From Verrucomicrobia bacterium ADurb.Bin006 (lineage in GTDB: Bacteria > Verrucomicrobiota > Verrucomicrobiia > Limisphaerales > J093): a DNA stretch of 64,000 nucleotides. Where the stretch lies: NCBI GenBank assembly GCA_002071485.1, contig MWFF01000055.1, forward strand, positions 1 to 64,000, written 5' to 3'. The translations under genes and the position numbers were made by a program. The notes beneath the pieces are model-generated. The model saw only the letters and a list, made by a program, of their open reading frames with translations, searched no databases and was not told the DNA's origin. Positions 1 to 64,000 of this stretch are shown piece after piece; the first letter of the stretch is position 1, and each line of letters starts with the position of its first letter.

Positions 1-638
1 CTCTACGCGACCACCAACCTCCAAAATGCCATCGTTACCGGCGACGCCCTTAACAACAACAAACCGCAGGCTCAGGCGGTGCTCAAGGGCGGCGGCGACT
101 ACTTCTTCCAACTCAAAGATGAAAACCGTCACGCTTACAAGGCCGCTGTGCAAAAGGCCAAATCAACCCCCCTTTTGCCCATGTCCAAGAGCCGGACATC
201 GGCCATGGACGCTGCGACCAGCGCCGGATAAGAGTCTATCCCTTCGAACCGCTGGAGGCCGGGCTGCCCGCAGCGCGCGCTCTGGTCGTGATTGAGCGCA
301 CCACCACCTTCGATCAAAGCGAAGAGCCCACCGTCGCCTTCTACACCACCAGCCTTCTGCCGGCCCCGGGCTGCGCCCGCCGCTTTGCAGAACTGGCCCG
401 CGGCCACTGGGGCGGCAGCGAAAGCCGCAACCACTGGGTGCGTGACACCTGCATGCGCGAAGACAAAACCCGCTCCAAAAACTACAACCTCAACTGCAAC
501 CTCTCGGCCCTGCGCATCTGCCTGATCGCGCTCAAGGCGGACCTTCACCCCGAGGCTTCTTGGCCCGCCCTGCAGGAGCGCTGCCAGAACAATCCCCAAA
601 TCCCTTTCCAGATACTCGTCAAGCACCGCTCCAAATGA
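1..638 (+). pseudogene. ISAs1-family transposase, C-terminal part, frameshifted
   Basis: The left window edge cuts this gene. The first frame (1 to about 170) reads VTGDAL, then KGGDY-like GGGDYFFQLKDENRH, the DDE block typical of ISAs1 transposases. From about 171 the homology continues in another frame with HGRCDQRRIRVYP and ends with GHWGGSESRNHWVRD and a stop at 638; both motifs are standard for the family. The switch falls in a C6T4 run at 167-176, so a single-base indel there (natural or assembly error) explains it. The last 24 nt (626-649) recur at 32660-32683, which suggests another copy of the element once lay in the window. An inactive IS copy is the best reading. Confidence 0.75.
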
Positions 639-745
639 AAAGACCGTGCAGGGCTGTGCGGCAGGCGCGGGTGGCCGACTCGCTCCGGCGCGGTCTGAGC
701 GCCGCCAGATTCCTTCTCACCTTTTGTGCGGGACAGCTGGGAACT

Positions 746-1657
746 TTACTTGCGCGGCATTTGCTGAACGCCCAGTGCTGCGAGCACACGTTCAAAACTC
801 TTGTAGGCTTCAGCTATTTCTTTGTGCTTACGACCTCGTGCGCCCGGACCGGGGATTAAGCAAAACGTGCCAGCCCTCAAGCGCAGACCGTTCTTTTCAT
901 TGACTTCGCAAGTGCCCAAGGCGAACAGATCGCCTGCTTCATCGGAGCACTTCCAATCTTGTTCAGTTCCCTCGGCTGTATTTCTGCCATCAGCAACTTG
1001 GTGCAAGTTCAGTCCCACCTGTTTCATGGCAGCCATCAATTGAGGCATCACGCTCTCGTCCGAAATGTAAACAGGCAGCGCCATAGACCAGAATCCGATT
1101 ATGCCTCGCCGCAGAGCGCCGCACATGCCTGTTAGGCAATTGGGAGAGGCGACTCCTGCTCTTGCGGCCGCGCCTGGAAACAAGATTGGAATCCTAGTTA
1201 TCGAAGTAGGGCCGCCGAGATACCCTCCCCAGAATTCCGCACCCACTGTCGTGCTTCGACCGAGCGTGTGCATCGTCGTCGTTCCAGCTCGCGTAGTGAC
1301 GCTCCAAAAGAAGTGCGGAGTGTAACCACCCGCAGGAGGCATTGCGCCGCCAATCGACATCGTAGGAAGCCGTAGAGCGTTCCACAGACCAGTTCCGGCC
1401 GCTGCCGTCAGGCAAACTTGAGCGACCTTGCCGCCGGTCTTGCTTTTCTCATAGAGGCTACGCTCGTAGTCGGACAAGCCTTCGTTGTCATCCGACCAGA
1501 TGTCGCCATTCTGGTAAAGATCCGCAAACGGATCGCCGAACGGAATCAACCCATCCGCAGTTGCAGCCGCACCATTCGCCAAGTCCAAGAGTCGTTGTCG
1601 AACGCGAGCGTCGGATTGCCGATGCCGATATTGAAGTCGCCGAACTGGATTCCCCAA
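746..1657 (-). CDS. RHS C-terminal tip region, out of frame with its core
   Basis: This frame carries the variable C-terminal tip of the second RHS cassette. Reading resumes after the shared core with residues such as NGAAATADGLIPFGDPFADL, a linker seen after verrucomicrobial RHS cores, and ends in a basic segment (GARGRKHKEIAEAY) at 746. It overlaps the core ORF (1546-2787) by about 110 nt in another frame, so one indel near 1585-1600 separates core and tip. The tip does not resemble the tip of the neighbouring cassette and I do not recognise a toxin fold. The true start is not the first Met; the real coding part begins near 1600. Confidence 0.6.
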   Translation of the reverse strand: MGNPVRRLQYRHRQSDARVRQRLLDLANGAAATADGLIPFGDPFADLYQNGDIWSDDNEGLSDYERSLYEKSKTGGKVAQVCLTAAAGTGLWNALRLPTMSIGGAMPPAGGYTPHFFWSVTTRAGTTTMHTLGRSTTVGAEFWGGYLGGPTSITRIPILFPGAAARAGVASPNCLTGMCGALRRGIIGFWSMALPVYISDESVMPQLMAAMKQVGLNLHQVADGRNTAEGTEQDWKCSDEAGDLFALGTCEVNEKNGLRLRAGTFCLIPGPGARGRKHKEIAEAYKSFERVLAALGVQQMPRK

Positions 1658-2787
1658 AGCCCGTTCGGGTCAACGAAGTTGACGGGGTTGTTGTAGTTGA
1701 ACCGATAGAGGTTGCGGTCAGCAAATTCGCCAATCGGATCCCGATTTGGCCACCTCTGCAGATTCGGATCATAGAACCTGAACCCGTAGTACACCAAACC
1801 GGTGACCGGATGCGCCTCCTTGCTCGAGAAGCGGTACAGGTTCACCTCGACCAGCGGCCCGGACATCGACAGGACGTTTCCGAACGGCTCGTACACGTAC
1901 CGCGCCACCACCGCTTGCTTCTCGTTGATCAGGCAGGTGACGTTCCCGTTCCCATCGGCGTGGTAGAAGAAGTGAGGAGTGGGGAGTGAAGAGTGAAGAG
2001 TGAGGGCCAGCAGACCCCCGATGCCGCCGGCGCCCTGCAGGCTGCCGCTGAGATCACGGCCTCGGGTGTACGTCACCGTCGGTAGGTTGTTCGCATCCCG
2101 TTCCTGGAGCACGACCATCCCGTCGTATACGTACCGCACCAGGGCGTTGGTCGCCCAACCGCCGTTCTGCCACACGCACTCCGTCCGCACCCGATGACGG
2201 CCAAAACCGTCGTACGCGAACTTGCTCAGGGTCGAGTTGCTCACCCCGTTGGTCACGATCACCGTGATCAACTGATTCTCGTCGTCGTAGCCGTAGCCGA
2301 ACTGCTCGTTCAGGCGGGTCGTTCCGTTCGCTTCCTTGCCGCTGGCCTGGATCAGTTGGCCGGCCCGGTCATACGCGTACGCGACCGTGTTGCCGGCCAG
2401 ATTCATCACGCTCGTCCGCTGGCTGGCGGCGTTGCAGCCGTAACCGTGATGGTTCAGAACCGCCTGCTGCGAGGAGCGCAACGTGGTGTTGGTCAATCGG
2501 GCCATGAAATCGTAGCTCGTCGCAATAGTCGCCCCGTTGGGCAGCGACAACGTCCCCGACAACGCCACCCGCCTGCTGTCGTAGGCGTAGCTGAACGCGC
2601 CGGCAGGCGACGCGACGCTCGTCAACCGCTCCGCGGCGTCGTAGCCGTAGGACTGCGTCCAGGGCGACGCATTGGGCTGGAGCAACGTCAACCCGCTGCG
2701 CGAATCGGGGTGGCGGGAAGCCTGAATCTCGCTCATCTGCCAGTGGGTCGTGATGCTCCCGTGCGAAATCGCTGAACCCAGACCCAA
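1546..2787 (-). CDS. RHS/YD-repeat core fragment, orphan cassette 2
   Basis: Repeats of the YD type (YGYDAAERLTS, YAYDRAGQL, YGYDDENQLI, YVYDGM) lead into the conserved RHS core end: YVYEPFGNV, YRFSSKEAH, GLVYYGFRFYDPNLQRW and DPIGEFADRNLYRF, with the DPNG break before the tip. RHS proteins form a shell that encloses a C-terminal toxin. It lacks the N-terminal half, signal peptide and most YD repeats, so it looks like an orphan displaced cassette, as seen when RHS genes swap tips by recombination. Nucleotides 1731-2697 are nearly identical to 3514-4480. The frame breaks near 1590, so the tip is in another frame (746-1657). Confidence 0.75.
   Translation of the reverse strand: MGLGSAISHGSITTHWQMSEIQASRHPDSRSGLTLLQPNASPWTQSYGYDAAERLTSVASPAGAFSYAYDSRRVALSGTLSLPNGATIATSYDFMARLTNTTLRSSQQAVLNHHGYGCNAASQRTSVMNLAGNTVAYAYDRAGQLIQASGKEANGTTRLNEQFGYGYDDENQLITVIVTNGVSNSTLSKFAYDGFGRHRVRTECVWQNGGWATNALVRYVYDGMVVLQERDANNLPTVTYTRGRDLSGSLQGAGGIGGLLALTLHSSLPTPHFFYHADGNGNVTCLINEKQAVVARYVYEPFGNVLSMSGPLVEVNLYRFSSKEAHPVTGLVYYGFRFYDPNLQRWPNRDPIGEFADRNLYRFNYNNPVNFVDPNGLWGIQFGDFNIGIGNPTLAFDNDSWTWRMVRLQLRMG
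1731..2697. repeat. RHS core direct repeat, copy 1
   Basis: About 967 nt almost identical to 3514-4480, with the same orientation and a constant offset of 1783 nt. It spans the YD core up to the DPNG junction and stops where the tips diverge. This is the substrate expected for tip exchange by homologous recombination. Confidence 0.85.
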
Positions 2788-3041
2788 GCCGAGAACGCCA
2801 GGAGCACGAAGGCTACGTTCACAAGTATGATCAGCCTACCTGCCGTCGAATGCCAGTGCTGAGTCAAACACTTCAAGGATAGTATCGGCGGCAGGGTTGA
2901 CGGGACCCGGTCCGTGCCTGAGTACAGCAGACTGAAGGCAGTCACATGTATACCAGTGTACATCGTCGCACAGCACACCATCGTCAGGAAGAAAGCAAGC
3001 CGCCGGTTTCCTCGAACGAGGTCTTTGTTGCTAGTGGGCAT
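2733..3041 (-). CDS. Small two-helix membrane protein after RHS tip 1, possible immunity protein
   Basis: The start at 3041 lies just after the stop of the RHS gene (3047), giving 102 residues. Two hydrophobic stretches are visible: about residues 14-36 (LAFFLTMVCCATMYTGIHV) and about 72-93 (LIILVNVAFVLLAFSAWVWV), separated by a polar segment. The AGAAGG motif lies directly against the ATG, so the start is uncertain and a longer reading frame extends upstream inside the RHS tip. Position directly after an RHS tip is where cognate immunity genes sit, and membrane immunity proteins are known for pore-forming toxins. That role is inference from context only. Confidence 0.5.
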   Translation of the reverse strand: MPTSNKDLVRGNRRLAFFLTMVCCATMYTGIHVTAFSLLYSGTDRVPSTLPPILSLKCLTQHWHSTAGRLIILVNVAFVLLAFSAWVWVQRFRTGASRPTGR

Positions 3042-3046
3042 CCTTC

Positions 3047-4714
3047 TTACCTGAGGGGAAAGCGCCCTCGGGCGCACTTGAAGGCGCACCAAGCTGCCTT
3101 CCCTGCCTCTTGGACGTTCATTGCTACACTGATAATGCTGCCAACCCCAGGCACTATGTTTGGTCCCAGCGTCTTCACGCCTTTGAGAGCGGCGCGCTTT
3201 GTAACCTCCTTTCTGAGCTTTGCCTTTGCCCTGCACTTGATCAGCTCGTCGATGGCTTCCTGGGTGGGCTTCGCCCAGCTTCCAGTAAGCTCATGTCGCA
3301 CTTCAAGCTCGATCTGCCGCCGGACATGGCGAGGGAGTCTGCTCGGGTCTTTCCACGCCCAGTACGTGTCCGTAAGCTCAGCAACGCTCTTGAAGCCCAG
3401 CCAACAGGCCGCGACACACAAACTGAAATCGCTTGCAGCGAGGCCGTCGGGATCTGCCCATACGACAGGGGCACCATAACAGAACTCGTACAGGTTGCCC
3501 CCACTATCTTCCTCAATCGGATCCCGATTCACCCACCTCTGCAGATTCGGATCGTAAAACCTGAAGCCGTAGTACACCAGACCGGTGACGGGATGCGCCT
3601 CCTTGCTCGAGAAGCGGTACAGGTTCACCTCGGCCAGCGGCCCGGACATCGACACGACGTTCCCGAACGGCTCGTACACGTACCGCGCCACCACCGCGTG
3701 CTTCTCGTTGATCAGGCAGGTGACGTTCCCGTTCCCATCGGCGTGGTAGAAGAAGTGAGGAGTGGGGAGTGAAGAGTGAAGAGTGAGGGCCAGCAGGCCG
3801 CCGATGCCACCGGCACCTTGGAGGCCGCCGCTCAGGTCACGACCCCGGGTGTACGTGGCCGTCGGCAGGTTGTTCCCGTCCCGTTCCTGGAGCACGACCA
3901 TCCCGTCGTACACGTACCGCACCAGGGCGTTGGTCACCCAACCGCCGTTCTGCCACACGCACTCCGTCCGTACCCGACGACGCCCAAAGCCGTCGTACGC
4001 GAACCTGCTCAGCGTCGAGTTGTTCACCCCGTTGGTCACGATCACCGTGATCAACTGGTTCTCGTCGTCGTACCCGTAGCCGAACTGCTCGTTCAGGCGG
4101 GTCGTTCCGTTCGCTTCCTTGCCGCTGGCCTGGGTTAACTGACCGCTCCGGTCGTACCTGTACGCCACCGTGTTGCCCGCCAGGTTCGTCACGCTCGTCC
4201 GCTGGCTGGCCGCGTTGTAGCCGTAGCCGTGGTGGTTCAGGACCGCCGACTGCGACGAGCGCAACGTGGTGTTGGTCAGCCGGGCCATGAAATCGTAGCT
4301 CGTCGCGATGGTCGCCCCGTTGGGCAAGGTCAACGTGCCCGGCAACGCCACCCGCGTGCTGTCGTAAGCGTAGCCGAACGCGCCGCCAGGCGACACAACG
4401 CTCGTCAACCGCTCCGCGGCGTCGTAGCCGTACGACTGCGTCCAGGGCGATGCGTTGGGCTGAAGCAACGTCAACCCGCCTCGCGGCCCGGCGTACTGGT
4501 ATCTGTAGCTCACGGTGTCTTCGGCCCAGGGACCATCTTCACTGGCCAACCGGTTGTTTGCGTAACTGTAACGGGTCTGGCCGACGCCGTCCACCAAATT
4601 GGTCAAGCGGCCGAGCACATCGTACTGCAGCGTCAGCGCCGGGCTGACCGGGTACACCACGCCGGGCAACTGACCCAGGGGGGGCGTCTTGGGACGTGGT
4701 CGTGGGCCGGTCAC
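3047..4714 (-). CDS. RHS/YD-repeat protein with C-terminal tip 1, N-terminally truncated
   Basis: 555 residues starting at a GTG with an in-frame stop two codons upstream, so it has no signal peptide or N-terminal RHS domain. YD repeats (LQYDVLGRLTNLVDG, YGYDAAERLTS, YRYDRSGQL, FAYDGFGRRR) lead to the core end GLVYYGFRFYDPNLQRW and a DPDG junction near residue 425. The following ~130 residues form the variable tip: a Cys-containing segment, a helical charged region, and a Gly/hydrophobic stretch (GPNIVPGVGSIISVAMNV) that could be membrane active. The gene is followed at once by a small membrane protein. It is probably a remnant of a larger RHS gene whose 5' part is at 5142-5717. Confidence 0.75.
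   Translation of the reverse strand: MTGPRPRPKTPPLGQLPGVVYPVSPALTLQYDVLGRLTNLVDGVGQTRYSYANNRLASEDGPWAEDTVSYRYQYAGPRGGLTLLQPNASPWTQSYGYDAAERLTSVVSPGGAFGYAYDSTRVALPGTLTLPNGATIATSYDFMARLTNTTLRSSQSAVLNHHGYGYNAASQRTSVTNLAGNTVAYRYDRSGQLTQASGKEANGTTRLNEQFGYGYDDENQLITVIVTNGVNNSTLSRFAYDGFGRRRVRTECVWQNGGWVTNALVRYVYDGMVVLQERDGNNLPTATYTRGRDLSGGLQGAGGIGGLLALTLHSSLPTPHFFYHADGNGNVTCLINEKHAVVARYVYEPFGNVVSMSGPLAEVNLYRFSSKEAHPVTGLVYYGFRFYDPNLQRWVNRDPIEEDSGGNLYEFCYGAPVVWADPDGLAASDFSLCVAACWLGFKSVAELTDTYWAWKDPSRLPRHVRRQIELEVRHELTGSWAKPTQEAIDELIKCRAKAKLRKEVTKRAALKGVKTLGPNIVPGVGSIISVAMNVQEAGKAAWCAFKCARGRFPLR
3514..4480. repeat. RHS core direct repeat, copy 2
   Basis: Partner of 1731-2697. The few differences are mostly single substitutions, so the duplication is recent or kept uniform by gene conversion. 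Confidence 0.85.
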
Positions 4715-4743
4715 CCATTACTACTTTGACTGACGGATGTATC

Positions 4744-5135
4744 TCAACGGCCGAGATCAAGCACTTCCTCGTCCCCGGTTCCGATCCACAAAACTACCTT
4801 CTCTGGAGTAATGGCGAGCACACCATCGCGGGCAAATCGAGCGCTCCGCAAACCGAACAAGCACCGGTGGTTGGTCCCCTCGATCTGGATCGTACTAGTA
4901 AACACAAACGGCTCGTAGGAGGAGCCGTAATTCGACGGGAGAATCATCAACGCCATGTTTGTCGGCTTGCCTTGTCGCTCCCAGTCAGAGACCAATGAAG
5001 CAAGCACACCCGCACCGTTGTACAAAGCAACCCTGTGATTCTCTCTTCTTGCAAAGACGTGAGTCCTGCAAGCAAGGCAGCGCTGAGGCAGACTACTACG
5101 ACGATGTACTTTGCGCGTCCGAGGGCCATAGGCAA
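4744..5135 (-). pseudogene. Frameshifted small exported protein between RHS fragments
   Basis: Two overlapping frames appear to be one gene. The first (5135 downward) opens with a signal-peptide-like sequence, MPMALGRAKYIVVVVCLSAA. The second (down to 4744) carries LYNGAGVLASLVSDW and WIGTGDEEVLDLGR. They join if the (AG)n-like tract near 5045-5055 has lost or gained bases. The joined product would be about 125 residues. It starts 7 nt after the stop of the RHS N-terminal stub, a position suited to an accessory or immunity gene. I do not recognise the family. Confidence 0.45.
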
Positions 5136-5141
5136 CGTGAT

Positions 5142-5717
5142 TCAGATCAGGTCCTGTTCCAGGCCATCCAACGTCAGCCGGTAGCGCACGTCGGCGGCGA
5201 TTCCGCTCAGGGCATTCGGATACAGGACCTCCTGTTCACCAAGCCACTCCACAGCCGAAGGTTGCGCTTCACCCAGCAGCACGCTCTGCCCGCTGGCGCG
5301 GTCGATCATCGCCAGCCCAATCAGTTGCCACCGCAGGCGCGCGCCGTCGGGCGCCAGCATGTCCACTGCGCTCTCGCTCAGATCGGGCGGCAGGATCAGT
5401 TGATGCGCCGTCTCTCGGGCGATGACGTGCCCGCTCTCGGTGACCTCGAACGCCGCCCGGGCACCAACGTAGGCCCGCTGGCCTTCATCCCATCGTCCCA
5501 AACCGGTGGCCAGCTCCGTCACCCGTCGTTCCTCGGCGCGCCATCCCCCCATCCCGTCCGGGACCAATTCGGTCCGGCTCCACACCCGATGATGGGGGTC
5601 CATCTCGACCACCTCCGCTTGGGGTTGCGTGAGGAGTCGCACCGGTTCCTGCGCCACGGCGAGGCCAGGGTGCATAAGCGTGGCGGCCAGCGAGGCAGAG
5701 AGAACTGCGAGTCTCAT
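5142..5717 (-). CDS. N-terminal stub of an RHS protein
   Basis: Start placed at 5717 because a signal peptide follows (MRLAVLSASLAATLMHPGLA then VAQEP); a longer frame reaches 6176 but reads through non-coding sequence. The 191 residues match the N-terminal domain that precedes YD repeats in large verrucomicrobial RHS proteins (ATGLGRWDEGQRAYV, APDGARLRWQLIGLA, DRASGQSVLLGE, then DVRYRLTLDGLEQDLI). The gene stops right after this domain, where an intact protein would continue for hundreds of residues. Truncation by deletion between this stub and the downstream array is likely. Confidence 0.6.
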   Translation of the reverse strand: MRLAVLSASLAATLMHPGLAVAQEPVRLLTQPQAEVVEMDPHHRVWSRTELVPDGMGGWRAEERRVTELATGLGRWDEGQRAYVGARAAFEVTESGHVIARETAHQLILPPDLSESAVDMLAPDGARLRWQLIGLAMIDRASGQSVLLGEAQPSAVEWLGEQEVLYPNALSGIAADVRYRLTLDGLEQDLI

Positions 5718-5860
5718 AAAGGACACAGCCCAGCGATGGCTTGGTTCAGGGTGAGATCGGTCGTTGTATTGCTTGGTCGCTTGATACGCTACCCCCCTCG
5801 CGTCAAGACAATTGCTCGACGGGCGACAATTGCTCGACGAGCGACTGATCTCGGTGTGCC

Positions 5861-6411
5861 TTAACGGAACATCCAGGACGGGAACCCAGCACGCTCCGCC
5901 GTCTCTTTCTGTGCGTCCGAAATGCTGCGTGCCCGTTCGCGCCAGTTGCCTACTATGGGCCAGACGGACCCACTCTTCTTTGCCAGCGGGGTCAGCCACG
6001 CGAGCAGGTTGTCCGTGATCGGGGCCAGTCGGGTGCCCGCGCAACGCAGCTTGCGGTACGTGACTTTGATGGTGCGCTCCGGGAGGCAAAGTCGGTTCAT
6101 CGTGTTCCAAACATCCGTGCCCTCGTCTTCCGAGCGACGCGCCTTCAACAGCGTTTCCGCATCGATTCGCGCACATGCAGCACCCGGCTCCGCAGCTTCT
6201 GCACGAGCACGCCCACCCTGGGCATGAACTCGATCAGCAGCATGCTGGCTCCGACCACTTCCTCAGGGTCGAGGCCGGCATGCCGGAACCGGATCGCCGT
6301 GAAGCTGCCCTCGCTCAAGACGAGGCCGTTCGAGCAGATCCGGCGATAGAGCTCACCGCATCGCAGCCCAGCCATCGCGGCCCTCTGCGAGCAACTCAAC
6401 GCACTCGACAC
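5861..6411 (-). pseudogene. Tyrosine recombinase (phage-type integrase) remnant
   Basis: The part from about 6148 down to 5861 contains RLAPITDNLLAWLTPLAKKS followed by a tail ending AGFPSWM. This resembles the segment before the HxxR box in the short integrases common in Verrucomicrobiota, where a 'R..PI..NL.AWL.P' block is followed by the catalytic motifs. The upstream frame contains MAGLRCGELYRRI, similar to the 'AGLRxxEI' box near the first catalytic Arg. The pieces are in different frames, and the catalytic HxxR and Tyr are absent after 5861. A dead fragment is the likely reading. Confidence 0.4.
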
Positions 6412-6685
6412 CGCGTTCCCGGGCTCCCGCCTGCGTCTGCGCTATGCCATCCATACCCCCGTCCTGAGAAGAAAAGCGGACATTTCTTGCAGGCCCTATG
6501 TCAGGAGGTCTGGAGTCTGAGATCGGAATCGTGGCGCAGGCATGTGAACCGTGAAGTTGACATCATCCCCGTTGAACGACCCAGCACTTGGAGTGTCAAA
6601 TGTGCCAACTGTGCAACAGCTCAATCCTTGAAAGGCCTGAGGGATCGGCGTTCAAACGGAAAGTGATCGCAATACGTTTGGGATT

Positions 6686-6985
6686 TCAAGGATCCGTTGA
6701 GAGTGACGGTCGAAGCCGCGTGCGTGCATAAAAACGGCGAAGTCGTCTGCGCCGACATTCTGCTGGCCCCAGAGCAGCACCGGCCCGCGCGGCTGATACC
6801 AGCGGTTGTGATCCATCGCCAGCGCCGCGGTCCAATCGCGTCCGCTCAGCCGGAGAATTGCCCCCGCCGATGCCGTGGGCGGCCCCGTAGCGCAAGTCGA
6901 GATTCTCGCACGTCACATACGCCCGCCCGCTCTGGTCGATGATGTATCTGCGCAACGCCAGTTCGATGCTGCGGGAGTGAGTGGC
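6686..6985 (-). pseudogene. Right-handed beta-helix protein remnant
   Basis: One frame reads SRSIELALRRYIIDQSGRAY and then CENLDLRYGAAHGIGGGN, which looks like a coil of a parallel beta-helix (pectate-lyase-like) protein. After about 6870 the sense continues in another frame with DWTAALAMDHNRWYQPRGPV and later FAVFMHARGFDRHSQ, as in the same family. Both ends are missing and there is a frame change, so it is a decayed piece. Nothing else convincing lies between 6412 and 6685. Confidence 0.4.
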
Positions 6986-7183
6986 CGGGTTGTCATCCGA
7001 GCGAAGCTTCACCTGCCTTGTGCACTTCGGAAGGGTACGTTTCGCGGCGGGCGGCTGGGTTATTGAGCCACCAGCACGAAGCACTGTTGATCTGGACGCA
7101 ATGGGGTGGTAGAACGCTGCGCGCGATCCGATGTCCGGATTCTCGCCCTTGCACAGGTCCGGCTCCTCTGCGCATAGTGCAAC

Positions 7184-9277
7184 ATGATTTGGCCATTGTT
7201 GCCTCCGAGCCGCCCACGCCAACGCCCAGCCCGGTCGTCGGGCCGTCCGTCGCGCGTTTCGTTGCCATGGTTGGCAGGGCTCAGTTTGGTTTGGCAGTTG
7301 AGCGCTGCCTCCGTCACAGAACTCAAGGTGATGAGCTTCAACATCTGGGTCCAGGGCGGACTTAGCCTGGCTCGATGCATCGACGCCATTCGGAACTCGG
7401 ACGCCGACCTGGTCGGGCTACAAGAGTGCAACGCCGCAACGGCCCAAGCTATCGCCACCAGCCTCGGATGGCATGCCTTTGGCGCCGCGGACACCTCGAT
7501 CGTAAGCCGATACCCCATCCGGGCCTCGATCCCGTCGGGCGGCGGCTCCGGGGTGAGCATTGAACTGGCTCCCGGTCAGTTGGTGTACCTGTTCAATTGC
7601 CACCTGCCCGCTTACCCCTACGGTCCTTACAGCATGCGCGAAGGACAGACTCAGTCTTTCGTGATCGCGCAGGAGGAGCAGACGCGCATGCCACCCCTCA
7701 ACCAACTCCTCAAGGTGATGGCGCCCTACCTGGCCGGGCCGGCCCCCTGTTTCTTGACCGGCGATTTCAACGCGCCTTCGCACCTGGATTACGCTGACTT
7801 CCCCTGGCCCACCTCGAAAGCGCCCCTGGCAGCCGGCCTTCGAGATGCCTACCGTGACGCGCACCCGGACCTCCGAACATACCCGCCCGCATTCGCCTTC
7901 GACGATCACGGGATCACCTGGACGCCCATCGCCGCCCAGGAACCCAACGACGCATTCGATCGGATCGACTTCGTCTATTACTCGGACGGCGACGGGATCG
8001 CGCTGCTCGAGGCTTTCGAACTGGACGACCGCAACAGCGCCGCGCCCTGGCCGTCGGATCATCGGGCCGTTCTCGCCGCATTCAGACTGACCCCGCCCGA
8101 GCCCTCGCCAAAGGCCACGCTGCCGTGGCCGAACGATGGTCTGACCGATGTCGCGTGCAACCCCACCTTGACGTGGCTGCCGGGCACTGGAGCGCTGACC
8201 CACGATGTCTACTTCGGCCCAACGCAAGCGATTGCCCTCCTCACAAATCAGACGACCGCCACCTTCATCCCGGGAACGCTCGAACCGGGCGCCACCTACT
8301 CTTGGCGCATCGATGAACACACCGCTTCAGGAATCGTCACGGGCGATGTGTGGTCGTTCACCACCCAGCCGATTCACTATTACGAGTGGCGCTTCATCGA
8401 TGGCAACCTCGCCCCCTCGGTCGGCCAGGGTGTGCTTGCGTACGCCGACGCTGCCACCGCCGCCCTGACCAGGTTCGGCGTTGCCGATGATGAAACCGTC
8501 CCGCTGATGAACGGGCAGCCGACGAGGTATCTCTATGCTCCCGCCTTTGCCGGCGCCAGCAACGGCTATCGCGTTTCGTTTGAACAAAGCGGCCCCAATG
8601 GCGGCGGCATCTATCTCAACCAGTTCACATTGATCTGGGATCTCCTGATTCCAAGCCCGCTCGGTTGGACCCCGCTCTTCAACACCAACCCCCAAAACGC
8701 CAATGACGCCGACTTCTACATCGATCCGTCCGGACGCGTCGGCATCGGCGCCCTTGGATATTCCGCAGCCGGTACCGTTCGCCCGGACACCTGGCATCGA
8801 CTGGCCTTTGTGGCCGACTTCGCCCTGGGCACCGCGCGGTGGTATGTCGATGGCCGACCGGTTTTCACCGGGAGCGCGGCCTTGGACGGCCGCCATTCCC
8901 TCTACTCGAACGTCGATCCCGGGCCAGACCTCCTCCTCTTCAACGAAGGCGATACATCCGGCGTGTACACTCATCCGGTCTGTTTGAGCGCGTTCTTCAT
9001 GGCCGATCGCCCGCTCAGCGCCGCCGAAGTTGAAGCCCTTGGCAGACCTTCGCCCGAGGGAATCACAGTCAGACTGCGTCCGATCGAATTGGCAATTGCT
9101 CGGGACGCGGCACACTTGCGCCTGGCGTGGATCGGCGGCGGGGGATTCTACCAGCTCCAGACCAGCCCTAACGCGCTGCCGGGAACCTGGGTCGACATGG
9201 ATGCTCCCACCCCTGACATGGGTGTCGTCATCGAAGCCGGCGCGACCGCTTCGTTCTATCGGATTGCCGCGCGCTAG
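7184..9277 (+). CDS. Secreted endonuclease/exonuclease/phosphatase-family protein with LamG-like domain
   Basis: 697 residues. An N-terminal Arg-rich region and a hydrophobic segment (LPWLAGLSLVWQLSAAS) suggest export, though the exact start is unsure. Residues about 47-305 hold the EEP fold signatures: MSFNIW, the metal-binding Glu in GLQECN, the TGDFNAPS motif and the SDHRAV motif with catalytic Asp-His. Then come a fibronectin-like segment (about 310-395) and a concanavalin/LamG-like region (about 400-600). The C-terminal 50 residues resemble the tail of other verrucomicrobial secreted proteins (FYQLQTSPN, GTWVDM, ASFYRIAAR). EEP proteins cleave phosphodiesters in nucleic acids, inositol phosphates or sphingomyelin; the substrate here is not evident. 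Confidence 0.8.
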   Translation: MIWPLLPPSRPRQRPARSSGRPSRVSLPWLAGLSLVWQLSAASVTELKVMSFNIWVQGGLSLARCIDAIRNSDADLVGLQECNAATAQAIATSLGWHAFGAADTSIVSRYPIRASIPSGGGSGVSIELAPGQLVYLFNCHLPAYPYGPYSMREGQTQSFVIAQEEQTRMPPLNQLLKVMAPYLAGPAPCFLTGDFNAPSHLDYADFPWPTSKAPLAAGLRDAYRDAHPDLRTYPPAFAFDDHGITWTPIAAQEPNDAFDRIDFVYYSDGDGIALLEAFELDDRNSAAPWPSDHRAVLAAFRLTPPEPSPKATLPWPNDGLTDVACNPTLTWLPGTGALTHDVYFGPTQAIALLTNQTTATFIPGTLEPGATYSWRIDEHTASGIVTGDVWSFTTQPIHYYEWRFIDGNLAPSVGQGVLAYADAATAALTRFGVADDETVPLMNGQPTRYLYAPAFAGASNGYRVSFEQSGPNGGGIYLNQFTLIWDLLIPSPLGWTPLFNTNPQNANDADFYIDPSGRVGIGALGYSAAGTVRPDTWHRLAFVADFALGTARWYVDGRPVFTGSAALDGRHSLYSNVDPGPDLLLFNEGDTSGVYTHPVCLSAFFMADRPLSAAEVEALGRPSPEGITVRLRPIELAIARDAAHLRLAWIGGGGFYQLQTSPNALPGTWVDMDAPTPDMGVVIEAGATASFYRIAAR

Positions 9278-9319
9278 CCCGGAAACCTGATGCCGGGACG
9301 AGAATCCGGATTTCCGGGC
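9277..9319 (+). terminator. Hairpin after the EEP gene
   Basis: Arms GCCCGGAAA (9277-9285) and TTTCCGGGC (9311-9319) are perfect complements and begin at the stop codon of the upstream gene. There is no U-tract. The loop includes CTGATGCCGGGACGAG, also found after the sialidase gene near 20955, so it could be a dispersed 3'-end element. Confidence 0.45.
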
Positions 9320-9685
9320 TGTGGCAAGACCGCGCCCCAACGCAGAGAGGCACGCGGCGGGGTCAAGCACACAAACCATGGACGGTCATCACTCGTGCGT
9401 AGATGACCTTGCCCCCTCCGGTAAAACGTTGCCGGCGTGTCGAGCGACAAAGGTGGCGGCGAGGGTGGCGACAGAGAAAAGGAACGGGGGGCCGCTTGCA
9501 TTTCTCCAAAGGACGATTATCTTCTGCGGCAAGTTGGAGGAGGGATGGTTCACCCAAATGGCAGGACGAATTGCGTTTACGATCTCGAGCGCCCATGTCG
9601 CGCCTCGGAATCCAAGCCCCGGTGAACCGATCGCGTCGTTCCCCGGCCTGGCTTGTCCGGCCGCCAATCCGTCGTCCAACCCAAC
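9320..9685. other. Intergenic region with a dispersed repeat
   Basis: No convincing gene. It contains a TGTCGAGCGACAAAGGTGGC copy near 9439-9475; the same core occurs as part of a hairpin near 24470-24520. Frames that run through it are GC-driven shadows. Confidence 0.45.
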
Positions 9686-9697
9686 AAGGAGGAAACC

Positions 9698-10189
9698 ATG
9701 CGTGCATCACTCACGAACAAACTGATCGCCGGCGTCGCGGCCACACTCGCGGTGCTGGGCGTCCAGTGGTTCGATCTCACCCCGGCGGCTCGGGCTGCCG
9801 ACCGCCAAACCGGGGTTCCCGCAGCCCAAATGAAGGACGGCGCCGGCGGCACGGCCCCCGCTGCGACCGCCAAGACGAGTCGGTACCCGATCCGCGGCAA
9901 ACTCAAGGCCGTCGACGCCTCTGGCCACACGTTCACGCTGGCCGGCGCCGAGAAGGATCGGGTCTTCAAGACCACGGCGCAGACCGAGATCATACGGCAG
10001 GGCAAGCCGGCAACGCTGGCCGAGGCGGTCGTCGGCGACGAGGTCGGCGGCCTTGTCGAGAAGCAGAGCAACGGCACCGTCGTCGTGCTGAAGGTGCGCT
10101 TCGGGCCGAAGACGGAGGAAGAGCAGAAGGCCACAACCCCGAAACGCAAGCCGCGTTCGGCCGCGGCGAAGACAGCCGACGTGCGCTGA
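9698..10189 (+). CDS. Small exported protein with a DUF5666-like domain
   Basis: Start chosen at 9698 because AAGGAGG lies at 9686-9692 with 5-nt spacing, and the product opens with a signal peptide (MRASLTNKLIAGVAATLAVL, then AARAAD). The 163-residue product has a central segment, RGKLKAVDASGHTFTLAG, with later EVVGDEVGG-like text. That is the small beta-barrel pattern of DUF5666-type periplasmic proteins. The tail is Lys/Arg-rich (KRKPRSAAAKTADVR). Function unknown. Confidence 0.7.
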   Translation: MRASLTNKLIAGVAATLAVLGVQWFDLTPAARAADRQTGVPAAQMKDGAGGTAPAATAKTSRYPIRGKLKAVDASGHTFTLAGAEKDRVFKTTAQTEIIRQGKPATLAEAVVGDEVGGLVEKQSNGTVVVLKVRFGPKTEEEQKATTPKRKPRSAAAKTADVR

Positions 10190-10371
10190 GTTGACGGCAC
10201 GTCATCGGGCGGGCGGGCCGCTTATGGCCTGCCCGCCTCTCTCCCGCGCAGCCCCTTGACCATCATGCACGGACCCTTACACAAACCTGAGGATATTTTA
10301 CTTCTCATGCCGCGCGTTCCGGCTATGAATTTGGCGAATCGGTTTATGGCGGACGATCGAAAGGATTCACA

Positions 10372-11454
10372 ATGGGACTCATGGATTATCTGAAGACGCA
10401 ACTGCTTGACATCATCCAGTGGCAGGATGATTCGCGCGACACGGTTTCCTGGCGGTTCCCGGACGAGGACAAGGAAATCAAGCGCGGGGCGCAACTCATC
10501 GTGCGGGAGTCCCAGGTGGCTCAGTTTGTCTATCTGGGCCAGTTCGGAGATACATTCGGGCCGGGGAAACACTCCCTCACCACGGACAACCTCCCCGTTC
10601 TATCGACGCTCAAGGGCTGGAAATACGGCTTCGAGTCTCCATTCAAGGCCGACGTCTACTTCGTCACGACCCGCCTCTTCACCGGCAACAAGTGGGGCAC
10701 ATCCAATCCGGTCATGATGCGTGACGCCGATTTCGGCATCGTGCGCGTGCGCGCGTTCGGCACCTACGATTTCCGGGTGATCGAGCCCAAGTTGTTCCTC
10801 AAGGAGGTAGCCGGCACCGACGCGCACTTCCGGTTGGATGAATTCTCCGACGCCATGCGTTCGCGGCTGGTGAGCGTGTTCTCCGACGCCCTGGCGAGCG
10901 CCAAGGTGCCCGTGCTCGATGTGGCCACGCGCTACTCCGAGCTGGGCGAGGCCCTCCTGCCCCTCATCAACCCCGTTCTCGCCGAGAAGTACGGACTCGA
11001 GATGCCCAGTTTCATCGTCGAGAACGTCTCGGTCCCGCCCGAGGTGGAACAGGCCATCGACAAACGGTCGAGCATGGCCGCCATCGGCAACCTCAACGAC
11101 TACGTCAAGCTCCAGATGGCCGAAGGCATGGCCAAAGGCGAAGGCGGCGGTGGCGCCGGCAGCATGGCCGCACAATTCGCGGTCGGAATGGCCATGGCCC
11201 AGCAGATGATGCAGCAAACCGGTGGTGTCATGGCCCAAACCACGCCCGCCATCCCCGGAGCCGGAGCCCCTGCGACGCCTGCGGTCGGCGCGCCCCTGCC
11301 CGATCTGCTCAGCCCGGCCGACGCCGCCACGTTGCTCGGGGTCAGCGAGGCCGACGTCCTCACCGCGCTGGGCGAGGGGTCTCTGAAGGGCAAGAAGATC
11401 GGCGCCACCTGGCGCATCCCCCGTGCTGCCGTCGACGAGTTCCTGAAGTCTTAG
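10372..11454 (+). CDS. SPFH/Band-7 domain protein (YdjI-like) with C-terminal helix-turn-helix
   Basis: 360 residues. The N-terminal ~220 residues match the YdjI-type 'virion core' SPFH protein (WRFPDEDKEIKRGAQLIVRE, GPGKHSLTTDNLPVL, DFGIVRVRAFGTYDFRV). A Gly/Met/Ala-rich low-complexity stretch (about 245-300) leads to a C-terminal excisionase-like helix-turn-helix (LLSPADAATLLGVSEADV then GATWRIPRAAVDEFL). AAAGGA sits before the ATG. It is followed 43 nt later by a zinc-ribbon protein. In Bacillus, ydjI sits with zinc-ribbon ydjG and ydjH, so a shared role in membrane stress or scaffolding is likely (inference). Confidence 0.8.
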   Translation: MGLMDYLKTQLLDIIQWQDDSRDTVSWRFPDEDKEIKRGAQLIVRESQVAQFVYLGQFGDTFGPGKHSLTTDNLPVLSTLKGWKYGFESPFKADVYFVTTRLFTGNKWGTSNPVMMRDADFGIVRVRAFGTYDFRVIEPKLFLKEVAGTDAHFRLDEFSDAMRSRLVSVFSDALASAKVPVLDVATRYSELGEALLPLINPVLAEKYGLEMPSFIVENVSVPPEVEQAIDKRSSMAAIGNLNDYVKLQMAEGMAKGEGGGGAGSMAAQFAVGMAMAQQMMQQTGGVMAQTTPAIPGAGAPATPAVGAPLPDLLSPADAATLLGVSEADVLTALGEGSLKGKKIGATWRIPRAAVDEFLKS

Positions 11455-11497
11455 GAAGGCGCGCCTCAGACCACTCCACGCTTGGGGGATTCGCACC

Positions 11498-12601
11498 ATG
11501 GTTGAGGCAGAGGCCCGATCGAAGTTCTCCTGTCCGGCCTGCGGGGGAGAGGCCGTATGGAATCCGGCCAAGCAGGCCTTGATCTGCGCATTTTGCGGCA
11601 CGGCCTCGCCGGCAAAAATCGACGTATCGCCCTCCGGCGAGGAGGTGATTCGGGAAAACGACCTTGCAACCGCCCTGCGGGCGATTCCGCAGGATCGCCG
11701 CGGGTGGGAGGCGCCCAAGACCAGCGTTCGCTGTCAGAGTTGCCAGGCCATCTCGGTGTTCGATCCCGAGCGTGTCGGCCAGCGCTGCGACTTCTGCGGA
11801 TCTTCGGCCCTGGTCCCCTACCAGGAGATCAAGGAGTCATTCCGGCCCGAGGGGCTCCTGCCCGTGAAGGTCAGCGAAGCCCAGGTGCGCGAGAGCGTCC
11901 GGATATGGTACGGGAACCGGTGGTTCGCCCCCAACAGGCTCAAGTCCGGCGCCCTCACCGACACGGTCAAGGGACTCTACATCCCATATTGGACCTTCGA
12001 CGCCCAGGTGCACGCGGACTGGACGGCGGAATCCGGTTATTACTACTACGTGGCCGAAAGCTATCGCGATGCGAACGGCCAGATGAAGATACGGCAAGTC
12101 CGCAAGATCCGGTGGCAGACCAGCGCGGGGGCCCTCGACCACTTCTTCGACGACGAGCTTGTCGGGGCCTCGCGCGGCGTCCAGGCCGACCTGCTCCGCC
12201 GGATCGAGCCCTTTCCCACGAAAGAACTGGTCCGTTATGACGCCGGGTTCCTCTCGGGCTGGGTGGTCGAGCGCTACCAGATCGACCTCGTCGCCGCCGC
12301 CCAACAGGCCCGCGAACGCATGGATACGGCTGTCCGGCAGCTCTGTGCCGCCCAGGTCCCCGGCGATACGCATCGCAACCTCGAGGTCCGCGCCGACTAC
12401 TCGAGCCAGACCTTCAAACACATCCTGGTTCCACTCTGGCTCCTGACCTACACCTACGGAGCCAGGGTGTTTCAGGTCATGGTCAACGGCTATACCGGCG
12501 CCATCGCCGGACACTTCCCGAAGAGCTGGATCAAAATCATGCTCGCCGTCCTCGCCGGGCTCGCCGCGATGGCTGCCCTGTTCTGGATGACGCAGCATTA
12601 A
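11498..12601 (+). CDS. Zinc-ribbon protein of the YdjG type
   Basis: 367 residues with two CxxC pairs near the N-terminus (CPACGG..CAFCG around residues 10-34 and CQSCQ..CDFCG around 77-100), the arrangement of TFIIB-like zinc ribbons. The middle is soluble and aromatic-rich (YIPYWTFDAQV, ESGYYYYVAES), and one membrane helix lies at the C-terminus (IMLAVLAGLAAMAALFW). It directly follows the SPFH gene, as in ydjG-ydjI type clusters, and the pair probably forms a membrane-associated complex. The biochemical role is not established. Confidence 0.75.
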   Translation: MVEAEARSKFSCPACGGEAVWNPAKQALICAFCGTASPAKIDVSPSGEEVIRENDLATALRAIPQDRRGWEAPKTSVRCQSCQAISVFDPERVGQRCDFCGSSALVPYQEIKESFRPEGLLPVKVSEAQVRESVRIWYGNRWFAPNRLKSGALTDTVKGLYIPYWTFDAQVHADWTAESGYYYYVAESYRDANGQMKIRQVRKIRWQTSAGALDHFFDDELVGASRGVQADLLRRIEPFPTKELVRYDAGFLSGWVVERYQIDLVAAAQQARERMDTAVRQLCAAQVPGDTHRNLEVRADYSSQTFKHILVPLWLLTYTYGARVFQVMVNGYTGAIAGHFPKSWIKIMLAVLAGLAAMAALFWMTQH

Positions 12602-12623
12602 CGCCGCGTCCCGCCACACTCTC

Positions 12624-13226
12624 ATGGAATGGAGCATCCAGGCCCGATCGCATCAGTGCCAAGCGTGTGGCCGCACATTCCGCAATAAGGAAAGGCTGCA
12701 CACCCTCTTGCGGGACGAACGCAACGCCTACCTCCGCGTCGACGTTTGTGAGTCGTGCTGGGCCGAGCACTACGCCGAAGGCGCCAACCATCAGCGCGGC
12801 TTTGTCTCGTGCTGGAAAAGCCTGTACTCGGCCCCGCAACCGACGCCCGAGCCCATCCGCCGGGAAACCGCTGAAACCCTCCTGCGCAAGCTCCTCGAAC
12901 TCAATGCGCCCGAGCACGCCCCGGCCTGCTTCATCCTGGCTGCCATGCTCGAACGCAAACGCCTCCTCAAGATGAAGAGCCAGACGACCGAACAGGACCG
13001 TCGCCTTCTCATCTACGAACATTCAAAGACAGGCGAGGTGTTCACCATCTCCGACCCCAACCTCCAGCTCGACCAATTGGAGGGCGTCCAGCGCGGCGTC
13101 GCCCGCCTGCTCGAGCACGGACTGGAACCACCGCCGCCCACCGCGCCCGAGCCGCCCCGGGACGAGCCCGTTGCCCCAAGCGAAAGCCCGGCCTCGAGCC
13201 CGGCCGAGCCTCCCAACCATGAGTGA
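12624..13226 (+). CDS. Conserved hypothetical protein with a zinc-finger-like N-terminus
   Basis: 200 residues. Two Cys pairs (CQACGRTF near residue 12 and CESCW near residue 42) suggest a metal-binding knuckle. A helical middle contains ETAETLLRKLLELNAPEHAP, and the C-terminal 35 residues are Pro/Glu/Ser-rich. The stop overlaps the rnc start by 8 nt, so translation is probably coupled. Function unknown. Confidence 0.65.
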   Translation: MEWSIQARSHQCQACGRTFRNKERLHTLLRDERNAYLRVDVCESCWAEHYAEGANHQRGFVSCWKSLYSAPQPTPEPIRRETAETLLRKLLELNAPEHAPACFILAAMLERKRLLKMKSQTTEQDRRLLIYEHSKTGEVFTISDPNLQLDQLEGVQRGVARLLEHGLEPPPPTAPEPPRDEPVAPSESPASSPAEPPNHE

Positions 13227-13935
13227 TCTGGCCCGATTGCAGGACGAGATTCAATACACGTTTCGGGATGAACGGTTGCTGCGCACTGCCCTCACGCATC
13301 CGTCCGTCGCCTACGAACCGGATCAAACCAACGACACCAACCAACGCTTAGAATTCCTCGGCGATGCCGTGCTTCAACTGGTTCTCAGCCACGCCCTCTA
13401 TGTCCGGCACCCGAATGCCGCCGAAGGCGACCTGACCAAAGCCCGCGCCCGGCTGGTCAACCGTCGTTCTCTGGCGGAGCAGGGCCGACACATGGAGCTG
13501 GGCCGATACCTGACACTGGGACGCGGCGAGGAACTGCATGCGGGGCGCGAGCGGATCTCGACCTTGGCGGACGCCTTCGAAGCCCTGCTGGGCGCGCTCT
13601 TCATCGATGGAGGCTACGCCGTCGCGGAGGAGTTCGTCCTGCGACGCCTCGCACCCACGCTCGACATGCTCTCCGGTCCGCTGCACGCCGACAACCCAAA
13701 GGGCGAACTTCAGGAAATGCTCCAGACTGGCGCCGAGACACCGCCGCAATACCGCATCGAACACACCTCGGGCCCGGACCACAACATGGTGTTCGAGTGC
13801 GCGGTCTATCACCGGGGCGTGGAATTGGGTCGCGGCATCGGCAAAAGCAAGAAGGAAGCCGAGAGCCAGGCCGCATCCGCCGCCCTTCGGTTCCTGGGCC
13901 AGCAGCCGGACAGCGCGGCGTCCGCCTCGGATTGA
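13219..13935 (+). CDS. rnc: Ribonuclease III
   Basis: Start set at 13219, overlapping the previous stop, because the protein then begins MSDLARLQDEIQYTFRDERL as RNase III proteins do; a longer frame exists but reads through the previous gene. The signature NQRLEFLGDAVLQL holds the catalytic Glu/Asp. Later DAFEALLGALFIDGG gives the second acidic motif. The C-terminal dsRNA-binding domain begins near NPKGELQEMLQ. At 238 residues it has normal length. It cleaves double-stranded RNA in rRNA processing. It ends the plus-strand SPFH cluster. Confidence 0.93.
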   Translation: MSDLARLQDEIQYTFRDERLLRTALTHPSVAYEPDQTNDTNQRLEFLGDAVLQLVLSHALYVRHPNAAEGDLTKARARLVNRRSLAEQGRHMELGRYLTLGRGEELHAGRERISTLADAFEALLGALFIDGGYAVAEEFVLRRLAPTLDMLSGPLHADNPKGELQEMLQTGAETPPQYRIEHTSGPDHNMVFECAVYHRGVELGRGIGKSKKEAESQAASAALRFLGQQPDSAASASD

Positions 13936-14022
13936 GAGCGGATCGCCTCAACGTTCAGTCCGCTCCGTACGTTCCATCGCCCGGTCCGCCTGAACCCATT
14001 GACACGATCCATTCGCCAGCGC

Positions 14023-14862
14023 TCATGGCCCCGCCACACGCAAGAAACGCGCGTTAGTGCCTGGGGCCACGGCGTGCGTGCAAAGGCCTGTGGTTGAGGT
14101 GACTGACGCCAATCGAGTCCAGACTGCCAGATCGGCGCTGGTCTCGATGGTGTAGGGAACGCCGGCTACGCCCGCCCAGGTCACCGTGCCGTCGGCGGAA
14201 ACGCGCAGGATCGGCGCCGGCACGAGAACCACACGGCGAATCCAGACGACCGCTCGCGCCGACGTGGTGTCATCGCCAAGAAAGACGAAGTCGGGCGTTT
14301 CGTACGGGTCGATGGTGCCGGAGAAGGCGGTGTAATCGCGCGCCGGGCCTTCGAGAATCGTTTTGCCGTTGGCCCGGAGTTGGTAGCGATCGCGCCGGAG
14401 GGTCAGCGCGTAGTCGACAAAGGCCGTTCGGGTGTCGAACAGAGCATCTTCCGCGTGGGTGAAGAGCGGCAGATCGGACTGGGCAAAGACCACGTTGGTC
14501 CAGAAACCCAACTCGATCCCGCGCTGGTCGCACCCCAGCGCGATCACCGAGAATCCGGCGCGGTCGGGACCACCGTGCGATTCCTGATCGACCCGCGCGG
14601 CAAACAGCACCGTCACACCCGCGCTCCGGTCCAGCGCGATGGGTGTCGTGCGCCCGTACCCGGCCTGCTCGAGCGCGCTGCTCCAGGTGTCAAGACAGAC
14701 CGCGTCATCGGCCAGCGCCTGGACCGCTCCGCCTGGAAAAGCGAGGAACGTCCAGTCTTGTTCGACAGGCAGGGAGCGCAGCGCGCCGTCGTAGAGGGTC
14801 TGCGCTGACGCCGAGATCAAGAGCCAGGCCATCGAGACCCCGCTCAGAGCGATCCTGATCAT
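14023..14862 (-). CDS. Secreted protein of unknown function
   Basis: Start at 14862 gives a clear signal peptide (MIRIALSGVSMAWLLISASA then QTLYDG). The 279-residue mature part has beta-rich, jelly-roll-like text (GFSVIALGCDQRGIELGFW, RTAFVDYALTLRRDRYQLRA). The C-terminal tail, VPYTIETSADLAVWTRL then RFLRVAGP, resembles the tail shared by many verrucomicrobial exported proteins. It could be a sugar-binding or lectin-like protein; I do not recognise the family. Confidence 0.65.
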   Translation of the reverse strand: MIRIALSGVSMAWLLISASAQTLYDGALRSLPVEQDWTFLAFPGGAVQALADDAVCLDTWSSALEQAGYGRTTPIALDRSAGVTVLFAARVDQESHGGPDRAGFSVIALGCDQRGIELGFWTNVVFAQSDLPLFTHAEDALFDTRTAFVDYALTLRRDRYQLRANGKTILEGPARDYTAFSGTIDPYETPDFVFLGDDTTSARAVVWIRRVVLVPAPILRVSADGTVTWAGVAGVPYTIETSADLAVWTRLASVTSTTGLCTHAVAPGTNARFLRVAGP

Positions 14863-14972
14863 ACGCCTTGTGTCCCTGCAGGGAGGCGGCGCGCGCAACA
14901 TCCGCCGTCGCAGCCCACGACATCGAGCCCGATTCTTCGAAACGCGACGCTCATCGCCAACTCATCGTCGAG

Positions 14973-16328
14973 TCACGGCGCAGGCCGTTCAAACGCCTCG
15001 ATGAACTTCACGAGGGCGCGGACATCGTGGTAGTTCGCCTTCCAATTGTGGGCCTTGGCCGTGCTCTTGGGCTTGCCCTCGGCGCTCACGGTTTCGAGCC
15101 AAATCCCGTCTTCGGGCCGAATCTGATGGGTGTCGAGAAACCCCACCAGCCGTTCCAGAGCAGCCGCGTAGTCCGGATTGGACGCATGCCGCAAGCCGTC
15201 GGTCAGGGCCGCCATCATCTCCGACTGGCTCCACCACACCTTGTCGGTGTCGTGGGCGGGTTGGTCGCCGACGCCGCGGTTGTAGAGCCCGCCGCGGACG
15301 TGATCGTAGCCGTGTTCGAGAGCGTGCTCGAGGATGGCGTCAAAATGCGGCCACGAGCGCTCGCGCTCGAGCACTTCCTCGGCGCGAATCATCAGCCACG
15401 CAAACTCGACGTTGTGGCCGTACGAAAGACCTGCGCTCCGGGGATCCGCCACGAACGACCAGTCCGGATTCCGATGAAAACAGGCCTTTCCCGCCTCGGG
15501 AGGGTAGAAGTGCGTCGCGTTGAGCCGCAACGCCTCGGCAAGAGCCCGCCGCACATCGTCGTCGCGCGTCGCCTCGCAAAGCTCGGCCAGCGCTTCCATC
15601 CAGTGCAGATGCGCATTGGCGCTCTTGAGCCCGGCGACCTCGACCTCGATGCGATCGTCCTGTCGGGCAATGAAGCGCCAGTCCCGCTCGTAATGCTCGC
15701 CCCAGCCGCCGTGCGTTGCATCGTGGCAATGCCGCTGGATGGTCCGAAACAGATCCAGGGCGTGCCGTAGCGCGCCGGGATCGCCGCTTGCGCGGGCATA
15801 TTCAACCAGGGCGTAGACCACAAACGACTCGCCGTACAGGTACTTCCTGTCATTGACCGGCTTCCCGTCCAGATCGGTCTTCCAATAGTAGCCGCCATGC
15901 TCACGATCGAGAAAACGCTCGATCAAGAAACGGTAACCGTGCCCGGCCGCCTTCAGATAATCCCGCGTGTCGCTCCGATAGCCCTTTCGATGGGCGTGGG
16001 CGAATCCCCAAACCATGCGGGCCTGGGTCACGATCTGCTTCTCCCGCGCAGGCGACGCCGGCTTGGCCGCATCATCCGACAACACATAGCCGCCGCGCCG
16101 CCAATCCACCGCCGTGTCATACCAGTAGGGCATCACCTTCTCGCCCAACTGCCGCCTGTAAGCGCGGGCCGCGGACGAGAAATCCGCCGCACCCAGAGAC
16201 GCGGAGGCAAGCCAGGGCAGGACCAGCAGGCAGGACAAGACAAGCGTCATAAGTGAAAGACGTGAGGAGCGGGAGCGCCTGTCAGGACTTGATCGCCACA
16301 TGCGCAGGGCCCAGCCGGGGTATTTCAT
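14973..16328 (-). CDS. Exported AGE-family (N-acylglucosamine 2-epimerase-like) protein
   Basis: 451 residues. After a basic n-region, a hydrophobic segment (LMTLVLSCLLVLPWLASASL) suggests export. The (alpha/alpha)6 barrel signatures are visible: MPYWYDTAVDWRRGGYV, ARMVWGFAHAHRKGY, GGYYWKTDLDGKPVNDRKYL and YGESFVVYALVEY, the His-rich SYGHNVEFAWLM, and DKVWWSQSEMMAAL. AGE enzymes isomerise or epimerise sugars (N-acetylglucosamine/mannosamine, mannose, cellobiose). The substrate is unknown here, but the nearby sialidase and amino-sugar genes fit glycan breakdown. Confidence 0.8.
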   Translation of the reverse strand: MKYPGWALRMWRSSPDRRSRSSRLSLMTLVLSCLLVLPWLASASLGAADFSSAARAYRRQLGEKVMPYWYDTAVDWRRGGYVLSDDAAKPASPAREKQIVTQARMVWGFAHAHRKGYRSDTRDYLKAAGHGYRFLIERFLDREHGGYYWKTDLDGKPVNDRKYLYGESFVVYALVEYARASGDPGALRHALDLFRTIQRHCHDATHGGWGEHYERDWRFIARQDDRIEVEVAGLKSANAHLHWMEALAELCEATRDDDVRRALAEALRLNATHFYPPEAGKACFHRNPDWSFVADPRSAGLSYGHNVEFAWLMIRAEEVLERERSWPHFDAILEHALEHGYDHVRGGLYNRGVGDQPAHDTDKVWWSQSEMMAALTDGLRHASNPDYAAALERLVGFLDTHQIRPEDGIWLETVSAEGKPKSTAKAHNWKANYHDVRALVKFIEAFERPAP

Positions 16329-16342
16329 AAGGCTGTGCGGAG

Positions 16343-18364
16343 TTATCGATCCGGGTTGAGGCCTGACTGAGCCGCCAAAGCCGGGTCCGCCGGCTCGCCG
16401 GCGGGGTCGGCGGAAGCCCCGGCCAGGGCATCCTCACGGCCAGAGGCCGCGCTTTCGGAGCCGGGGGCGGGGGCGGCCGCGGGTTCGGGCGCGGGCAGGC
16501 CGGGCTCCGCGGCGGGCGCGTCGTCGGCGCCTGGAGCTTTCGCGGCGGGCGCCTCGGGGAGGGTCAGCGACTCGATGCGGTAGCGGCTCTTGTGCCCGTC
16601 GAGTTCGAACTCGATCTCGTCGCCGACTTTCCGATTCAGCATCGATTGGGCGATCGGACTCAGGTACGAAATGATGTGCTTGGCGGGATCGAAATCCCAC
16701 GCCCCCAGAATGAGAAAAGTCTCCCGGCGTCCGGTGCCGGCCTCGGTGACCTCGACGCGGGTTCCGATGCTGACGACGTCGGTGCGCGGGTTGGCGAAGT
16801 CGGTGCCGCGGGCCCGGACAAGCTGGCTTTCGAGTTCGGCCTTGCGGCGCATGAGGAGGCGGTGGAGTTCCTTGGCGGCCTTGTACTCGTGATTTTCGCT
16901 GAGGTCGCCGTAGCTTCGGGCGATGGCGATGTCGCGCGAATTGGCGGGGATTTTCTTCTGGACCAACTCGTCGTACTCCTGCTTGCGCCGTTCCAGGCTC
17001 TCCCACGAAACCACCAGCGAGGTGTCCTGCCTGCTGTGGTCGCCGGTGATCATCGACTGGACAACCGGCGAATGCTTGACAATGCGCGCCAGCAACGACC
17101 GTTTGTCCATGTCGTCGAAGCTGGGCGAAAGCTGCAGCGTTCGGGTGAGATCCTTGATGAGCTCGATGTCGGCGCTCTCGATCAACTCGATCAGCAGATT
17201 CTGATCATCCAGGATGTAGTCGCGCAACCGGTTGGATTTCTTTTCGTTGAACTGGTCGCGCTCGATGGCGCTGAGCATGGCGCGGAACACCTCCGGACCC
17301 AGAATGTCCGCAAAGGCGTCGGACCGTTCTTTCGCAAGCCAGAGAAGGAGTTCGCTGCTTGCGGTATGCTGGCTGATGAGGCGGGCCAGGGCGCTCTTCA
17401 GCGCGTCCAGGCGATCGTGCTCGATCAACAATCGGCCGCATTCGGTGCAGAGCTTCGCCCCAACGGAGTTCATGAAACCCAACACATGGTCCGCCCACAG
17501 GGCGGGGTGAGCCTCGCGAAAGGACTGCAGCGCACGCTTGAGCTTGGCCGACGCAATCTGCTCGAGCACGCGCCCGGGATTCTCGATCTGGGCCCACAGG
17601 TCCTGGCCGCTCAACTCGCCCTCACCGCGCGCCAGGCCGGCAGCCGCACGCAGGTCATCGCGCATGAAAATCGCCTCGAGCGCAAGGGCCGGCATGGTCC
17701 GCTGATGGGACTGGATTTCAACGTTCAGCGCGGCAATGGCGTCCGCGATGGCCGTCTCGCGTTCCGTCAGATCGTCCAGGTTGTGCAGGAGCTCCGAAGC
17801 CACGGTCAGGCGGGCCTTCAATCCCTTGGCAGACTTGAATTCAGCCATCAACCGGTCCTTCAGCGAAACCTGCTGGACCTGATACACGATCGGCTCGTTC
17901 TTCTTGAGCGGGATCTGAAAATGGCCGCTCTTCTTCATTTCGCGCTTCGCAGCCTCCCACCACTTCTTCCAGTCCGACGTGATCACATCCGGCGTCAGCA
18001 CCCGCTGGATCTGATCCGCCGTCGCCCGTCCCCCATAACTCTGCAAAACGAGCCGGATCAGGTCCAGGTGATGCAGCGCAGCCATGTGGCGCAGTCCGGC
18101 AATGTCCGTCGCCTTCCGGGCAAGGATGTGGTCCGGAGGAATGGCCTTGAGCGACTCGGCGGCAAACGCCAGATCCATGGAATGGTCGGGTTTGGCTTGG
18201 AAATCGATGTTGAACCGGCCAAACACCGTGTCGATTTGCCTGATCTGGCCGAACCCCCAACTGCGATGCACGCAGAAACCAGAGGCGGCGAGCGTCACCA
18301 GCATCTCCACATGCTGGCGTCCAATCTTGCCTGCCACCACGAGCTTTTCAAATTCTTCTCTCAT
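16343..18364 (-). CDS. GreA-domain protein with long N-terminal extension
   Basis: 673 residues. The last ~200 residues contain a GreA/GreB coiled coil (SRDIAIARSYGDLSENHEYK near residue 470) and the C-terminal FKBP-like domain (VSIGTRVEVTEAG, YLSPIAQSMLNRKVGDEIEF). The acidic tip (DLSENHEY) that rescues backtracked RNA polymerase is kept. The first ~450 residues are helical, open with a short SH3-like segment (CVHRSWGFGQIRQID), and are typical of Verrucomicrobia/Planctomycetes. The tail is Ala/Pro/Glu-rich. It faces rsmB across a 49-nt gap. A role in transcript rescue is well supported; the role of the extension is unknown. Confidence 0.8.
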   Translation of the reverse strand: MREEFEKLVVAGKIGRQHVEMLVTLAASGFCVHRSWGFGQIRQIDTVFGRFNIDFQAKPDHSMDLAFAAESLKAIPPDHILARKATDIAGLRHMAALHHLDLIRLVLQSYGGRATADQIQRVLTPDVITSDWKKWWEAAKREMKKSGHFQIPLKKNEPIVYQVQQVSLKDRLMAEFKSAKGLKARLTVASELLHNLDDLTERETAIADAIAALNVEIQSHQRTMPALALEAIFMRDDLRAAAGLARGEGELSGQDLWAQIENPGRVLEQIASAKLKRALQSFREAHPALWADHVLGFMNSVGAKLCTECGRLLIEHDRLDALKSALARLISQHTASSELLLWLAKERSDAFADILGPEVFRAMLSAIERDQFNEKKSNRLRDYILDDQNLLIELIESADIELIKDLTRTLQLSPSFDDMDKRSLLARIVKHSPVVQSMITGDHSRQDTSLVVSWESLERRKQEYDELVQKKIPANSRDIAIARSYGDLSENHEYKAAKELHRLLMRRKAELESQLVRARGTDFANPRTDVVSIGTRVEVTEAGTGRRETFLILGAWDFDPAKHIISYLSPIAQSMLNRKVGDEIEFELDGHKSRYRIESLTLPEAPAAKAPGADDAPAAEPGLPAPEPAAAPAPGSESAASGREDALAGASADPAGEPADPALAAQSGLNPDR

Positions 18365-18413
18365 ATGAGGCCATCGGTCGCTTACACTCGCAAGCGATGT
18401 ACATTATTGCGAA

Positions 18414-19706
18414 GTGACGGCCCAAAAACCAAGAGAAATTGCCTGCCGCATCCTCTGGCAGCACGCCACCGGCCCCGCCTGGATCGAGGACCTGCTCCAC
18501 AGCACCCTTGAACGCGCCTCTCTCCACCCGCGCGATCGCGCGCTCGTCCATGAACTGGTCTGCGGCGTCGTCCGCTGGCAGGCGACCCTCGACTGGCTCA
18601 TCGATCAGAAGACCCGGGGACGCAGGCAAAAACCTGATCTCCGGGTGCTCCTCCACCTCGGCCTCTACCAAATCTTCTGGCTCGACCGCATCCCCGACCA
18701 CGCCGCGGTCAATGAAACCGTCAACCTCGCCCGCCAACACGGCCTCAGCGCCCAAGCCGGCTTCGTCAACGCCCTCCTCCGCGGCTACGCGCGCGAGAGG
18801 GAGTCGACACGGCTCCAGCTCGAGGTGCTGAAACGAGCCCAACCCGCAGTCGGATGGTCCCATCCCGCCTGGCTGATCGACCGATGGCAGGCACGGTGGG
18901 GCTTCGAGCCGACGGTTGCGCTGCTGGCGTGGAACAACGCCCCAGCCTACACCTTTGCGCGCGCGAATGCTCTCAAGACCGATCCGGGCCGCCTGCTGGA
19001 TCGATGGCGACAGGAGGATGTCGAGTACGATTTCGGACGCTGGGATTGGATTCCCGAGAGCCTGGTCTTCCAGCTCAAGACCCATCCGCCCCTCGCCAGG
19101 CTGGGCACATTCCAGGACGGTTGGTTCTATCTCCAGGACCCGAGCACCCTGCTGGCTGTCCATGCCCTCGATCCCCAGCCCGGCGATGTCGTTCTGGACG
19201 CCTGCGCCGCGCCCGGAGGCAAGACCATGTACATCGCGCAACGCATGGCAAATCAGGGCCGGATCGTAGCCCAGGACGCCTCCGCCGCTCGGCTCGGGCT
19301 CCTGCACGACAACTGCAGGCGACTGGGGATCACATGCGTCCAGACTTGCCTGACAACCGATCCGCTGTCCGCCGATTTCGATCGCATCCTGGTCGATGCC
19401 CCCTGCTCCAACACCGGCGTCATGCGGCGACGCATCGATCTCCGTTGGCGCATCCGGTCTGAGGCGATCCCGCGCTTGAAGGCGGAGCAATGCGATGTGC
19501 TGGACCGCGTGGCAGCCCGATTGAAACCGGGAGGCCGCCTCGTCTACAGCACTTGCAGCCTCGAACCCGAGGAGAATCAACAGGTTGCCCGTGCCCTCCT
19601 GAGCCGCCGTTCCGAACTCCGTCTCCAGACCGAGCGCGAACTCCTCCCGTTTCGCGATCGTGTCGACGGCGCCTATGTGGCCGTCTTTGATCGTGCGCTC
19701 GGATAG
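18414..19706 (+). CDS. rsmB: 16S rRNA (cytosine-967-C5)-methyltransferase
   Basis: 430 residues. The N-terminal ~130 residues are the NusB-like RNA-binding domain (LVHELVCGVVRWQATLDWLI, HAAVNETVNLAR). The C-terminal Rossmann methyltransferase has the SAM motif LDACAAPGGKTMY, the VDAPCSNTGVMRR motif and the YSTCSLEPEEN motif, so both catalytic Cys residues are present. Length is normal. It modifies rRNA during 30S assembly. The divergent GreA-domain gene suggests a shared promoter region at 18365-18413. Confidence 0.92.
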   Translation: MTAQKPREIACRILWQHATGPAWIEDLLHSTLERASLHPRDRALVHELVCGVVRWQATLDWLIDQKTRGRRQKPDLRVLLHLGLYQIFWLDRIPDHAAVNETVNLARQHGLSAQAGFVNALLRGYARERESTRLQLEVLKRAQPAVGWSHPAWLIDRWQARWGFEPTVALLAWNNAPAYTFARANALKTDPGRLLDRWRQEDVEYDFGRWDWIPESLVFQLKTHPPLARLGTFQDGWFYLQDPSTLLAVHALDPQPGDVVLDACAAPGGKTMYIAQRMANQGRIVAQDASAARLGLLHDNCRRLGITCVQTCLTTDPLSADFDRILVDAPCSNTGVMRRRIDLRWRIRSEAIPRLKAEQCDVLDRVAARLKPGGRLVYSTCSLEPEENQQVARALLSRRSELRLQTERELLPFRDRVDGAYVAVFDRALG

Positions 19707-19847
19707 TCGGCAACACATGGTCCGGATCGCTCACAGGCGCCGCGCTGAACCGGATTCGCTAACCCGCATTTCATGATTAAGCATTGAAAAAGTCTCGCGT
19801 CGCGTCTAACAATAGACGGCAGTCGGTGGCCGATAATTTGTCATGAC

Positions 19848-20945
19848 ATGAACTCGTCTTCATTTCTCAATCGATGCGTCTCAGCCGGATTGGCCGCGGG
19901 AGTCCTGGTCGGACTGCCGGTCATGGATCAGCAGGCGCTTGCCGCGGGGGATCCTGCGATTGTCCATTCGGAGGTCATTGCGCCGAATCCGCCCTTTGCC
20001 AGCAGTCACGCCTCGACAATTGTCGAGACACCCGATGGCCTGGTGGCAGCGTGGTTCGGCGGGAGCGACGAGGGGGCGCCCGACGTCAGCATCTGGCTCT
20101 CCCGCAACGAAGGCGGGACGGGATGGTCGGCACCCGAGGAAATCGCCAACGGCACCGACACGCGCCAGTTCCGCCGCTACCCGTGCTGGAATCCTGTCCT
20201 GTTCCTGCGCAAGAACGGCCAGTTGCTGCTCTTTTACAAGGTCGGCCCCAGCCCCTCCACTTGGTGGGGCATGGTCCGCATGTCCACCGACAACGGCAAA
20301 ACCTGGGTCAAAGCGGGCCGCTTGCCCGCGGGCTACATCGGCCCGGTTCGGAACAAACCGATCGAGATGGCGGACGGCACATTGCTGTGCGGGGCCAGTT
20401 GGGAGGACAAAGGATGGCGGGTCCGCATGGAGTGGGCCAAGGATCCTTTTGGCATCTGGTCCTGCGGGCCGTATCTGAATGCGGCGTTCACGATGGCCGT
20501 GATTCAACCGACCATTCTGCGGCATGGATCCGGCACCTACCAATTGCTGTGCCGATCGAAACAGGGGCGGATCATGACCTGTTGGTCCCAGGACAACGGC
20601 CAATCCTGGAGTCCGATGGACCGCACTCCGCTGCCGAACCCAAACAGCGCGATTGACGGAGTGACGCTCGATGACGGGCGCCAGCTCTTGATCTACAATC
20701 ACACTGAAAAAGGCCGGGGCGTCCTGAATGCCGCCATCTCGACCGATGGCAAGATTTGGGAGGCCGTGTGCGAACTCGAAAACGAGCCGGACAGCGAGTT
20801 CTCGTACCCGGCCGCCATCCTGAGCAAAAACGGCTTCGTCCACGTGACCTACACATGGAAGCGCGAGCGCATCAAGCATGTCGTGCTTGACCCATCGCGG
20901 TTCAAGGGACGCGTCATGGTGGATGGCCGTTGGCCCGCACCTTAG
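19848..20945 (+). CDS. Exported sialidase-family (BNR) glycosidase
   Basis: 365 residues with an N-terminal signal peptide (VSAGLAAGVLVGLPVM). Two Asp-box repeats are visible (STDNGKTW, SQDNGQSW) within a beta-propeller, and the middle follows BNR_2-type sialidases (TPDGLVAAWFGGSDEGAPDV, FRRYPCWNPVLFLRKNGQLL). Family members hydrolyse sialic acids or other acidic sugars; many Verrucomicrobia homologues have unproven substrates. The AGE-family protein and the kinase-MurQ fusion elsewhere in the window suggest amino-sugar use. Confidence 0.82.
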   Translation: MNSSSFLNRCVSAGLAAGVLVGLPVMDQQALAAGDPAIVHSEVIAPNPPFASSHASTIVETPDGLVAAWFGGSDEGAPDVSIWLSRNEGGTGWSAPEEIANGTDTRQFRRYPCWNPVLFLRKNGQLLLFYKVGPSPSTWWGMVRMSTDNGKTWVKAGRLPAGYIGPVRNKPIEMADGTLLCGASWEDKGWRVRMEWAKDPFGIWSCGPYLNAAFTMAVIQPTILRHGSGTYQLLCRSKQGRIMTCWSQDNGQSWSPMDRTPLPNPNSAIDGVTLDDGRQLLIYNHTEKGRGVLNAAISTDGKIWEAVCELENEPDSEFSYPAAILSKNGFVHVTYTWKRERIKHVVLDPSRFKGRVMVDGRWPAP

Positions 20946-21055
20946 CCTTGGAGACTGATGCCGGGACGAGGATGCAGGGGCTCGGGCTTTTTCCAGCCCG
21001 CGTGGGTCTCGATCTTTGAGTTTCCGGCTTTGCGGTGGTCACAACTCCATGAACC

Positions 21056-22231
21056 ATGCGGTTCAGCCCGAAGACCAGACCGCCCAGAGACTTGCGCAAG
21101 ACAATTCGGCTCGAGGGGCCTGTTACGGCCCGAAACCGCCACACGTCGAGGGCAGGTCCGGAATTCCGCAGGCGTCGAGAATCTCATTACCACACCGAGA
21201 TTCTCGCAACCCACACCCCCGCGTTGTTCGCCGCTGCGGTCGATCGCGCTTCCGCCCTGCTGCGGGCCGGCGAGATCGTCGCCTTGCCGACCGAGACCGT
21301 TTACGGCCTGGCTGCCAACGCATACGACAAAAAGGCCGTGGCCCGTCTCTTTGCGGCCAAGGGCCGCCCGGCGCACAATCCCATCATCGTGCATGTGGCT
21401 AATGTGGCCATGGCGCGGCGGTGTGTGGCAAGCTGGCCGCGCGCGGCCCAGCGCCTGGCCCGGGCATTCTGGCCGGGACCTCTGACGCTCGTTCTGCCCA
21501 AGGCCACCACGATTCCCCATATTGTCACGAGCGGGGGCGCGACCGTTGGCGTTCGTTGTCCTCGGCACTCCTTCATCCGGTCCGTGATCCTCGAGTGCGG
21601 TTTTCCACTGGCGGCTCCCAGCGCAAATCGGTCGACCGCGCTTTCGCCGACTCGTGCCGAGCACGTCCGCGCGAGCCTGGGAGGCCGAATCCCGCTGATT
21701 GTGGACGGCGGGCCGGCTCGGGTGGGAATCGAGTCGACGGTGGTCGATCTGACTGCGAGGCCACTTCGTGTGCTGCGGTCGGGAATGATCCATCGCGACG
21801 CCTTGACGGCGGTCCTGGGGGTGTCCGGAGGTGAAATTCGGATCGATCAAACCGAGGGCGGAGAACCGGTCGCGGGCGCGCCGCGTCGCAGCCCGGGGCA
21901 ACTGGCGCGGCATTACGCGCCGCGCACGCCGCTCGCCCTGCTCGAGTGGAACGATGAGGCAGACCTGCGCCGACAGGTCAGGCGGCTCGGCTGGGCCCGG
22001 CGCGCCGTCCAGATTCTTGCCCACACGAACATTCCCGGGCGCGAGGGCTGGGGGGGCATGGGCGTGATTCCCCGCGACCCCGAGGGCTGCGCCCAGGCGC
22101 TCTACGCGGAACTCCACCGATGCGACCAGCGGGGCGGGGCGGGAATCGTCATCGAGGCGGTGCCGGAGGACCCGCGGTGGGAGGGGATCGCCGACCGCCT
22201 GCGTCGCGCGTCGGCCTCTCGTTACACATGA
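21056..22231 (+). CDS. L-threonylcarbamoyladenylate synthase (Sua5/YrdC)
   Basis: 391 residues. The YrdC domain carries EIVALPTETVYGLAANAYDK and AAKGRPAHNPIIVHV, then WPGPLTLVLPK and AAPSANRSTALSPT; a C-terminal Sua5 domain begins after SPGQLARHYAPRTP. It makes the threonylcarbamoyl-AMP used for tRNA t6A. Homology starts near residue 45 (HTEILATH), where no ATG/GTG/TTG lies in frame, so the true start is either the far upstream ATG or a rare codon such as ATT. Either the 5' end has drifted or the start is unusual. Confidence 0.88.
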   Translation: MRFSPKTRPPRDLRKTIRLEGPVTARNRHTSRAGPEFRRRRESHYHTEILATHTPALFAAAVDRASALLRAGEIVALPTETVYGLAANAYDKKAVARLFAAKGRPAHNPIIVHVANVAMARRCVASWPRAAQRLARAFWPGPLTLVLPKATTIPHIVTSGGATVGVRCPRHSFIRSVILECGFPLAAPSANRSTALSPTRAEHVRASLGGRIPLIVDGGPARVGIESTVVDLTARPLRVLRSGMIHRDALTAVLGVSGGEIRIDQTEGGEPVAGAPRRSPGQLARHYAPRTPLALLEWNDEADLRRQVRRLGWARRAVQILAHTNIPGREGWGGMGVIPRDPEGCAQALYAELHRCDQRGGAGIVIEAVPEDPRWEGIADRLRRASASRYT

Positions 22232-22310
22232 CGCGAGAAGTCCCGCGACCGGAGCGCCGGCGTGTCGTCGGCTCGAGCACCGGTGACCGCGGGATGCGCG
22301 AGGATGCGCA

Positions 22311-23306
22311 ATGTTCGAGCAATGCACCATCCGCGGCGTGCAATTCGTGTCGGCGCGTTTCCTGGCGCCCATGGCCGGTTACACCCACAGCGCCTTTCGC
22401 CGATTGCTGGGCGAGTTGGGGGGTTGCGGTGCGCTCTGGACGGAGATGCTGGATGCGCGCCAGGTCATCGCCGAAGACTTCCGGAAGTCTCCATGGGTCA
22501 AGCGGCGCCCCTCGGACGGGTTCACTTTCTACCAACTCATGGCGCGGGCAGGCGACCCTCTGGACCGGGTGCTGGGTCTGCTGGCGGCGCAGGGGGTGGA
22601 AGCTGTGGACTTGAACCTCGCCTGTGACGCCTTCTCGATCCGCGCCTGCGAAGCCGGCAGCAGCCTTTTCGAAGACCTCGCCGCCCTGGCCCGGGTGGCG
22701 CGCGAGTCTCGTCGACACTGGCCCGGTCTGCTTACAGCCAAGGTCCGGTTGGGCCGCCAGCGTCCCGATTGGGAAATCCGCTTTGCCGAACGCCTGCGTC
22801 TGCTCGAAGACGCTGGATTCGACGCATTGGTCGTCCATCCGAGGTTCTTCGAAGACAAGTTCCGCCGGCGCGCGCGGCTCGAATTGCTGCCGTGGGTGGC
22901 CACACAGACGCGCCTGCCCTTGATCGCCAACGGCGACCTGGCCGGGGTCGAGTCCGTTGCCGCGCACTTGCCCTGCCTCGAGTCCGCGTCCGGGATCATG
23001 ATCGGTCGCATGGCGATTGTCTGCCCGTGGCTGTTCGCCTGCTGGGATGGCGCACCCCGAGAGGTCGACCATGCGGCCGTGTGGGGCAGGCTGTGCGATT
23101 ACGTGGCCGAGGATTTTCCCGCGGCGGCGGCCCTGCGCCGGGTCCAGATGTTCACGAAGTACTTTGCGGCCAACTTCGCCTTCGGCCACCGATTCCGGGT
23201 CGAGATCGCCAACGCGCCGAATCTCGAACAGGCCCGTGAACGGGCCCATGAGTTCTTTGCCCGATCCCCGCAGATGCTTGCGCATCGCACGGTCGCCGGG
23301 CTCTAA
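22311..23306 (+). CDS. tRNA-dihydrouridine synthase family protein
   Basis: 331 residues. The N-terminal LAPMAGYTHSAFRRL and TEMLDARQVI match the Dus TIM barrel, followed by VEAVDLNLACDAFSIRACEA (where most Dus enzymes have GCP and a catalytic Cys), LTAKVRLG, ALVVHPRFFEDK, IANGDL and IMIGRMAI. It reduces uridines in tRNA with FMN. The NLAC-DAF variant, instead of the common NxGCP, marks a divergent subgroup. It follows Sua5, so two tRNA modification genes lie together. Confidence 0.85.
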   Translation: MFEQCTIRGVQFVSARFLAPMAGYTHSAFRRLLGELGGCGALWTEMLDARQVIAEDFRKSPWVKRRPSDGFTFYQLMARAGDPLDRVLGLLAAQGVEAVDLNLACDAFSIRACEAGSSLFEDLAALARVARESRRHWPGLLTAKVRLGRQRPDWEIRFAERLRLLEDAGFDALVVHPRFFEDKFRRRARLELLPWVATQTRLPLIANGDLAGVESVAAHLPCLESASGIMIGRMAIVCPWLFACWDGAPREVDHAAVWGRLCDYVAEDFPAAAALRRVQMFTKYFAANFAFGHRFRVEIANAPNLEQARERAHEFFARSPQMLAHRTVAGL

Positions 23307-23314
23307 CCCGCCCT

Positions 23315-23460
23315 TGGGGTCACATCTTCATATTTGACATTGTGCTGAGAATGTTCCAAGGCATCAGGCCGCCTCGCCCGGGGGACTTCACGGGGCAGAC
23401 CCGCCATGACCGAATTCGCGCAACGGGCAGACAATTGTCAAATATGAAGATGTGACCCCA
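23315..23460. repeat. Inverted-repeat element, possible RAYT/REPIN remnant
   Basis: A perfect 25-nt inverted repeat: TGGGGTCACATCTTCATATT plus TGACA at 23315-23339 and its complement at 23436-23460, with a 96-nt core between. Similar GGGGTCA...TTTGACA ends flank REP-associated tyrosine (Y1) transposases in other bacteria. The minus-strand core has an ATG followed by MAGLPREVPRARR, which could be the start of a Y1 transposase, but it is too short to be functional. A MITE-like deleted copy is likely. Confidence 0.55.
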
Positions 23461-23463
23461 CTG

Positions 23464-24273
23464 CTACTTTTCGGTGACCCGGCGCACCTCGGTTCGGGTT
23501 TCCTGCTGCTCGACGATCTTGTTGACGAGGAATTCGCGGTACTCGGCGCGCCAATCGACCCGGCGCGTATACCAGAGTCCGTCGCACGTCCTAGATCGCT
23601 CGAACTCGCACTGGAAGGCCGAGACCGAGCCGAGCAAGCCGCCCACGCCGACATTGACCTTGTCGATCAGGCGGAGGCTGATGCGCGCGACAGTGTAATC
23701 CCGTTCATCTACCCAGAGGGTTCCGGCCATGCTGTTGATCAACCGCTCGAGGACTCCCTTGGCGTGGAGAGTCGGAACCGCAGGCCGAAAATCGAGCTTC
23801 AAGAGCGGCAAGGTTTCCCATAGTTCGCGTCCGAGGAGCGTGAACTCGAACCGCCGCATCAAACCGTCGGTCACGACCACATCCTCCCGCTCGTAGGGGC
23901 GGTCCAGCGGTTCCTCATTGGCGACGGCCTCGGGCCGCGCATGGCTGCGATGGGCCCGGTTCTGGCCGCCGTCCGAGGAACGCGAAGGCGGCGGGGTCGA
24001 GTTCTGCACCGAGGGATCGTGAGACACGGTTTTGGTTTTGCGCTTCTTGAGTTTGCCTTTGGGATTGTGCTCCTGGCGCGTCACGGTGTGGACGAAGGCA
24101 TAGCGAGCGAGGAACTCCTGCTGGATCCTGGCATCGGCCTCGGCCCTTTGCACGATGCCGTGCAGCACGGTGTCGAGGGGTGGCAAGGCATTTGTGGGCG
24201 CCTCGGCGGCGAGCGCGCTGCTCACGGCCAAGGCGAGGGCGCATCCCCAGCCTCTATGACTCCAACCGTTCAT
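23464..24273 (-). CDS. Exported protein of unknown function
   Basis: Start at 24273 gives a signal peptide (WGCALALAVSSALA then AEAPTNALPP); the longer frame upstream reads through repeats. The 269-residue product has a Lys-rich loop (KGKLKKRKTKTV) and a beta-rich C-terminal half (GLMRRFEFTLLGRELWETLP, STMAGTLWVDERDYTVARIS-like). Similar proteins are outer-membrane lipoprotein-sorting-like or LolA-like, but I cannot assign one. The stop abuts the inverted repeat at 23460. Confidence 0.6.
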   Translation of the reverse strand: MNGWSHRGWGCALALAVSSALAAEAPTNALPPLDTVLHGIVQRAEADARIQQEFLARYAFVHTVTRQEHNPKGKLKKRKTKTVSHDPSVQNSTPPPSRSSDGGQNRAHRSHARPEAVANEEPLDRPYEREDVVVTDGLMRRFEFTLLGRELWETLPLLKLDFRPAVPTLHAKGVLERLINSMAGTLWVDERDYTVARISLRLIDKVNVGVGGLLGSVSAFQCEFERSRTCDGLWYTRRVDWRAEYREFLVNKIVEQQETRTEVRRVTEK

Positions 24274-24775
24274 CGATCGGCCCCATACATTGCACAGGGC
24301 GCCGGTGCTGGAAAGCGTTTCGTGCCAGCCCGCATGTTTCGCACCCCTATGGTGCACAGAGCACTCACACTTCGCAAGATGACTGCTATGCGGGCTAGAA
24401 AGCATGTTGCATGGAGTCGTGACCACCGCCTCGCGTGTCAACAAATTTTGCAGCGTCACCGCCTTTGTCGCCACCTTTGTCGACTGCCGGCGCGTCGAGC
24501 GACAAAGGTAGCGACGGAGACCACAGATCGGATGTCTCTTTTCGTGGTGCTGGACGGCAATTCGCCATGAAGGGCGCGTTGCCTCGAATCAAAAGGCAAC
24601 CAGAGTTGTTGTGAATCGGGGCACGGCGGTCTATTTGCAGGGTTTGACGCTCCCGGCTCGCGCACGTATCGTTGCTTGCGAGAAACCCAGAAAGCGCGTG
24701 GAGTGTCGACAGCCTCGAGGCCTTGCCGAAGTCCAGCGCGAGCGAACTGGTGAGAGGCATTGTCGGTCTGAACCT
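24274..24775. other. Intergenic region with two dispersed repeat families
   Basis: About 500 nt with no convincing gene. It has a copy of the CTGC.ATGCGGG.TAG family (24371-24397) and a hairpin formed by GTCGCCACCTTTGTCG and CGACAAAGGTAGCGAC around 24470-24520 (one mismatch). It separates the minus-strand exported protein from the plus-strand prepilin-like gene. Confidence 0.5.
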
Positions 24776-25519
24776 ATGATGAAGAAACCTCCTCGAACAC
24801 TGGGAGCTGCCGGATCAGGACAGTGGTGGCGGAGGGCTGCATTCACGTTGATCGAACTGCTGGTGGTGATCGCCATCATTGCGATCCTGGCGGGGATGCT
24901 CCTGCCTGCTTTGAGCAAGGCGAAGGCCAAGGGACAACTTGCCCGGTGTCTTTCCAATCTGCGCCAGGTGGGCATCACGATGGCCATGTACAACTCCGAC
25001 AACGCCGACGCCTTTCCATACTCGGGTCGCGACTGGCCCCAGATGGGCTTTGTCGATGTCTTGAAGCTCTTCGATCCCTACATCACGACCAACGCACGGG
25101 CCTTCTACATGTGCCCGGCGGACCGCGGACGCGGCTTCAACATTGAGTGGACTCTTGCGAATGCGTATCCGATCCGCACCAACGAACTCCTCTTCCCCTG
25201 CTCTTACTACTACTACGTCACGTTTTATCGCACCGACGACAACAGCACCCTGAAGCTTCGCAAAGTCCCCGAGGTCCGGTCCCCTGCCAAGAAGGCGATC
25301 TCCCCCTGCTTCGCGAGCATGGCGCGCGAGTGGAACGACATCCGCAAGAACACCACCACTGCGGGCCACGGCACCAAGGGCATGGCGCTTCTGTTCGTCG
25401 AGGGCCATGCCGAGTTCGCCCTGTACGAACGGCTCAACGCGCCGTTCATGGACGGCACGACTCCCGTTTACAACCTCGATTGGACTGTCGGCGGCCTCGC
25501 CGGCGAAGATTTGAAATAG
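24776..25519 (+). CDS. Prepilin-type secreted protein (type II secretion/H-X9-DG-like)
   Basis: Start at 24776 (ATGATG); homology begins at the prepilin N-terminus, so the longer upstream frame is rejected. After about 21 residues comes [20 protein letters not shown], the cleavage/methylation motif and N-terminal helix of type IV prepilins. Then [20 protein letters not shown], a typical DUF1559/SBP_bac_10-like verrucomicrobial body, and [17 protein letters not shown] near the end. Such proteins occur in dozens of paralogues per genome in Verrucomicrobiota, Planctomycetota and Lentisphaerota; their role is unclear. Confidence 0.85.
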
Positions 25520-25543
25520 GGCCAGGGCAGAATGGCGCTTAGC

Positions 25544-25948
25544 TTAGATAAGGCCTAAAACTCTCTTGGACAGGCGCTTGCGACAGAGGGTGTCGGGGAG
25601 CGTCTCAAAAAGTACCTGGCGGGAGACGAGCTCCATCTCGGCGACGGTCTTCCAGAGGGTGCGGGCGTTGTCCAGCGCCTGCTTCAGCGCTTGGTACTGG
25701 TCGCGACTCAAAGCGACGGTGATGGTCTTTTGACCGACTTTGCGCGTCCACTGATAACCACGACGGGGTGGATTTGGAGACCCGGGACCTGTTGTGCACG
25801 CAAAGGTGTCGCGCCGGATTGAGCGATCGGATCGGAGCCGAGTGACATTCACCGACGAGGAAGACGGTTTTAGGCTGAAGGCGGAATGGAGTACGTGCTT
25901 GATTGCCTGGTCGCGATCGGCGAGCGCGGTCACGATGGTGGCGTTCAT
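25544..25948 (-). CDS. Short transposase-accessory-like ORF, probable IS remnant
   Basis: 134 residues. The second half (RRGYQWTRKVGQKTITVALS, then LFETLPD and KRLSKRVLGLI) resembles small ORFs that accompany IS transposases in Verrucomicrobia and Planctomycetes (DUF6788-like). The first 65 residues look random, and the ATG overlaps the stop of the kinase-MurQ gene by 4 nt, so the real start may be further downstream. No transposase follows. A mobile-element leftover is the best reading. Confidence 0.45.
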   Translation of the reverse strand: MNATIVTALADRDQAIKHVLHSAFSLKPSSSSVNVTRLRSDRSIRRDTFACTTGPGSPNPPRRGYQWTRKVGQKTITVALSRDQYQALKQALDNARTLWKTVAEMELVSRQVLFETLPDTLCRKRLSKRVLGLI

Positions 25949-27825
25949 GATTGGCAGCGCTTCTCATGGCACAAGCGCCGCCCTTCGCCAAGAGCGCGAT
26001 GGACCAGGGCGGCCTTCACCTGCCATCCGTTCTGTTCGAGGCGTGTCCGCGCCACGGATGGCGCGGCGCCGGTGAGTGCGCACACAATTCGCACCGCGCG
26101 CTCGCGCAGTTTTTCGTTCGACGGGTTCAGGTCCACCATCAGGTTGCCGATCGCCTTTCCGGTGCGGACCATCGAGAGGGTGGTCAGCATGTTGAGAATG
26201 AGCTTGGTGGCCGTTCCCGCCTTCAGTCGCGTCGAGCCCGTCAACACCTCGGGGCCCACATTGGGCGCAATCACGACATCCGGGCGCTCGCCGCGCGCGA
26301 ACCTCAGGAACGGATTGAAGCAGATCAACACGGTCGCCGCGCCCCGGTCCCTGGCGCGGTGCAGAGCGCCCCAGACGAACGGGGTGCGTCCGCTGGCTGC
26401 AATCCCCACAACCACGTCGCGGCGTGTCACGCCGCGGAACAGGATCGCCTTCGCCCCGGCCTCCGTATCGTCCTCGACATCCTCGTCGGCCGCCCACAGC
26501 GCGCGGTGGCCGCCGGCCATGATGCCCTGCACCTGTTCGGGGGGGGCGCCGAATGTCGGGGGACATTCGCTTGCATCCAGCACACCCAAACGCCCGCTGG
26601 TCCCGGCGCCCAGATAGAACAAACGCCCGCCGCGGCGGAAGGCCCGCACGATGAGCCTGATCGCCCTCTCGATCCGCACCGCTTCGGCCCGCAAGGCGCG
26701 CGGCAGCCTGGTCTCCTCCGAGATCATCAACTCGATTGCGGACGAGAGCGATCGCCGGTCCAGGTCGAGGGACCGCGGATTGCGTTGTTCGGTCGGCGAC
26801 TGGCCCGTAGCCTCGGGGATGGGGCAAGAGGGGGCGGGGCTGTCGGGGGACGCAGCCGAGCGAGTGCGGGGACGCCGAGCCGGATGCGGCAGGGTGGGGA
26901 CGATGGCGCGGGCGTGGGCGACGGCGCCCCAGGCCCCTTCGCGTTTCAGGAGTCGGCTTGCGTTTTCGGGCCAGAGGCGTCGGAGTTCGAGGCTCACCGC
27001 TCGAGCGAACGTCTTCTGGCGGTGAAGAACGCCCCCCACAAAAACGAACTCGACTGGGCGACCGGGCCGGGTCAATCGCCGGGCGCACGCCACCGCGTCC
27101 GCCGCCAGGTGCCGGACCGCGGATTGGATGGCGCTTCGGGCGATAGGATCGCCCCGCGCGGCGGCGAAAACCTGGACCGCGAGGGCGGCGATCTCGTCCT
27201 TGGGCGCCTGATGGATCCATGTGATGATGTCATTGGGCTCGTTGAGTTGAAGCGTGAGAAGGAGCCGCGCGCCGAGGTCGGGCCAGCGGCCGGTGAGATC
27301 GAATCGGCGAATGGCCTGCTGCATGGCCTCGAGCGCGATGTCGTATCCGCTGCCTTTGTCGCTCAGCAGATGTCCCCAGCCCCCGACTCTCGCCGTCTGG
27401 CCGCGCGGGTTGCGTCCGTAGCAGCACGAACCCGTTCCGCTGATGACGATGACGCGCGTGACATCGGGTGCGGACGTACCCGCGTCGGCGGCGGCCAGAG
27501 CGGTTTCGAGGTCGTTGCCAGCCCAGCACGGGACACCCGGCCATGCGGTCGCGGCCGCGGCCTGGACCAGGCGGCGGTCAGCCGACTCGCGCACGCCAGC
27601 CATGCCGATGCCCAAGGCGGACGGAGCGGGCAGCCGGTTGGCGAGCGCGCGGAAGTGGGAGGCCAACTGGGTCGGGGTCAGCAGGCGCTGGTTGGCCGGG
27701 CCGGCTTCGAGTCGATGGAGTTGGCGCCCGGCCGCATCGGCGGCGATGGCCACGGTATGTGTGCCGCCGCACTCGATTCCGAGCAGTATGGTTTCAGTGC
27801 GAATACCCGAGCGGTCCTGCTGCAT
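25945..27825 (-). CDS. murQ: Fusion of N-acetylglucosamine-kinase-like and MurNAc-6-P etherase domains
   Basis: 626 residues. The N-terminal ~310 residues are a BadF/BadG-type ASKHA kinase (LLGIECGGTHTVAIA, VIVISGTGSCCYGRN, FVFVGGVLHRQKTF), close to N-acetylglucosamine/N-acetylmuramic acid kinases. A Pro/Arg-rich linker leads to MurQ (about 350-615) with AGTSGRLGVLDASECPPTFG, ILFRGVTRRDVVVGIAASGR and LTGSTRLKAGTATKLILNML, i.e. the SIS fold and the Glu residues needed to open the lactyl ether. It would convert MurNAc-6-P to GlcNAc-6-P after phosphorylation in one chain. Recycling of peptidoglycan is the likely pathway. Confidence 0.88.
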   Translation of the reverse strand: MQQDRSGIRTETILLGIECGGTHTVAIAADAAGRQLHRLEAGPANQRLLTPTQLASHFRALANRLPAPSALGIGMAGVRESADRRLVQAAAATAWPGVPCWAGNDLETALAAADAGTSAPDVTRVIVISGTGSCCYGRNPRGQTARVGGWGHLLSDKGSGYDIALEAMQQAIRRFDLTGRWPDLGARLLLTLQLNEPNDIITWIHQAPKDEIAALAVQVFAAARGDPIARSAIQSAVRHLAADAVACARRLTRPGRPVEFVFVGGVLHRQKTFARAVSLELRRLWPENASRLLKREGAWGAVAHARAIVPTLPHPARRPRTRSAASPDSPAPSCPIPEATGQSPTEQRNPRSLDLDRRSLSSAIELMISEETRLPRALRAEAVRIERAIRLIVRAFRRGGRLFYLGAGTSGRLGVLDASECPPTFGAPPEQVQGIMAGGHRALWAADEDVEDDTEAGAKAILFRGVTRRDVVVGIAASGRTPFVWGALHRARDRGAATVLICFNPFLRFARGERPDVVIAPNVGPEVLTGSTRLKAGTATKLILNMLTTLSMVRTGKAIGNLMVDLNPSNEKLRERAVRIVCALTGAAPSVARTRLEQNGWQVKAALVHRALGEGRRLCHEKRCQS

Positions 27826-28226
27826 GGGTCCGAGTATTCGAGGTGGCTCGGGCTTGGCGAGTCGAAAAGGGGGGTGTGCCGCCAGCCTCGCACCCGAGCG
27901 TCTGGCGCGATCGCGTTCCTGCGAACTCGAGAGACTCGAGGCGAGGCATGGCTTGATATGGCGGCTGCGCAGTTCCGGATTTTAGCGCGGTCAGCCCGGT
28001 TGTTCACACCCTTCGCGAGGAATCGTAACCGGGCTAGTTGGCAAAACCGCGCCCAGAAAGGCAACCAGAGATACTCCGTCGGTCGTGACGGCGTCCTTCC
28101 ACACGAACAGTGTCTCGGATTGCTCTGTCCCTCAAGCCGGGCGCGGTTTTGCTTTTCTAATCGGCATGGCAGTCCTCTTGCGAAGTCTGACTGCCATGTG
28201 CACAGACGGGATGTGGAATATGCGGG
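27826..28226. other. Intergenic region with inverted repeats
   Basis: About 400 nt without a convincing gene. Inverted repeat GCAAAACCGCGCCC at 28041-28054 and its complement at 28139-28152 enclose 84 nt. The last 20 nt before 28227 (AATATGCGGGTTAG) belong to a dispersed family. Confidence 0.5.
28165..28198 (-). terminator. Hairpin after the PA14-like protein gene
   Basis: CATGGCAGTC (28165-28174) and GACTGCCATG (28189-28198) form a 10-bp stem with a 14-nt loop just downstream of the minus-strand stop at 28227. No U-tract is obvious, so it may be a repeat-derived hairpin. Confidence 0.4.
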
Positions 28227-31200
28227 TTAGCGCGTGGCGCGGAAGTACAGCTCGGTTCCGGTCGGACTGACCTCGTACGGGCTGACGGCGCCGGTCACGT
28301 CCTGCCAGTTCGTCGGGCTGACCGACGACGATTGCTGCAGCTTGCCTTCGAAGGTCACCCGCACCTTGCCGTCAGCCAGCAGCGCGATGGAGACAGTGGG
28401 TTGGACCGCTGAAGGAACGTACGCCTTGACTGCGTGCGGATTGTTGCGGTCGTTGACGAGTATCTTGGTGTTATTCGGGCCGTAGGTGAAGAACTCGAGG
28501 TTCCCACCGCCGCCGCCCTGGTACCAGACCAGTCGGACTGGGTAGAAGCCGGCCTCGGGCGTGATGAAGGCGAACGGGATGTCGCGCGCTCCGGCGGCGC
28601 GGTCGCGGGAGAACAGGACGAGGCCGTCGGTCTGGCCGGGCATGCCGATCTGGACTTTCCAGCCGTCGTCGCCGTTGATACCGAACTTCTGGTAGCCGGC
28701 GGGCAATTCGAGGTACGCGCAGATTTCAGCGGTAATGTTCTCGAACCGCAGATTGCCGGAGAGGCCGGTGCCGGGGATGCCTGGGACAGGCTCGTCGGCC
28801 TGGCTTGTCATGAGCGTCTGGAAGTTGCCGATCTGGGCGGGCGTGCCGCCGGGATTCATGGTGACGTTCCAGTTGATGATGTCGGCGTCGATGTAGCTGC
28901 CGTCCGCTTCCGGTCCCGGGACAGCGACGCTGGCCGGGGTGCCGGCCAGTTGCGCCTCGGCAGCGGCGACGGTGTTGCCGCCCGGGCGCGCGGCGGAAGC
29001 CTGGGTGACCTTGACGCGGAAGCCCGGGGCATTGAGGTCGACGGCGGAGGCGGGGACAGCGGCGCTGGCGGGGACATTCACGTAATCGCTGACGGTGAAC
29101 GTCCAGTAATTGGTCGTGTTGGCATAGACCAGGCCGGCGGTGTGGGTGGACATGGGTGCCAGCGGCGGGTTGGGCACATACATCACCAACACATCCGTCG
29201 ACCCGCCGATCGGGGTGACGGTGGGGGTGACGCTGACGTCGTCCAGCACCATGCCGACGCTTCCGGCGCCGAGGTCCGCCACGATGGCGCCGATGGCATC
29301 GCCGAACGGCCAGTTGACCAGGGCCTGATTGAACCGCGGCTCGTCATTGGCGATGTCCACCGGATTGCCCGCGCCGACTTTGACGAGGATCGGACCCGGG
29401 CCGCTCTGTTGGTGAGTGTTTTGCCAGAGCGTCGCGTGGGTCGGCATCGGGTAGACGGAGAACTTGGTCCAAGGCCGGACCGGGCCTGTATAGGTGCTAT
29501 AGGCCTGAATCGGCGATTCGAGCGGGGCGACGGAGTTCGGATTGGCCGTTGTCGACGGATAGAGCCCAGTCACATCGTTGACGAGTATCTGGGTCCCGAA
29601 GTTGCGGTCGATGCTCAGGAACTCGAGGTTGATGCCGCCGCCGCCCTGCCAGAACAGGATGCGGAACGGGTAGATGCCGTCTTCGAGGACGAGCACGGTG
29701 AAGGCGCCGTTCGGGTTGTTGAGGGGGTTGCCGTTCTGGCCGCCCGGGGTATTGCGCCACCCCAGCAGGGTGCCGAGCGTGTCTTTCGGATTTGGCGCCG
29801 AGAGGCAGAGCCAGCCGTCATCGACATTCAGGCCGAGGATATGCACGCCCGCCTTGAGGTCGAGGTAGGTGGTGATCTCGTGGACGGTGTTGTCCAGCCC
29901 GATCGCCGTCGAACCGGAACTGCCGCCGCCGGGCACGCCAGGCACGGCGATGTCGGCATTGAAGATGCCGGCGTTCGCGGCCAGGCCACCCGATCCGGAA
30001 TTCCAGTTCAGCACGTCGCCCAACTCGTAGCCGCCGTCCGCTTCCGGGCCGGCAACGGCCAGGTTGGGATAGGGCATGTTGTTGGTGCGATTGATGTAGC
30101 CGTTGGCAAGTTGGATTTCCGGACGCGGCATATTCGCCGCTCCACCGTTTTGACCCGTGTAACGTCCACCGTTGCCCTGATTTGCGTCACGGGAGCGATC
30201 GATCTGATGGGCCCGCACGTGGAATCCCATGCCGCTGACATCCGAAGACGACACCTTGTTCGCGACCGGGATGGGGCGGGTGTAGGGTGGCACGCTGAAG
30301 GTCCAGGTGTTTGTCACCGTTTGGGCGGCGCCACCAATCGGTATGTGTTCATAGGTGAGAACTGCGGTCACGCTGCCCGAGGGGAGGAGATTCGCCATCG
30401 AACTCGAGCGCACTAGCGTGGTGACCTTGCCATCCTTGCTTTCGGTGATTGTCTGGGGCGTGCCGTTCAAGGTCAGCACCGCCGACCCAGCCTTGAGCGG
30501 CGAAGCGCCATCGGTCACATCGAGGACCAGATCCTGATCGGCAAACGACCAGAGGTATCCGATCGGCGGCAACGCGCGCGAGATGTAGGGCGGCGTGGCG
30601 GCGCTTTCGCGGTAAGCCTTGATGGGCTGCGGCGCCGTCAGATCGTTCACCAGCCACCGGACACCGTTGGAATCGACGAAGAAGAACTCGCAACTGGCGC
30701 CACCGCTCGTTTCGAAGTACATCAACCGGACGGGGTAGAAGCCATCCGCGGGGATGACGACGTCCATGAGCGAATCGATCGGGCTGCGGTCGCCTGCAGT
30801 GCCGAGCTGGACGCCGACGACGTCGCCGGGGCCGCGTCCGATGGACAGGCGGAAACCGTCGTCGCTGTTGACTCCAAAGCGGTAGCCGCCCGCCTTGAGT
30901 TCGAGGATGGTCTCGATCGAGGCGACGAAGCGATCGGTCGTATTCACGCCGGTATTGCCTGTGAGGCCCGGGATGCTCTGGTCCGTAAACCCGTTCGCCG
31001 ATGTGAAGTTCCCGACTGCGGTGGGGGCGTCCTGGTTCCAATTGATCACGCCTTCGGCCGTGAAGAAACCGTCGGCATCGGCCGACGCCAGCACATTGCC
31101 GAAGGTATCGAGCCAATCGGTGAGCGCGGTGTTGGAGAAGGGTTGGTCGGTGGAGGGATCGATGTAGCCGTTCGCGATCTGGCGCTCGGCATTGAGATAC

Positions 31201-32450
31201 TGGCCGGTCGCCGGATTGCGGTTCGGGTCCATCTGGTGGACTTTGATCTTGAACCCTGGTTTGGTCGTGTCCGCAGCCGGCAGGGCGTAGAAGGGATCGA
31301 TGGCCGTTGCGGTTCCGACCAGGGCGCTGTAGGTGAAGGAGTTGTTCAGCGCCGGCGTGCTGGTGGTCCTGTAGCCCACAATGATCGTGTTCACGCCGCC
31401 CGCCAGATAACCCGAGGCCGGCCGGTAGATGATTCGGGAGATGTCATTCACCTTGCTCAGAGTGGGCGTGACCGTCGTGCCGTTGACGGTCATAGTGACC
31501 GATCCCTCGGCGATCGTGTAGTCATAGTCCTTCATGTCGATCATGACGCCCGCCACGGGGCTGCCCGGGGCGCCTGTGGTGGCGTTCTGCAACGCCAGGG
31601 GCAGACACGACACCATGTGCGGCTGGCCCGAATTGGCGTCGAGCGGGAAGGTGGTGATCTTGAGGTTGTCGATCCAGTGGTTGTCGTAGGAACCGCCAGT
31701 GCGCGCGCCGAAGCCGAACCGCGCGCCTATCCCGCTGATCGGGAAGTCGGTGATGGCGCGGAAGATCGGGACATTGGTGTACACGATCTGGCCGTTGTAG
31801 GCGAGATCGAGCGTGCCATCCGTATCGACCCGTATTTTCACCGGCCAGTAGACCGGAGCGCCACCGGCGGTGGTCTGGGTGCGGATGGTTGTGGCGGAGC
31901 CGATCGGTTGGGCGCCTGTCGTGGTCGAGGCGGCTCCCACCAGGCGATGGAGTTGGATGACGTTGTTCCATTTGAGGTCGATGGCCGGCGCTTCGGCCGG
32001 TGTCCCGCCGTTGTTGTAAACGTCGAACGCGATCGTCAGGCCGTTGATGGTGCCCGGCCCTTCCTCAGAGTGGGCGGCATCGGCGAAATCGCCGAAGAAG
32101 AACGACATCCCGTCCGCCCCGTTGCCGCTGCCAATGTAGAGATCGAAGGTGACCTCGAATCCCCCGATGATCTCGCCATTGTCGAAATCATCGATGATCG
32201 CCCCGCCCTGCTGGCTGGCGGTCGCGTCGGTGAGCTTGAGGACGCCCGTGCCGCCTACGCCGCCGGTTGAATGGTCGTAATTGAATGCCGTTCCTTGGAG
32301 ATTGACGCCAATCGGGATGCCGTCGTTAAAGTCGGCGTTGAATGTGCCGGCCTGGCTGATGGCTCCTCCGGCCAGCAGCGCCAAGCCAGCAATGGCCAGG
32401 CCCCGGGACAGCAACCTCGGCTTTTTGAATCGATCGGGTATGGAGTTCAT
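28227..32450 (-). CDS. Large secreted protein with lectin-like domain and three PA14-like modules
   Basis: Start at 32450 gives MNSIPDRFKKP and a signal peptide (GLAIAGLALLAGGAISQA). The 1407 residues then show an L-type-lectin-like domain (about 35-290, GFEVTFDLYIGSG, YDNHWIDNLKITTF). Three repeated modules follow at about 467-600, 813-957 and 1190-1333, each with 'INWN...GNF', 'ELKAG...G.NSDDGF', 'GFYPVRL..' and 'CEFF..NG...LVND', i.e. PA14-like carbohydrate or surface-binding folds. The C-terminal FEGKLQQSSSVSPTNWQDVTG and ELYFRATR are the family-specific tail. It probably binds glycans or the cell surface. Confidence 0.75.
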   Translation of the reverse strand: MNSIPDRFKKPRLLSRGLAIAGLALLAGGAISQAGTFNADFNDGIPIGVNLQGTAFNYDHSTGGVGGTGVLKLTDATASQQGGAIIDDFDNGEIIGGFEVTFDLYIGSGNGADGMSFFFGDFADAAHSEEGPGTINGLTIAFDVYNNGGTPAEAPAIDLKWNNVIQLHRLVGAASTTTGAQPIGSATTIRTQTTAGGAPVYWPVKIRVDTDGTLDLAYNGQIVYTNVPIFRAITDFPISGIGARFGFGARTGGSYDNHWIDNLKITTFPLDANSGQPHMVSCLPLALQNATTGAPGSPVAGVMIDMKDYDYTIAEGSVTMTVNGTTVTPTLSKVNDISRIIYRPASGYLAGGVNTIIVGYRTTSTPALNNSFTYSALVGTATAIDPFYALPAADTTKPGFKIKVHQMDPNRNPATGQYLNAERQIANGYIDPSTDQPFSNTALTDWLDTFGNVLASADADGFFTAEGVINWNQDAPTAVGNFTSANGFTDQSIPGLTGNTGVNTTDRFVASIETILELKAGGYRFGVNSDDGFRLSIGRGPGDVVGVQLGTAGDRSPIDSLMDVVIPADGFYPVRLMYFETSGGASCEFFFVDSNGVRWLVNDLTAPQPIKAYRESAATPPYISRALPPIGYLWSFADQDLVLDVTDGASPLKAGSAVLTLNGTPQTITESKDGKVTTLVRSSSMANLLPSGSVTAVLTYEHIPIGGAAQTVTNTWTFSVPPYTRPIPVANKVSSSDVSGMGFHVRAHQIDRSRDANQGNGGRYTGQNGGAANMPRPEIQLANGYINRTNNMPYPNLAVAGPEADGGYELGDVLNWNSGSGGLAANAGIFNADIAVPGVPGGGSSGSTAIGLDNTVHEITTYLDLKAGVHILGLNVDDGWLCLSAPNPKDTLGTLLGWRNTPGGQNGNPLNNPNGAFTVLVLEDGIYPFRILFWQGGGGINLEFLSIDRNFGTQILVNDVTGLYPSTTANPNSVAPLESPIQAYSTYTGPVRPWTKFSVYPMPTHATLWQNTHQQSGPGPILVKVGAGNPVDIANDEPRFNQALVNWPFGDAIGAIVADLGAGSVGMVLDDVSVTPTVTPIGGSTDVLVMYVPNPPLAPMSTHTAGLVYANTTNYWTFTVSDYVNVPASAAVPASAVDLNAPGFRVKVTQASAARPGGNTVAAAEAQLAGTPASVAVPGPEADGSYIDADIINWNVTMNPGGTPAQIGNFQTLMTSQADEPVPGIPGTGLSGNLRFENITAEICAYLELPAGYQKFGINGDDGWKVQIGMPGQTDGLVLFSRDRAAGARDIPFAFITPEAGFYPVRLVWYQGGGGGNLEFFTYGPNNTKILVNDRNNPHAVKAYVPSAVQPTVSIALLADGKVRVTFEGKLQQSSSVSPTNWQDVTGAVSPYEVSPTGTELYFRATR

Positions 32451-32862
32451 GACGTGATTGGGGACAGATGCTCGAGACCGAGCATCGGGTTGTTTCCTCC
32501 GATTTAGGTTATGGGTACTTGTGAAGCCTCCGCCCATCGTCGCCCTCGATCCGTGTTCGCCGCGGACAACGGCACTCGGCAATCCAGGATCGCCAGGATC
32601 GGTTCAACGCTGTCGGGCTCAGGCGGCGGAAGTATGGGCAATTCCGAGCCGTTGTCAAGCCGCTCCAAATGAAAAGACCGTGCCCGGACAGCGCCAATTC
32701 ATAGAGTGGAGTCGCGACGCCGGGAAACACCGCCTTCACTTGACATGGCGGGCGACGAGCCTTCCTCCCCACTCGGTCCTTTTCCCTTTCATGAGTTGGC
32801 CCTGGCCGGACAGGCGCAGACTTGCCTCGATGGCATCCACGCTTTAGGGTCTGTACACCGCA
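32451..32862. other. Intergenic region with ISAs1-end copy and dispersed repeats
   Basis: No convincing gene. It includes the 24-nt copy of the ISAs1 3' end (32660-32683) and a TTAGGGTCTGTACA motif at 32844-32857 of the repeat family described at 34575. It lies between the PA14-like gene and the divergent GH5-like gene, so both promoters should be here. Confidence 0.5.
32660..32683 (+). repeat. 24-nt copy of the ISAs1 3' end
   Basis: CCGCTCCAAATGAAAAGACC plus GTGC matches 626-649, which covers the last codons and stop of the transposase. It is an IS-end scar with no transposase here. Confidence 0.6.
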
Positions 32863-34359
32863 ATGATCAAGCTCGGTTCACTCCCGCCCACCGCGGGTCG
32901 GATTCTGGCTCTGGGGCTCGGGTTATGTTTTTTCGCGCACTGTCTGGCCCAGCCGATTCAACTGCACCCGGCCAACCCGCATTACTTCTTCTGGCGCGGC
33001 AAGCCGACGGTCCTGATCACGTCAGGTGAGCACTACGGGATGGTCATCAACCCGGACCTGGATTACCGACGGTATCTCGAGACCCTGAGGGTCGATGGCC
33101 TCAATTACACGCGCGTCTTCGCCGGGGCCTACGTCGAGAAACCGGGCGCCTTCGGCATCGCGCGCAACAACCTCGCGCCCGGGCCGGGCAAGTTCCTGGC
33201 GCCCTGGGCGCGGAGTCCAGTCGCCGGTTACGCCGGAGGGGGCAACAAGTTCGATCTGGCACGGTGGAATCCGGACTACTTCAAGCGTCTGACCGATTTT
33301 GTGCAGGATGCGGGGCAGCGGGGGATCGTGGTCGAGGTGACTCTCTTCTCGTCGATCTACAACAACGAGCAGTGGTCGTTCAGCCCATTCAACCCGACGA
33401 ACAACGTGAACGGGACGCGGCTGAGCGACTGGCGGCGGCTGCACACGCGGACGAACGACGGTCTGTTGGCGGTGCAGGAGGCCTATGTGCGCCAGATCGT
33501 CCGGGCCCTGAACAGCTACGACAACGTCTTCTACGAACTCCAGAACGAACCGTGGTCCGATCATCACACGATGGGCGACCTCATCAATCCCTACCTGCCG
33601 GATACGCCGGAGTTCCCGAATGCGGTCGAGATCACGACCGCGCCGTCCCTCGAGTGGCAGGCGACGGTGGCGTCGTGGATCACCCGCGAACAGAGCGTTC
33701 TGCCCCAGAGGCATCTGATCGCCCAGAACATCGCCAATTTCCGGCTGCCGGTGCGCGAGACGGACATCGCGCCCGGGGTCGGTATCCTCAATTTCCACTA
33801 TGCCTATCCGGAGGCGGTCGCCTGGAACTACGGACTCGCCCGGCCGATCGGGTACGACGAAACGGGCTTTGCCGGCAGTGCCGACGACACGTATCGGCGG
33901 GAAGCGTGGGCGTTCCTGATGGCCGGAGGCGCCTTGTTCAACCACCTCGACTACTCGTTCACCGCCGGCGCGGAAGACGGGACAGACACCGCGCTGAACG
34001 GTCCGGGGGGCGGCAGCCCGGCGCTCCGCCGCCAGTTCAACGTGCTGGGTGAATTCATCCGAAGTTTCAACTTCGTCGCGTTGCGTCCCGATTCCCAGGT
34101 TGTCCGGAAGTCGCCGGGGGTTGTCACACGAGTCCTGAGCCAGCCCGGCGTCGCCTACTCCCTCTATGCGAGAGGCCGGTCTCCGTGCGTCATCGAACTC
34201 GAATTGCCTCCGGGTCCCTATCGGGCCGACTGGATCGAGACGCGCGCAGGGCGGGTCTTGGGCTCCGAGGCCGTGGCGCACCGGGGCGGTCCGTGCCGGC
34301 TCCAGAGCCCGGCGTTCGAAGACGACATCGCGCTGCGGCTGCTGCGCGCCGTGCGATGA
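32863..34359 (+). CDS. Exported glycoside hydrolase, GH5/cellulase-like
   Basis: 498 residues with an N-terminal signal peptide (LALGLGLCFFAHCLA). The body is a TIM-barrel glycosidase: PHYFFWRGKPTVLITSGEHY, NYTRVFAGAYVEKPG, YVRQIVRALNSYDNVFYE, LQNEPWSDHH (acid/base Glu after NEP) and IGYDETGFAGSADD (candidate nucleophile Glu), then a C-terminal beta domain. It resembles clan GH-A cellulase/mannanase-like proteins of Verrucomicrobia and Planctomycetes. Substrate unknown; with the neighbouring PA14-like protein it suggests polysaccharide breakdown. Confidence 0.78.
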   Translation: MIKLGSLPPTAGRILALGLGLCFFAHCLAQPIQLHPANPHYFFWRGKPTVLITSGEHYGMVINPDLDYRRYLETLRVDGLNYTRVFAGAYVEKPGAFGIARNNLAPGPGKFLAPWARSPVAGYAGGGNKFDLARWNPDYFKRLTDFVQDAGQRGIVVEVTLFSSIYNNEQWSFSPFNPTNNVNGTRLSDWRRLHTRTNDGLLAVQEAYVRQIVRALNSYDNVFYELQNEPWSDHHTMGDLINPYLPDTPEFPNAVEITTAPSLEWQATVASWITREQSVLPQRHLIAQNIANFRLPVRETDIAPGVGILNFHYAYPEAVAWNYGLARPIGYDETGFAGSADDTYRREAWAFLMAGGALFNHLDYSFTAGAEDGTDTALNGPGGGSPALRRQFNVLGEFIRSFNFVALRPDSQVVRKSPGVVTRVLSQPGVAYSLYARGRSPCVIELELPPGPYRADWIETRAGRVLGSEAVAHRGGPCRLQSPAFEDDIALRLLRAVR

Positions 34360-34702
34360 GTGGAGAAAGTGGTGGATGGTTGATGATTGTGTTCGGGTCG
34401 TACTGCTGTTCGGCCGTGGAGATGCCCTCGTCGTCCTGAAAAAGGAGTTCCGCCTCCCTCGGCGTCACCTCCCCCATGCTTCGAGCGCGCTTTGCGGCTC
34501 GTGGCCGCGCCTCGGCAATTCGCGGTGAATTTCATTTGCCCACGCGAATGCCGACTCGGACGACACTTTCGAGCTTAGGGTCCGTGCAAGAATCAATTCC
34601 GGTTTTGGCGGGAGCGCCACCGGGCCAGATGCGAGGCCCAAGGGAGGGAATGTATCCCCTGACTGGCCCGCGTTCATGCCGACGGCATCCTGGTTTGGCG
34701 CT
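34360..34702. other. Intergenic region with dispersed repeat
   Basis: About 340 nt. It holds one full copy of the TTAGGGTCCGTGCA element (34575-34639) and otherwise no convincing gene or CRISPR repeat, which matters because a Cas6-like gene ends at 34703. Confidence 0.5.
34575..34639 (+). repeat. Dispersed repeat 'TTAGGGTCCGTGCA', full copy
   Basis: 65 nt. The last 43 nt are identical to the complement of 46811-46875 and start with TTCCGGTTTTGGCGGGAGCG. The other end is TTAGGGTCCGTGCAAGAA. Shorter or diverged copies occur at 10266-10280, 32844-32857, 42306-42354 and 61450-61476. It may be an IS end or MITE. Confidence 0.7.
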
Positions 34703-35596
34703 TCAAGCGCTCTGAGCCGCAGTCGCTTCCTTGGCCGGACGAATGAACACGCCTGACCTGCCTTTCAAGTCATCCAGCGCTCGCGTGTACGTGGCCGGGT
34801 CGCAAAAAATCGGATCGAACCAGGGCCGATCGAAACGCAGCCGGTAGTGGCCTCGAGGACCCAGTTTCAGTCCCGCTCCGATCTCGGTCCCCAGCAGGAG
34901 CCACTGGCGCACGCTCGCCAGCGCTTGGGCCGTGCCGCGCAGAAAGAGCGGACCGACGTTGCCGGCGATCGTCTTGGTCCCCCGACCGCTCTTGGCCCGA
35001 TGCCGGTGCTCGACGAACCTCCAAAAGTGGCAAAGCGTGGTCAGAGTCGCCCAATCGGCCCGAGGCGGCGGGGCGGGGCAGACGAAGAAATGCTGGAACC
35101 GGTGCGCCAGCAGCCGGCCCAGGTCCGACGCTGCCAGCCACCACGGGCGTCGGCCATCCGCCGGGGTATAAGCAAACGGAGTCTCGAACTCGAGACAAAC
35201 TTCGGTGGCGCGCTCAGGCCACCGCGACGCAGCGTCCTCGAGGTCGGCCAACGACCGGACCTGCGGGGACTCGAGTTCCACGAGGGCGAAGTGGTGGCGT
35301 TTGTCGCTCAGATGACGCTCGAGTCCTGCCGCGCATGCACGGGCCAGCGCAAGGTCGTCCCCAGGAAAGAACACCGCAAAGGGGTAGAGACGGTCCCGCT
35401 CGATGACGTCGCCCGGCTCCGCCAGGGGGCGGAAGAGGAAGCGGCTTTGACCGTTCTTGGCCGCCTCGGGCACGCAGAACATCAGCAGGCTGTGCAGAAT
35501 CCAAAGCGGATGCTCTCGAGCTCCCGCTGCGTGGAGGTTGCGCACACTGCCCCGCAACCGCGTCCACCGCAGAGCAGCAAATGCGGCATCTTCCAT
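34703..35596 (-). CDS. Cas6-like RAMP protein, solitary
   Basis: 297 residues; start at 35596 (an ATG four codons upstream at 35608 is equally possible), since the longer frame upstream is the shadow of the FtsK gene. The N-terminal half has EHPLWILHSLLMF, FRPLAEPGDVIERDRLYPFA and VFFPGDD, as in Cas6 proteins. The C-terminal part, AGNVGPLFLRGTAQAL then LLLGTEIGAGLKLGPRGHYR, follows the Cas6 C-terminal pattern, including the Gly-rich loop. Cas6 cuts CRISPR precursor RNA. No other cas gene or CRISPR array is in the window. It lies 134 nt downstream of the secretion ATPase, and an intergenic repeat separates them. Confidence 0.65.
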   Translation of the reverse strand: MEDAAFAALRWTRLRGSVRNLHAAGAREHPLWILHSLLMFCVPEAAKNGQSRFLFRPLAEPGDVIERDRLYPFAVFFPGDDLALARACAAGLERHLSDKRHHFALVELESPQVRSLADLEDAASRWPERATEVCLEFETPFAYTPADGRRPWWLAASDLGRLLAHRFQHFFVCPAPPPRADWATLTTLCHFWRFVEHRHRAKSGRGTKTIAGNVGPLFLRGTAQALASVRQWLLLGTEIGAGLKLGPRGHYRLRFDRPWFDPIFCDPATYTRALDDLKGRSGVFIRPAKEATAAQSA

Positions 35597-35672
35597 GCTG
35601 CCGCGCATAGGGCGGACAGTCTGGCGAGGCGCGCCTGAGAAGACAAGCGCAGTCCTCTGCCCAACACGCGCA

Positions 35673-35734
35673 TTCCACATCCCGTCAGTGCACGGGGCGG
35701 GCCGATCTCGTATGATGTCCGCCATGCGGGTTAG
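35673..35734. repeat. Dispersed repeat 'ATGCGGGTTAG', copy with TTCCACATCCCGTC arm
   Basis: TTCCACATCCCGTCAGTGCA plus C at 35673-35693 matches the complement of 28198-28218 with one mismatch, and GATGTCCGCCATGCGGGTTA plus G at the right end recalls 24371-24397 and 28211-28228. It lies between the Cas6-like and FtsK-like genes, so it may be a mobile-element scar. Confidence 0.5.
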
Positions 35735-38700
35735 GCGGTGCGATCCGAGAGGAGGGTTTTGGCGCGGTCGAGCCAGGCCGGATCGGGCAGGGCATAGGGG
35801 CGGAAGGTTTCGAGCGATCCGGCCTGGGCGTTGTGCAGGACGGCCCGGTGCAGGCCGAGCGTGCTGGCCTTGGGACTGTCGATGAGGCTGGCCGAGTCGC
35901 TGGGGCTCATCTGGAAGAGGATGCGGAGTTCGAATTCGGTCAACGCGCGCCTGCTGAAGAACCGGCTCACGTTGTTGTAGGTGTCGCAGAGGCAGAGCGC
36001 GTGGAGACCGACATGCGCCCCTTCGCACAGGAGCCGGTTGAGTTCGCGCCCCGGATCGATCGTTTTCTCCTCGCTGTCGAGCGCCAGGCTGAAATCCTCC
36101 TCGAACCGCAGCCGCTTGAAGCGCTCGAGATGATGGATGCAGAGATAGACGGACGGAGCGGCCGCGGCGGCTTCGGGATCGCTGCGCGCGGCCAGTTCGG
36201 CGCCGACCACGCCCAGGGCGTCGTCGAGTTGGGTATTCCCCACCCAACGCACGTCGTGGGGGATTAAAGCCGTCACCCGTTCGAGGAAGGCCCGATGCGG
36301 CGCGGCCGCGGGGGTGGCATCCAGGAGGAGGAACCGCGCCGTGCCTGGCGGGTGCTGCGCGGCCAGAGCGATCAGGGCAAGCCCGAGCATCGCCAGGGCG
36401 GGCTCGTCGTATTGGCCGACAATCAGGACGTGGTTGCCGCTCTGACGATGGAGCGCGATTTCGGTGGGGCCTTTGATCGAGTTGGGCGCGCCCAGGTAAA
36501 TGCGGGGCGCGACGAGGCGCTCCTGTGGCCGGGCGCGCAGCAGTTCTTCGAGCAAGCGATTCTCGCGCACGTCGGCGGGTGCGTTGCCCTCGAAGACCAC
36601 CGGCGGGGGCGGCAATCCCGTGACCCGCTCCGCGCGGCGTTGGATTGTCTCGAGACAGACGTTTCGTTCGGCTTCGGGCAGCCAGACGATCTGGAAGGGG
36701 CTGTTGCCCTCGATCGCGCCGGCGGCGTCGTTGTAGATCGCCTCGCCCGGACGCGACAGGAGGTGCGGCGCGGCGTTGTCGTCGTCCATGATCAACATGG
36801 CGTCGGGCTGGTTGCACTGGAGAGCGATGCGGACGACCATTTGGCCGAGAGTGGTGCGTGTGAGCGTGTACGCTCCGCCCAGGGTTTGCGAACCGAGCAT
36901 GACGTGGATGCCGAAGGCGCGGCCTTGCCGCACCAGGCGGTCGAGCAGGAGGGCGGCGTTTTGGGCCACGCGATCGTCTTCGGTGAAGAACTCCTGGAAC
37001 TCGTCGATGATCAGGAGGGCGCGCGGGAGGCGGTTGTCCGGGGAGGCCCGGTGGTAGGCCGGCAGGTCCTGGACGCCGGCCTGCCGGAACAGGTCGCCGC
37101 GGCGCTGCAGTTCCTGGTCGAGGCGTTCGAGGACGCTTAGCCCGAACTCGCGATCGCTTTCGATGGCGACCACGCGGGCGTGGGGGAGCCGGCGCTCGCC
37201 ATAGCACTTGAACTCGACACCTTTCTTGAAGTCGACCAGGTAGAACTCGATCGCGTGCGGGCTGCACCAGAGGGCGAGATTGGTGACAAGGACGTGGAAG
37301 AGGGTCGATTTGCCCGAGCCCGTCTTCCCGGCGACGAGCGCATGCTGTCGGGTCCCTTTCCCGAGGGCCAGGTACTGGAGCTTGGTCGCCCCGGTAACGC
37401 CGATCGCCACGCGCAACTCATGGGTGGTGTCGAGTGTCCAGAGATTCTCCGTGTCGGGTGCAATCTCGGCGAACGGCATCTCGACGCGGTTCGAGTCCAC
37501 GCTCGCCTGTCCGAGGTTTGTGAGGATGGTCGTGACCGTCTCGGGCGGCGGCGGCTCTTCGAGGCGCAAAGGTATCCCTTCGAGGCGCGGGTCCTCGAGT
37601 TCGAAAGCCTGGTTCACCGCGGCGATTCGCGCCCCGGCTTTGCGCAAGTCCTCCGGCGCCGCCTCGGCCGGGAGCGGTTTGCGCCGGTCCCAGTGGAGCA
37701 GCAGAAACACGCCGCAACGCGGTCCGCTCGATGCGATGCTCAGGAGGCGCTTGGCGGCGGACTCGCTGAAGTTGACCGGGAAATCCGCGGCGACGAGGAA
37801 ATGATACGGCTCGGCGATGCGCCCGGCCTGGGCGTTGTAATCGGCGATCGTGGCGTACTCGTTGCGCAAATAGAGTTGCGTCACTTTCTCGATGTGTTCG
37901 TTGAGGTCGGCCAGGCGCTGCTCGATCTGATCGGGTTGGGTCCAGATGCGGCGGTTGATCAGGCGATCCTCGTGATCGCTGAGGTGCATCAGCCCCGCAA
38001 AGGTCTCCCCCAGGCCGACCGGGTCCAGGATCGTGAACAACACCCGTCCTGGCGGGGCGCTCATCAACAGTCGCAGGACCATGGCGTTCAGAGCCGCCAA
38101 GGCCTTGGCGCGTCCCCAGGCCTGCGTCTCGATGACGATCGAGCCCTGCTCGGGATGCTTCAGCAAGAGTCGCAGATCGAACTGCGCAGGCCCGGGCAAC
38201 ACCAGGCGCGGATCGGACGGCAGACCGCCGACATACGCCGCGACGTCCAGAGTCACAGAGGCGAATGGAGCCGCGGAGACTGATGCCGAGGGCGGCGACC
38301 AATCATCCCAAGACCGGCTTGCCCAGTCCGGGAAGCTCTCCGCAGCGGCGTTGCGCAGCCCCTCGAATGCGGCATAGGCCGTCCCGGTGACCTGCGCCCA
38401 ATCCCGCACCAGGGCTTGCGACGAGTCTTGAAGCGCCGTCCGCAATTCGCTCACCCGCCGCTCGCGCTCCTGTTCAAGGGCTGTCCGTTGCTCGGCGGCG
38501 GCCTGATTCAGGGCCGCGGCGCGCGCGGCGTGTTCCCTTTGAAGCCGATCCGAGGCGCGCAGCCGGAGCCGGTCGCCGCGACCCAGTGCCCGGTGAAGTT
38601 TGGTCCCCAGACTGGCCTTCAGTTCGGTCCGTTGCGCGGCGGCGGCGTCGACAGCCCGATGCCAGCGGTCTTCGAGGACTGAGTTTTTCGAACGGGCCTC

Positions 38701-39636
38701 CTCTTCGATGCGCTGTTGCTCCTGGGCGTGCTCGTTCCACGCCGCCTGTTCCCCGGCCTCGACCAGGTGCAGCGCCTGGCTCGATGCGGCCACCAGGGCC
38801 GCGGCGGTCGGGCGGGCAAGCTTCCGGGCCAACGCGTGCAAAGCGAAAAGGGCGACGAGCGAGACGGCGAGGGAGACGGCCAGCGGCTGCATGTGGCCGG
38901 GCTGGAACGTGGCATCGCGCAGGAGCGGGAGAATGGCGAGCAGCGCATGGCCTGCCACCAGCAGAACGGCGCAGAGCCAGGGCGACACCACCGTGAAGAG
39001 GCCCGGAAGCGGCGACCGGCGCAGGCGGCGAAGCTGGGCGTACGCTTCGTTCTGCCGATCGCGGCACAATTCGAGCATGTCTTTCGACCGCCCTGCGGGC
39101 GCGGGCCCCGGCGACGCGCAGGCCGACCTCAGTTTGTTGCGGTAGCAACGGAACCCGAGAAAGGCCCGGCCCGCTGCACGTTCCAGCTTCTCGACACGAT
39201 CCCGCTCGTCGGCCCATTCTTCTTTGAGGGAGGCGTAGGTGGCATCCGCAAGCTGCTGACCCGCCTGATGATCGCGGGAGACCTGAAGCATCTCGCGCTG
39301 GACGTGGAACACCTCGCGCGCTTCTTCGTCTCCGATGCGCTTGAGTTGTACCGATTCGACGGCCTGGCGAGCCTGGAGAATGCGCTCCTTGCGCCGGTCG
39401 TGTCGGGCCTGGCAGGCTGAGGCGGCCTGGCGGGCGGCTTCATCCTCGGCGACCATGTCGTCCGCGAGCCGCATGTTGGTCTCACGCAACGCCACATCCG
39501 TCTGGCGGTTCAATTTGGCGATGCGCTCTTTGAACTCGCCTTCGACCCGGCCCGCCGCTTCCCGGCAGCGCGCGATACCCTGCCTGAGCCGGGCCAGGTG
39601 ATCGAGGGTTGGTTCGAGACTCAGGAGGTTACTCAC
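35731..39636 (-). CDS. FtsK/SpoIIIE-family ATPase with three ATPase-like folds, ESX/EssC-like
   Basis: 1301 residues from a GTG start at 39636. A long coiled coil (residues 1-200) and a second (about 275-430) flank two membrane helices (about 212-272, LFTVVSPWLCAVLLVAGHAL and MQPLAVSLAVSLVALFALHA). Three FtsK/HerA-type folds follow: an inactive first (about 490-690), an active second with GKTGSGKST (Lys776) and LLIIDEFQEF (Asp878/Glu879), and a third with degenerate P-loop (LIVGQYDEPAL near 1065). EssC/EccC proteins of type VII secretion have the same two-helix plus three-ATPase plan. Here coiled coils replace the FHA domains of EssC. Confidence 0.85.
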   Translation of the reverse strand: MSNLLSLEPTLDHLARLRQGIARCREAAGRVEGEFKERIAKLNRQTDVALRETNMRLADDMVAEDEAARQAASACQARHDRRKERILQARQAVESVQLKRIGDEEAREVFHVQREMLQVSRDHQAGQQLADATYASLKEEWADERDRVEKLERAAGRAFLGFRCYRNKLRSACASPGPAPAGRSKDMLELCRDRQNEAYAQLRRLRRSPLPGLFTVVSPWLCAVLLVAGHALLAILPLLRDATFQPGHMQPLAVSLAVSLVALFALHALARKLARPTAAALVAASSQALHLVEAGEQAAWNEHAQEQQRIEEEARSKNSVLEDRWHRAVDAAAAQRTELKASLGTKLHRALGRGDRLRLRASDRLQREHAARAAALNQAAAEQRTALEQERERRVSELRTALQDSSQALVRDWAQVTGTAYAAFEGLRNAAAESFPDWASRSWDDWSPPSASVSAAPFASVTLDVAAYVGGLPSDPRLVLPGPAQFDLRLLLKHPEQGSIVIETQAWGRAKALAALNAMVLRLLMSAPPGRVLFTILDPVGLGETFAGLMHLSDHEDRLINRRIWTQPDQIEQRLADLNEHIEKVTQLYLRNEYATIADYNAQAGRIAEPYHFLVAADFPVNFSESAAKRLLSIASSGPRCGVFLLLHWDRRKPLPAEAAPEDLRKAGARIAAVNQAFELEDPRLEGIPLRLEEPPPPETVTTILTNLGQASVDSNRVEMPFAEIAPDTENLWTLDTTHELRVAIGVTGATKLQYLALGKGTRQHALVAGKTGSGKSTLFHVLVTNLALWCSPHAIEFYLVDFKKGVEFKCYGERRLPHARVVAIESDREFGLSVLERLDQELQRRGDLFRQAGVQDLPAYHRASPDNRLPRALLIIDEFQEFFTEDDRVAQNAALLLDRLVRQGRAFGIHVMLGSQTLGGAYTLTRTTLGQMVVRIALQCNQPDAMLIMDDDNAAPHLLSRPGEAIYNDAAGAIEGNSPFQIVWLPEAERNVCLETIQRRAERVTGLPPPPVVFEGNAPADVRENRLLEELLRARPQERLVAPRIYLGAPNSIKGPTEIALHRQSGNHVLIVGQYDEPALAMLGLALIALAAQHPPGTARFLLLDATPAAAPHRAFLERVTALIPHDVRWVGNTQLDDALGVVGAELAARSDPEAAAAAPSVYLCIHHLERFKRLRFEEDFSLALDSEEKTIDPGRELNRLLCEGAHVGLHALCLCDTYNNVSRFFSRRALTEFELRILFQMSPSDSASLIDSPKASTLGLHRAVLHNAQAGSLETFRPYALPDPAWLDRAKTLLSDRTA

Positions 39637-39841
39637 AGTCTCGCCTCACGCGTTGCAGCACGGATTCCAACTGTTCGATGGCCGGCAGTGTCGCGTTGAC
39701 CTCCGACTCGATCGCCCGGATGAACCGCTCCTCGAACTCGCGGGCCTTCGCATCCGCCCAACTGTCGCGGGTCTGATGCCATCGCTGCAGCAAATCCCGC
39801 GTCAGACTGCCCAGACGCGGGGCATGACCGCCGGGGCTCAT
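39629..39841 (-). CDS. Small coiled-coil protein of the FtsK operon
   Basis: 70 residues. The ATG at 39841 overlaps the previous stop (ATGA), and its own stop overlaps the GTG of the ATPase by 8 nt, so translational coupling is strong. The sequence is helical (SLTRDLLQRWHQTRDSWADA, EFEERFIRAIESEVNATLPA). The size and helical character recall WXG100-type partners, but no WXG is seen. Probably a component of the same apparatus. Confidence 0.7.
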   Translation of the reverse strand: MSPGGHAPRLGSLTRDLLQRWHQTRDSWADAKAREFEERFIRAIESEVNATLPAIEQLESVLQRVRRDCE

Positions 39842-40425
39842 ATGGACTCTCCTTGTCCCGATTGCTCCCCGGCGCCGGGCACGGGTGCGGGGCCGGCATC
39901 GGGCCCGATCGAGGGCGGCACTGCCGGCTGCGATGCCGCGGGTCGCGACGCGGCTTCGTGACCGGCGTAATCTCGCAGGATGGCGGCTGCGGTTTCGAGG
40001 GAATGAGCAGCGCGGTTCCCTTCGTTTGACAACATGTGCTGAAGCCGGCGCGGCAAGGCCGCTCGAGCCTCGACGTCGGTGGCGTATCGCAGGAGCCAAC
40101 GGCGAACCCGGTCGCGACCCTCCTCGGCGCGGCGCAAGGCGTCGCGGGCTTTGGCCACGGCCCTCTTCCGGTCGAGGATCGCGCCGGAGTCGCCGGACAA
40201 CCGGGCGGTCATCAATTCCTGTTCTGCCTGGGCGGCCGCGGCGGTGCAGAGGCGAATCTCGCGCTTCCAATGGACCCGCCGATCCGTCTCGAGCCAGATG
40301 CGGGTCCGGACGATGTCCTGCGTCACCTCGTCGAGAACCGACCGGCTTCGGGTCAAGTAGAGCAGCAGGCTGCTCCGAAACGATTCGAGCGCGTCGATCG
40401 AGCTGACTTTGGCTCCGGAATTCAT
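39838..40425 (-). CDS. Coiled-coil protein of the FtsK/WXG100 operon
   Basis: 195 residues. Long alpha-helical N-terminal region (IDALESFRSSLLLYLTRSRS, AQAEQELMTARLSGDSGAIL, KARDALRRAEEGRDRVRRWL) and a Pro/Ala-rich tail (VPPSIGPDAGPAPVPGAG). It starts 21 nt after the WXG100-like gene and overlaps the next gene. No recognised family; likely a structural or chaperone-like component of the secretion locus. Confidence 0.7.
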   Translation of the reverse strand: MNSGAKVSSIDALESFRSSLLLYLTRSRSVLDEVTQDIVRTRIWLETDRRVHWKREIRLCTAAAAQAEQELMTARLSGDSGAILDRKRAVAKARDALRRAEEGRDRVRRWLLRYATDVEARAALPRRLQHMLSNEGNRAAHSLETAAAILRDYAGHEAASRPAASQPAVPPSIGPDAGPAPVPGAGEQSGQGESI

Positions 40426-40446
40426 GGACCAGTCGAAGCCGCCTCT

Positions 40447-40719
40447 CTAGCGCTGCGCCAGGTAATCCTCGATCCGCCGGGCCTTGCGCAGCAGGAACGG
40501 AACATGCTGATGCGAAATCTCGATGAACTTGGCCAGCGCCCGCAGCGTGCGCTGAAACTCTTCGCTGAACCGGATATGTTCCTGGTCTTGCCAGGTGTCG
40601 CCCAAAGCCTTGAAGCGCGCCTGCAACGACATCAGCCTGTCCTGCGTGTCCTGGTTGAAACGCTTCAACTCCTCGGCGAAGCGCCGAACTTCAACGGGAT
40701 CAATGATCGCTTGCGACAT
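40447..40719 (-). CDS. WXG100-like protein
   Basis: 90 residues; the start at 40719 leaves out an upstream extension of no clear sense. Helix-turn-helix pattern with a Trp at the turn: FKALGDTWQDQEHIRFSEEF, then a second long helix (FQRTLRALAKFIEISHQHVP). The TW-x-D turn stands where ESAT-6/WXG100 proteins have WxG. WXG100 proteins are substrates and cofactors of FtsK/SpoIIIE ATPases in type VII secretion. Here it is the first gene of the operon, before two coiled-coil proteins and the ATPase. Confidence 0.75.
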   Translation of the reverse strand: MSQAIIDPVEVRRFAEELKRFNQDTQDRLMSLQARFKALGDTWQDQEHIRFSEEFQRTLRALAKFIEISHQHVPFLLRKARRIEDYLAQR

Positions 40720-40936
40720 GGGAACCGCCCAAAAACACGCCCGGCGCCCGCTCGATATGCCCGGAACGGCGCCTGGCGGACGGCACCTTACCAGCAACCT
40801 ACGGGCCACGCAAACGCCATTTCCGACAACGCGTTCGACCGACGCATCTGGTTGTTGTTGGCGCGATGCCGCCCCGCCCCGGAGGGCTGGAGGGCTTTGG
40901 CTCGCTGGTCCCCCGGTTGCACATACGCATCACGTG

Positions 40937-42427
40937 TCAGTCCTGCAGCTTCGATGGAATCCCGTTATTCCTCGCAAGGGAAGCGAAGATTCCTAGTACC
41001 GACAACACCGAAAAAATGCCGAAGCCGGTTCTCATTCCCGCCAGGAGCCTTGAGTAATTTGCAGGATCGATCTGTTCTTTTCCGAGGTAGACGGAAATAA
41101 GCATCATGGCAATTCCCATACTCAACATCTGCCCTGTCATTCTCATTGTTCCCACAACTCCCGAAGCAACTCCATAATGGCTCTTTTCAACCGAACTCAT
41201 TATTGCATTCGCATTGGGAGAGCTGAAAAGGCCGAATCCCACGCCCATAATAACCAGCAGGCTTACAATCATTATCAGGTGACTCCTTTCATTTACGAAG
41301 CACAGCATTACCAGGCCCGCAGCCGTAAGCCCCATGCCGTATGATGCTATTACCCCCGGATTGCGCCTGTCCGACAGCCTTCCTGCCAGAGGCGACAGCA
41401 AAGCCATCATTACAGGCTGGGAGATCATTATGAATCCTGCCGTCCTGGCATCAAATCCCTTCAGGTACTGAAGGTAAAGGCTGATGAAGAACCCTGTTGC
41501 TGAAGTTGCGGAATAATGAATCAGCGCGGCAATGCCGGAAAAGGCAAAAACCTTGTTCTGCAACATCAGGCGGATATCAAAGACCGGATTGTCGATTCTC
41601 TTTTCATACATAAAGAACAATGTTCCCAGTACGATACCGGAGAGAATCAATATCCAGCTTGTGACCGACGGCAGCGTCGAAAATCCGTATATAAGGGAAA
41701 ACAATGAAATGGCGTAAAACATCGATCCTGCCGTGTCGAATCTTTCTGTCCGGGAATCGGCCCACTCATCCTTTATCTTTAGCTTTATCAGCACCAGTGA
41801 GGCTATTCCAAAGGGAACAAGAAAGGCGAAAATACTTCTCCAGCCCAGGTATTGGGTAAGAAATCCGCCAATTATCGGACCTGCCGATAGTCCGAGATAT
41901 ACTGCGGTGACGTTTATCCCCATAGCCCGGCCCCTTTGACCGGGTTCAAACACCGAAGTAATTATGGCAAGGCTTGTGCCGAAGATCATCGCGCTGGATA
42001 TCCCCTGGCATATCCTCATTACAATGAGGAAAGCAAAGGATCTGGAAAAAACAATTATGATCGTTGACAGTGTGAACAATAATAATCCGGCGCTAAATAC
42101 TCTCTTCCTTCCCACTATGTCAGCAAGCTTGCCGAACGGTATCAGAGAAATTGCCGACGACAGGATAAAGCTGCTTATTACCCATCCCATTTCGATTGCA
42201 CTTGCACCAAGATCCTTCCCGATCGATGGCAATGCAAGATTTACGGATGATCCGAGGAATGGGGTCAGGAATGCCGCAAAAGCAGCAACGATCAGAACTG
42301 CTTTCTTAGGGTCCGTGCAAGAACTACATCCGATTTTGCCGGAGGGGATTTGGGACAGACCCTTAAGCTCCCTTTCCGAAGTAGTCTCATGGTTATTATG
42401 CATCGAATTGTTGGTCAGACACGCCAT
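40937..42427 (-). CDS. MFS drug/multidrug transporter (DHA2/EmrB-QacA type), AT-rich
   Basis: 496 residues. The N-terminal ~48 residues look unrelated to transporters; homology starts at DPKKAVLIVAAFAAFLTPFL, SSVNLALPSIGKDLGASAIE, motif A GKLADIVGRKRVF and AGPIIGGFLTQYLGWRSIF, with about 14 membrane helices as in EmrB/QacA. It probably exports small toxic compounds by proton antiport. Codon and base use are clearly AT-richer than all neighbours, with many ATA/ATT and AAT codons, so it was likely acquired from another phylum. The N-terminal extension is partly encoded by a dispersed repeat (42306-42354). Confidence 0.88.
   Translation of the reverse strand: MACLTNNSMHNNHETTSERELKGLSQIPSGKIGCSSCTDPKKAVLIVAAFAAFLTPFLGSSVNLALPSIGKDLGASAIEMGWVISSFILSSAISLIPFGKLADIVGRKRVFSAGLLLFTLSTIIIVFSRSFAFLIVMRICQGISSAMIFGTSLAIITSVFEPGQRGRAMGINVTAVYLGLSAGPIIGGFLTQYLGWRSIFAFLVPFGIASLVLIKLKIKDEWADSRTERFDTAGSMFYAISLFSLIYGFSTLPSVTSWILILSGIVLGTLFFMYEKRIDNPVFDIRLMLQNKVFAFSGIAALIHYSATSATGFFISLYLQYLKGFDARTAGFIMISQPVMMALLSPLAGRLSDRRNPGVIASYGMGLTAAGLVMLCFVNERSHLIMIVSLLVIMGVGFGLFSSPNANAIMSSVEKSHYGVASGVVGTMRMTGQMLSMGIAMMLISVYLGKEQIDPANYSRLLAGMRTGFGIFSVLSVLGIFASLARNNGIPSKLQD
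42306..42354 (+). repeat. Dispersed repeat copy at the edge of the MFS island
   Basis: TTAGGGTCCGTGCAAGAACT then ACATCCGATTTTGCCGG matches the family at 34575 and 46811. It starts at the exact point where the AT-rich MFS coding sequence ends, so the MFS reading frame runs out into the repeat. Confidence 0.65.
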
Positions 42428-42534
42428 CCACTCTGCTCGCGGTCGGGCGCCGGTCCGTTCCAGAACGGCAGGATGCGATTGAACATGTGGTCGCTGTCCT
42501 GTTTAGCGAAGGCTTGGATCTCGGCAGCATTCAT
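42415..42534 (-). pseudogene. Possible N-terminal fragment of an AGE-family protein
   Basis: A 39-residue frame, MNAAEIQAFAKQDSDHMFNR then ILPFWN and DREQSGW, resembles the start of AGE-family epimerases ('LP FW ... D ..GG'). It ends at once near 42415, before the MFS island. This is a weak assignment. Confidence 0.25.
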
Positions 42535-42770
42535 GGGGCAAAGGTGTATTCGGTTTTCAGCGCGTCCGCAATAGCCGCGTTGCGTCGATAGCCAGAGAGA
42601 TTCCACATCTTGCGCGAAGTCGAGCAGGCGCGCGGGCCAAAACCATGTCGTCCGACACGTGTCAAATCGCGGCTTGACACACAACGCCCGGCGGGTGCGG
42701 AATGGCCGGCGACGAGCTTGGAAGCTAATGTAATTGCCGTGAATCTTGCAGGGCCAACACCACTCTCCCG
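42428..42770. other. Region between the MFS gene and the YCF48-like gene
   Basis: Apart from the short AGE-like fragment (to 42534), nothing convincing is visible; the frames that cross it are short and do not agree with one another. Confidence 0.4.
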
Positions 42771-45089
42771 ATGAAGACAACATTGCGGTTCATCATGATC
42801 GTGTTCGCAACCGTGGTTGGTTTGCGCGCAATCGGCGAACCAAGCTGGCATTTCGAGTTCAGCGGAGGCCTCCCGGTCAAGCTGGTGTGGCAGGCGCAAC
42901 CCGGAGAGACGAGTTATCTTCGTGAGAGCACGAACCTGTTATCGTGGAGTCAGGTCGCAGGTTTCCCCAAGGTCGCTGAGGGGACGGTGATGGAGTACGC
43001 GTTCACTCCCGGAGCGCAACGCTTCTTTGAAATCGGCAAGGCCGAGGCTCGCAGTGGCGGGTGGCAGCAGATGGCTGTTCCGGCGTTGGCTGCTGGTGAA
43101 TGGTACGAGTTCGCGGCGGTGAGCGCACTTAACCCGCTCCAGGTCTGGATTGCCGGGAGCGTCCGCCCTATGCACGATTCTTGCGTGTTGCGCAGCGAGA
43201 ACGGTGGCGGAGCGTGGGCGCAGGTCTATCGAGAGGCGAACGCCGGATTTTTCGGCGACCTGCAAATGGTATCAGCGGAGACAGGCTACGTGGCGGGCGG
43301 TTGCTTGCGTCGCACAACGGACGGCGGCACCACTTGGCCGTTTGACCAGGGGAATCTCCCCGATCCGCCCGGGACCTGGCATAACGTCGGACCCGACGGC
43401 TATGTCTATGGCATGGCGGTCGTCTCCGCAGACGAACTTTGGACGGCGGGATACGACGGCGCTTCTGCGGGCGTGATCTATCATCGCGTGCCTGGTCGTT
43501 CCCAAACGAATCCTGTGAATAGCAACACGCCTTGGTGGCTGGAGTGGGCGCAAGAACGCACCGGGATGTATGGGGTCAGCGCAGCGACGCCGACGATCGC
43601 CTGGGCGGTCGGCTATGGCGGGAATATCTGGCGAACAACCGATGGTCAAAGCTGGGGCCAACAGGTTTCGCCCACCCCGTCAGCGCTCCAGGACGTTGTG
43701 GCGGTGGACACCAACACGGTTTGGGCCGTGGGAGATGGCGGGACAATCGTCAAGACGACCAATGCGGGCGCGCTTTGGCTGCCGCAGGTTTCGGGTACCA
43801 CCGAAGGACTCCGCCGGATTGCAGCCGTGAATTCCAACGTAGCTTGGGCAGTCGGCAGCGCGGGGGTCATCCTTCATACCAGCGATGGCGGTGCATCCTG
43901 GCAGCGGCAGTTTTCCGGGACCACGGCTGCACTGCTTGGCGTGGCCGCTGTGGACAGCCAGACCGCTTGGGTTGTGGGCGGAGAGAATGTCATTCTGCGC
44001 ACGACCGACGGTGGCGCCGGTGCGTGGCCAACCCCCGCCATCAGCGGGGTCAGTCCGAACGTGGTGGGCGCCTCCAGTTGGCCGCTCATTACGCTGACGG
44101 TTTCGGGGACAGGATTCCGCGGGGGCAATCTGAGCGCCAAGATTGGCAACGAGCCCGTCGCGGATGTTGTGTGGCTCAGCGAATCCACTGTGCAAGTCGT
44201 TGCACCCTGGCTTCCAGCCGGAACTTACGATCTCACCCTCGTGAATGAGGATGGACAGCAGGCGACGCTGCCGCGAGGGATTATCGTCATGCCTGAACCG
44301 TTGGCGGCGCGCTTCAGCCCGTGGCATGGCATGGCGGCGGGTGGGTATCAGATCACGATTGACGGCTATAACTTGCGAACGGTCACCGACGCTATACTGC
44401 ATCTCAGCGGGGCCGATCCCGAAACTCTGCCTTTCAACGTGGTGGATTCAACTCGCGTGCTTGTGACACTCCCGGCCTCCGCAACACGACTGGTCGGGCA
44501 GGCCACCTTGGAGCTCCGGACAGCACAGCAACAGTCGGCAGTGGTTAGCGATTTTTTGCTTGATGCTTCCAGCGAACCAGCATTTGCCATCAACTCGATC
44601 ACGCCGGCAAGCGGGCCATCCCTGACTGAGGTGACCGTCAGCGGCATCGGATTCAGCACCAACGCTACGTTAGAGATTTGCGACCGCAATGTGATCCTCA
44701 CTAGTCGAAGCACGACGGAACTCGTCGGAAAGGTTTTCGGCAACCAATGGGGGATCGGCAGGTTGGTTTTGATGAACAACGAGAGTGAGGACATCAGCAT
44801 CGATCCCGCGTTTCTGCTCATCGAGGGTCCAGTCCCCACGCTCACACTGGTGACGCCGAATTCGGCTTCGTCGGCGGGCGGGGCAACGGTGACGCTTGTC
44901 GGCACTGGTTTCGTCACCACGGACACCGTGACATTTGACGGCTATCCGGCCGAGGTGACTTCTCGCACCTCCAGCTCAATGGTGGTCAAAATCCCGACTC
45001 ATGCCCCAGGCGTGGTCAGCGTCTTTGTTATGACGGACGGACTGGAGCGCGGTGCGGCGGAACTGCCTGGAGGATTTACTTATCACTGA
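42771..45089 (+). CDS. Exported YCF48-like beta-propeller plus TIG-domain protein
   Basis: 772 residues with an N-terminal hydrophobic segment (LRFIMIVFATVVGL). Residues about 90-425 form BNR/YCF48-like blades with repeated 'VWAVG..G.I..T.DGG..W' text (TVWAVGDGGTIVKTTNAG, VAWAVGSAGVILHTSDGGAS). The second half has TIG/IPT-like beta sandwiches (ISGVSPNVVGASSWPLITLT, INSITPASGPSLTEVTVSGI, TPNSASSAGGATVTLVGTGF). Similar proteins occur as surface or assembly factors; the exact role is unknown. It faces a convergent prepilin-like gene. Confidence 0.75.
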   Translation: MKTTLRFIMIVFATVVGLRAIGEPSWHFEFSGGLPVKLVWQAQPGETSYLRESTNLLSWSQVAGFPKVAEGTVMEYAFTPGAQRFFEIGKAEARSGGWQQMAVPALAAGEWYEFAAVSALNPLQVWIAGSVRPMHDSCVLRSENGGGAWAQVYREANAGFFGDLQMVSAETGYVAGGCLRRTTDGGTTWPFDQGNLPDPPGTWHNVGPDGYVYGMAVVSADELWTAGYDGASAGVIYHRVPGRSQTNPVNSNTPWWLEWAQERTGMYGVSAATPTIAWAVGYGGNIWRTTDGQSWGQQVSPTPSALQDVVAVDTNTVWAVGDGGTIVKTTNAGALWLPQVSGTTEGLRRIAAVNSNVAWAVGSAGVILHTSDGGASWQRQFSGTTAALLGVAAVDSQTAWVVGGENVILRTTDGGAGAWPTPAISGVSPNVVGASSWPLITLTVSGTGFRGGNLSAKIGNEPVADVVWLSESTVQVVAPWLPAGTYDLTLVNEDGQQATLPRGIIVMPEPLAARFSPWHGMAAGGYQITIDGYNLRTVTDAILHLSGADPETLPFNVVDSTRVLVTLPASATRLVGQATLELRTAQQQSAVVSDFLLDASSEPAFAINSITPASGPSLTEVTVSGIGFSTNATLEICDRNVILTSRSTTELVGKVFGNQWGIGRLVLMNNESEDISIDPAFLLIEGPVPTLTLVTPNSASSAGGATVTLVGTGFVTTDTVTFDGYPAEVTSRTSSSMVVKIPTHAPGVVSVFVMTDGLERGAAELPGGFTYH

Positions 45090-45287
45090 GGGTCGCCGCG
45101 GTTGCCCGAGCATTGATCGTGGAAGTCACAAGTGTGCCGACGAGAAACCGCCTCTTGGTTTTGTGGCTCAGCGACTGTCGCGGAAACGAACGAAGAATCT
45201 CCACTCTGCCGACCTCGGTCTCGCCGGTGAAAGCCACTTACAAATCTGGTTCATGTCACCGGCGGCAGGTTTGTGCTTCCTTGCGGG

Positions 45288-46196
45288 TCAGCGGTTCAAC
45301 GGATCGTTCAGACCGTTCCAGTTGCCGTTGTCCCGTACGCCATCGCGGTTGGAGTCGTCAATTTCCTTGATCCCCATGGCCACGGCGTGGCAATCGACAA
45401 AAACGAACTCGGGCCTGCCGTTGTTGCGCGGGGCGGGATAGGCGCGCACCTTCCAGTCGTACGGACCGGGGCTGGGCGTTTCGATCACATCGTCGACGCC
45501 TTCGTAATATCCTGCAAGTTTTGCACCCAGATTCAGGGAAGGCAGCGGCGGCTCGAGCGCGTAAGGCGCCTCGGGCTTGCCGGTGAAAACACCACCTTTC
45601 GATTTCGAGCCGGCGGTATCCCCCACGAGCACCGTACTGGTCGGCTGGCGGATGTCGGCGTCCATCCGGGCGCTATATCCGGGCTTTCCATGCTCGCCGG
45701 TGGCATACCCCAGGTAGTGCAGGTTGTAACCGTAACCGCCGTAAATGAACTGCCGATACCCGTCAATGCCGAACGGCCGCGAAAAATTCGCACTGGCAAT
45801 TTGCTCGACAGTCAGAAATGGACTCAGGAACACCTTGGGTTGGGGCGCGTAGCGCACCATTTGGTCGGGCCAGTGAGTTTTGACCGATTTATCCAATCCC
45901 AAGTCCTTTCCATCCTGGCGGTCGATGATCGCCCCTTGGTAGTAATAGCCTTCGTGATGGGTAAAATACCCTGAGTTGTCGTCCAGATACATCTGATTGG
46001 CGATGCCGATTTGCCGCAGGTTGTTGAGGCTCGCTACACCCTTGGCGGCGTTTTTTGCACGACCCAGCGTGGGTAGCAGCAATGCCGCCAGGATGGCGAT
46101 AATGGCAATGACTACCAGCAGCTCGATCAAGGTAAAGCCCCGCAGCCGAAAGCGGCGACAGTCGGTTTGCGCAACGGTTACATCAATGGACTTCAT
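45288..46196 (-). CDS. Prepilin-type secreted protein
   Basis: 302 residues. After a 20-residue basic leader comes [20 protein letters not shown] and [20 protein letters not shown], as in verrucomicrobial type IV prepilin-like paralogues. The body has [19 protein letters not shown] and [20 protein letters not shown], i.e. the C-terminal H-x-DG-like region. It is the second paralogue of this kind in the window (first at 24776). Function as a pseudopilin is likely, but the partner system is not here. Confidence 0.8.
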
Positions 46197-46376
46197 GCCG
46201 ACCTTCTATTATTAGGTTCTATAACGTTTACGAATAGAATTTTGCTTTTTTCGACGTGTCTGGAGTGTGCCCGGACAGGTGGCCCTGGGCAAGGCGAAAG
46301 ACCGGGGGAATTGTCCCCTGCAAGTGCCTGGCTGGCCTTCCGGGGCTGGTGGGCGGCCGCCCCCAACTGGTTCACC

Positions 46377-46640
46377 GTGCCTGTGGGCCATATGCAGGTA
46401 GCCCAACTGCTACACGAGCAGCACTACAGTCTGCAGAGCAACCGGAAGCCGGCGGAGGGGGAGGACCACCCCGAGCGGGACGCCCAGTTCGCGCATATCA
46501 ACCGGTGCGTAAAGCGGGCCTTGGCGGCGGGTTACCCGGTCATCTCGGCGGACACCAAGAAGAAGGAACTGGTGAGCAATTACGCCAACGACGGTCAACA
46601 GTGGCGTGTGGCCAAGCAACCCCGAGCGGTCAAAGGGCAC
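46377..46640 (+). pseudogene. ISAzo13-family (Rhodopirellula-type) transposase fragment
   Basis: One frame reads MQVAQLLHEQHYSLQSNRKP, then HPERDAQFAHINRCVKRALA, PVISADTKKKELVSNYANDG and WRVAKQPRAV. This matches the middle of ISAzo13 transposases, including the 'VISxDTKKKELVGxYxNxG' block with its catalytic Asp. It is cut at about 46640, after which another frame (46606-46857) with no clear identity runs into a dispersed repeat. Both ends of the transposase are missing, so it is inactive. Confidence 0.7.
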
Positions 46641-46810
46641 GCCTTCCCGGGGCCGGGTCCGGTTCATCGTCGGGACGGAGGCGCGCGAGTGCCCGTTCGG
46701 CCCGTTGCCCAAAGGCGATTCGATCCTGGAAGCGGTCTGGTCCGAACTCGACCGCCTCGAGCGAGAGGATGCTGGCGGGTACACTTTTCTCCTTATCGAG
46801 GATTGTCCTC

Positions 46811-46875
46811 GGGCCTCGCATCTGGCCCGGTGGCGCTCCCGCCAAAACCGGAAGTAGTTTTTGCACGGGGCCTAA
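46811..46875 (-). repeat. Dispersed repeat 'TTAGGGTCCGTGCA', inverted copy
   Basis: Complement of the 34575 copy, identical over 43 nt. It ends the decayed ISAzo13 segment, which suggests that the repeat is an end of an IS or a MITE derived from one. Confidence 0.65.
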
Positions 46876-46986
46876 GCCGGCTGGAAGCCGGCGCTCCGGG
46901 ATGCCTCACGCACTGTCGAACAGGCTCGTGCCCGTGCAGCTTACTGCCTAGTCGGCTAGATATCCTGCACAGACCCCTCACGCCGG

Positions 46987-47036
46987 CCCTCTCCCACCTG
47001 CCTGCCGAAGCCTGGGCGCAGGCAGGCGGGAGAGGG
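46987..47036 (-). terminator. Long hairpin after the giant protein gene
   Basis: CCCTCTCCC (46987-46995) pairs with GGGAGAGGG (47028-47036), with an inner CCTGCCTGC/GCAGGCAGG stem. It is about 65 nt downstream of the minus-strand stop at 47101. The CCCTCTCCC...GGGAGAGGG pattern is common among intergenic hairpins of many bacteria, so it may be repeat-derived. Confidence 0.55.
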
Positions 47037-47100
47037 TGCCCCGCTCTGCGAGGCGGGTGAGAGTGCCGGTGGAGTGCATCTCGCTGATTCCTCAGTGTAC

Positions 47101-50100
47101 TTATTTCCGAAGTTGCAACTGGAGGAAGCCGTGCACGCCGTTCTTCATGGGCGTGAGGCTGCGGACCGTGACCTCGACGTAGTTGCCGCGGTCGACGGGC
47201 GTCCCGACCGTTGCGACCGCCGACGCGCCCGTCCAAGGCACCACGGCGGACGAACTCGTCACGCGGTATTGCAGATCGCTCGGCTCGGGCTTGGGTCGGC
47301 GATAGGTCAGCGTGAGGTAAGTCTCGCCGGCCAACCGCACCATGCCGGCCTTGGGGGCCACGGATGGCCAGTCAGCGACTTTGGGATTCGACGCTAGACC
47401 GTACTCGCCCAGGTTCGGGAGACCGTCGTTGTCGGGGTCATCCTCCGGGTTGGCGGCGTTGGGCGGCAACCCCTGGGAAGCGGCCCAAGCCGTGTATGTG
47501 ATGCCTCCGGCGAAGGTTGTGACAGCGTCGGCCTCGGCCGGGGCGGCCTCGGTGTTGCCGGCGGCATCGCGCGCGATCGTGTAGAAACGATACGTTGAAC
47601 CGGGCTCTCCCTCGAAGAACGCACTCGTTGCCGTGGTGGCCCCGATCTGGAGCTGGAACGGTCCGCCGTTGCGCGAGATGAAGAGGTCGTAGCTCTGGAG
47701 GCCTGACCCGCCCGCGGCGTCCTGGCCAGCCCAACTGAGAGTAACGGGGCCGGAGGATTGAGCCGGCAGCGGTTCGATCTGGCTGAGGGGCGCCGTTGCG
47801 TCGATCGTGTTCGTGACCGTCGGGGTCAGGATCGGCGGGTTGGCGCCGTAGGTGGGGTCGAAGATGATGGTCGCCTGGTTGCGAATCTTCGCGCCGTCCG
47901 AGAGCGTAAGCTTCGGTCGAACGGTATACGTGAGCAGGCCCTCGCCGCGATGCTGGGCGTCGTTGGGCGGCAGGAAACCGGCAAACGGGTCCTCGGGCAG
48001 ATCGCCTGTGTTCGCGTCGCGTGAACGCATCAGCCAGGTGATCTTGCCGGTGGTTGAGTCGAAGCTGACGTCGACAGTCACCTCGTTGGTGTCCGAACCG
48101 ACCGAGGCGGTGGTCGAGTAGCGTTGCAATCCGGGCGGCACGGTGATGGTGGCGTCGTTGAACGCGATTGTCTTCAGCTCGAAGGTCGACCAATCGAGGT
48201 TGGCATCGAGCGTGTCGGTGACCAGGACTTCCTGAGCCGGGGCGGCGGCGGTGGGCTTGTTCTCGAACAGGACCTCGAACGGGATGACGTGGTTGGGGTC
48301 AATCCAGTGCTCGGGGCCGACGCCAGCCAGGGTGTATTTGTCGTTCGGATCGACACTGCCGACGATGGCGTAGGGCACGATCGGGAAAATGCTCGGGAAG
48401 GGACTGTTGCGCAAGGCGTTGCGCAGTAGCTGCTCGAAGCCTGAGGGATCGTTCCACGGTTTGCCGTCCAGGCTGGCGCCCGACGGATTGGTCAGGACCG
48501 GCTGTTGACGGTTCTTTTCTTTGGGCTCGTTCTCGTATTTCTTGGTGACCATGTCGGTGGTAAGTTCCATCGCGCGTCCGAGGCTGCGGCACTTGCGGAG
48601 CTGTCCCTTGAGGTTCTTGATCAAGTTGCCGCCGCTGGCGGTGTCCCAGGAGATTTTGTTCGCCTGGGTTGCCGCGAAGCCGACGAAGGTGGTGTTGGCC
48701 GGATTGATCTTCTCGTTGAACGCCTCGGAGTGGCACGAATCGTTGAGGAAGTAGGTCGTTCCGGCTCCGACCTCGTCGATAGCCTGAGTGAAGGCGACCG
48801 GGGACAAGTAGTCGCCATTGAAGCACAGGTAGGGTGCTCCACTCTTCCACTTGAGGCCCCCGTGACCGCAAAAGACGATGACCAGGTTATCGTCGGCGTC
48901 CACCTTGCCCTTAAGCTCGCGAATTCCGTCGAGCATGGTCGAGCGGCGCACGGCCTGGTCGTCCCCCGGCATGTCGTGTGCCCAAAGGTACTGGCCCTCA
49001 GGGACTCGCAACTCCGTGTTTGCATAGTCCCAAAGATCGCGGGCGTCTTTGCGTGTTCCCGGAAGGTTCGTCGTGGGGAGGTAGGTGTAATCCTCGACCG
49101 TGATCACCAGCCACCATGTCTTGCGGATGCCGTCTCCGCGCGGTGCGCCGGGCGGGTTGTGCAGTCCCGGGCTCAAGCCCGGTTCTTCGTAGTCCTCAGG
49201 CACGAGGATGAGCGGCCGTTCGGCGGAGACGCCCTCGGGCTCGTTGCCGAAGAGCCAACGGCCATCGATGTTGGCAAGGTAACTAAACCGCAGTTCGCTC
49301 GCCGCGAGCCCTTCGAGGTCGCGATCGAGCAGGACGGAGTACTCGGCCGGCGTGGCGCCGAGGCGGTCGTCGAGTCCGTTGACCATGGCGGCCCAGGCGG
49401 CCGGGTTGGCGCCCGGCGTCGCCGGGAGCCTGCCCCAATTGAAGGGAGTCGCGTTCGAGGCGAACGCTTCGCCGGTTATCATCTCGAGGTTGACCGTCCC
49501 GGAGTTCATCGCCTTGACGCGCACCTCGAAGGTGACCTCCTGACCCGGGCCGAGGGTTGGGAGCAAGGCCTCGGGGTTGATGCCCCAGAATGTGAAGGAA
49601 TCGGCCCAGTTCAGCGTGCTCTCGTACAGGTTGATCTCGGTGGCCCTCGGCGCGTTGAACTTGAGGAGCGGCGCCTTCATGTCGACCAGGCCACGGTTGC
49701 CGTACGTCACGAACCATGTCATGAACCGTCCGGCGCGGGTGGTGCCCGGCCCGCTCAGAGACGTGTAGAAGTCGGGCGTGCCGCCAGCCACGACCTCGAC
49801 GGCCTCGGGCAGGACGACTTCGAGTCCGCCGGCCTCGGCCACCAGGTCCGCCTTGCCAGGCGCGAGATCCGTCAGATCGAACGTCGCAAAGACGCGTCCG
49901 CTCTCGCGAACGCTCTGTCGGACGGCGAGGCGTTCGTCGTTGTCGACGCGAACGAGGAACGCGGTGTTGGTCGTAAGTGCGGAGCCCCGGATATCGAGGG
50001 TGACCAGGCTGGCATTGCCGACCCTTTGAGGCCAGGCGGCCTCGATGCTGAAAGCGGCGCTCGATGCGCTGAGTGCGAAGGCCTGGGGCGTCGCCGACAG

Positions 50101-53100
50101 CGTTCTGCCGATCGCCAGCACGTAGAAAACGTTCATGCCGTCGGTGGTGGTCGCGTCCGCCGCGCCGGAGACGACGGCGCTGGTGTCGGCGGAACTCCAC
50201 TCGCGCTGGCGCGCGCTGTAGTCTTCGGCGGTGGGCATGAAACCGCGTCCCACATACAGCTCGGTGACGCCTTGGGAGCCGAGCAGGCCGAGGTCGAAGC
50301 GGACGTCTTTTCCGACTGGGGCCGTGCACTGGAACCAGTGCGGTTCCTCCTGGGCGCTGAAGGCGCTCGTGACCGAGGCGCCGTCGAGGGCAATGACCGG
50401 CAAAGTGAGCGAGGAGGCGAGGGCGGCGTCGCCCTCGTTGTTGCTCGAGTTTGCGCCTTCGAAGATGTCGCCCCGGCTGTTGGCAACGACGACCCAGGTG
50501 TAATCGCCGGCCACACCGCCCGGCACGCGGACGTCGACGCCGACAAGTTGCCTCTGGCCCGGGCCGAGCGTGAGGTTGCGTCCGACGAGCGGTTCGCCGA
50601 CGGCGATGCGTCGGCCGGTCGCGTCATTGCGCAGGTAGATCGCGTCGTGCCATGGCCCGGTGAAGGCCTCCGTGCCGCGATTGGCGATCGTCCACTCGAT
50701 ATGGACGAGGCTGCCCGCCTCGAGATGGCCTGGCCCGCTGACGCCGATCACAACCAGATCGAGGTTCGAAGGCGCAGTCTCGGCAAACTCGAAGGCGCCC
50801 ATGTCCGGAATGGCGCCGTTGGCGGCAGCGATGCCGGTGTTGCCCGTGCGCGGGTCGTCGTAGCGCGGTGTCCCGGCGGCGTCGGTCTCGGGCGCAAACG
50901 TTCCATCGGCGGCATCGATGCCCGGCGAGGTGTAGTCCAGGCGGTAGTTGTCCGCCACGGCGTTCTTGTACTTGGGCGCGGCGGAGATGTTGCCGTCGAC
51001 GCCGGTGCGATCGCTGGTACCGCTGTAGTTGCCGCGCGAGGCCTCGGGGTTCCAGACGTTGCAGAAGGTGACGGTGGGACTGTAGCCGCCGAGATCGTGC
51101 TCGATGCCGGCCTGGATGCTGCCCGAGACGATCGAGTTGCGGACGATGAGATGGCCGACATGTTCGAGCAGGCCGATCTTGTTGGCATCGAGCGTGCAGT
51201 TGATGATCGTCATCTCGCCCACGGCGGTGAGCCCGCGATCGCAGCGCAGCACAACACAATTCTCGAAGCGGGTCGTCCCGTAGCAGAAGGCGCCGTCCTT
51301 GAGGGCGTCGGCGATGACGCAATTGCGCGCGATGAACGGTCCGCCCAAGGTTTCGATGGCGCCGCCGGCACCCGAGGGGGTGCCGACCGAATTGCCGCCG
51401 TAGAGGATGCGCGTGTGGTTCAGATCGCCTTGGGCACCATCTTCGAGGTGCAGGCTTCGCCAGTCGCCCGCCGCGGGGCCGGTGTGGGTGCCGTCTTCGT
51501 TCGTGTCGCCACCGTAGGCGTCGTCGGAGATGGATGTAAACACCACCGGCTGCGACACCGTGCCGCGGGCGATGAGCTTGCCGCCGGATTGGACATCGAG
51601 GCCGATGCCATGGTGGAACTTCACGATGGCGCCGGCTTCGAGGGTGAGGGTTGCACCGGCGGGCACGACGATCGTCGTCGTGATTTCGCGGAGGCTGTCG
51701 GCGGTCCATGTCTCGCTGCCGGCGAGGGGGCCGCCATAGATCCGACTGTTGAAGCGGAACCGGGTGTGGTCGTTGGATTCGATGGTGGCGCCAGTGCGCA
51801 GCGCCAAACGCCATGAGCCAGGCGTTGGTTTCGAAAGATCGCCGTCCAGATTGCTATCGCCACCTTCCGAATCGTCGAGGAACGAAGTCAGCACACAGGG
51901 CTCGAGTTCGTCGCCCAGCGCATTCAAGACGCCGCCGCTGAGGATCGACAGGCGGACGCCTGGCAGGAACTTGACGATGGTGCCCGGATTCAACGTGAGC
52001 TCGAGGCCGGACGCAATGGTCAGGTCTCGATCCACGACGTGGACGCGTCCGGGTGCCCAGACCTCCGAGGCGGCAAGGGGGCCGCCGTGCCATTCGACGG
52101 CGTTGTTGACCGTGATCGAGCGCCTCGACTCGACAACCGTGACGCCCGCGGCGGTCCTGATCGCCACGTGCAGTTCCCAGGCGCCATCGGCCACCCGGGT
52201 CGTGTCCCACGCGGCCTTTGCGGTGAGCCCGGCCGGCACGGTGCCGATGGCTGTGGAGACACCGTTCTGCCAGGCGCTGAAATCCGCCGTCAGCGGTCCG
52301 GTCTCGCCAGTCAAGGTCGCAACCTCCAACGCGATGGTGCCGAAGGCCCACTGGTCGCCCGGCGCCATCCAGAGCACCGAAGGCGCCGTACTCTCGTAGA
52401 TGGTGCCGTTTTCGCCTCGGGCGAACCCGCCTGCTCCGTTCGCGGCGAGAGCGCCGGTGAAGGTGCTGGTCGTTCGGTAGAGCGCGATGCGCCCGCCGCT
52501 GCCGCCGCCGCCATCCACCCATTGTCCCGCCCCGCCATTTGCCGCGATCGAGCCGGCGCCGGACAGCGCGCGCGTGCTGACAAAGACGCTCCCGCCCGAA
52601 CCGCCGCCCGAACGGCTGGCCGTGCCATTCAGTCCGTTTGCGGTGATCGAGCCGTCGACGGTCAGGGTGCCACCGACGACAAACCGGACTGCGCCACCGC
52701 CGTGACCGCCCGCGCCACCGCTGCCACTGCCGCCTTGACTGCCCCGCAGCGTCGGTTCGAGCTGTGATCCGTACGTCGGCCCGCCGGGCAGACCCGTCCG
52801 GCTTGTTCCGCCGACGCCGCCATGACCGGCGCCGCTGCCGGCATAACTCGACTGCCCGCCGGCGCCCGGCCCGGGATCGACACCGACCGGGAAACCGCGT
52901 CCATCGGTATTGACCGCGCCCGAGATCGTGGCGTCGCCAGCGACGACGACCTTGAGGCCGTCTTGCTCTTTGAGGTGCGTCAAGACGGTGTTTGTTTCCA
53001 CCACGAGGCTGCTGAGTGTCAGATCGGGATCGCCGATGACCTGAGCGCGCCGCGCAAGAGTCAGATCGAACGGTTCCTCACAGGCCAGCGGGGTGTAAGC

Positions 53101-56100
53101 CCCCCAGGTGTCGGCGTTGTCGATCAAGACGCGCCCTGTCGTTTCGCCGGCGAATCTCGCATAGATCGTCCCCGCTCCGCCGGCTTGGCGTCCCGGCGCT
53201 CCTCCTCGGGCGCTGACTGTTCCCGTAAATTCATCGGCCCCGAGGTAGAAGGCGATTCGTCCGCCGCCGCCGCTGCCCCCATCCACCCACTCGCCCTTGC
53301 CACCGATGGCGGACACGGCACCTGCGCCGGCGAGTTTTTCGGCGGTGATCCAGATGCTGCCGCCGGCCGCGCCTCCCTGGTTGTCGTACCAGGAGGAAGT
53401 CCCGTTGGCCGAGAGGGTGCCATCCAACTCGAGGGTGCCGCCCACGACCAGGCGGATCGCCCCGCCGCCGGGGCTGCGCGCGCCGGTTCCGCCGCCGCTC
53501 GAACCCAGATGCACCGGCTCGATGACAGAGCCGTAGGCAAGACCCCCTGCGGCACCAGAAAGGCTCACGCCGCCGTTGCCGCCGTGCGCGCCGCCGCCGC
53601 CGCAACAGCCGAGCGATTCACCCGCCCCGGGGCCGGGGTCGCCCTCCAGTGGGTAGCCCTTGCCGTCGGCGGTGATCGCCGCCCCGCTTTCCACTGAAAG
53701 GTCTCCAGCCACATGGACCGTGAGATTCGATTGGCCGGTGATGTGCGTAAGCGTGGCCCCCGACTTGAGGAGCAGGCTGACCAGCTCGAGCGGACCGGTG
53801 GGGTAAAAGACCGAGCCCCCGCCGAGGACAAGGCGCGTGTTCGCCGGGACGTCGAACGGACTCAAGGCCCCTGCATTGCCGCCGTTGTCCAAGACCAACT
53901 CGCCTGTCGCCTGTCCAGTCAGCTTGGTGTAGATGCTGCCCGAGCCGCCGCGCTGGTGCCCTCCGCCGCCTCGCGCCGCCAGGTCACCGCTGAATGCCAC
54001 CGCATCGGCGTAGAGCGCGATCCGCCCGCCGGCGCCGCCGCCCCCATCCACCCACTCGCCCGCGCCGCCGTCAGCGAGGATGGCGCCTTTGCCGGCAATG
54101 GTCTTGGCCGTGAGATAAAGGCTGCCGCCGGCCCCGCCACCGCTATTGTTACTGACGCCGTTCAGGCCTTGGGCCGTCACCCGACCATCAATCGTGAGAA
54201 GGTTGGCGACATTCAAGCGCACCACGCCGCCGCCCGCGCCGCCCGCGCCGCCGTCGCCGGGACCGCCTGCGCTCCCATGCTCGAGAGGCTCGGTGATCGA
54301 GCCGTAAGGCGCGCCACCCGCGGCGCCCAAAATGGTTGTTCCACCGGTGCCGCCGTGGCCGGCGCCGCTGCCGCCCCAATCCAGGCGCACCCCTGCCCCC
54401 GGGCCGAGGTTGCCATCGATGGGATAGCCGCGTCCGTCTGTCGAAATGCTGCCGCCTTCGGCCACAGTGAGGTTGTTGAGGACCGTGATCTCGCATCGGG
54501 CCTGACCGGTGAGATGGGTGAGCACGGCGTTGGTCCGCACTTCAAAGTCGCGGACCGTGAGCGGTTCGGCATGGTAGCAATAGGCCATCTCGGCCAGGGT
54601 AAGCTGGAACGGCTCGGGCGACGTCAGCGGGGTGTAGTTGCCCCTGACACCGCCGTTGCTGATGAGGAGTTGACCGAAGGCCGAGCCGCGCTTGCGAGTG
54701 TAAACGGTGCCCGCTCCGCCCCGCTGGTGTCCTCCATTTCCGAACGCAGTGATGATGCCGGCGAACTCGTTGAAATCGTAGTATAGGGCAATGCGTCCGC
54801 CGCCACCGCCGCCCCCATCCACCCATTCGCCCGGACCGCCATTCGCCGTAATGCGGCCTGTGCCGGCCAGCTTGGCCACGGTGAGCCAAACGCTGCCGCC
54901 GGCGCCGCCGCCGGCGTTGTTGGGAGGGTTCGCGGCGCCGTTGGCGTTCAGGGCGCCATCGACTCTGAGAGTGCCATCCACGATCAGGCGGATCGCGCCG
55001 CCGCCGGCCGTGCCTGGGCCGCCGTCGGCATCGCCTCCCTGGCTGCCAAGAAGCGTCGGTTCGAGCATCGATCCGTAGTGGATCGTCGGTCCCGCGCTGC
55101 TCCCGCTCCAGCCGCCCAGACCACCGTGGCTCCCCCCTGAACCACCCCAACTCACCCGGATGCCCGTGCCGGGTCCGCGGTCTTTGCCGATCGGATAACC
55201 GCGCCCCTCGACCGACAGGGCGGAATTAGTGCCGACGATCAGGTCGCCGACGACGTGGAGGGTGACGTTCGACTGCCCGGTCAGGTGTGTCAGGACGGCT
55301 TCGCCGGGCAATTCGAGGCGCGTGAAAATGAGAGCGCTCTCGGGGTACAACCATGCGCGTCCGGTGAGAGTCGCACGCAGCGCTTCGGGTGTTTGAAGCG
55401 GTGTGTAGGTGCCCCAGGTGCCGCCATTGTCGACGAGCAGGTGGCCTTGGGACTCGACGGCGCCCTTGGTGTATATGGTCCCGGCCCCGCCGCGTTCATG
55501 GCCGCTCGCGCCGTACGCCGTGATCGCGCCCGAGTAATCCCTGCTCGTGTAATAGAGCGCAATGCGCCCGCCCCCGCCGCCACCACCGTCCACCCACTCG
55601 CCCGCGCCGCCGTTGGCGGAGATCGTTCCGGCGCCAGACAGTGAACCGACGGTCAGCCAAATGCTGCCGCCCGACCCGCCGCCGGCGTTATCCGGCGGCG
55701 CCCCGGCGCCGTTGGCCGACAGGCGCCCGTCCAGGGTCAGTGTGCCGTCCACGATCAGGCGTATCGCGCCGCCGCCGGCTGTGCCTGGGCCGCCGCTGCC
55801 ATCGCCTCCCTGGCTGCCCAGGGCCGTGGGTTCGAGCAAGGAACCGTAGTAGCTGCCACCGACTGCTCCGCTGCCACTGCGACCGCCCAAGCCGGCGTGG
55901 CCGCCGCCGGACCCGCCCCAACTGTAACGCGAACCGGCGCCTGGGCCGCGGTCTTCACCGATGGGATAGCCGCGTCCATCGACGGTGAACTGGGCGGGCG
56001 CGGCGATAGAGGCGTTGCCGGTGACGCGCATGTGGATGTTGGACTGGCCCTGCAGATGCGTGAGGACGGCCTCATTGGGCATGGTGAATTGGGTGACCGT

Positions 56101-57828
56101 GAGCGCCTCGACTGGATAGCAGACAGCCCGCCTGGAAATCGTGAGATCGAATGCTTCCGGAGTGGCAATCGGGGTGTAGTTGCCCCAGGCGTTGTCGTTG
56201 TCGACAAGCAAGTGTCCCACCGGATTGGCTGTGCGTTTGACGTAGATTGTGCCTGCGCCCCCCCTTTGCGAGCCGCCGGCTCCGTACGCCGTGAGAGTCC
56301 CTGTGAACTGGTTGAGACTCGAGTAAAGCGCGATGCGCCCGCCCCCGCCCCCGCCGCCGTCCACCCACTCGCCCGCGCCGCCGTTGGCCACGATTGTCCC
56401 CCCTCCAGTCAAGGAACCGGCGTTGACCCAAATACTGCCACCCGAGCCGCCGCCGGCATTGTTGGCGCGGTTGTCAATGCCGTTGGCTGAGAGCCGGCCG
56501 GCCACATCCAGCGTTCCTGCAACAATGAGCCGAATCGCGCCGCCACCGGACGAGCCCGGCCCGCCGTCTCCATCGCCGCCTTGGCTGCCCAGGGCGGTCG
56601 GCTGCAAAATCGAGCCGTAGTGCGATCCCCCAGCATAACCGCTTTTGCTGTTCCCCCCCAGGCCGCCGTGACCGGCACCCGACCCCGCCCAGATGCCAAG
56701 CTGGCCCGCGCCCGGACCCGGATCGCCGGCAAAGGGATAACCGCGTCCGTCCACGTTGATTCCGGCGTCTGCCCCGATCGAGACATTGCCCGAGGCGCTG
56801 ACGGTCAATCCCGCGCTCCCGGCAGAATGGGTCAGCATCGAATTGCCGGCAACGCTCAGCGTGCCGACCGTGAGGTTCGCCGTCGCATACGCAATCGCGT
56901 TTCCATCCAACTCGACGTCGAATGCCACCGGCGAGGTCAGTGGCGTCCATTCGCCGCGTCCAGTGTTGACAATCCGCAACTGACCCTGCGTCGTCCCCTG
57001 CTTGAGGTAAATCGTCCCCGCCCCGCCAAAGCCTGCACCGCCGCTGCCGATGGCCGAGAGGGTGCCCGCAAACTGATTGCTCGCAAAAAGGAGCGCCATG
57101 CGGCCCCCTGCCCCACCGCCGCCGTCCGTCCACTCGCCTCTGCCGCCGTTGACGGAGATCGTGCCGGCCCCGGCCAGCGTGCCCGCCTTCAGGTAGACCG
57201 TCCCGCCCGCGCCACCACCCTGGTTGTTGATCCAGGCATTTGCGCCATCGGCCCGAACGGCGCCATCAACGGTGAGTGTTTCACCAACCTCGATATGGAT
57301 CAGGCCGCCGCCCGGAACGAACGCGCCTGTGCTGTCGCTGTTGCCGCCGGGGCCGCCCCACGTGTCGGGCGCCACGATCGAACCGAACGGCATGCCGCCC
57401 AGTCCGGGCGTCCCGTTGCTGCGATGTCCATGCCCGCCATGCCCGCCGCCGCCGCCGGCGTAATTGCCTTTGGCCCCTGCGCCGGGTGAATCGGCTTGGG
57501 CATAGCCCTTGCCGGTCGCATCAATCCGTGAAGTCGCATCCACCGTCACATTGCCCGTCACGATGAGGCGCACGGCACGCTCGGGTTGGCCCGCGGCGGC
57601 CGGCTCATGGGTCAGGACCGCACTGTTGGCAAGCTGCAGGCTGGAAAAGGTGTGAGGCCCCTCGACCGTCAGCGTCGCGTGGTCAACCACAATGGCCTGT
57701 CCGTCGAGCCACATGTCGCCTGCGGCAATGAAGGTGTCGGTTGCGATTGTGATTTGGGCCAGGCCCGCGGGCGCTGTTGTCCACAACCAGAGCGAGCCGA
57801 GGAGGGAGAGGGATAGGGTTCTTTTCAT
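47101..57828 (-). CDS. Giant secreted Gly-rich repeat protein with caspase-like domain
   Basis: 3575 residues; start at 57828 gives a signal peptide (MKRTLSLSLLGSLWLWTTAP). Seven Gly-rich modules of about 255 residues fill residues 30-1800, each with 'GRGYP...GPGAG', 'GG...GG.HGG.GG' and 'GEWVDGGGGGGGRIALY' text. Next come right-handed beta-helix segments (about 1950-2280), a CARDB-like domain near 2360, and a caspase-like domain (about 2900-3125) with GHGG (His2989) and NDSCHSE (Cys3032), plus NLPGTRKDARDLWDYA as in C14 peptidases. C-terminal Ig/DUF11-like domains (GSVDPNDKY, YGANPPILTPTVTNT) and the family tail complete it. It is likely surface or secreted; adhesion and processing are inferred. 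Confidence 0.85.
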   Translation of the reverse strand: MKRTLSLSLLGSLWLWTTAPAGLAQITIATDTFIAAGDMWLDGQAIVVDHATLTVEGPHTFSSLQLANSAVLTHEPAAAGQPERAVRLIVTGNVTVDATSRIDATGKGYAQADSPGAGAKGNYAGGGGGHGGHGHRSNGTPGLGGMPFGSIVAPDTWGGPGGNSDSTGAFVPGGGLIHIEVGETLTVDGAVRADGANAWINNQGGGAGGTVYLKAGTLAGAGTISVNGGRGEWTDGGGGAGGRMALLFASNQFAGTLSAIGSGGAGFGGAGTIYLKQGTTQGQLRIVNTGRGEWTPLTSPVAFDVELDGNAIAYATANLTVGTLSVAGNSMLTHSAGSAGLTVSASGNVSIGADAGINVDGRGYPFAGDPGPGAGQLGIWAGSGAGHGGLGGNSKSGYAGGSHYGSILQPTALGSQGGDGDGGPGSSGGGAIRLIVAGTLDVAGRLSANGIDNRANNAGGGSGGSIWVNAGSLTGGGTIVANGGAGEWVDGGGGGGGRIALYSSLNQFTGTLTAYGAGGSQRGGAGTIYVKRTANPVGHLLVDNDNAWGNYTPIATPEAFDLTISRRAVCYPVEALTVTQFTMPNEAVLTHLQGQSNIHMRVTGNASIAAPAQFTVDGRGYPIGEDRGPGAGSRYSWGGSGGGHAGLGGRSGSGAVGGSYYGSLLEPTALGSQGGDGSGGPGTAGGGAIRLIVDGTLTLDGRLSANGAGAPPDNAGGGSGGSIWLTVGSLSGAGTISANGGAGEWVDGGGGGGGRIALYYTSRDYSGAITAYGASGHERGGAGTIYTKGAVESQGHLLVDNGGTWGTYTPLQTPEALRATLTGRAWLYPESALIFTRLELPGEAVLTHLTGQSNVTLHVVGDLIVGTNSALSVEGRGYPIGKDRGPGTGIRVSWGGSGGSHGGLGGWSGSSAGPTIHYGSMLEPTLLGSQGGDADGGPGTAGGGAIRLIVDGTLRVDGALNANGAANPPNNAGGGAGGSVWLTVAKLAGTGRITANGGPGEWVDGGGGGGGRIALYYDFNEFAGIITAFGNGGHQRGGAGTVYTRKRGSAFGQLLISNGGVRGNYTPLTSPEPFQLTLAEMAYCYHAEPLTVRDFEVRTNAVLTHLTGQARCEITVLNNLTVAEGGSISTDGRGYPIDGNLGPGAGVRLDWGGSGAGHGGTGGTTILGAAGGAPYGSITEPLEHGSAGGPGDGGAGGAGGGVVRLNVANLLTIDGRVTAQGLNGVSNNSGGGAGGSLYLTAKTIAGKGAILADGGAGEWVDGGGGAGGRIALYADAVAFSGDLAARGGGGHQRGGSGSIYTKLTGQATGELVLDNGGNAGALSPFDVPANTRLVLGGGSVFYPTGPLELVSLLLKSGATLTHITGQSNLTVHVAGDLSVESGAAITADGKGYPLEGDPGPGAGESLGCCGGGGAHGGNGGVSLSGAAGGLAYGSVIEPVHLGSSGGGTGARSPGGGAIRLVVGGTLELDGTLSANGTSSWYDNQGGAAGGSIWITAEKLAGAGAVSAIGGKGEWVDGGSGGGGRIAFYLGADEFTGTVSARGGAPGRQAGGAGTIYARFAGETTGRVLIDNADTWGAYTPLACEEPFDLTLARRAQVIGDPDLTLSSLVVETNTVLTHLKEQDGLKVVVAGDATISGAVNTDGRGFPVGVDPGPGAGGQSSYAGSGAGHGGVGGTSRTGLPGGPTYGSQLEPTLRGSQGGSGSGGAGGHGGGAVRFVVGGTLTVDGSITANGLNGTASRSGGGSGGSVFVSTRALSGAGSIAANGGAGQWVDGGGGSGGRIALYRTTSTFTGALAANGAGGFARGENGTIYESTAPSVLWMAPGDQWAFGTIALEVATLTGETGPLTADFSAWQNGVSTAIGTVPAGLTAKAAWDTTRVADGAWELHVAIRTAAGVTVVESRRSITVNNAVEWHGGPLAASEVWAPGRVHVVDRDLTIASGLELTLNPGTIVKFLPGVRLSILSGGVLNALGDELEPCVLTSFLDDSEGGDSNLDGDLSKPTPGSWRLALRTGATIESNDHTRFRFNSRIYGGPLAGSETWTADSLREITTTIVVPAGATLTLEAGAIVKFHHGIGLDVQSGGKLIARGTVSQPVVFTSISDDAYGGDTNEDGTHTGPAAGDWRSLHLEDGAQGDLNHTRILYGGNSVGTPSGAGGAIETLGGPFIARNCVIADALKDGAFCYGTTRFENCVVLRCDRGLTAVGEMTIINCTLDANKIGLLEHVGHLIVRNSIVSGSIQAGIEHDLGGYSPTVTFCNVWNPEASRGNYSGTSDRTGVDGNISAAPKYKNAVADNYRLDYTSPGIDAADGTFAPETDAAGTPRYDDPRTGNTGIAAANGAIPDMGAFEFAETAPSNLDLVVIGVSGPGHLEAGSLVHIEWTIANRGTEAFTGPWHDAIYLRNDATGRRIAVGEPLVGRNLTLGPGQRQLVGVDVRVPGGVAGDYTWVVVANSRGDIFEGANSSNNEGDAALASSLTLPVIALDGASVTSAFSAQEEPHWFQCTAPVGKDVRFDLGLLGSQGVTELYVGRGFMPTAEDYSARQREWSSADTSAVVSGAADATTTDGMNVFYVLAIGRTLSATPQAFALSASSAAFSIEAAWPQRVGNASLVTLDIRGSALTTNTAFLVRVDNDERLAVRQSVRESGRVFATFDLTDLAPGKADLVAEAGGLEVVLPEAVEVVAGGTPDFYTSLSGPGTTRAGRFMTWFVTYGNRGLVDMKAPLLKFNAPRATEINLYESTLNWADSFTFWGINPEALLPTLGPGQEVTFEVRVKAMNSGTVNLEMITGEAFASNATPFNWGRLPATPGANPAAWAAMVNGLDDRLGATPAEYSVLLDRDLEGLAASELRFSYLANIDGRWLFGNEPEGVSAERPLILVPEDYEEPGLSPGLHNPPGAPRGDGIRKTWWLVITVEDYTYLPTTNLPGTRKDARDLWDYANTELRVPEGQYLWAHDMPGDDQAVRRSTMLDGIRELKGKVDADDNLVIVFCGHGGLKWKSGAPYLCFNGDYLSPVAFTQAIDEVGAGTTYFLNDSCHSEAFNEKINPANTTFVGFAATQANKISWDTASGGNLIKNLKGQLRKCRSLGRAMELTTDMVTKKYENEPKEKNRQQPVLTNPSGASLDGKPWNDPSGFEQLLRNALRNSPFPSIFPIVPYAIVGSVDPNDKYTLAGVGPEHWIDPNHVIPFEVLFENKPTAAAPAQEVLVTDTLDANLDWSTFELKTIAFNDATITVPPGLQRYSTTASVGSDTNEVTVDVSFDSTTGKITWLMRSRDANTGDLPEDPFAGFLPPNDAQHRGEGLLTYTVRPKLTLSDGAKIRNQATIIFDPTYGANPPILTPTVTNTIDATAPLSQIEPLPAQSSGPVTLSWAGQDAAGGSGLQSYDLFISRNGGPFQLQIGATTATSAFFEGEPGSTYRFYTIARDAAGNTEAAPAEADAVTTFAGGITYTAWAASQGLPPNAANPEDDPDNDGLPNLGEYGLASNPKVADWPSVAPKAGMVRLAGETYLTLTYRRPKPEPSDLQYRVTSSSAVVPWTGASAVATVGTPVDRGNYVEVTVRSLTPMKNGVHGFLQLQLRK
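52490..57130. repeat. Seven tandem Gly-rich modules within the giant protein
   Basis: On the plus strand a near-constant block (CGCCGCC...TCCACCCA) recurs near 52510, 53275, 54045, 54805, 55573, 56345 and 57110, a period of about 765 nt (255 residues). Protein similarity between units is clear, while the DNA differs, so the expansion is not recent. Confidence 0.8.
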
Positions 57829-58199
57829 AAGAGATCGCTTGGCTGACAGAAAAAAGGGGGGTAATCGCGGAGGCCTTCGCATCCAATCAATGTGCGGTTC
57901 ACACGATGCATAAACTACCATCTTTTTAATGATTACGCAGCCGCGCTGACAAGCGGAATGTTGTCGTTTCTTTTTACAGTTTAGCTGACCTAGGCAGATA
58001 TAAGCAGCCCACAGGCGGTTTCAGATGTGTTATCATGGAGAGCCTCATGACGAAGCTGTCCCGATCGCTATCAACCGAAAAGCCAACGGCGGCGCATTGT
58101 GACGTGGCGTGCATGAAGGAAGCCCCTCCCTCCAAAGCCGGCGCGCGCGCGCGCGCGAGGCTCATCAGCAGGTCCCCGCGTCGTGTCCGGTGCTTCGGG
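57829..58199. other. Promoter region of the giant protein gene and upstream spacer
   Basis: About 370 nt. It is AT-richer near 57900-58000. On the minus strand, TTGTCA and TTAAAA separated by 17 nt (near 57922-57955) could be a sigma70-type promoter for the giant gene; this is weak. A (CG)n tract occurs at about 58140-58158. No gene seen. Confidence 0.35.
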
Positions 58200-59282
58200 T
58201 CAATCCGCCTTCGGCAGTTGGTCCTTCTTGAAACTGTCGAGATTGGACTGGAGCTGTTTCTTGAGGTCCTCGTCCTCAGCGAGTTCCACCGCTTTCTGCT
58301 GCAGTTCGATCGCCTTGGCTTTGTCGCCCTTCATGTACGTCGCGCGCGCCAGGGTGTCCAGGATGGAAGCGTCCTTGCCGCCCGCGGCCTCGTTGGCTCT
58401 GACGGCGATGGCGTGAGCGGTTGCCAGGGCCTTGCCGCTCAGGTTCTCCTGGCTGAGCAACTGCCAGGCGAGTCTGTTCTGCATGGCGCTGTTGTCCTTG
58501 GCCCGCCCGCTGATCTGCTCGGCCAGACTGGCGGCGGCTTCGGTGTCGCCCTTGCCCAGGAGAATCTGAAGCCGCGCGGTGGCGACGGCCTGTTGCCCGT
58601 CAGGCATGAGCTTGGCGATTTCACTCAAGGCGGCATCGGCCTCGTCCCACTTTTTGTCCTTCATGGCCTCGCTGAACAGGCTGGATAACCGGGCCATTTC
58701 GGTGCGCGATTCACGTTGTTTCTTGAAGTCTGCTGCAGACTTGGCGACGTCGAACGTGCCGGCCAGCACCTCTTCGACGACCGAGTCCTTCAGCGACATT
58801 GGGTGTCCGATCCAGGCAATCTTGCCGTCTTTACCCACGAGGAAGGCAGCCGGGATGCCGTTCTGGCCCGCCGCCTGCATCCAAGTCTCGGCCATGGCGC
58901 CCCTCTCCCTTTCGCTCTTGTCGTCCATGGCGACGCGATAGGTCATCTTGTCGCCCATCTTCTCGATAAACGGTTTAACGAGGCTTTCGTCCCGCTCCCA
59001 GACGTTTTGGCCGATGACGACCAACCCCTTGTCTTTGAACTTCGTGTGAATCTCGTTCAGGTGCGGAATCGAGGTGCGGCAGGGCCCGCACCATGTCGCC
59101 CAGAACTCGACAAGGTAGGTCTTGTCCTTCTGGAACTCCTTAACGGGCTCGCCTTGCACCCACTCTCCCACGGCCAGCTTGGGTGCGGGATCGCCGATCC
59201 CAAGCGTTGCTTCAGCGGCGGTTGCGGAGAATGCGCCGCCGAGAAGAGCGACGGCCAGGTTGAATAGGAATGTGCGTTTCAT
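58200..59282 (-). CDS. TlpA-like thioredoxin with C-terminal TPR-like helices
   Basis: 360 residues with signal peptide (FLFNLAVALLGGAFSATAAE). Residues about 30-190 form a TlpA/ResA thioredoxin fold: VGEWVQGEPV, TYLVEFWATWCGPCRTSIPH (CxxC active site) and QNGIPAAFLVGKDGKIAWIG (cis-Pro loop). The rest is helical and TPR-like (MKDKKWDEADAALSEIAKLM, MKGDKAKAIELQQKAVELAE). Such proteins reduce disulfides outside the membrane, for example in cytochrome c maturation or stress; the partner is not evident here. Confidence 0.85.
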   Translation of the reverse strand: MKRTFLFNLAVALLGGAFSATAAEATLGIGDPAPKLAVGEWVQGEPVKEFQKDKTYLVEFWATWCGPCRTSIPHLNEIHTKFKDKGLVVIGQNVWERDESLVKPFIEKMGDKMTYRVAMDDKSERERGAMAETWMQAAGQNGIPAAFLVGKDGKIAWIGHPMSLKDSVVEEVLAGTFDVAKSAADFKKQRESRTEMARLSSLFSEAMKDKKWDEADAALSEIAKLMPDGQQAVATARLQILLGKGDTEAAASLAEQISGRAKDNSAMQNRLAWQLLSQENLSGKALATAHAIAVRANEAAGGKDASILDTLARATYMKGDKAKAIELQQKAVELAEDEDLKKQLQSNLDSFKKDQLPKAD

Positions 59283-59420
59283 GAACTTGAGGGGGTTGCG
59301 TTCGTCAAATAAGGCTTGGTATGCCGATCAAGGATGCGAGCGTAGCCTCGATCGACCGGAATAACAAGCGGGATTGGACGAATACACTGGACCGCGCCGC
59401 TCTTCGAAACTGTCCGTGAT

Positions 59421-61286
59421 TCAGCCCAACTCGGCCATCAGCCGCTCCTCGGCCTGTTCGTTAGTCAATCCGTGGCGCTGACGCATCACTGCCAGACCCA
59501 CCACGGGCGGATAGGCCTTGTCGGCTTTGCAGCGCGGCTCGACATATTCGACCACCTCGAACAGGAGCCGGTTGGCGTCCGTGTACTCGAGGCCGGTCAA
59601 CCGCTGGATGTAACGCGTCGCCCGGTCGATCAGCTTGAGGTTGCTGGCCACGACCCAGATCATGAAGTTGCCCATGACCCGGCCCAACCGGACCATGGTG
59701 CAGGTGGAAAGGGCGTTGAGCAGGAGCTTCAATCCCACGCGTGCCGCTCCATCAAGCAGGAGCCGGCCCTCGGGTGCCGGCACCAGGACCACAAGGCAGT
59801 CCGCCGCCCAGTCGTCGCGCACCGCCGCTCTCACCGTTTCCAACGCCGGAGGCTGGGCCAGGCAAATCAAGCCGATCCTGCCTCCGGCACGTCGCGTCGC
59901 CTCGAGTTGCTGTCTGCAAAACCCGCCGACGGCCAGCGCCGGCCCCGCATCGGTCCCGCCCAGAATCGCCACCGCGCTGCCGCCGGACTGAGGCGGGCGC
60001 AGCCCCAAACCGTCCCGACCGACCTTGAACCGCATCAGTTCCGGTGTGCTGATTCTGCGGATCACGTCCATCGTCTGGGAGAACTTCTCCTCCCCGACCA
60101 GTGCCATCACTTCGGCCTCGCTCCACTCGACGCACCGGGGCGCGCGTTTGAGGATATGCTCCCAGGCCTGCGGGGTCGCCTCGCAAGGAACGTACAGGTA
60201 CGCCCATGATTCGGCCGCCGTCGTGTCGTTGCCCTTGCGGAACGGGGGCGTGCAGAAAGTGGGCGACCGTTCCGTGGTGTCGGTGAGCACGTCGATGCCA
60301 AACCGGTCGGCGAAGTAGTTGTTGCGCCGGCCGGCGCGGTAGACGGCTTCCTCGAGTGCGACGAGCCCGGCCAAGGGATCGAGAACCTCGGGCGTTTTCA
60401 GGGTCGCATGCATCCGGGTCAGTTGGTCCAGGAACTCCGACGGGACCGTGGACGGGTCGAGGGCGTCGGGTCCGTCCGGATGCAGGCGGCACATCAACTC
60501 GCGCAGCACCATCTCGAGCACGGTCAGCATCACCGCCAATTGGATGCTGGTCGCCTGCATCCGGGTGGACCCCGTTATCGCCATCGGGCCGGTGGTCAGA
60601 TTGATCTTCTCGATCCGCGGATCCAGGATGACTTCGCGGCTGCGCTGCACGTGTTGGCAGAGGATGTCATCGGGGTTGTTATAGACAAAGAAAACGCGCG
60701 CCCCCGCCTCGACCCCGCGCCAGGCCGTGCCGATGACAAACGAGGTTTCCCCTCCCTCGGTGATGGCGAAAACCACGTCGCCCTTCGCCACTCCGAGATC
60801 GCCGATCTGTTTCTTGCCGAAAGCCGTGAAATCCTCGAAGCCTTCCACGGCCTTGATGAGGGCGAAGTCGCCGCCTGCCATCACACTCGAAGCCCGGTTC
60901 TCCCAATCCGAGGGTTCGGGGTGGCAGGCCAGGCCCCGGGCGCGCTGTCGCTGCCAGAAATCGCGCCAGATCGAGACGAGTTGAATGCTCAGACGCCCTG
61001 TCGAGCCACAGCCGGTGAAGAACAGCTTGCCGCCCTGTTCCAAGGCCCGCAACACGGTCTGCGCTATACTGGCCGCTCTGCCCGACTGGACGAACTCGCG
61101 GTACTTCCGGACCACGTCACCGTCGACATCGAACAACTGCCTCAGCCCGGCCTTGATGTCGCGGCGGCTCGCGTCGCTCAGATTGGCCGTCACCGGATGG
61201 GACGATTCGGTCACCAGAACGCCCAGCTTGAATTGATCCGCGATCTTCAGAAACTCCGCCGACCGGTTCGTGGCATGGTTGCTCAT
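59421..61286 (-). CDS. Double-SIS sugar-phosphate-binding protein, GCKR/MurQ-like
   Basis: Start at 61286 (MSNHATNRSAEFLKIADQF); 621 residues. First SIS domain: GGKLFFTGCGSTGRLSIQLV, VAKGDVVFAITEGGETSFVI and TTGPMAITGSTRMQATSIQL. A second SIS-like half (about 430-600) carries GRDGLGLRPPQSGGSAVAIL, LLNALSTCTMVRLGRVMGNF and a C-terminal helical cap (VVGLAVMRQRHGLTNEQAEE). The pattern resembles glucokinase regulatory protein and MurQ. It could be an etherase, isomerase or regulatory sugar-phosphate binder. With the kinase-MurQ fusion at 25945 the genome has two related systems. Confidence 0.8.
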   Translation of the reverse strand: MSNHATNRSAEFLKIADQFKLGVLVTESSHPVTANLSDASRRDIKAGLRQLFDVDGDVVRKYREFVQSGRAASIAQTVLRALEQGGKLFFTGCGSTGRLSIQLVSIWRDFWQRQRARGLACHPEPSDWENRASSVMAGGDFALIKAVEGFEDFTAFGKKQIGDLGVAKGDVVFAITEGGETSFVIGTAWRGVEAGARVFFVYNNPDDILCQHVQRSREVILDPRIEKINLTTGPMAITGSTRMQATSIQLAVMLTVLEMVLRELMCRLHPDGPDALDPSTVPSEFLDQLTRMHATLKTPEVLDPLAGLVALEEAVYRAGRRNNYFADRFGIDVLTDTTERSPTFCTPPFRKGNDTTAAESWAYLYVPCEATPQAWEHILKRAPRCVEWSEAEVMALVGEEKFSQTMDVIRRISTPELMRFKVGRDGLGLRPPQSGGSAVAILGGTDAGPALAVGGFCRQQLEATRRAGGRIGLICLAQPPALETVRAAVRDDWAADCLVVLVPAPEGRLLLDGAARVGLKLLLNALSTCTMVRLGRVMGNFMIWVVASNLKLIDRATRYIQRLTGLEYTDANRLLFEVVEYVEPRCKADKAYPPVVGLAVMRQRHGLTNEQAEERLMAELG

Positions 61287-61449
61287 GGCGGGCAAGATGG
61301 CCAATGCCATCCCTCAAGGCAATGCCGCATTCGAGTCGCTCGACACACGATGCCGCTCCGGATGGGGATTCCGGGCGCGGATGCTGCAGCCGCGCACCAA
61401 TCACATTTTGGCCCGGGCCCCCGGCGAGAACCGGCTGCAGCCGCGACAC

Positions 61450-61476
61450 CTAAGGGTCTGTGCAAAAATTACATGG
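61450..61476 (+). repeat. Dispersed repeat copy, diverged
   Basis: CTAAGGGTCTGTGCAAAAAT then TACATGG resembles the 42306 copy (TTAGGGTCCGTGCAAGAACT then ACATCC), in the same orientation. Confidence 0.55.
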
Positions 61477-61526
61477 AAAGCATTGACATTCAACGGTTTA
61501 ATGCGCATTGAACCCATGAACCGGGG

Positions 61527-61607
61527 AACGTTCAACGCCCAACTTCCAACGCTCAACGTTCAACGAAGCGGTTCGTTAAGAGTTGGATGTTGAACGTTGG
61601 GCGTTCG
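61527..61607. repeat. Imperfect palindrome upstream of hoxF
   Basis: GAACGTTCAACGCCCAACTT ... and the complement near 61580-61607 (GTTGAACGTTGGGCGTTC) form a long imperfect hairpin of TTCAACGCCCAACGTTCAAC-type units. Such CAACG-rich repeats are common in environmental genomes. It might act as a terminator or transcript stabiliser ahead of the hydrogenase genes. Confidence 0.5.
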
Positions 61608-61722
61608 GGTGACCCCTTTTGTTGATTATCAACGGCTTGCGCAGGCGGTTCATGGAGAACACTGCTGGAATCCGCGGGTTTATGGTTTACCGGCGGTGCA
61701 GGAACGTCTAGAGTGCATCGCG

Positions 61723-63534
61723 ATGCACCAAGCCCTTGTCACTGTCGTTGAGGACATTTGTGGGCGTTATGGCTTCGATCGGACGCGGATGACGGACATT
61801 GTCATTGCGGTCCAGCAGAGATTGGGATGTGTGTCGACGGAGGCGATGGAGATCATCGCCAGCAAGGTGAACTCCCATCGCGTCGAGGTTGAGAGCGTGG
61901 TGACCTTCTACGCGTTCCTGTCCGTCAAACCCCGCGGGCGAGTCATCATCCGCCTCTGCAAGGACATCGTGGACTGGATGAAGGGGTACGACGAGGTGGC
62001 CGACGCCATGGCGAAGGAGTTGGGGGTGACGATGGGCGAGACCACTGCCGACGGCGGGATCACCCTGACCAGCACGCCCTGCATCGGGATGAGCGACCAG
62101 GCCCCGGCGGCGCTCGTCAACGATGTCGTCGTCCCCAACCTGACACCCGAACGCGGGCGCCAGGTCATTCGCGACCTGCGCCGGCATCTCGACCCGGCCC
62201 AGCTCATCACAATGGTGGGCGATGGCAACAATGCGCACCCACTCGTCCACTCGATGGTCCGCAACAATATCCGCCGCAGGGGCCCGGTGCATTTCGACGG
62301 CTTCGAGTCCGGGTGCGCACTCGAACGCACCATCGACCAAACGCCGGAGAACGTGATCGCCACCATCCGCGCATCGCGGCTGCGCGGACGCGGCGGCGCC
62401 GGATTCGCCACGGGACAGAAGTGGGAATTCGCCCGCAACGCGTCCGGCGAACGCAGGTATGTGCTGTGCAATGCCGACGAAGGGGAGCCTGGGACGTTCA
62501 AGGACCGCGTGCTGCTGACCGAATGCCCGGACCAGGTCTTCGAGGGCATGACCGTCGCCGGCTATGCGCTGGGCAGCGATTCGGGCATCGTCTACCTGCG
62601 GGGGGAGTATGCGTATCTGCGGGCCTTCCTGGAGAATGTGCTCGAGACCCGTCGCCGTCAGGGCCTGCTTGGAAAGGCGATTCTCGGAAAACCCGGTTTC
62701 GATTTCGACATCCGCATCCAGATGGGGGCGGGGGCCTACGTGTGCGGTGAGGAAACCGCATTGATCAGCTCGTGCGAAGGCCTGCGTGGCGATCCGAAAA
62801 ACCGACCGCCGTTCCCGGCCCAAAAGGGCTACATGGGCTGTCCGACCATCGTGAACAACGTCGAGACCTTCAGCGCCGCCGCTCGGATCATGGAGAGAGG
62901 CGCCAACTGGTTTGCGGAGATGGGATCGGAGCGCACAACCGGCACGAAGGTGCTCTCGATTTGCGGGGACTGCCGCAAACCGGGCGTTTACGAGGTGCCC
63001 TTTGGCATCACGGCCCGCGAACTGCTCGATATGGCCGACGCCGATAATCCGGGGGCCATGCTCATCGGCGGGCCCTGCCGCCAGATGATCGGTCCGGAGC
63101 GCTTCGGCGGGCAGATTTGCTACGACGACCTCGCCACCGGCGGGGCCATTCTCATCTTCAACCGCGCCCGGAACAAACTCGAGATCGCGGAGCATTACCT
63201 GGATTTCTTCATCGAGGAGAGCTGCGGCCATTGCACCCCCTGCCGCGTCGGCCTGGTCCTTCTCAAAGAGGTCGTCCACAAGGTCGTCAGCGGGGCGGGC
63301 GAGCCGTCCGATCTGGATTACATGCGCCGCCTGGCCAACGTCATCAGCCAGACGAGCCGATGCGGCCTCGGCCAGGCCGCGCCCAATCCCGTTCTGGGCG
63401 CCCTCCAGAACTTCCATACCCTCTATGCCGACATGGTGAGCGATCGCAAACTGGGGCTGCTCTCGACCTTCGATTTGTCGAAGGCGGTCGCTGACGCCGA
63501 GTTGCGGGTCGGACGGATGTCCCAGTATGTGTGA
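61723..63534 (+). CDS. hoxF: NAD-reducing hydrogenase diaphorase subunit HoxF (NuoE-NuoF fusion)
   Basis: 603 residues from the ATG at 61723 (upstream TTG/GTG starts give no HoxF sense). The N-terminal ~150 residues are NuoE-like (MTDIVIAVQQRLGCVSTEAM, VEVESVVTFYAFLSVKPRGR, with Cys at RLCKD and TPCIGMSDQ). The NuoF part has RGRGGAGFATGQKWEFA (NADH/FMN binding), CNADEGEPGTFKDR, GAGAYVCGEETALISSCEG and EESCGHCTPCRVGL with CGLGQAAPNP (4Fe-4S cluster). It feeds electrons to or from NAD+ in soluble [NiFe] hydrogenase; 15 nt later lies hoxU. A NuoEF-like complex I subunit is the alternative, but the HoxU neighbour favours Hox. Confidence 0.85.
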   Translation: MHQALVTVVEDICGRYGFDRTRMTDIVIAVQQRLGCVSTEAMEIIASKVNSHRVEVESVVTFYAFLSVKPRGRVIIRLCKDIVDWMKGYDEVADAMAKELGVTMGETTADGGITLTSTPCIGMSDQAPAALVNDVVVPNLTPERGRQVIRDLRRHLDPAQLITMVGDGNNAHPLVHSMVRNNIRRRGPVHFDGFESGCALERTIDQTPENVIATIRASRLRGRGGAGFATGQKWEFARNASGERRYVLCNADEGEPGTFKDRVLLTECPDQVFEGMTVAGYALGSDSGIVYLRGEYAYLRAFLENVLETRRRQGLLGKAILGKPGFDFDIRIQMGAGAYVCGEETALISSCEGLRGDPKNRPPFPAQKGYMGCPTIVNNVETFSAAARIMERGANWFAEMGSERTTGTKVLSICGDCRKPGVYEVPFGITARELLDMADADNPGAMLIGGPCRQMIGPERFGGQICYDDLATGGAILIFNRARNKLEIAEHYLDFFIEESCGHCTPCRVGLVLLKEVVHKVVSGAGEPSDLDYMRRLANVISQTSRCGLGQAAPNPVLGALQNFHTLYADMVSDRKLGLLSTFDLSKAVADAELRVGRMSQYV

Positions 63535-63549
63535 ACGGAGAGACCAACC

Positions 63550-64000
63550 ATGAGCAACGTCACATTTACCATCGACGGACGCGAGGTGTCGGGCCGGGCC
63601 GGGCAGACCATTCTCAAGGCGGCGGAAGCGTCCGGCATCTATATCCCCCGCCTGTGCGCCTACAAGAACCTCGTCCCGCACGGCAGTTGCCGCGTCTGCT
63701 CCGTCCGCGTCAACGGCCGCATCCAGGCCGCCTGTGTGCAGACGATCTCCGACGGCATGGTGGTGGAGAACGACAGCGCGGAGATTCGCGAATTCCGCAC
63801 GGCGATCCTCGACATGCTCTTCGTCGAGGGCAACCACTACTGCATGTTCTGCGAGAAGAGCGGACTCTGCGAACTCCAGGCGCTGGCCTATCGCTTCGGG
63901 ATCACCGCGCCGCAATACCCCTTCCTCAATCCCGACCGGCCCGTCGACCTCTCGCACCCGGATGTCTACCTGGACCACAACCGATGCATCCTGTGCGGAC
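63550..64000 (+). CDS. hoxU: HoxU-like iron-sulfur subunit, cut by the window edge
   Basis: 150 residues visible; continues past the window. The N-terminus is a 2Fe-2S ferredoxin fold (VTFTIDGREVSGRAGQTILK, IPRLCAYKNLVPHGSCRVCS, AACVQTIS). The His-Cys 4Fe-4S region follows (GNHYCMFCEKSGLCELQALA) and then DHNRCILCG, as in HoxU of NAD-reducing hydrogenases and in NuoG N-termini. It conducts electrons between HoxF and the HoxYH hydrogenase dimer, which should lie beyond the edge. The 15-nt gap to hoxF indicates an operon. Confidence 0.85.
   Translation, partial: MSNVTFTIDGREVSGRAGQTILKAAEASGIYIPRLCAYKNLVPHGSCRVCSVRVNGRIQAACVQTISDGMVVENDSAEIREFRTAILDMLFVEGNHYCMFCEKSGLCELQALAYRFGITAPQYPFLNPDRPVDLSHPDVYLDHNRCILCG

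Follow-up and report, generated by a model that had tools for sequence, protein, structure and literature searches.

The window analysed here, a stretch of 64,000 nucleotides from contig MWFF01000055.1 of Verrucomicrobia bacterium ADurb.Bin006, contains a toxin-free, membrane-anchored cassette of four genes that encode an EccC/EssC-like ATPase, two proteins of the WXG100 type or similar to it, and a long helical hairpin protein. This form, which is new, is complete in 69 of the 71 loci that were informative and has no conserved neighbour. That it belongs to the 'middle-active' WXG100/ATPase module is nearly certain. In terms of function, we lean towards the view that the cassette is a stand-alone membrane-anchored WXG100/EssC-like module, whose ATPase would export the complex of hairpin proteins through the inner membrane; this is favoured because of the analogy with EccC/EssC and with the LXG-Lap complexes (PMC9600955).

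The initial annotation of this DNA had claimed four minus-strand genes running from position 40719 to 35731, and ORFs were found at these positions (Table 1). Their spacing is also as claimed, viz. a 21-nt gap followed by overlaps of 4 and then 8 nt.

Table 1. Coordinates of the cassette and of its parts in the window.
Feature	Position	Strand	Basis or remark
Gene 1, 90-aa WXG100 protein	40447-40719	minus	W-x-D turn in place of W-x-G
Gene 2, 195-aa long two-helix hairpin with Pro-rich tail (predicted)	39838-40425	minus	AF2 model
Gene 3, 70-aa second WXG100-like protein	39629-39841	minus	motif W-x-D-x5-F
Gene 4, 1301-aa FtsK/EccC-like ATPase, GTG start	35731-39636	minus	HMM and Foldseek
ATPase membrane helix 1, residues 221-239 (predicted)	38920-38976	minus	hydropathy 2.52 (Kyte-Doolittle)
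ATPase membrane helix 2, residues 252-270 (predicted)	38827-38883	minus	hydropathy 2.33 (Kyte-Doolittle)
ATPase fold a, degenerate, residues ~500-714	37495-38139	minus	AF2; without Walker motif
ATPase fold b, active site, residues ~741-1004	36625-37416	minus	AF2 and Walker motifs
Walker A GKTGSGKS, residues 770-777, fold b	37306-37329	minus	
Walker B D878/E879, fold b	37000-37005	minus	
ATPase fold c, degenerate, residues ~1045-1299	35740-36504	minus	AF2; without Walker motif
Discrete 5.08-kb unit	35746-40822	minus	blastn of L143 against the window, 91.6%

A few other features of the window are recorded here. Immediately 3' of the ATPase gene lies an ORF on the same strand (34703-35605), the product of which has a Gly-rich end (GAGLKLGPRGHYRL). 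By eye it had been considered to be Cas6/RAMP-like, but this was rejected, as searches of Pfam, NCBIfam and the PDB yielded zero matches; the ORF is absent from the other cassette loci. A dispersed repeat of ~70 bp is present at 46807-46877 and 34573-34643, the two copies being 90% identical, and partially at 42305-42342; many copies of it (84-98%) are found in a genome from the same genus (G001) and it is also present in genome G004. Additionally, a 25-bp sequence (TCCACCCACTCGCCCGCGCCGCCGT) occurs three times within 2.3 kb, at positions 54047, 55589, and 56360.

The relationship of the ATPase to EccC/EssC is indicated by several comparisons of its sequence and its predicted structure. In an HMM scan, the protein from the window scored 112 bits with TIGR03924 (EccCa), 85 with EccCb, 80 with EssC and 20 with FtsK; the best of these values is far under the EccC/EssC equivalog cut-offs (112 vs. 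509), which counts against an export function. The EccCa, EccCb, and EssC models outscored FtsK in all five of the family ATPases that were scanned, the homolog from Helicobacter giving 153 bits vs. 46 for FtsK. Similarly, in a sequence search of the PDB, the EccC protein of Thermomonospora curvata (4nh0) scored 103 bits, EccC5 90 and FtsK 34. The AF2 model of residues 470-1301 (pLDDT 87, pTM 0.80) consists of three FtsK folds, and the top Foldseek match to it was again the EccC structure 4nh0 (E 2.5e-30), with the EccC and EssC structures ranging from 2.5e-30 to 4.9e-17 and followed by FtsK at 2.6e-15. The two membrane helices, three folds and one P-loop (Lys776) that had been read from this 1301-residue protein agree with the hydropathy analysis, the AF2 model and a comparison of 30 ATPases from the Verrucomicrobiota, Pseudomonadota, Campylobacterota, Actinomycetota, and Deinococcota. 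Exactly two hydropathy peaks were observed in 82 of 100 relatives. K776 and D878/E879 are unchanged, and folds a and c are without Walker motifs, in all 30 sequences. Coiled coils stand where EssC has its FHA domains, as the initial annotation had also stated.

The active fold b, which is named D2 in an earlier study (PMC11090510), is EccC D1-like by sequence (107.7 bits for EccC D1, 54 for D2 and 20 for D3), with one EssC alignment (L142) fitting D2/D3, whereas fold c is nearest to EccC D2 (Streptomyces EccC). A Bacillota FtsK/SftA-like protein gave a score of 107.0 with fold b, and this fold alone cannot distinguish FtsK from EccC; chromosomal FtsK is ruled out by the whole-protein scores together with the phylogenetic tree for fold b. 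In this tree, which is based upon a dataset without Bacillota EssC or HerA sequences and contains long branches that make the exact neighbour uncertain, the family formed one clade (99/97) that was distinct from both the actinobacterial EccC D1 and another clade comprising FtsK, SspH, and Tcp. Grouping of the ATPase with FtsK or HerA, and a 90-aa gene that was not conserved, had been named beforehand as observations that would speak against a T7SS-like locus; what was found is an ATPase outside the FtsK clade, with HerA compared by weak HMM scores only, and a 90-aa gene that is the best conserved of the four. Based upon these results, the ATPase is best described as EccC/EssC-like in sequence and predicted fold, although it stays under the cut-offs for membership and forms a separate clade that does not include FtsK.

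The protein encoded by gene 1 scored 32.2 bits with Pfam PF06013 (cut-off 27.3), which places it in the WXG100 superfamily, and 23.9 with NCBIfam TIGR03930, under the cut-off of 44.85. Hence, the pairing of a T7SS-like ATPase with a WXG100 protein that was suggested initially is upheld. Gene 1 is 90 aa long in all 97 copies and W-x-D is present in each of them, W-x-G in none. Of the C-terminal motifs for export, YxxxD/E and FxxxD were found in 0/97 copies and hxxxD/Exxhxxxh in the C-terminal half of 8/97; this near-absence of known export motifs is counted against export. The description of the two middle genes as coiled-coil genes has to be corrected for gene 3. When an HMM of gene 3 was searched against 11,835 ORFs, 97 of the top 100 non-self matches were gene 1 proteins, which rules out that it is a mere coiled-coil filler, and the profiles of the two genes also matched each other (hhalign, E 3.3e-4). 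The motif W-x-D-x5-F is common to them, being present in 97/97 gene 1 and 101/101 gene 3 proteins. Gene 3, which had zero matches in Pfam, is thus to be regarded, on sequence grounds, as a second WXG100-like partner protein. Gene 2 is predicted by AF2 (pLDDT 88.7) to form an antiparallel hairpin (H5-77 and H80-160) followed by a disordered Pro-rich tail; its fold has no significant match in the PDB, and no domain beyond the hairpin, including any toxin domain, was detected by Pfam or AF2. We refer to it as a putative carrier.

A scan of contigs identified 585 stretches encoding relatives, of which the best 80 loci, mainly from the Verrucomicrobiota and Lentisphaerae, were retained. Among the non-redundant loci for which 1300 nt or more of upstream sequence is available, 69 of 71 have the complete set of four genes, conserved in order and strand; of the remaining two, L065 is without gene 1 and L053 without genes 1 and 2. 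The 4-nt overlap was seen again in 60/73 loci and the 8-nt overlap in 46/74. This linkage, the recurrence of which had been named beforehand as support for a T7SS-like locus, is far above the chance level. Clustering of the flanking ORFs from the best 80 of the 585 loci revealed no conserved neighbour or further subunit. The mean identity is highest for gene 1 (71%), vs. 38% for gene 2, 41% for gene 3 and 49% for gene 4, and the pairwise distances calculated for gene 1 correlate with those for gene 4 (0.77; Mantel p 0.001). Between the window and a copy from the same genus, dN/dS was 0.026 for gene 1, 0.245 for gene 2, 0.067 for gene 3 and 0.169 for gene 4.

The ATPase was detected in 30/58 relatives, or in 23/36 if only the good-quality genomes are considered, and gene 1 was detected in only 20 of 388 genomes sampled evenly across the phylum; the cassette is therefore common in the order to which the window belongs and sparse elsewhere. 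In those of the 58 relatives that hold the ATPase, genes 1 and 2 occur as one copy per genome, the few exceptions (G008, G039, and G049) probably being due to contig ends. Except for an extra weak WXG match in G005 (23 bits), no separate cargo sharing a domain with gene 1 or gene 2 was found in the 58 relatives, and this lack of second copies is counted against export. Carriage by viruses was also considered and rejected, since viral contigs contained no WXG relative and the ATPase matches in phage records extend over no more than 44% of its length.

Some relatives of the cassette carry nucleases. On a Helicobacter sp. plasmid (L136:9408-13810), a WXG protein is followed by a protein with a WHH nuclease toxin domain (44.6 bits, cut-off 25.1), a SUKH immunity protein (29.1, cut-off 25.4), a protein of 77 aa and the FtsK-like ATPase; this operon is a T7SS-like toxin locus of a Gram-negative bacterium. 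The coiled-coil protein of L135, which is on a Caballeronia plasmid, and those of L140 and L141, both from the Verrucomicrobiota, have a C-terminal TKTD...EVK (D-ExK) nuclease-like region. In all four of these loci the nuclease fusion occupies the slot of gene 2, and the presence of nuclease toxins in this slot in plasmid and second-copy relatives (WHH with SUKH in Helicobacter, D-ExK in Caballeronia) is likewise new. By its position and helical character, gene 2 appears to be the counterpart of these toxin carriers, although direct HMM scores are weak, which counts against export. The earlier suggestion that two small proteins replace EsaA/EsaB/EssA/EssB is not supported, as gene 3 is WXG100-like and gene 2 is a hairpin in the nuclease-toxin slot of the plasmid relatives. 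The loci L135 and L141 are surrounded by genes for vWA proteins and a CARF protein (Card1-like in L141), with PP2C and kinase genes in Caballeronia, and loci of their type match the EssC-like extension of the Type III-A CoCoNuTs (PMC11090510). G269, a genome from farther away in the phylum, contains both systems, viz. the four-gene cassette (L142) and the nuclease-bearing locus L141:7666-16858, the latter being flanked by R-M-like genes, vWA and the Card1-like CARF protein. On plasmids of Deinococcus and Rhodococcus (L138:7201-7629 and L139:10241-10852), a protein with a C-terminal hydrophobic segment adjoins the ATPase gene and perhaps represents, in split form, the membrane anchor that is fused to the ATPase in the window.

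ATPases of this type have been described previously, as has their WXG100 partner. A footnote from 2012 (PMC3482391) reported the same type of ATPase with a solo WXG protein, the Verrucomicrobia being among the hosts, but gene 2, gene 3 and the membrane helices, all present in the window, are unnamed there; toxins in T7SS neighbourhoods are recorded in that paper only for Firmicutes, Actinobacteria, and Chloroflexi. PMC11090510 credits the stand-alone form to Anantharaman 2012. The 'mobile T7SS' module of these two studies (PMC3482391, PMC11090510), with three FtsK folds and Walker A/B in the middle one only, corresponds to what was observed in 30/30 ATPases. The proposal of an undescribed variant was accordingly too broad as regards the ATPase and its WXG100 partner, but it stands for the toxin-free membrane-anchored four-gene form. 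With the Type III-A CoCoNuT extension (PMC11090510), the cassette shares an N-terminal coiled coil on the ATPase, activity confined to the central fold, two WXG100 proteins (one without WxG) and a coiled-coil protein. In contrast to the window, the ATPase of this extension is without membrane helices, its coiled-coil protein bears a D-ExK nuclease and it is flanked by vWA and CoCoNuT genes; neither the D-ExK region nor a flanking vWA gene is present at the window cassette. The Gram-positive systems T7SSa-T7SSj (PMC11217815) likewise have a membrane-bound FtsK-type ATPase and WXG100 proteins, and in the simplest of them, T7SSg, there are also two WXG100 proteins and FHA domains are lacking. Two features of the T7SS core (PMC11217815) were observed here, namely two N-terminal membrane helices of the ATPase, based upon hydropathy, and a WXG100 protein encoded with the ATPase in 69/71 loci. 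The window differs from these systems in its diderm host, the single active site in the middle fold, the helical hairpin of gene 2 and the lack of a YukD-like protein or other subunit. The LXG effectors of T7SSb with Lap1/Lap2 (PMC9600955) share with it a helical carrier and WXG100-like partners, whereas the cassette has no LXG family match or FxxxD motif, and gene 2 has no toxin domain. The text of the V. spinosum essential-gene paper mentions neither WXG nor secretion.

The location of the cassette was also compared between genomes. A 17.9-kb contig of the same-genus genome G001 has only the 5.08-kb unit in common with the window (91.6% over 5077 bp), which begins 103 bp ahead of gene 1 and ends shortly before the ATPase stop. 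The genes adjoining the cassette in G001, which end in a gyrase B/parE-type gene, are syntenic in the genome of the window (92-95% identity) but on a different contig, and the flank of the window at 40937-46900 was not found in G001, repeats excepted; hence, the cassette occupies different sites in the two genomes. Its divergence between them is similar to that of the neighbouring genes of G001. A clean empty site 3' of parE in the genome of the window was looked for and not found, as the sequence following parE is unlike that following the cassette in G001. This observation of different sites with the same 5.08-kb borders in two same-genus genomes, made on draft assemblies in which misbinning of contigs is possible, is new and, together with the lack of conserved neighbours and the patchy distribution within the family, accords with mobility of the cassette.

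For the export that we favour, we infer complex formation, a hexamer, translocation and its direction as follows. The products of genes 1 and 3 would dock onto the long hairpin of gene 2, for which the docking of Lap1/Lap2 on LXG proteins provides a precedent (PMC9600955). The ATPase, presumably a hexamer anchored via its two membrane helices, would recognise this complex, and ATP hydrolysis in fold b would push it across the inner membrane. The gene 2 of plasmid relatives carries a C-terminal nuclease and has an immunity gene alongside; as gene 2 ends here in a disordered tail, it would be the complex of hairpin proteins that serves as cargo. Points in favour of this model are the lead of EccC/EssC over FtsK in the HMM and fold searches, the WXG100 match of gene 1, the occurrence of one gene 1 and one gene 2 in the genomes that have the ATPase, the nucleases in the gene 2 slot of relatives and the LXG-Lap precedent. 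In addition to the points noted above, it is counted against export that some relatives (L135 and L141) are without membrane helices, that the hosts are diderms in which no route through the outer membrane was seen, and that YukD/EsaB and YukC/EssB were each found in 0/30 relatives, while the B. subtilis control was positive. EccB was also found in 0/30 relatives, but the control genomes gave no signal for it either. A further-reaching version, which we think unlikely, is that a complete diderm protein translocation machine, built from a single ATPase and three small hairpin proteins without a toxin or T7SS membrane subunit, would serve the cell's own use (envelope or contact) and not the killing of competitors, the nuclease-armed plasmid versions being the same machine with a weapon added.

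Of the other explanations, the one that survives best, although we consider it somewhat unlikely, is a non-secretory module that acts at the inner membrane in intracellular conflict or defence; its ATPase would remodel or release the hairpin complex upon a trigger such as the entry of a phage or plasmid. The vWA, CARF/Card1, PP2C and kinase genes next to the nearest toxin-bearing relatives and the resemblance of the latter to CoCoNuT extensions are consistent with such a role, as are the matches of the PADLOC SspH/mad8 models to fold b and the occurrence of the cassette as a discrete unit at differing sites. However, the four-gene form has no such partners or conserved neighbour in the best 80 of 585 loci, and it possesses membrane helices and no nuclease. 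Descent from a true T7SSa/b system by loss of the accessory membrane subunits is improbable: the EccC D1-like active fold, the two membrane helices and the WXG100 protein fit with it, but the family branches as a separate clade outside the EccC D1 sequences of actinobacteria, and its architecture and active-site placement are unlike those of EccC/EssC. It is very improbable that the ATPase is a DNA pump akin to FtsK or to the ATPases of conjugation or partition. The nearly equal scores of fold b could be cited for this, but the protein as a whole matches EccC/EssC better in the HMM and fold searches; FtsK, SspH, and Tcp sit in another clade; and the ATPase gene is linked to no conserved mobility gene but nearly always to WXG100 proteins.

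The T7SS is usually regarded as a Gram-positive system with membrane subunits that are specific to individual phyla. A strongly constrained set of four genes recurring in the Verrucomicrobiota would demonstrate that few components are required in addition to the ATPase and the WXG100 proteins. Through the plasmid loci of Helicobacter and Caballeronia, this branch, which has attracted little attention, is linked with nuclease toxins of Gram-negative bacteria, and the cassette would provide a small, testable model of the movement of hairpin cargo by EccC/EssC-type ATPases.

What the first reader, a model, noticed from the sequence alone, without database searches (positions are those of the whole stretch)
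47101..57828. 3575-residue secreted protein joins seven Gly-rich modules to a caspase-like domain
Seen: signal peptide, seven ~255-residue Gly-rich units, beta-helix and CARDB-like parts, then a C14-like domain with GHGG (His2989) and DSCHS (Cys3032) 43 residues apart, the spacing of caspases. Established: C14 metacaspases use this His-Cys dyad. Inference: a giant surface fibre that carries its own protease, which might cleave itself or neighbouring proteins. This combination is uncommon.
Basis: partly seen in the sequence, partly recalled or inferred. Interest (0 to 1): 0.7.

Follow-up and report, generated by a model that had tools for sequence, protein, structure and literature searches.

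The report
Swappable caspase in giant secreted protein
An uncultured Verrucomicrobia bacterium encodes a 3,575-residue secreted protein with a stiff glycine-rich stalk that carries a caspase-like protease in a slot which related proteins fill with RHS repeats or other modules, suggesting a swappable set of tools worn outside the cell.

Summary
One intact 3,575-aa ORF (window 47101-57828, minus strand) has a signal peptide, seven 257-aa Gly-rich units, a beta-helix/CARDB core, and a domain with His2989 and Cys3032.

The domain is a C14-type caspase. Homologues reach Pfam Peptidase_C14 (2.4e-17). The family profile finds metacaspase-4 in the PDB (6.6e-11). AlphaFold (pLDDT 87) gives a caspase-hemoglobinase fold. 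The dyad is conserved in every full-length homologue, and an Asp pair aligned with the metacaspase S1 pocket predicts cleavage after Arg/Lys.

The Gly units fold confidently (pLDDT 95) as a beta-solenoid with no Pfam family.

The new result is the setting. Related giant proteins in Pedosphaerales share the chassis on both sides (residues ~1865-2826 and 3155-3440) but fill the gap with RHS repeats (8 proteins), carboxypeptidase-regulatory arrays (5), or other content (7). The caspase therefore looks like exchangeable cargo, comparable to polymorphic-toxin cargo, but internal and with no conserved immunity neighbour.

I favour a displayed extracellular protease (0.45) over self-processing (0.35). 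Activity, localisation and substrate are not shown. This is a new variant of a known kind.

The parts
47101..57828 (-). whole gene, 3,575-aa secreted protein
   Evidence: same architecture in L026, L067, L028, L035, L034, L065
57757..57828 (-). signal peptide, residues 1-24 (by eye)
   Evidence: same start in G001 homologue
52375..57756 (-). seven Gly-rich units of about 257 aa (residues 25-1818), predicted beta-solenoid
   Evidence: AF2 of units 3-4 pLDDT 95.2; no Pfam family
50773..52374 (-). Ig-like stretch, beta-helix and choice-of-anchor Q region, residues 1819-2352
   Evidence: weak Pfam/NCBIfam hits; conserved in homologues
49351..50772 (-). chassis core, residues 2353-2826: CARDB-like plus other domains, probably beta-sandwich
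   Evidence: CARDB 0.0025; shared with caspase-less relatives
48367..49350 (-). exchangeable slot, residues 2827-3154
   Evidence: occupied by RHS or CarboxypepD_reg arrays in relatives
48394..49143 (-). caspase-like (C14) domain, residues 2896-3145
48862..48864 (-). catalytic His2989
   Evidence: invariant in A1; aligns with the GHG of metacaspase-4
48733..48735 (-). catalytic Cys3032
   Evidence: invariant in the nine full-length sequences of A2; aligns with metacaspase-4 DSC
49045..49047 (-). Asp2928, predicted acidic S1 pocket residue
   Evidence: invariant in A2; aligned with the GCVND Asp of metacaspase-4
48739..48741 (-). Asp3030, predicted acidic S1 pocket residue
   Evidence: invariant in A2; Asn in L065
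47794..48366 (-). DUF7619, residues 3155-3345
   Evidence: Pfam PF24595 9.2e-14
47509..47793 (-). Ig/Fn3-like domain, residues 3346-3440
   Evidence: conserved in chassis relatives
47104..47508 (-). C-terminal domain, residues 3441-3575, role unknown (anchor or sorting suspected)
   Evidence: replaced in L032 and L033; no close paralogue in own genome

Best explanation
The gene encodes a secreted modular giant protein. A signal peptide exports it (inferred). Seven Gly-rich units form a long beta-solenoid stalk (predicted). A chassis of CARDB-like and other domains upstream, with DUF7619 and an Ig-like domain downstream, holds one exchangeable cargo in a fixed internal slot (shown by comparison of relatives). 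Here the cargo is a single-chain C14 cysteine protease of the metacaspase/orthocaspase type with an intact His-Cys dyad and an acidic pocket, predicted to cut after Arg or Lys (inferred). It most likely works as a displayed extracellular protease acting on proteins outside the cell, and is not a releasing peptidase for a downstream toxin, because no separate toxin follows it.
For: C14 by Pfam in homologues L032 (2.4e-17) and L035 (1.5e-12). Family profile matches metacaspase-4 6w8s at 6.6e-11 with His, Cys and both Asp residues in register. AF2 model pLDDT 86.7; Foldseek best hits MALT1 3.5e-10 and metacaspase 7qp1 6.8e-10. Dyad invariant in the window and eight homologues at 32-85% identity to it. 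Purifying selection on the domain: omega 0.24 and 0.08. Slot evidence: L108, L110, L111, L113 and L114 match the window protein on both sides (for L108, 320-2826 and 3158-3453) but not in between; RHS_repeat at 4e-49 to 3e-81 in the slots of eight proteins, CarboxypepD_reg in five; none of them has the caspase. One genome can hold several cargo types: G001 has the caspase protein plus four RHS-type proteins (L118, L120, L122, L128).
Against: No expression, localisation or activity data. The slot survey covers a sample chosen by DUF7619 similarity, and six proteins have short slots with no recognised cargo. No conserved neighbour, so no sign of an immunity protein. Orthocaspases are reported to process themselves when expressed (PMC5756287), so self-cleavage is also expected. 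One homologue (L065) has Asn at the Asp3030 position.
Confidence: 0.45

Rival explanations
1. Self-processing domain: the caspase cuts its own chain in a linker, releasing the stalk or the C-terminal part from the cell, perhaps after export or on a signal.
For: Caspase-like domains in large bacterial surface proteins and polymorphic toxins are proposed autoprocessing peptidases, typically internal (PMC3482391). Orthocaspases autoprocess when expressed (PMC5756287). The domain is internal here, and RHS cores, which occupy the same slot in relatives, are known self-cleaving shells (own knowledge).
Against: No distinct toxin follows the domain; DUF7619 and the Ig-like domain are common to all cargo types. 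The model has only about 15 residues between Cys3032 and the next strand, so there is no long p20-p10 linker to cut.
Confidence: 0.35
2. Proteolytically weak or silent domain used as a peptide-binding or structural module.
For: Some caspase repeats in large proteins lack catalytic residues (PMC3482391); L065 carries a change two residues before the catalytic Cys.
Against: His and Cys are invariant in all full-length homologues and the domain is under purifying selection.
Confidence: 0.12
3. The domain is a C13 legumain/GPI8-like peptidase or transamidase and not C14.
For: Top VIA-align rows are legumain (Z 21.0) and the GPI-transamidase subunit (Z 20.4); His-Cys spacing is similar (own knowledge).
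Against: Pfam C13 0.022, below cut-off, against C14 2.4e-17 in the same homologue; PDB sequence-profile hits are metacaspases; metacaspase-4 (Z 20.2) is tied with legumain.
Confidence: 0.08

Closest known systems
Peptidase family C14B: prokaryotic caspase homologues (orthocaspases) and metacaspases
   Same: Fold, His-Cys dyad, acidic pocket Asp pair, sequence-profile match to plant metacaspase-4
   Different: Extracellular by prediction, embedded in a 3,575-aa protein with a solenoid stalk; no long p20-p10 linker; acidic calcium loop of metacaspase-4 appears absent in the alignment
Caspase-like releasing or toxin domains of polymorphic toxin systems (Zhang et al. 2012, PMC3482391)
   Same: Secreted modular giant, interchangeable cargo, RHS repeats in sister proteins
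   Different: Cargo is internal, followed by DUF7619 and an Ig-like domain; no conserved immunity gene; no separate toxin after the caspase
Beta-solenoid adhesins of two-partner secretion (EtpA, HMW1)
   Same: VIA-align Z 11.7 for EtpA over 165 residues of one Gly unit
   Different: Foldseek finds nothing below E 0.1; 25% glycine; no Pfam hit of any kind to the units; not claimed as a member

Membership tests
Peptidase C14 (caspase/metacaspase/orthocaspase) | caspase-hemoglobinase fold | tested here: met
   AF2 pLDDT 86.7; Foldseek E 3.5e-10 to MALT1, 6.8e-10 to metacaspase 7qp1; VIA Z 19-20 to metacaspases and caspases
Peptidase C14 (caspase/metacaspase/orthocaspase) | conserved His-Cys dyad | tested here: met
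   invariant in the nine full-length sequences of A2
Peptidase C14 (caspase/metacaspase/orthocaspase) | sequence-profile membership above the curated cut-off | tested here: inconclusive
   not reached by the window domain itself; reached by homologues L032 and L035; family profile matches metacaspase-4
C14B metacaspase/orthocaspase type | two Asp residues of the S1 pocket (basic P1) | tested here: met
   Asp2928 and Asp3030 invariant in A2 and in register with metacaspase-4; conserved acidic pocket in orthocaspases (PMC6426788); L065 is an exception
Metacaspase (calcium-dependent) | calcium-binding acidic residues and calcium activation | tested here: inconclusive
   acidic loop after the catalytic His of metacaspase-4 is not aligned in this family; p10 site not examined
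Peptidase C14 (caspase/metacaspase/orthocaspase) | proteolytic activity | not testable with these tools
   no bench data
Peptidase C13 (legumain/GPI8) | sequence-profile membership | tested here: not met
   E 0.022 and below cut-off in L032, where C14 scores 2.4e-17
Polymorphic toxin system | interchangeable cargo on a conserved carrier | tested here: met
Polymorphic toxin system | toxin domain at the extreme C-terminus | tested here: not met
   cargo is followed by DUF7619, Ig-like and C-terminal domains
Polymorphic toxin system | adjacent immunity gene | tested here: not met
   no neighbour shared between the loci compared, except within a genus and between the close pair G010/G013

The most novel reading that the evidence does not exclude
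Pedosphaerales carry a distinct polymorphic secreted-protein system in which the variable cargo (RHS shell with variable tail, carboxypeptidase-regulatory array with variable tail, or caspase) sits in an internal slot held on both sides by the chassis, in many cases on a glycine-rich solenoid stalk, and works without an immunity gene, with the caspase as an extracellular effector.
Probability: 0.3. Interest if true: 0.7.

Novelty: new variant of a known kind. Interest (0 to 1): 0.52.

Why it matters
Prokaryotic caspase homologues are mostly discussed as intracellular stress or death proteases, and a metagenome survey found few or none in Verrucomicrobia (PMC4933709). A family that is exported on a giant stalk and occupies a slot used by RHS cargo elsewhere would tie caspases to extracellular competition, predation or surface remodelling. 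It also gives a clear test: the same chassis with and without the protease exists in related species.

Tried and rejected
C13 (legumain/GPI8) membership was my first lead from GHGG and the spacing; Pfam and the PDB profile search favour C14. A conserved operon partner or immunity gene: none beyond the genus, or the close pair G010/G013. A second copy in the own genome: none, though one unrelated C14 gene exists. Plasmid-borne relatives: none. The 1,103-aa plus-strand ORF at 48505-51816 is taken as a GC-rich antisense shadow; the matching frame is broken in the sister species. The C-terminal domain as a genome-wide sorting tag: no close paralogues in the own genome. Searching the Gly unit by sequence gave no credible family; the hit to a focal-adhesion-kinase/linker/paxillin fusion at 8.5e-4 was judged a linker artefact. 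The springtail antifreeze (polyproline-II bundle) row, Z 5.4, is too weak to claim polyglycine-II bundles. The G010 copy is split by frameshifts, probably indel errors in that MAG.

Full report
Observation. The ORF at 47101-57828 (minus strand) encodes 3,575 residues from the ATG at 57828. It starts with a signal-peptide-like stretch that is conserved at the same Met in the sister species G001/L026. Residues 25-1818 are seven copies of a 257-residue unit, 25% glycine, 40-64% identical to each other. His2989 lies in GHGG and Cys3032 in DSCHS. The only domain above its Pfam cut-off in this protein is DUF7619 at about 3160 onwards; CARDB and beta-helix are below cut-off here but above it in a relative of the same build.

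The protease domain. Pfam finds nothing in the window's own domain, but the homologues L032 and L035 hit Peptidase_C14 at 2.4e-17 and 1.5e-12. A profile of nine family members matches plant metacaspase-4 in the PDB at 6.6e-11, with the His, the Cys and two Asp residues in register. Those two Asp (2928, 3030) correspond to the acidic pocket that gives orthocaspases and metacaspases their Arg/Lys preference (PMC6426788). The AlphaFold model (pLDDT 86.7) matches MALT1, metacaspases and caspases by Foldseek, and legumain, GPI transamidase, metacaspases and caspases about equally by VIA-align. The dyad is invariant in all full-length homologues. One homologue, L065, has Asn in place of Asp3030. Rates of change indicate purifying selection (omega 0.24 and 0.08). 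About 15 residues separate Cys3032 from the next strand, so the enzyme probably works as a single chain (inference).

Distribution. The window lies in a MAG whose close relatives in the named collection are Verrucomicrobia, one labelled Pedosphaerales. Strong copies of this caspase family occur in 11 of 320 genomes of the order (12 loci). In a 387-genome phylum sample only one weak further match appears, and there is none on plasmids. Most copies have Gly units plus the core plus caspase plus DUF7619. L032 (G005) has a cohesin domain in place of the Gly units, and L033 (G066) has WD40 repeats. The number of Gly units varies between five and seven among full-length copies. No neighbouring gene is shared between the loci compared, except within the genus and between the close pair G010 and G013.

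The Gly units. They are a separate, commoner family: 16 of 58 relatives have them, including giants such as a 14,210-aa open frame in G004. No Pfam family covers them. Two adjacent units model at pLDDT 95.2 as all-beta. Foldseek gives only weak hits, led by beta-helix adhesins; VIA-align gives Z 11.7 to the EtpA secretion domain over 165 residues. I read this as a beta-solenoid stalk; the exact Gly-rich geometry is unresolved.

The slot. Searching with the flanks of the caspase revealed relatives without it. L108 (4,134 aa) matches the window protein over 320-2826 (34%) and 3158-3453 (49%), but its 1,105-residue insert between them is unrelated. Pfam shows carboxypeptidase-regulatory arrays in L108, L110, L113, L114 and L119, each followed by a variable, mostly helical-looking stretch (seen by eye). 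RHS repeats fill the same place in L112, L131, L120, L122, L118, L126, L128 and L129. L111 has other content, and six proteins have short inserts of about 265-310 residues with nothing recognised. None of these carries the caspase. One genome can carry several types: G001 holds the caspase protein and four RHS-type proteins. So the caspase occupies an exchangeable internal slot.

Mechanism. Shown: fold family, dyad conservation, chassis and slot comparison. Inferred: export, stalk, Arg/Lys specificity, activity. Zhang et al. 2012 (PMC3482391) argue that internal caspase-like domains upstream of a toxin are releasing peptidases, whereas terminal ones may be toxins. Here nothing toxin-like follows the domain; what follows is common to every cargo type. 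I therefore favour cargo (displayed protease) at 0.45 over self-processing at 0.35. The two are not exclusive.

Novelty. Caspase-like domains in large secreted bacterial proteins, and extracellular prokaryotic metacaspases, are known (PMC3482391; PMC3501461). The specific combination and the two-sided slot shared with RHS cargo were not found in the papers searched, which is limited evidence. I rate it a new variant of a known kind.

Limits. The genomes compared are mostly draft MAGs, the slot survey is a convenience sample, and no step of the mechanism has bench support.

Noticed in passing
L132 / G004:C78 (14,210-aa open frame); L134 / G024:C44 (10,043 aa): Very large open frames in Pedosphaerales that carry chassis core copies and DUF7619; the G004 one also has many Gly units.
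   Followed up: partly
window 46167-47060 (+): ISAZ013-type transposase remnant (Pfam 7e-27) right beside the 3' end of the giant gene; not found at the sister species' locus.
   Followed up: no
window 3047-4714 (-): 555-aa ORF with RHS repeats above the Pfam cut-off, on the same contig as the caspase giant.
   Followed up: no
G000:C146:268-885 (+): A second, unrelated Peptidase_C14 gene in the same genome (585-aa frame, E 1.1e-10).
   Followed up: no
window 28227-32582 (-): 1,451-aa ORF with weak L-type lectin, GLEYA and PA14 hits, another probable secreted adhesin.
   Followed up: no
window 48505-51816 (+): 1,103-aa open frame antisense to the giant gene; taken as a GC-bias shadow, interrupted in the sister species.
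   Followed up: partly
L065 (G111:C38): Caspase homologue with NNSCHS in place of NDSCHS: pocket Asp replaced by Asn with the dyad kept, so specificity may differ.
   Followed up: no
L121, L123, L130, L132, L133, L134: Chassis proteins whose slot is only about 265-310 residues and has no recognised domain.
   Followed up: no
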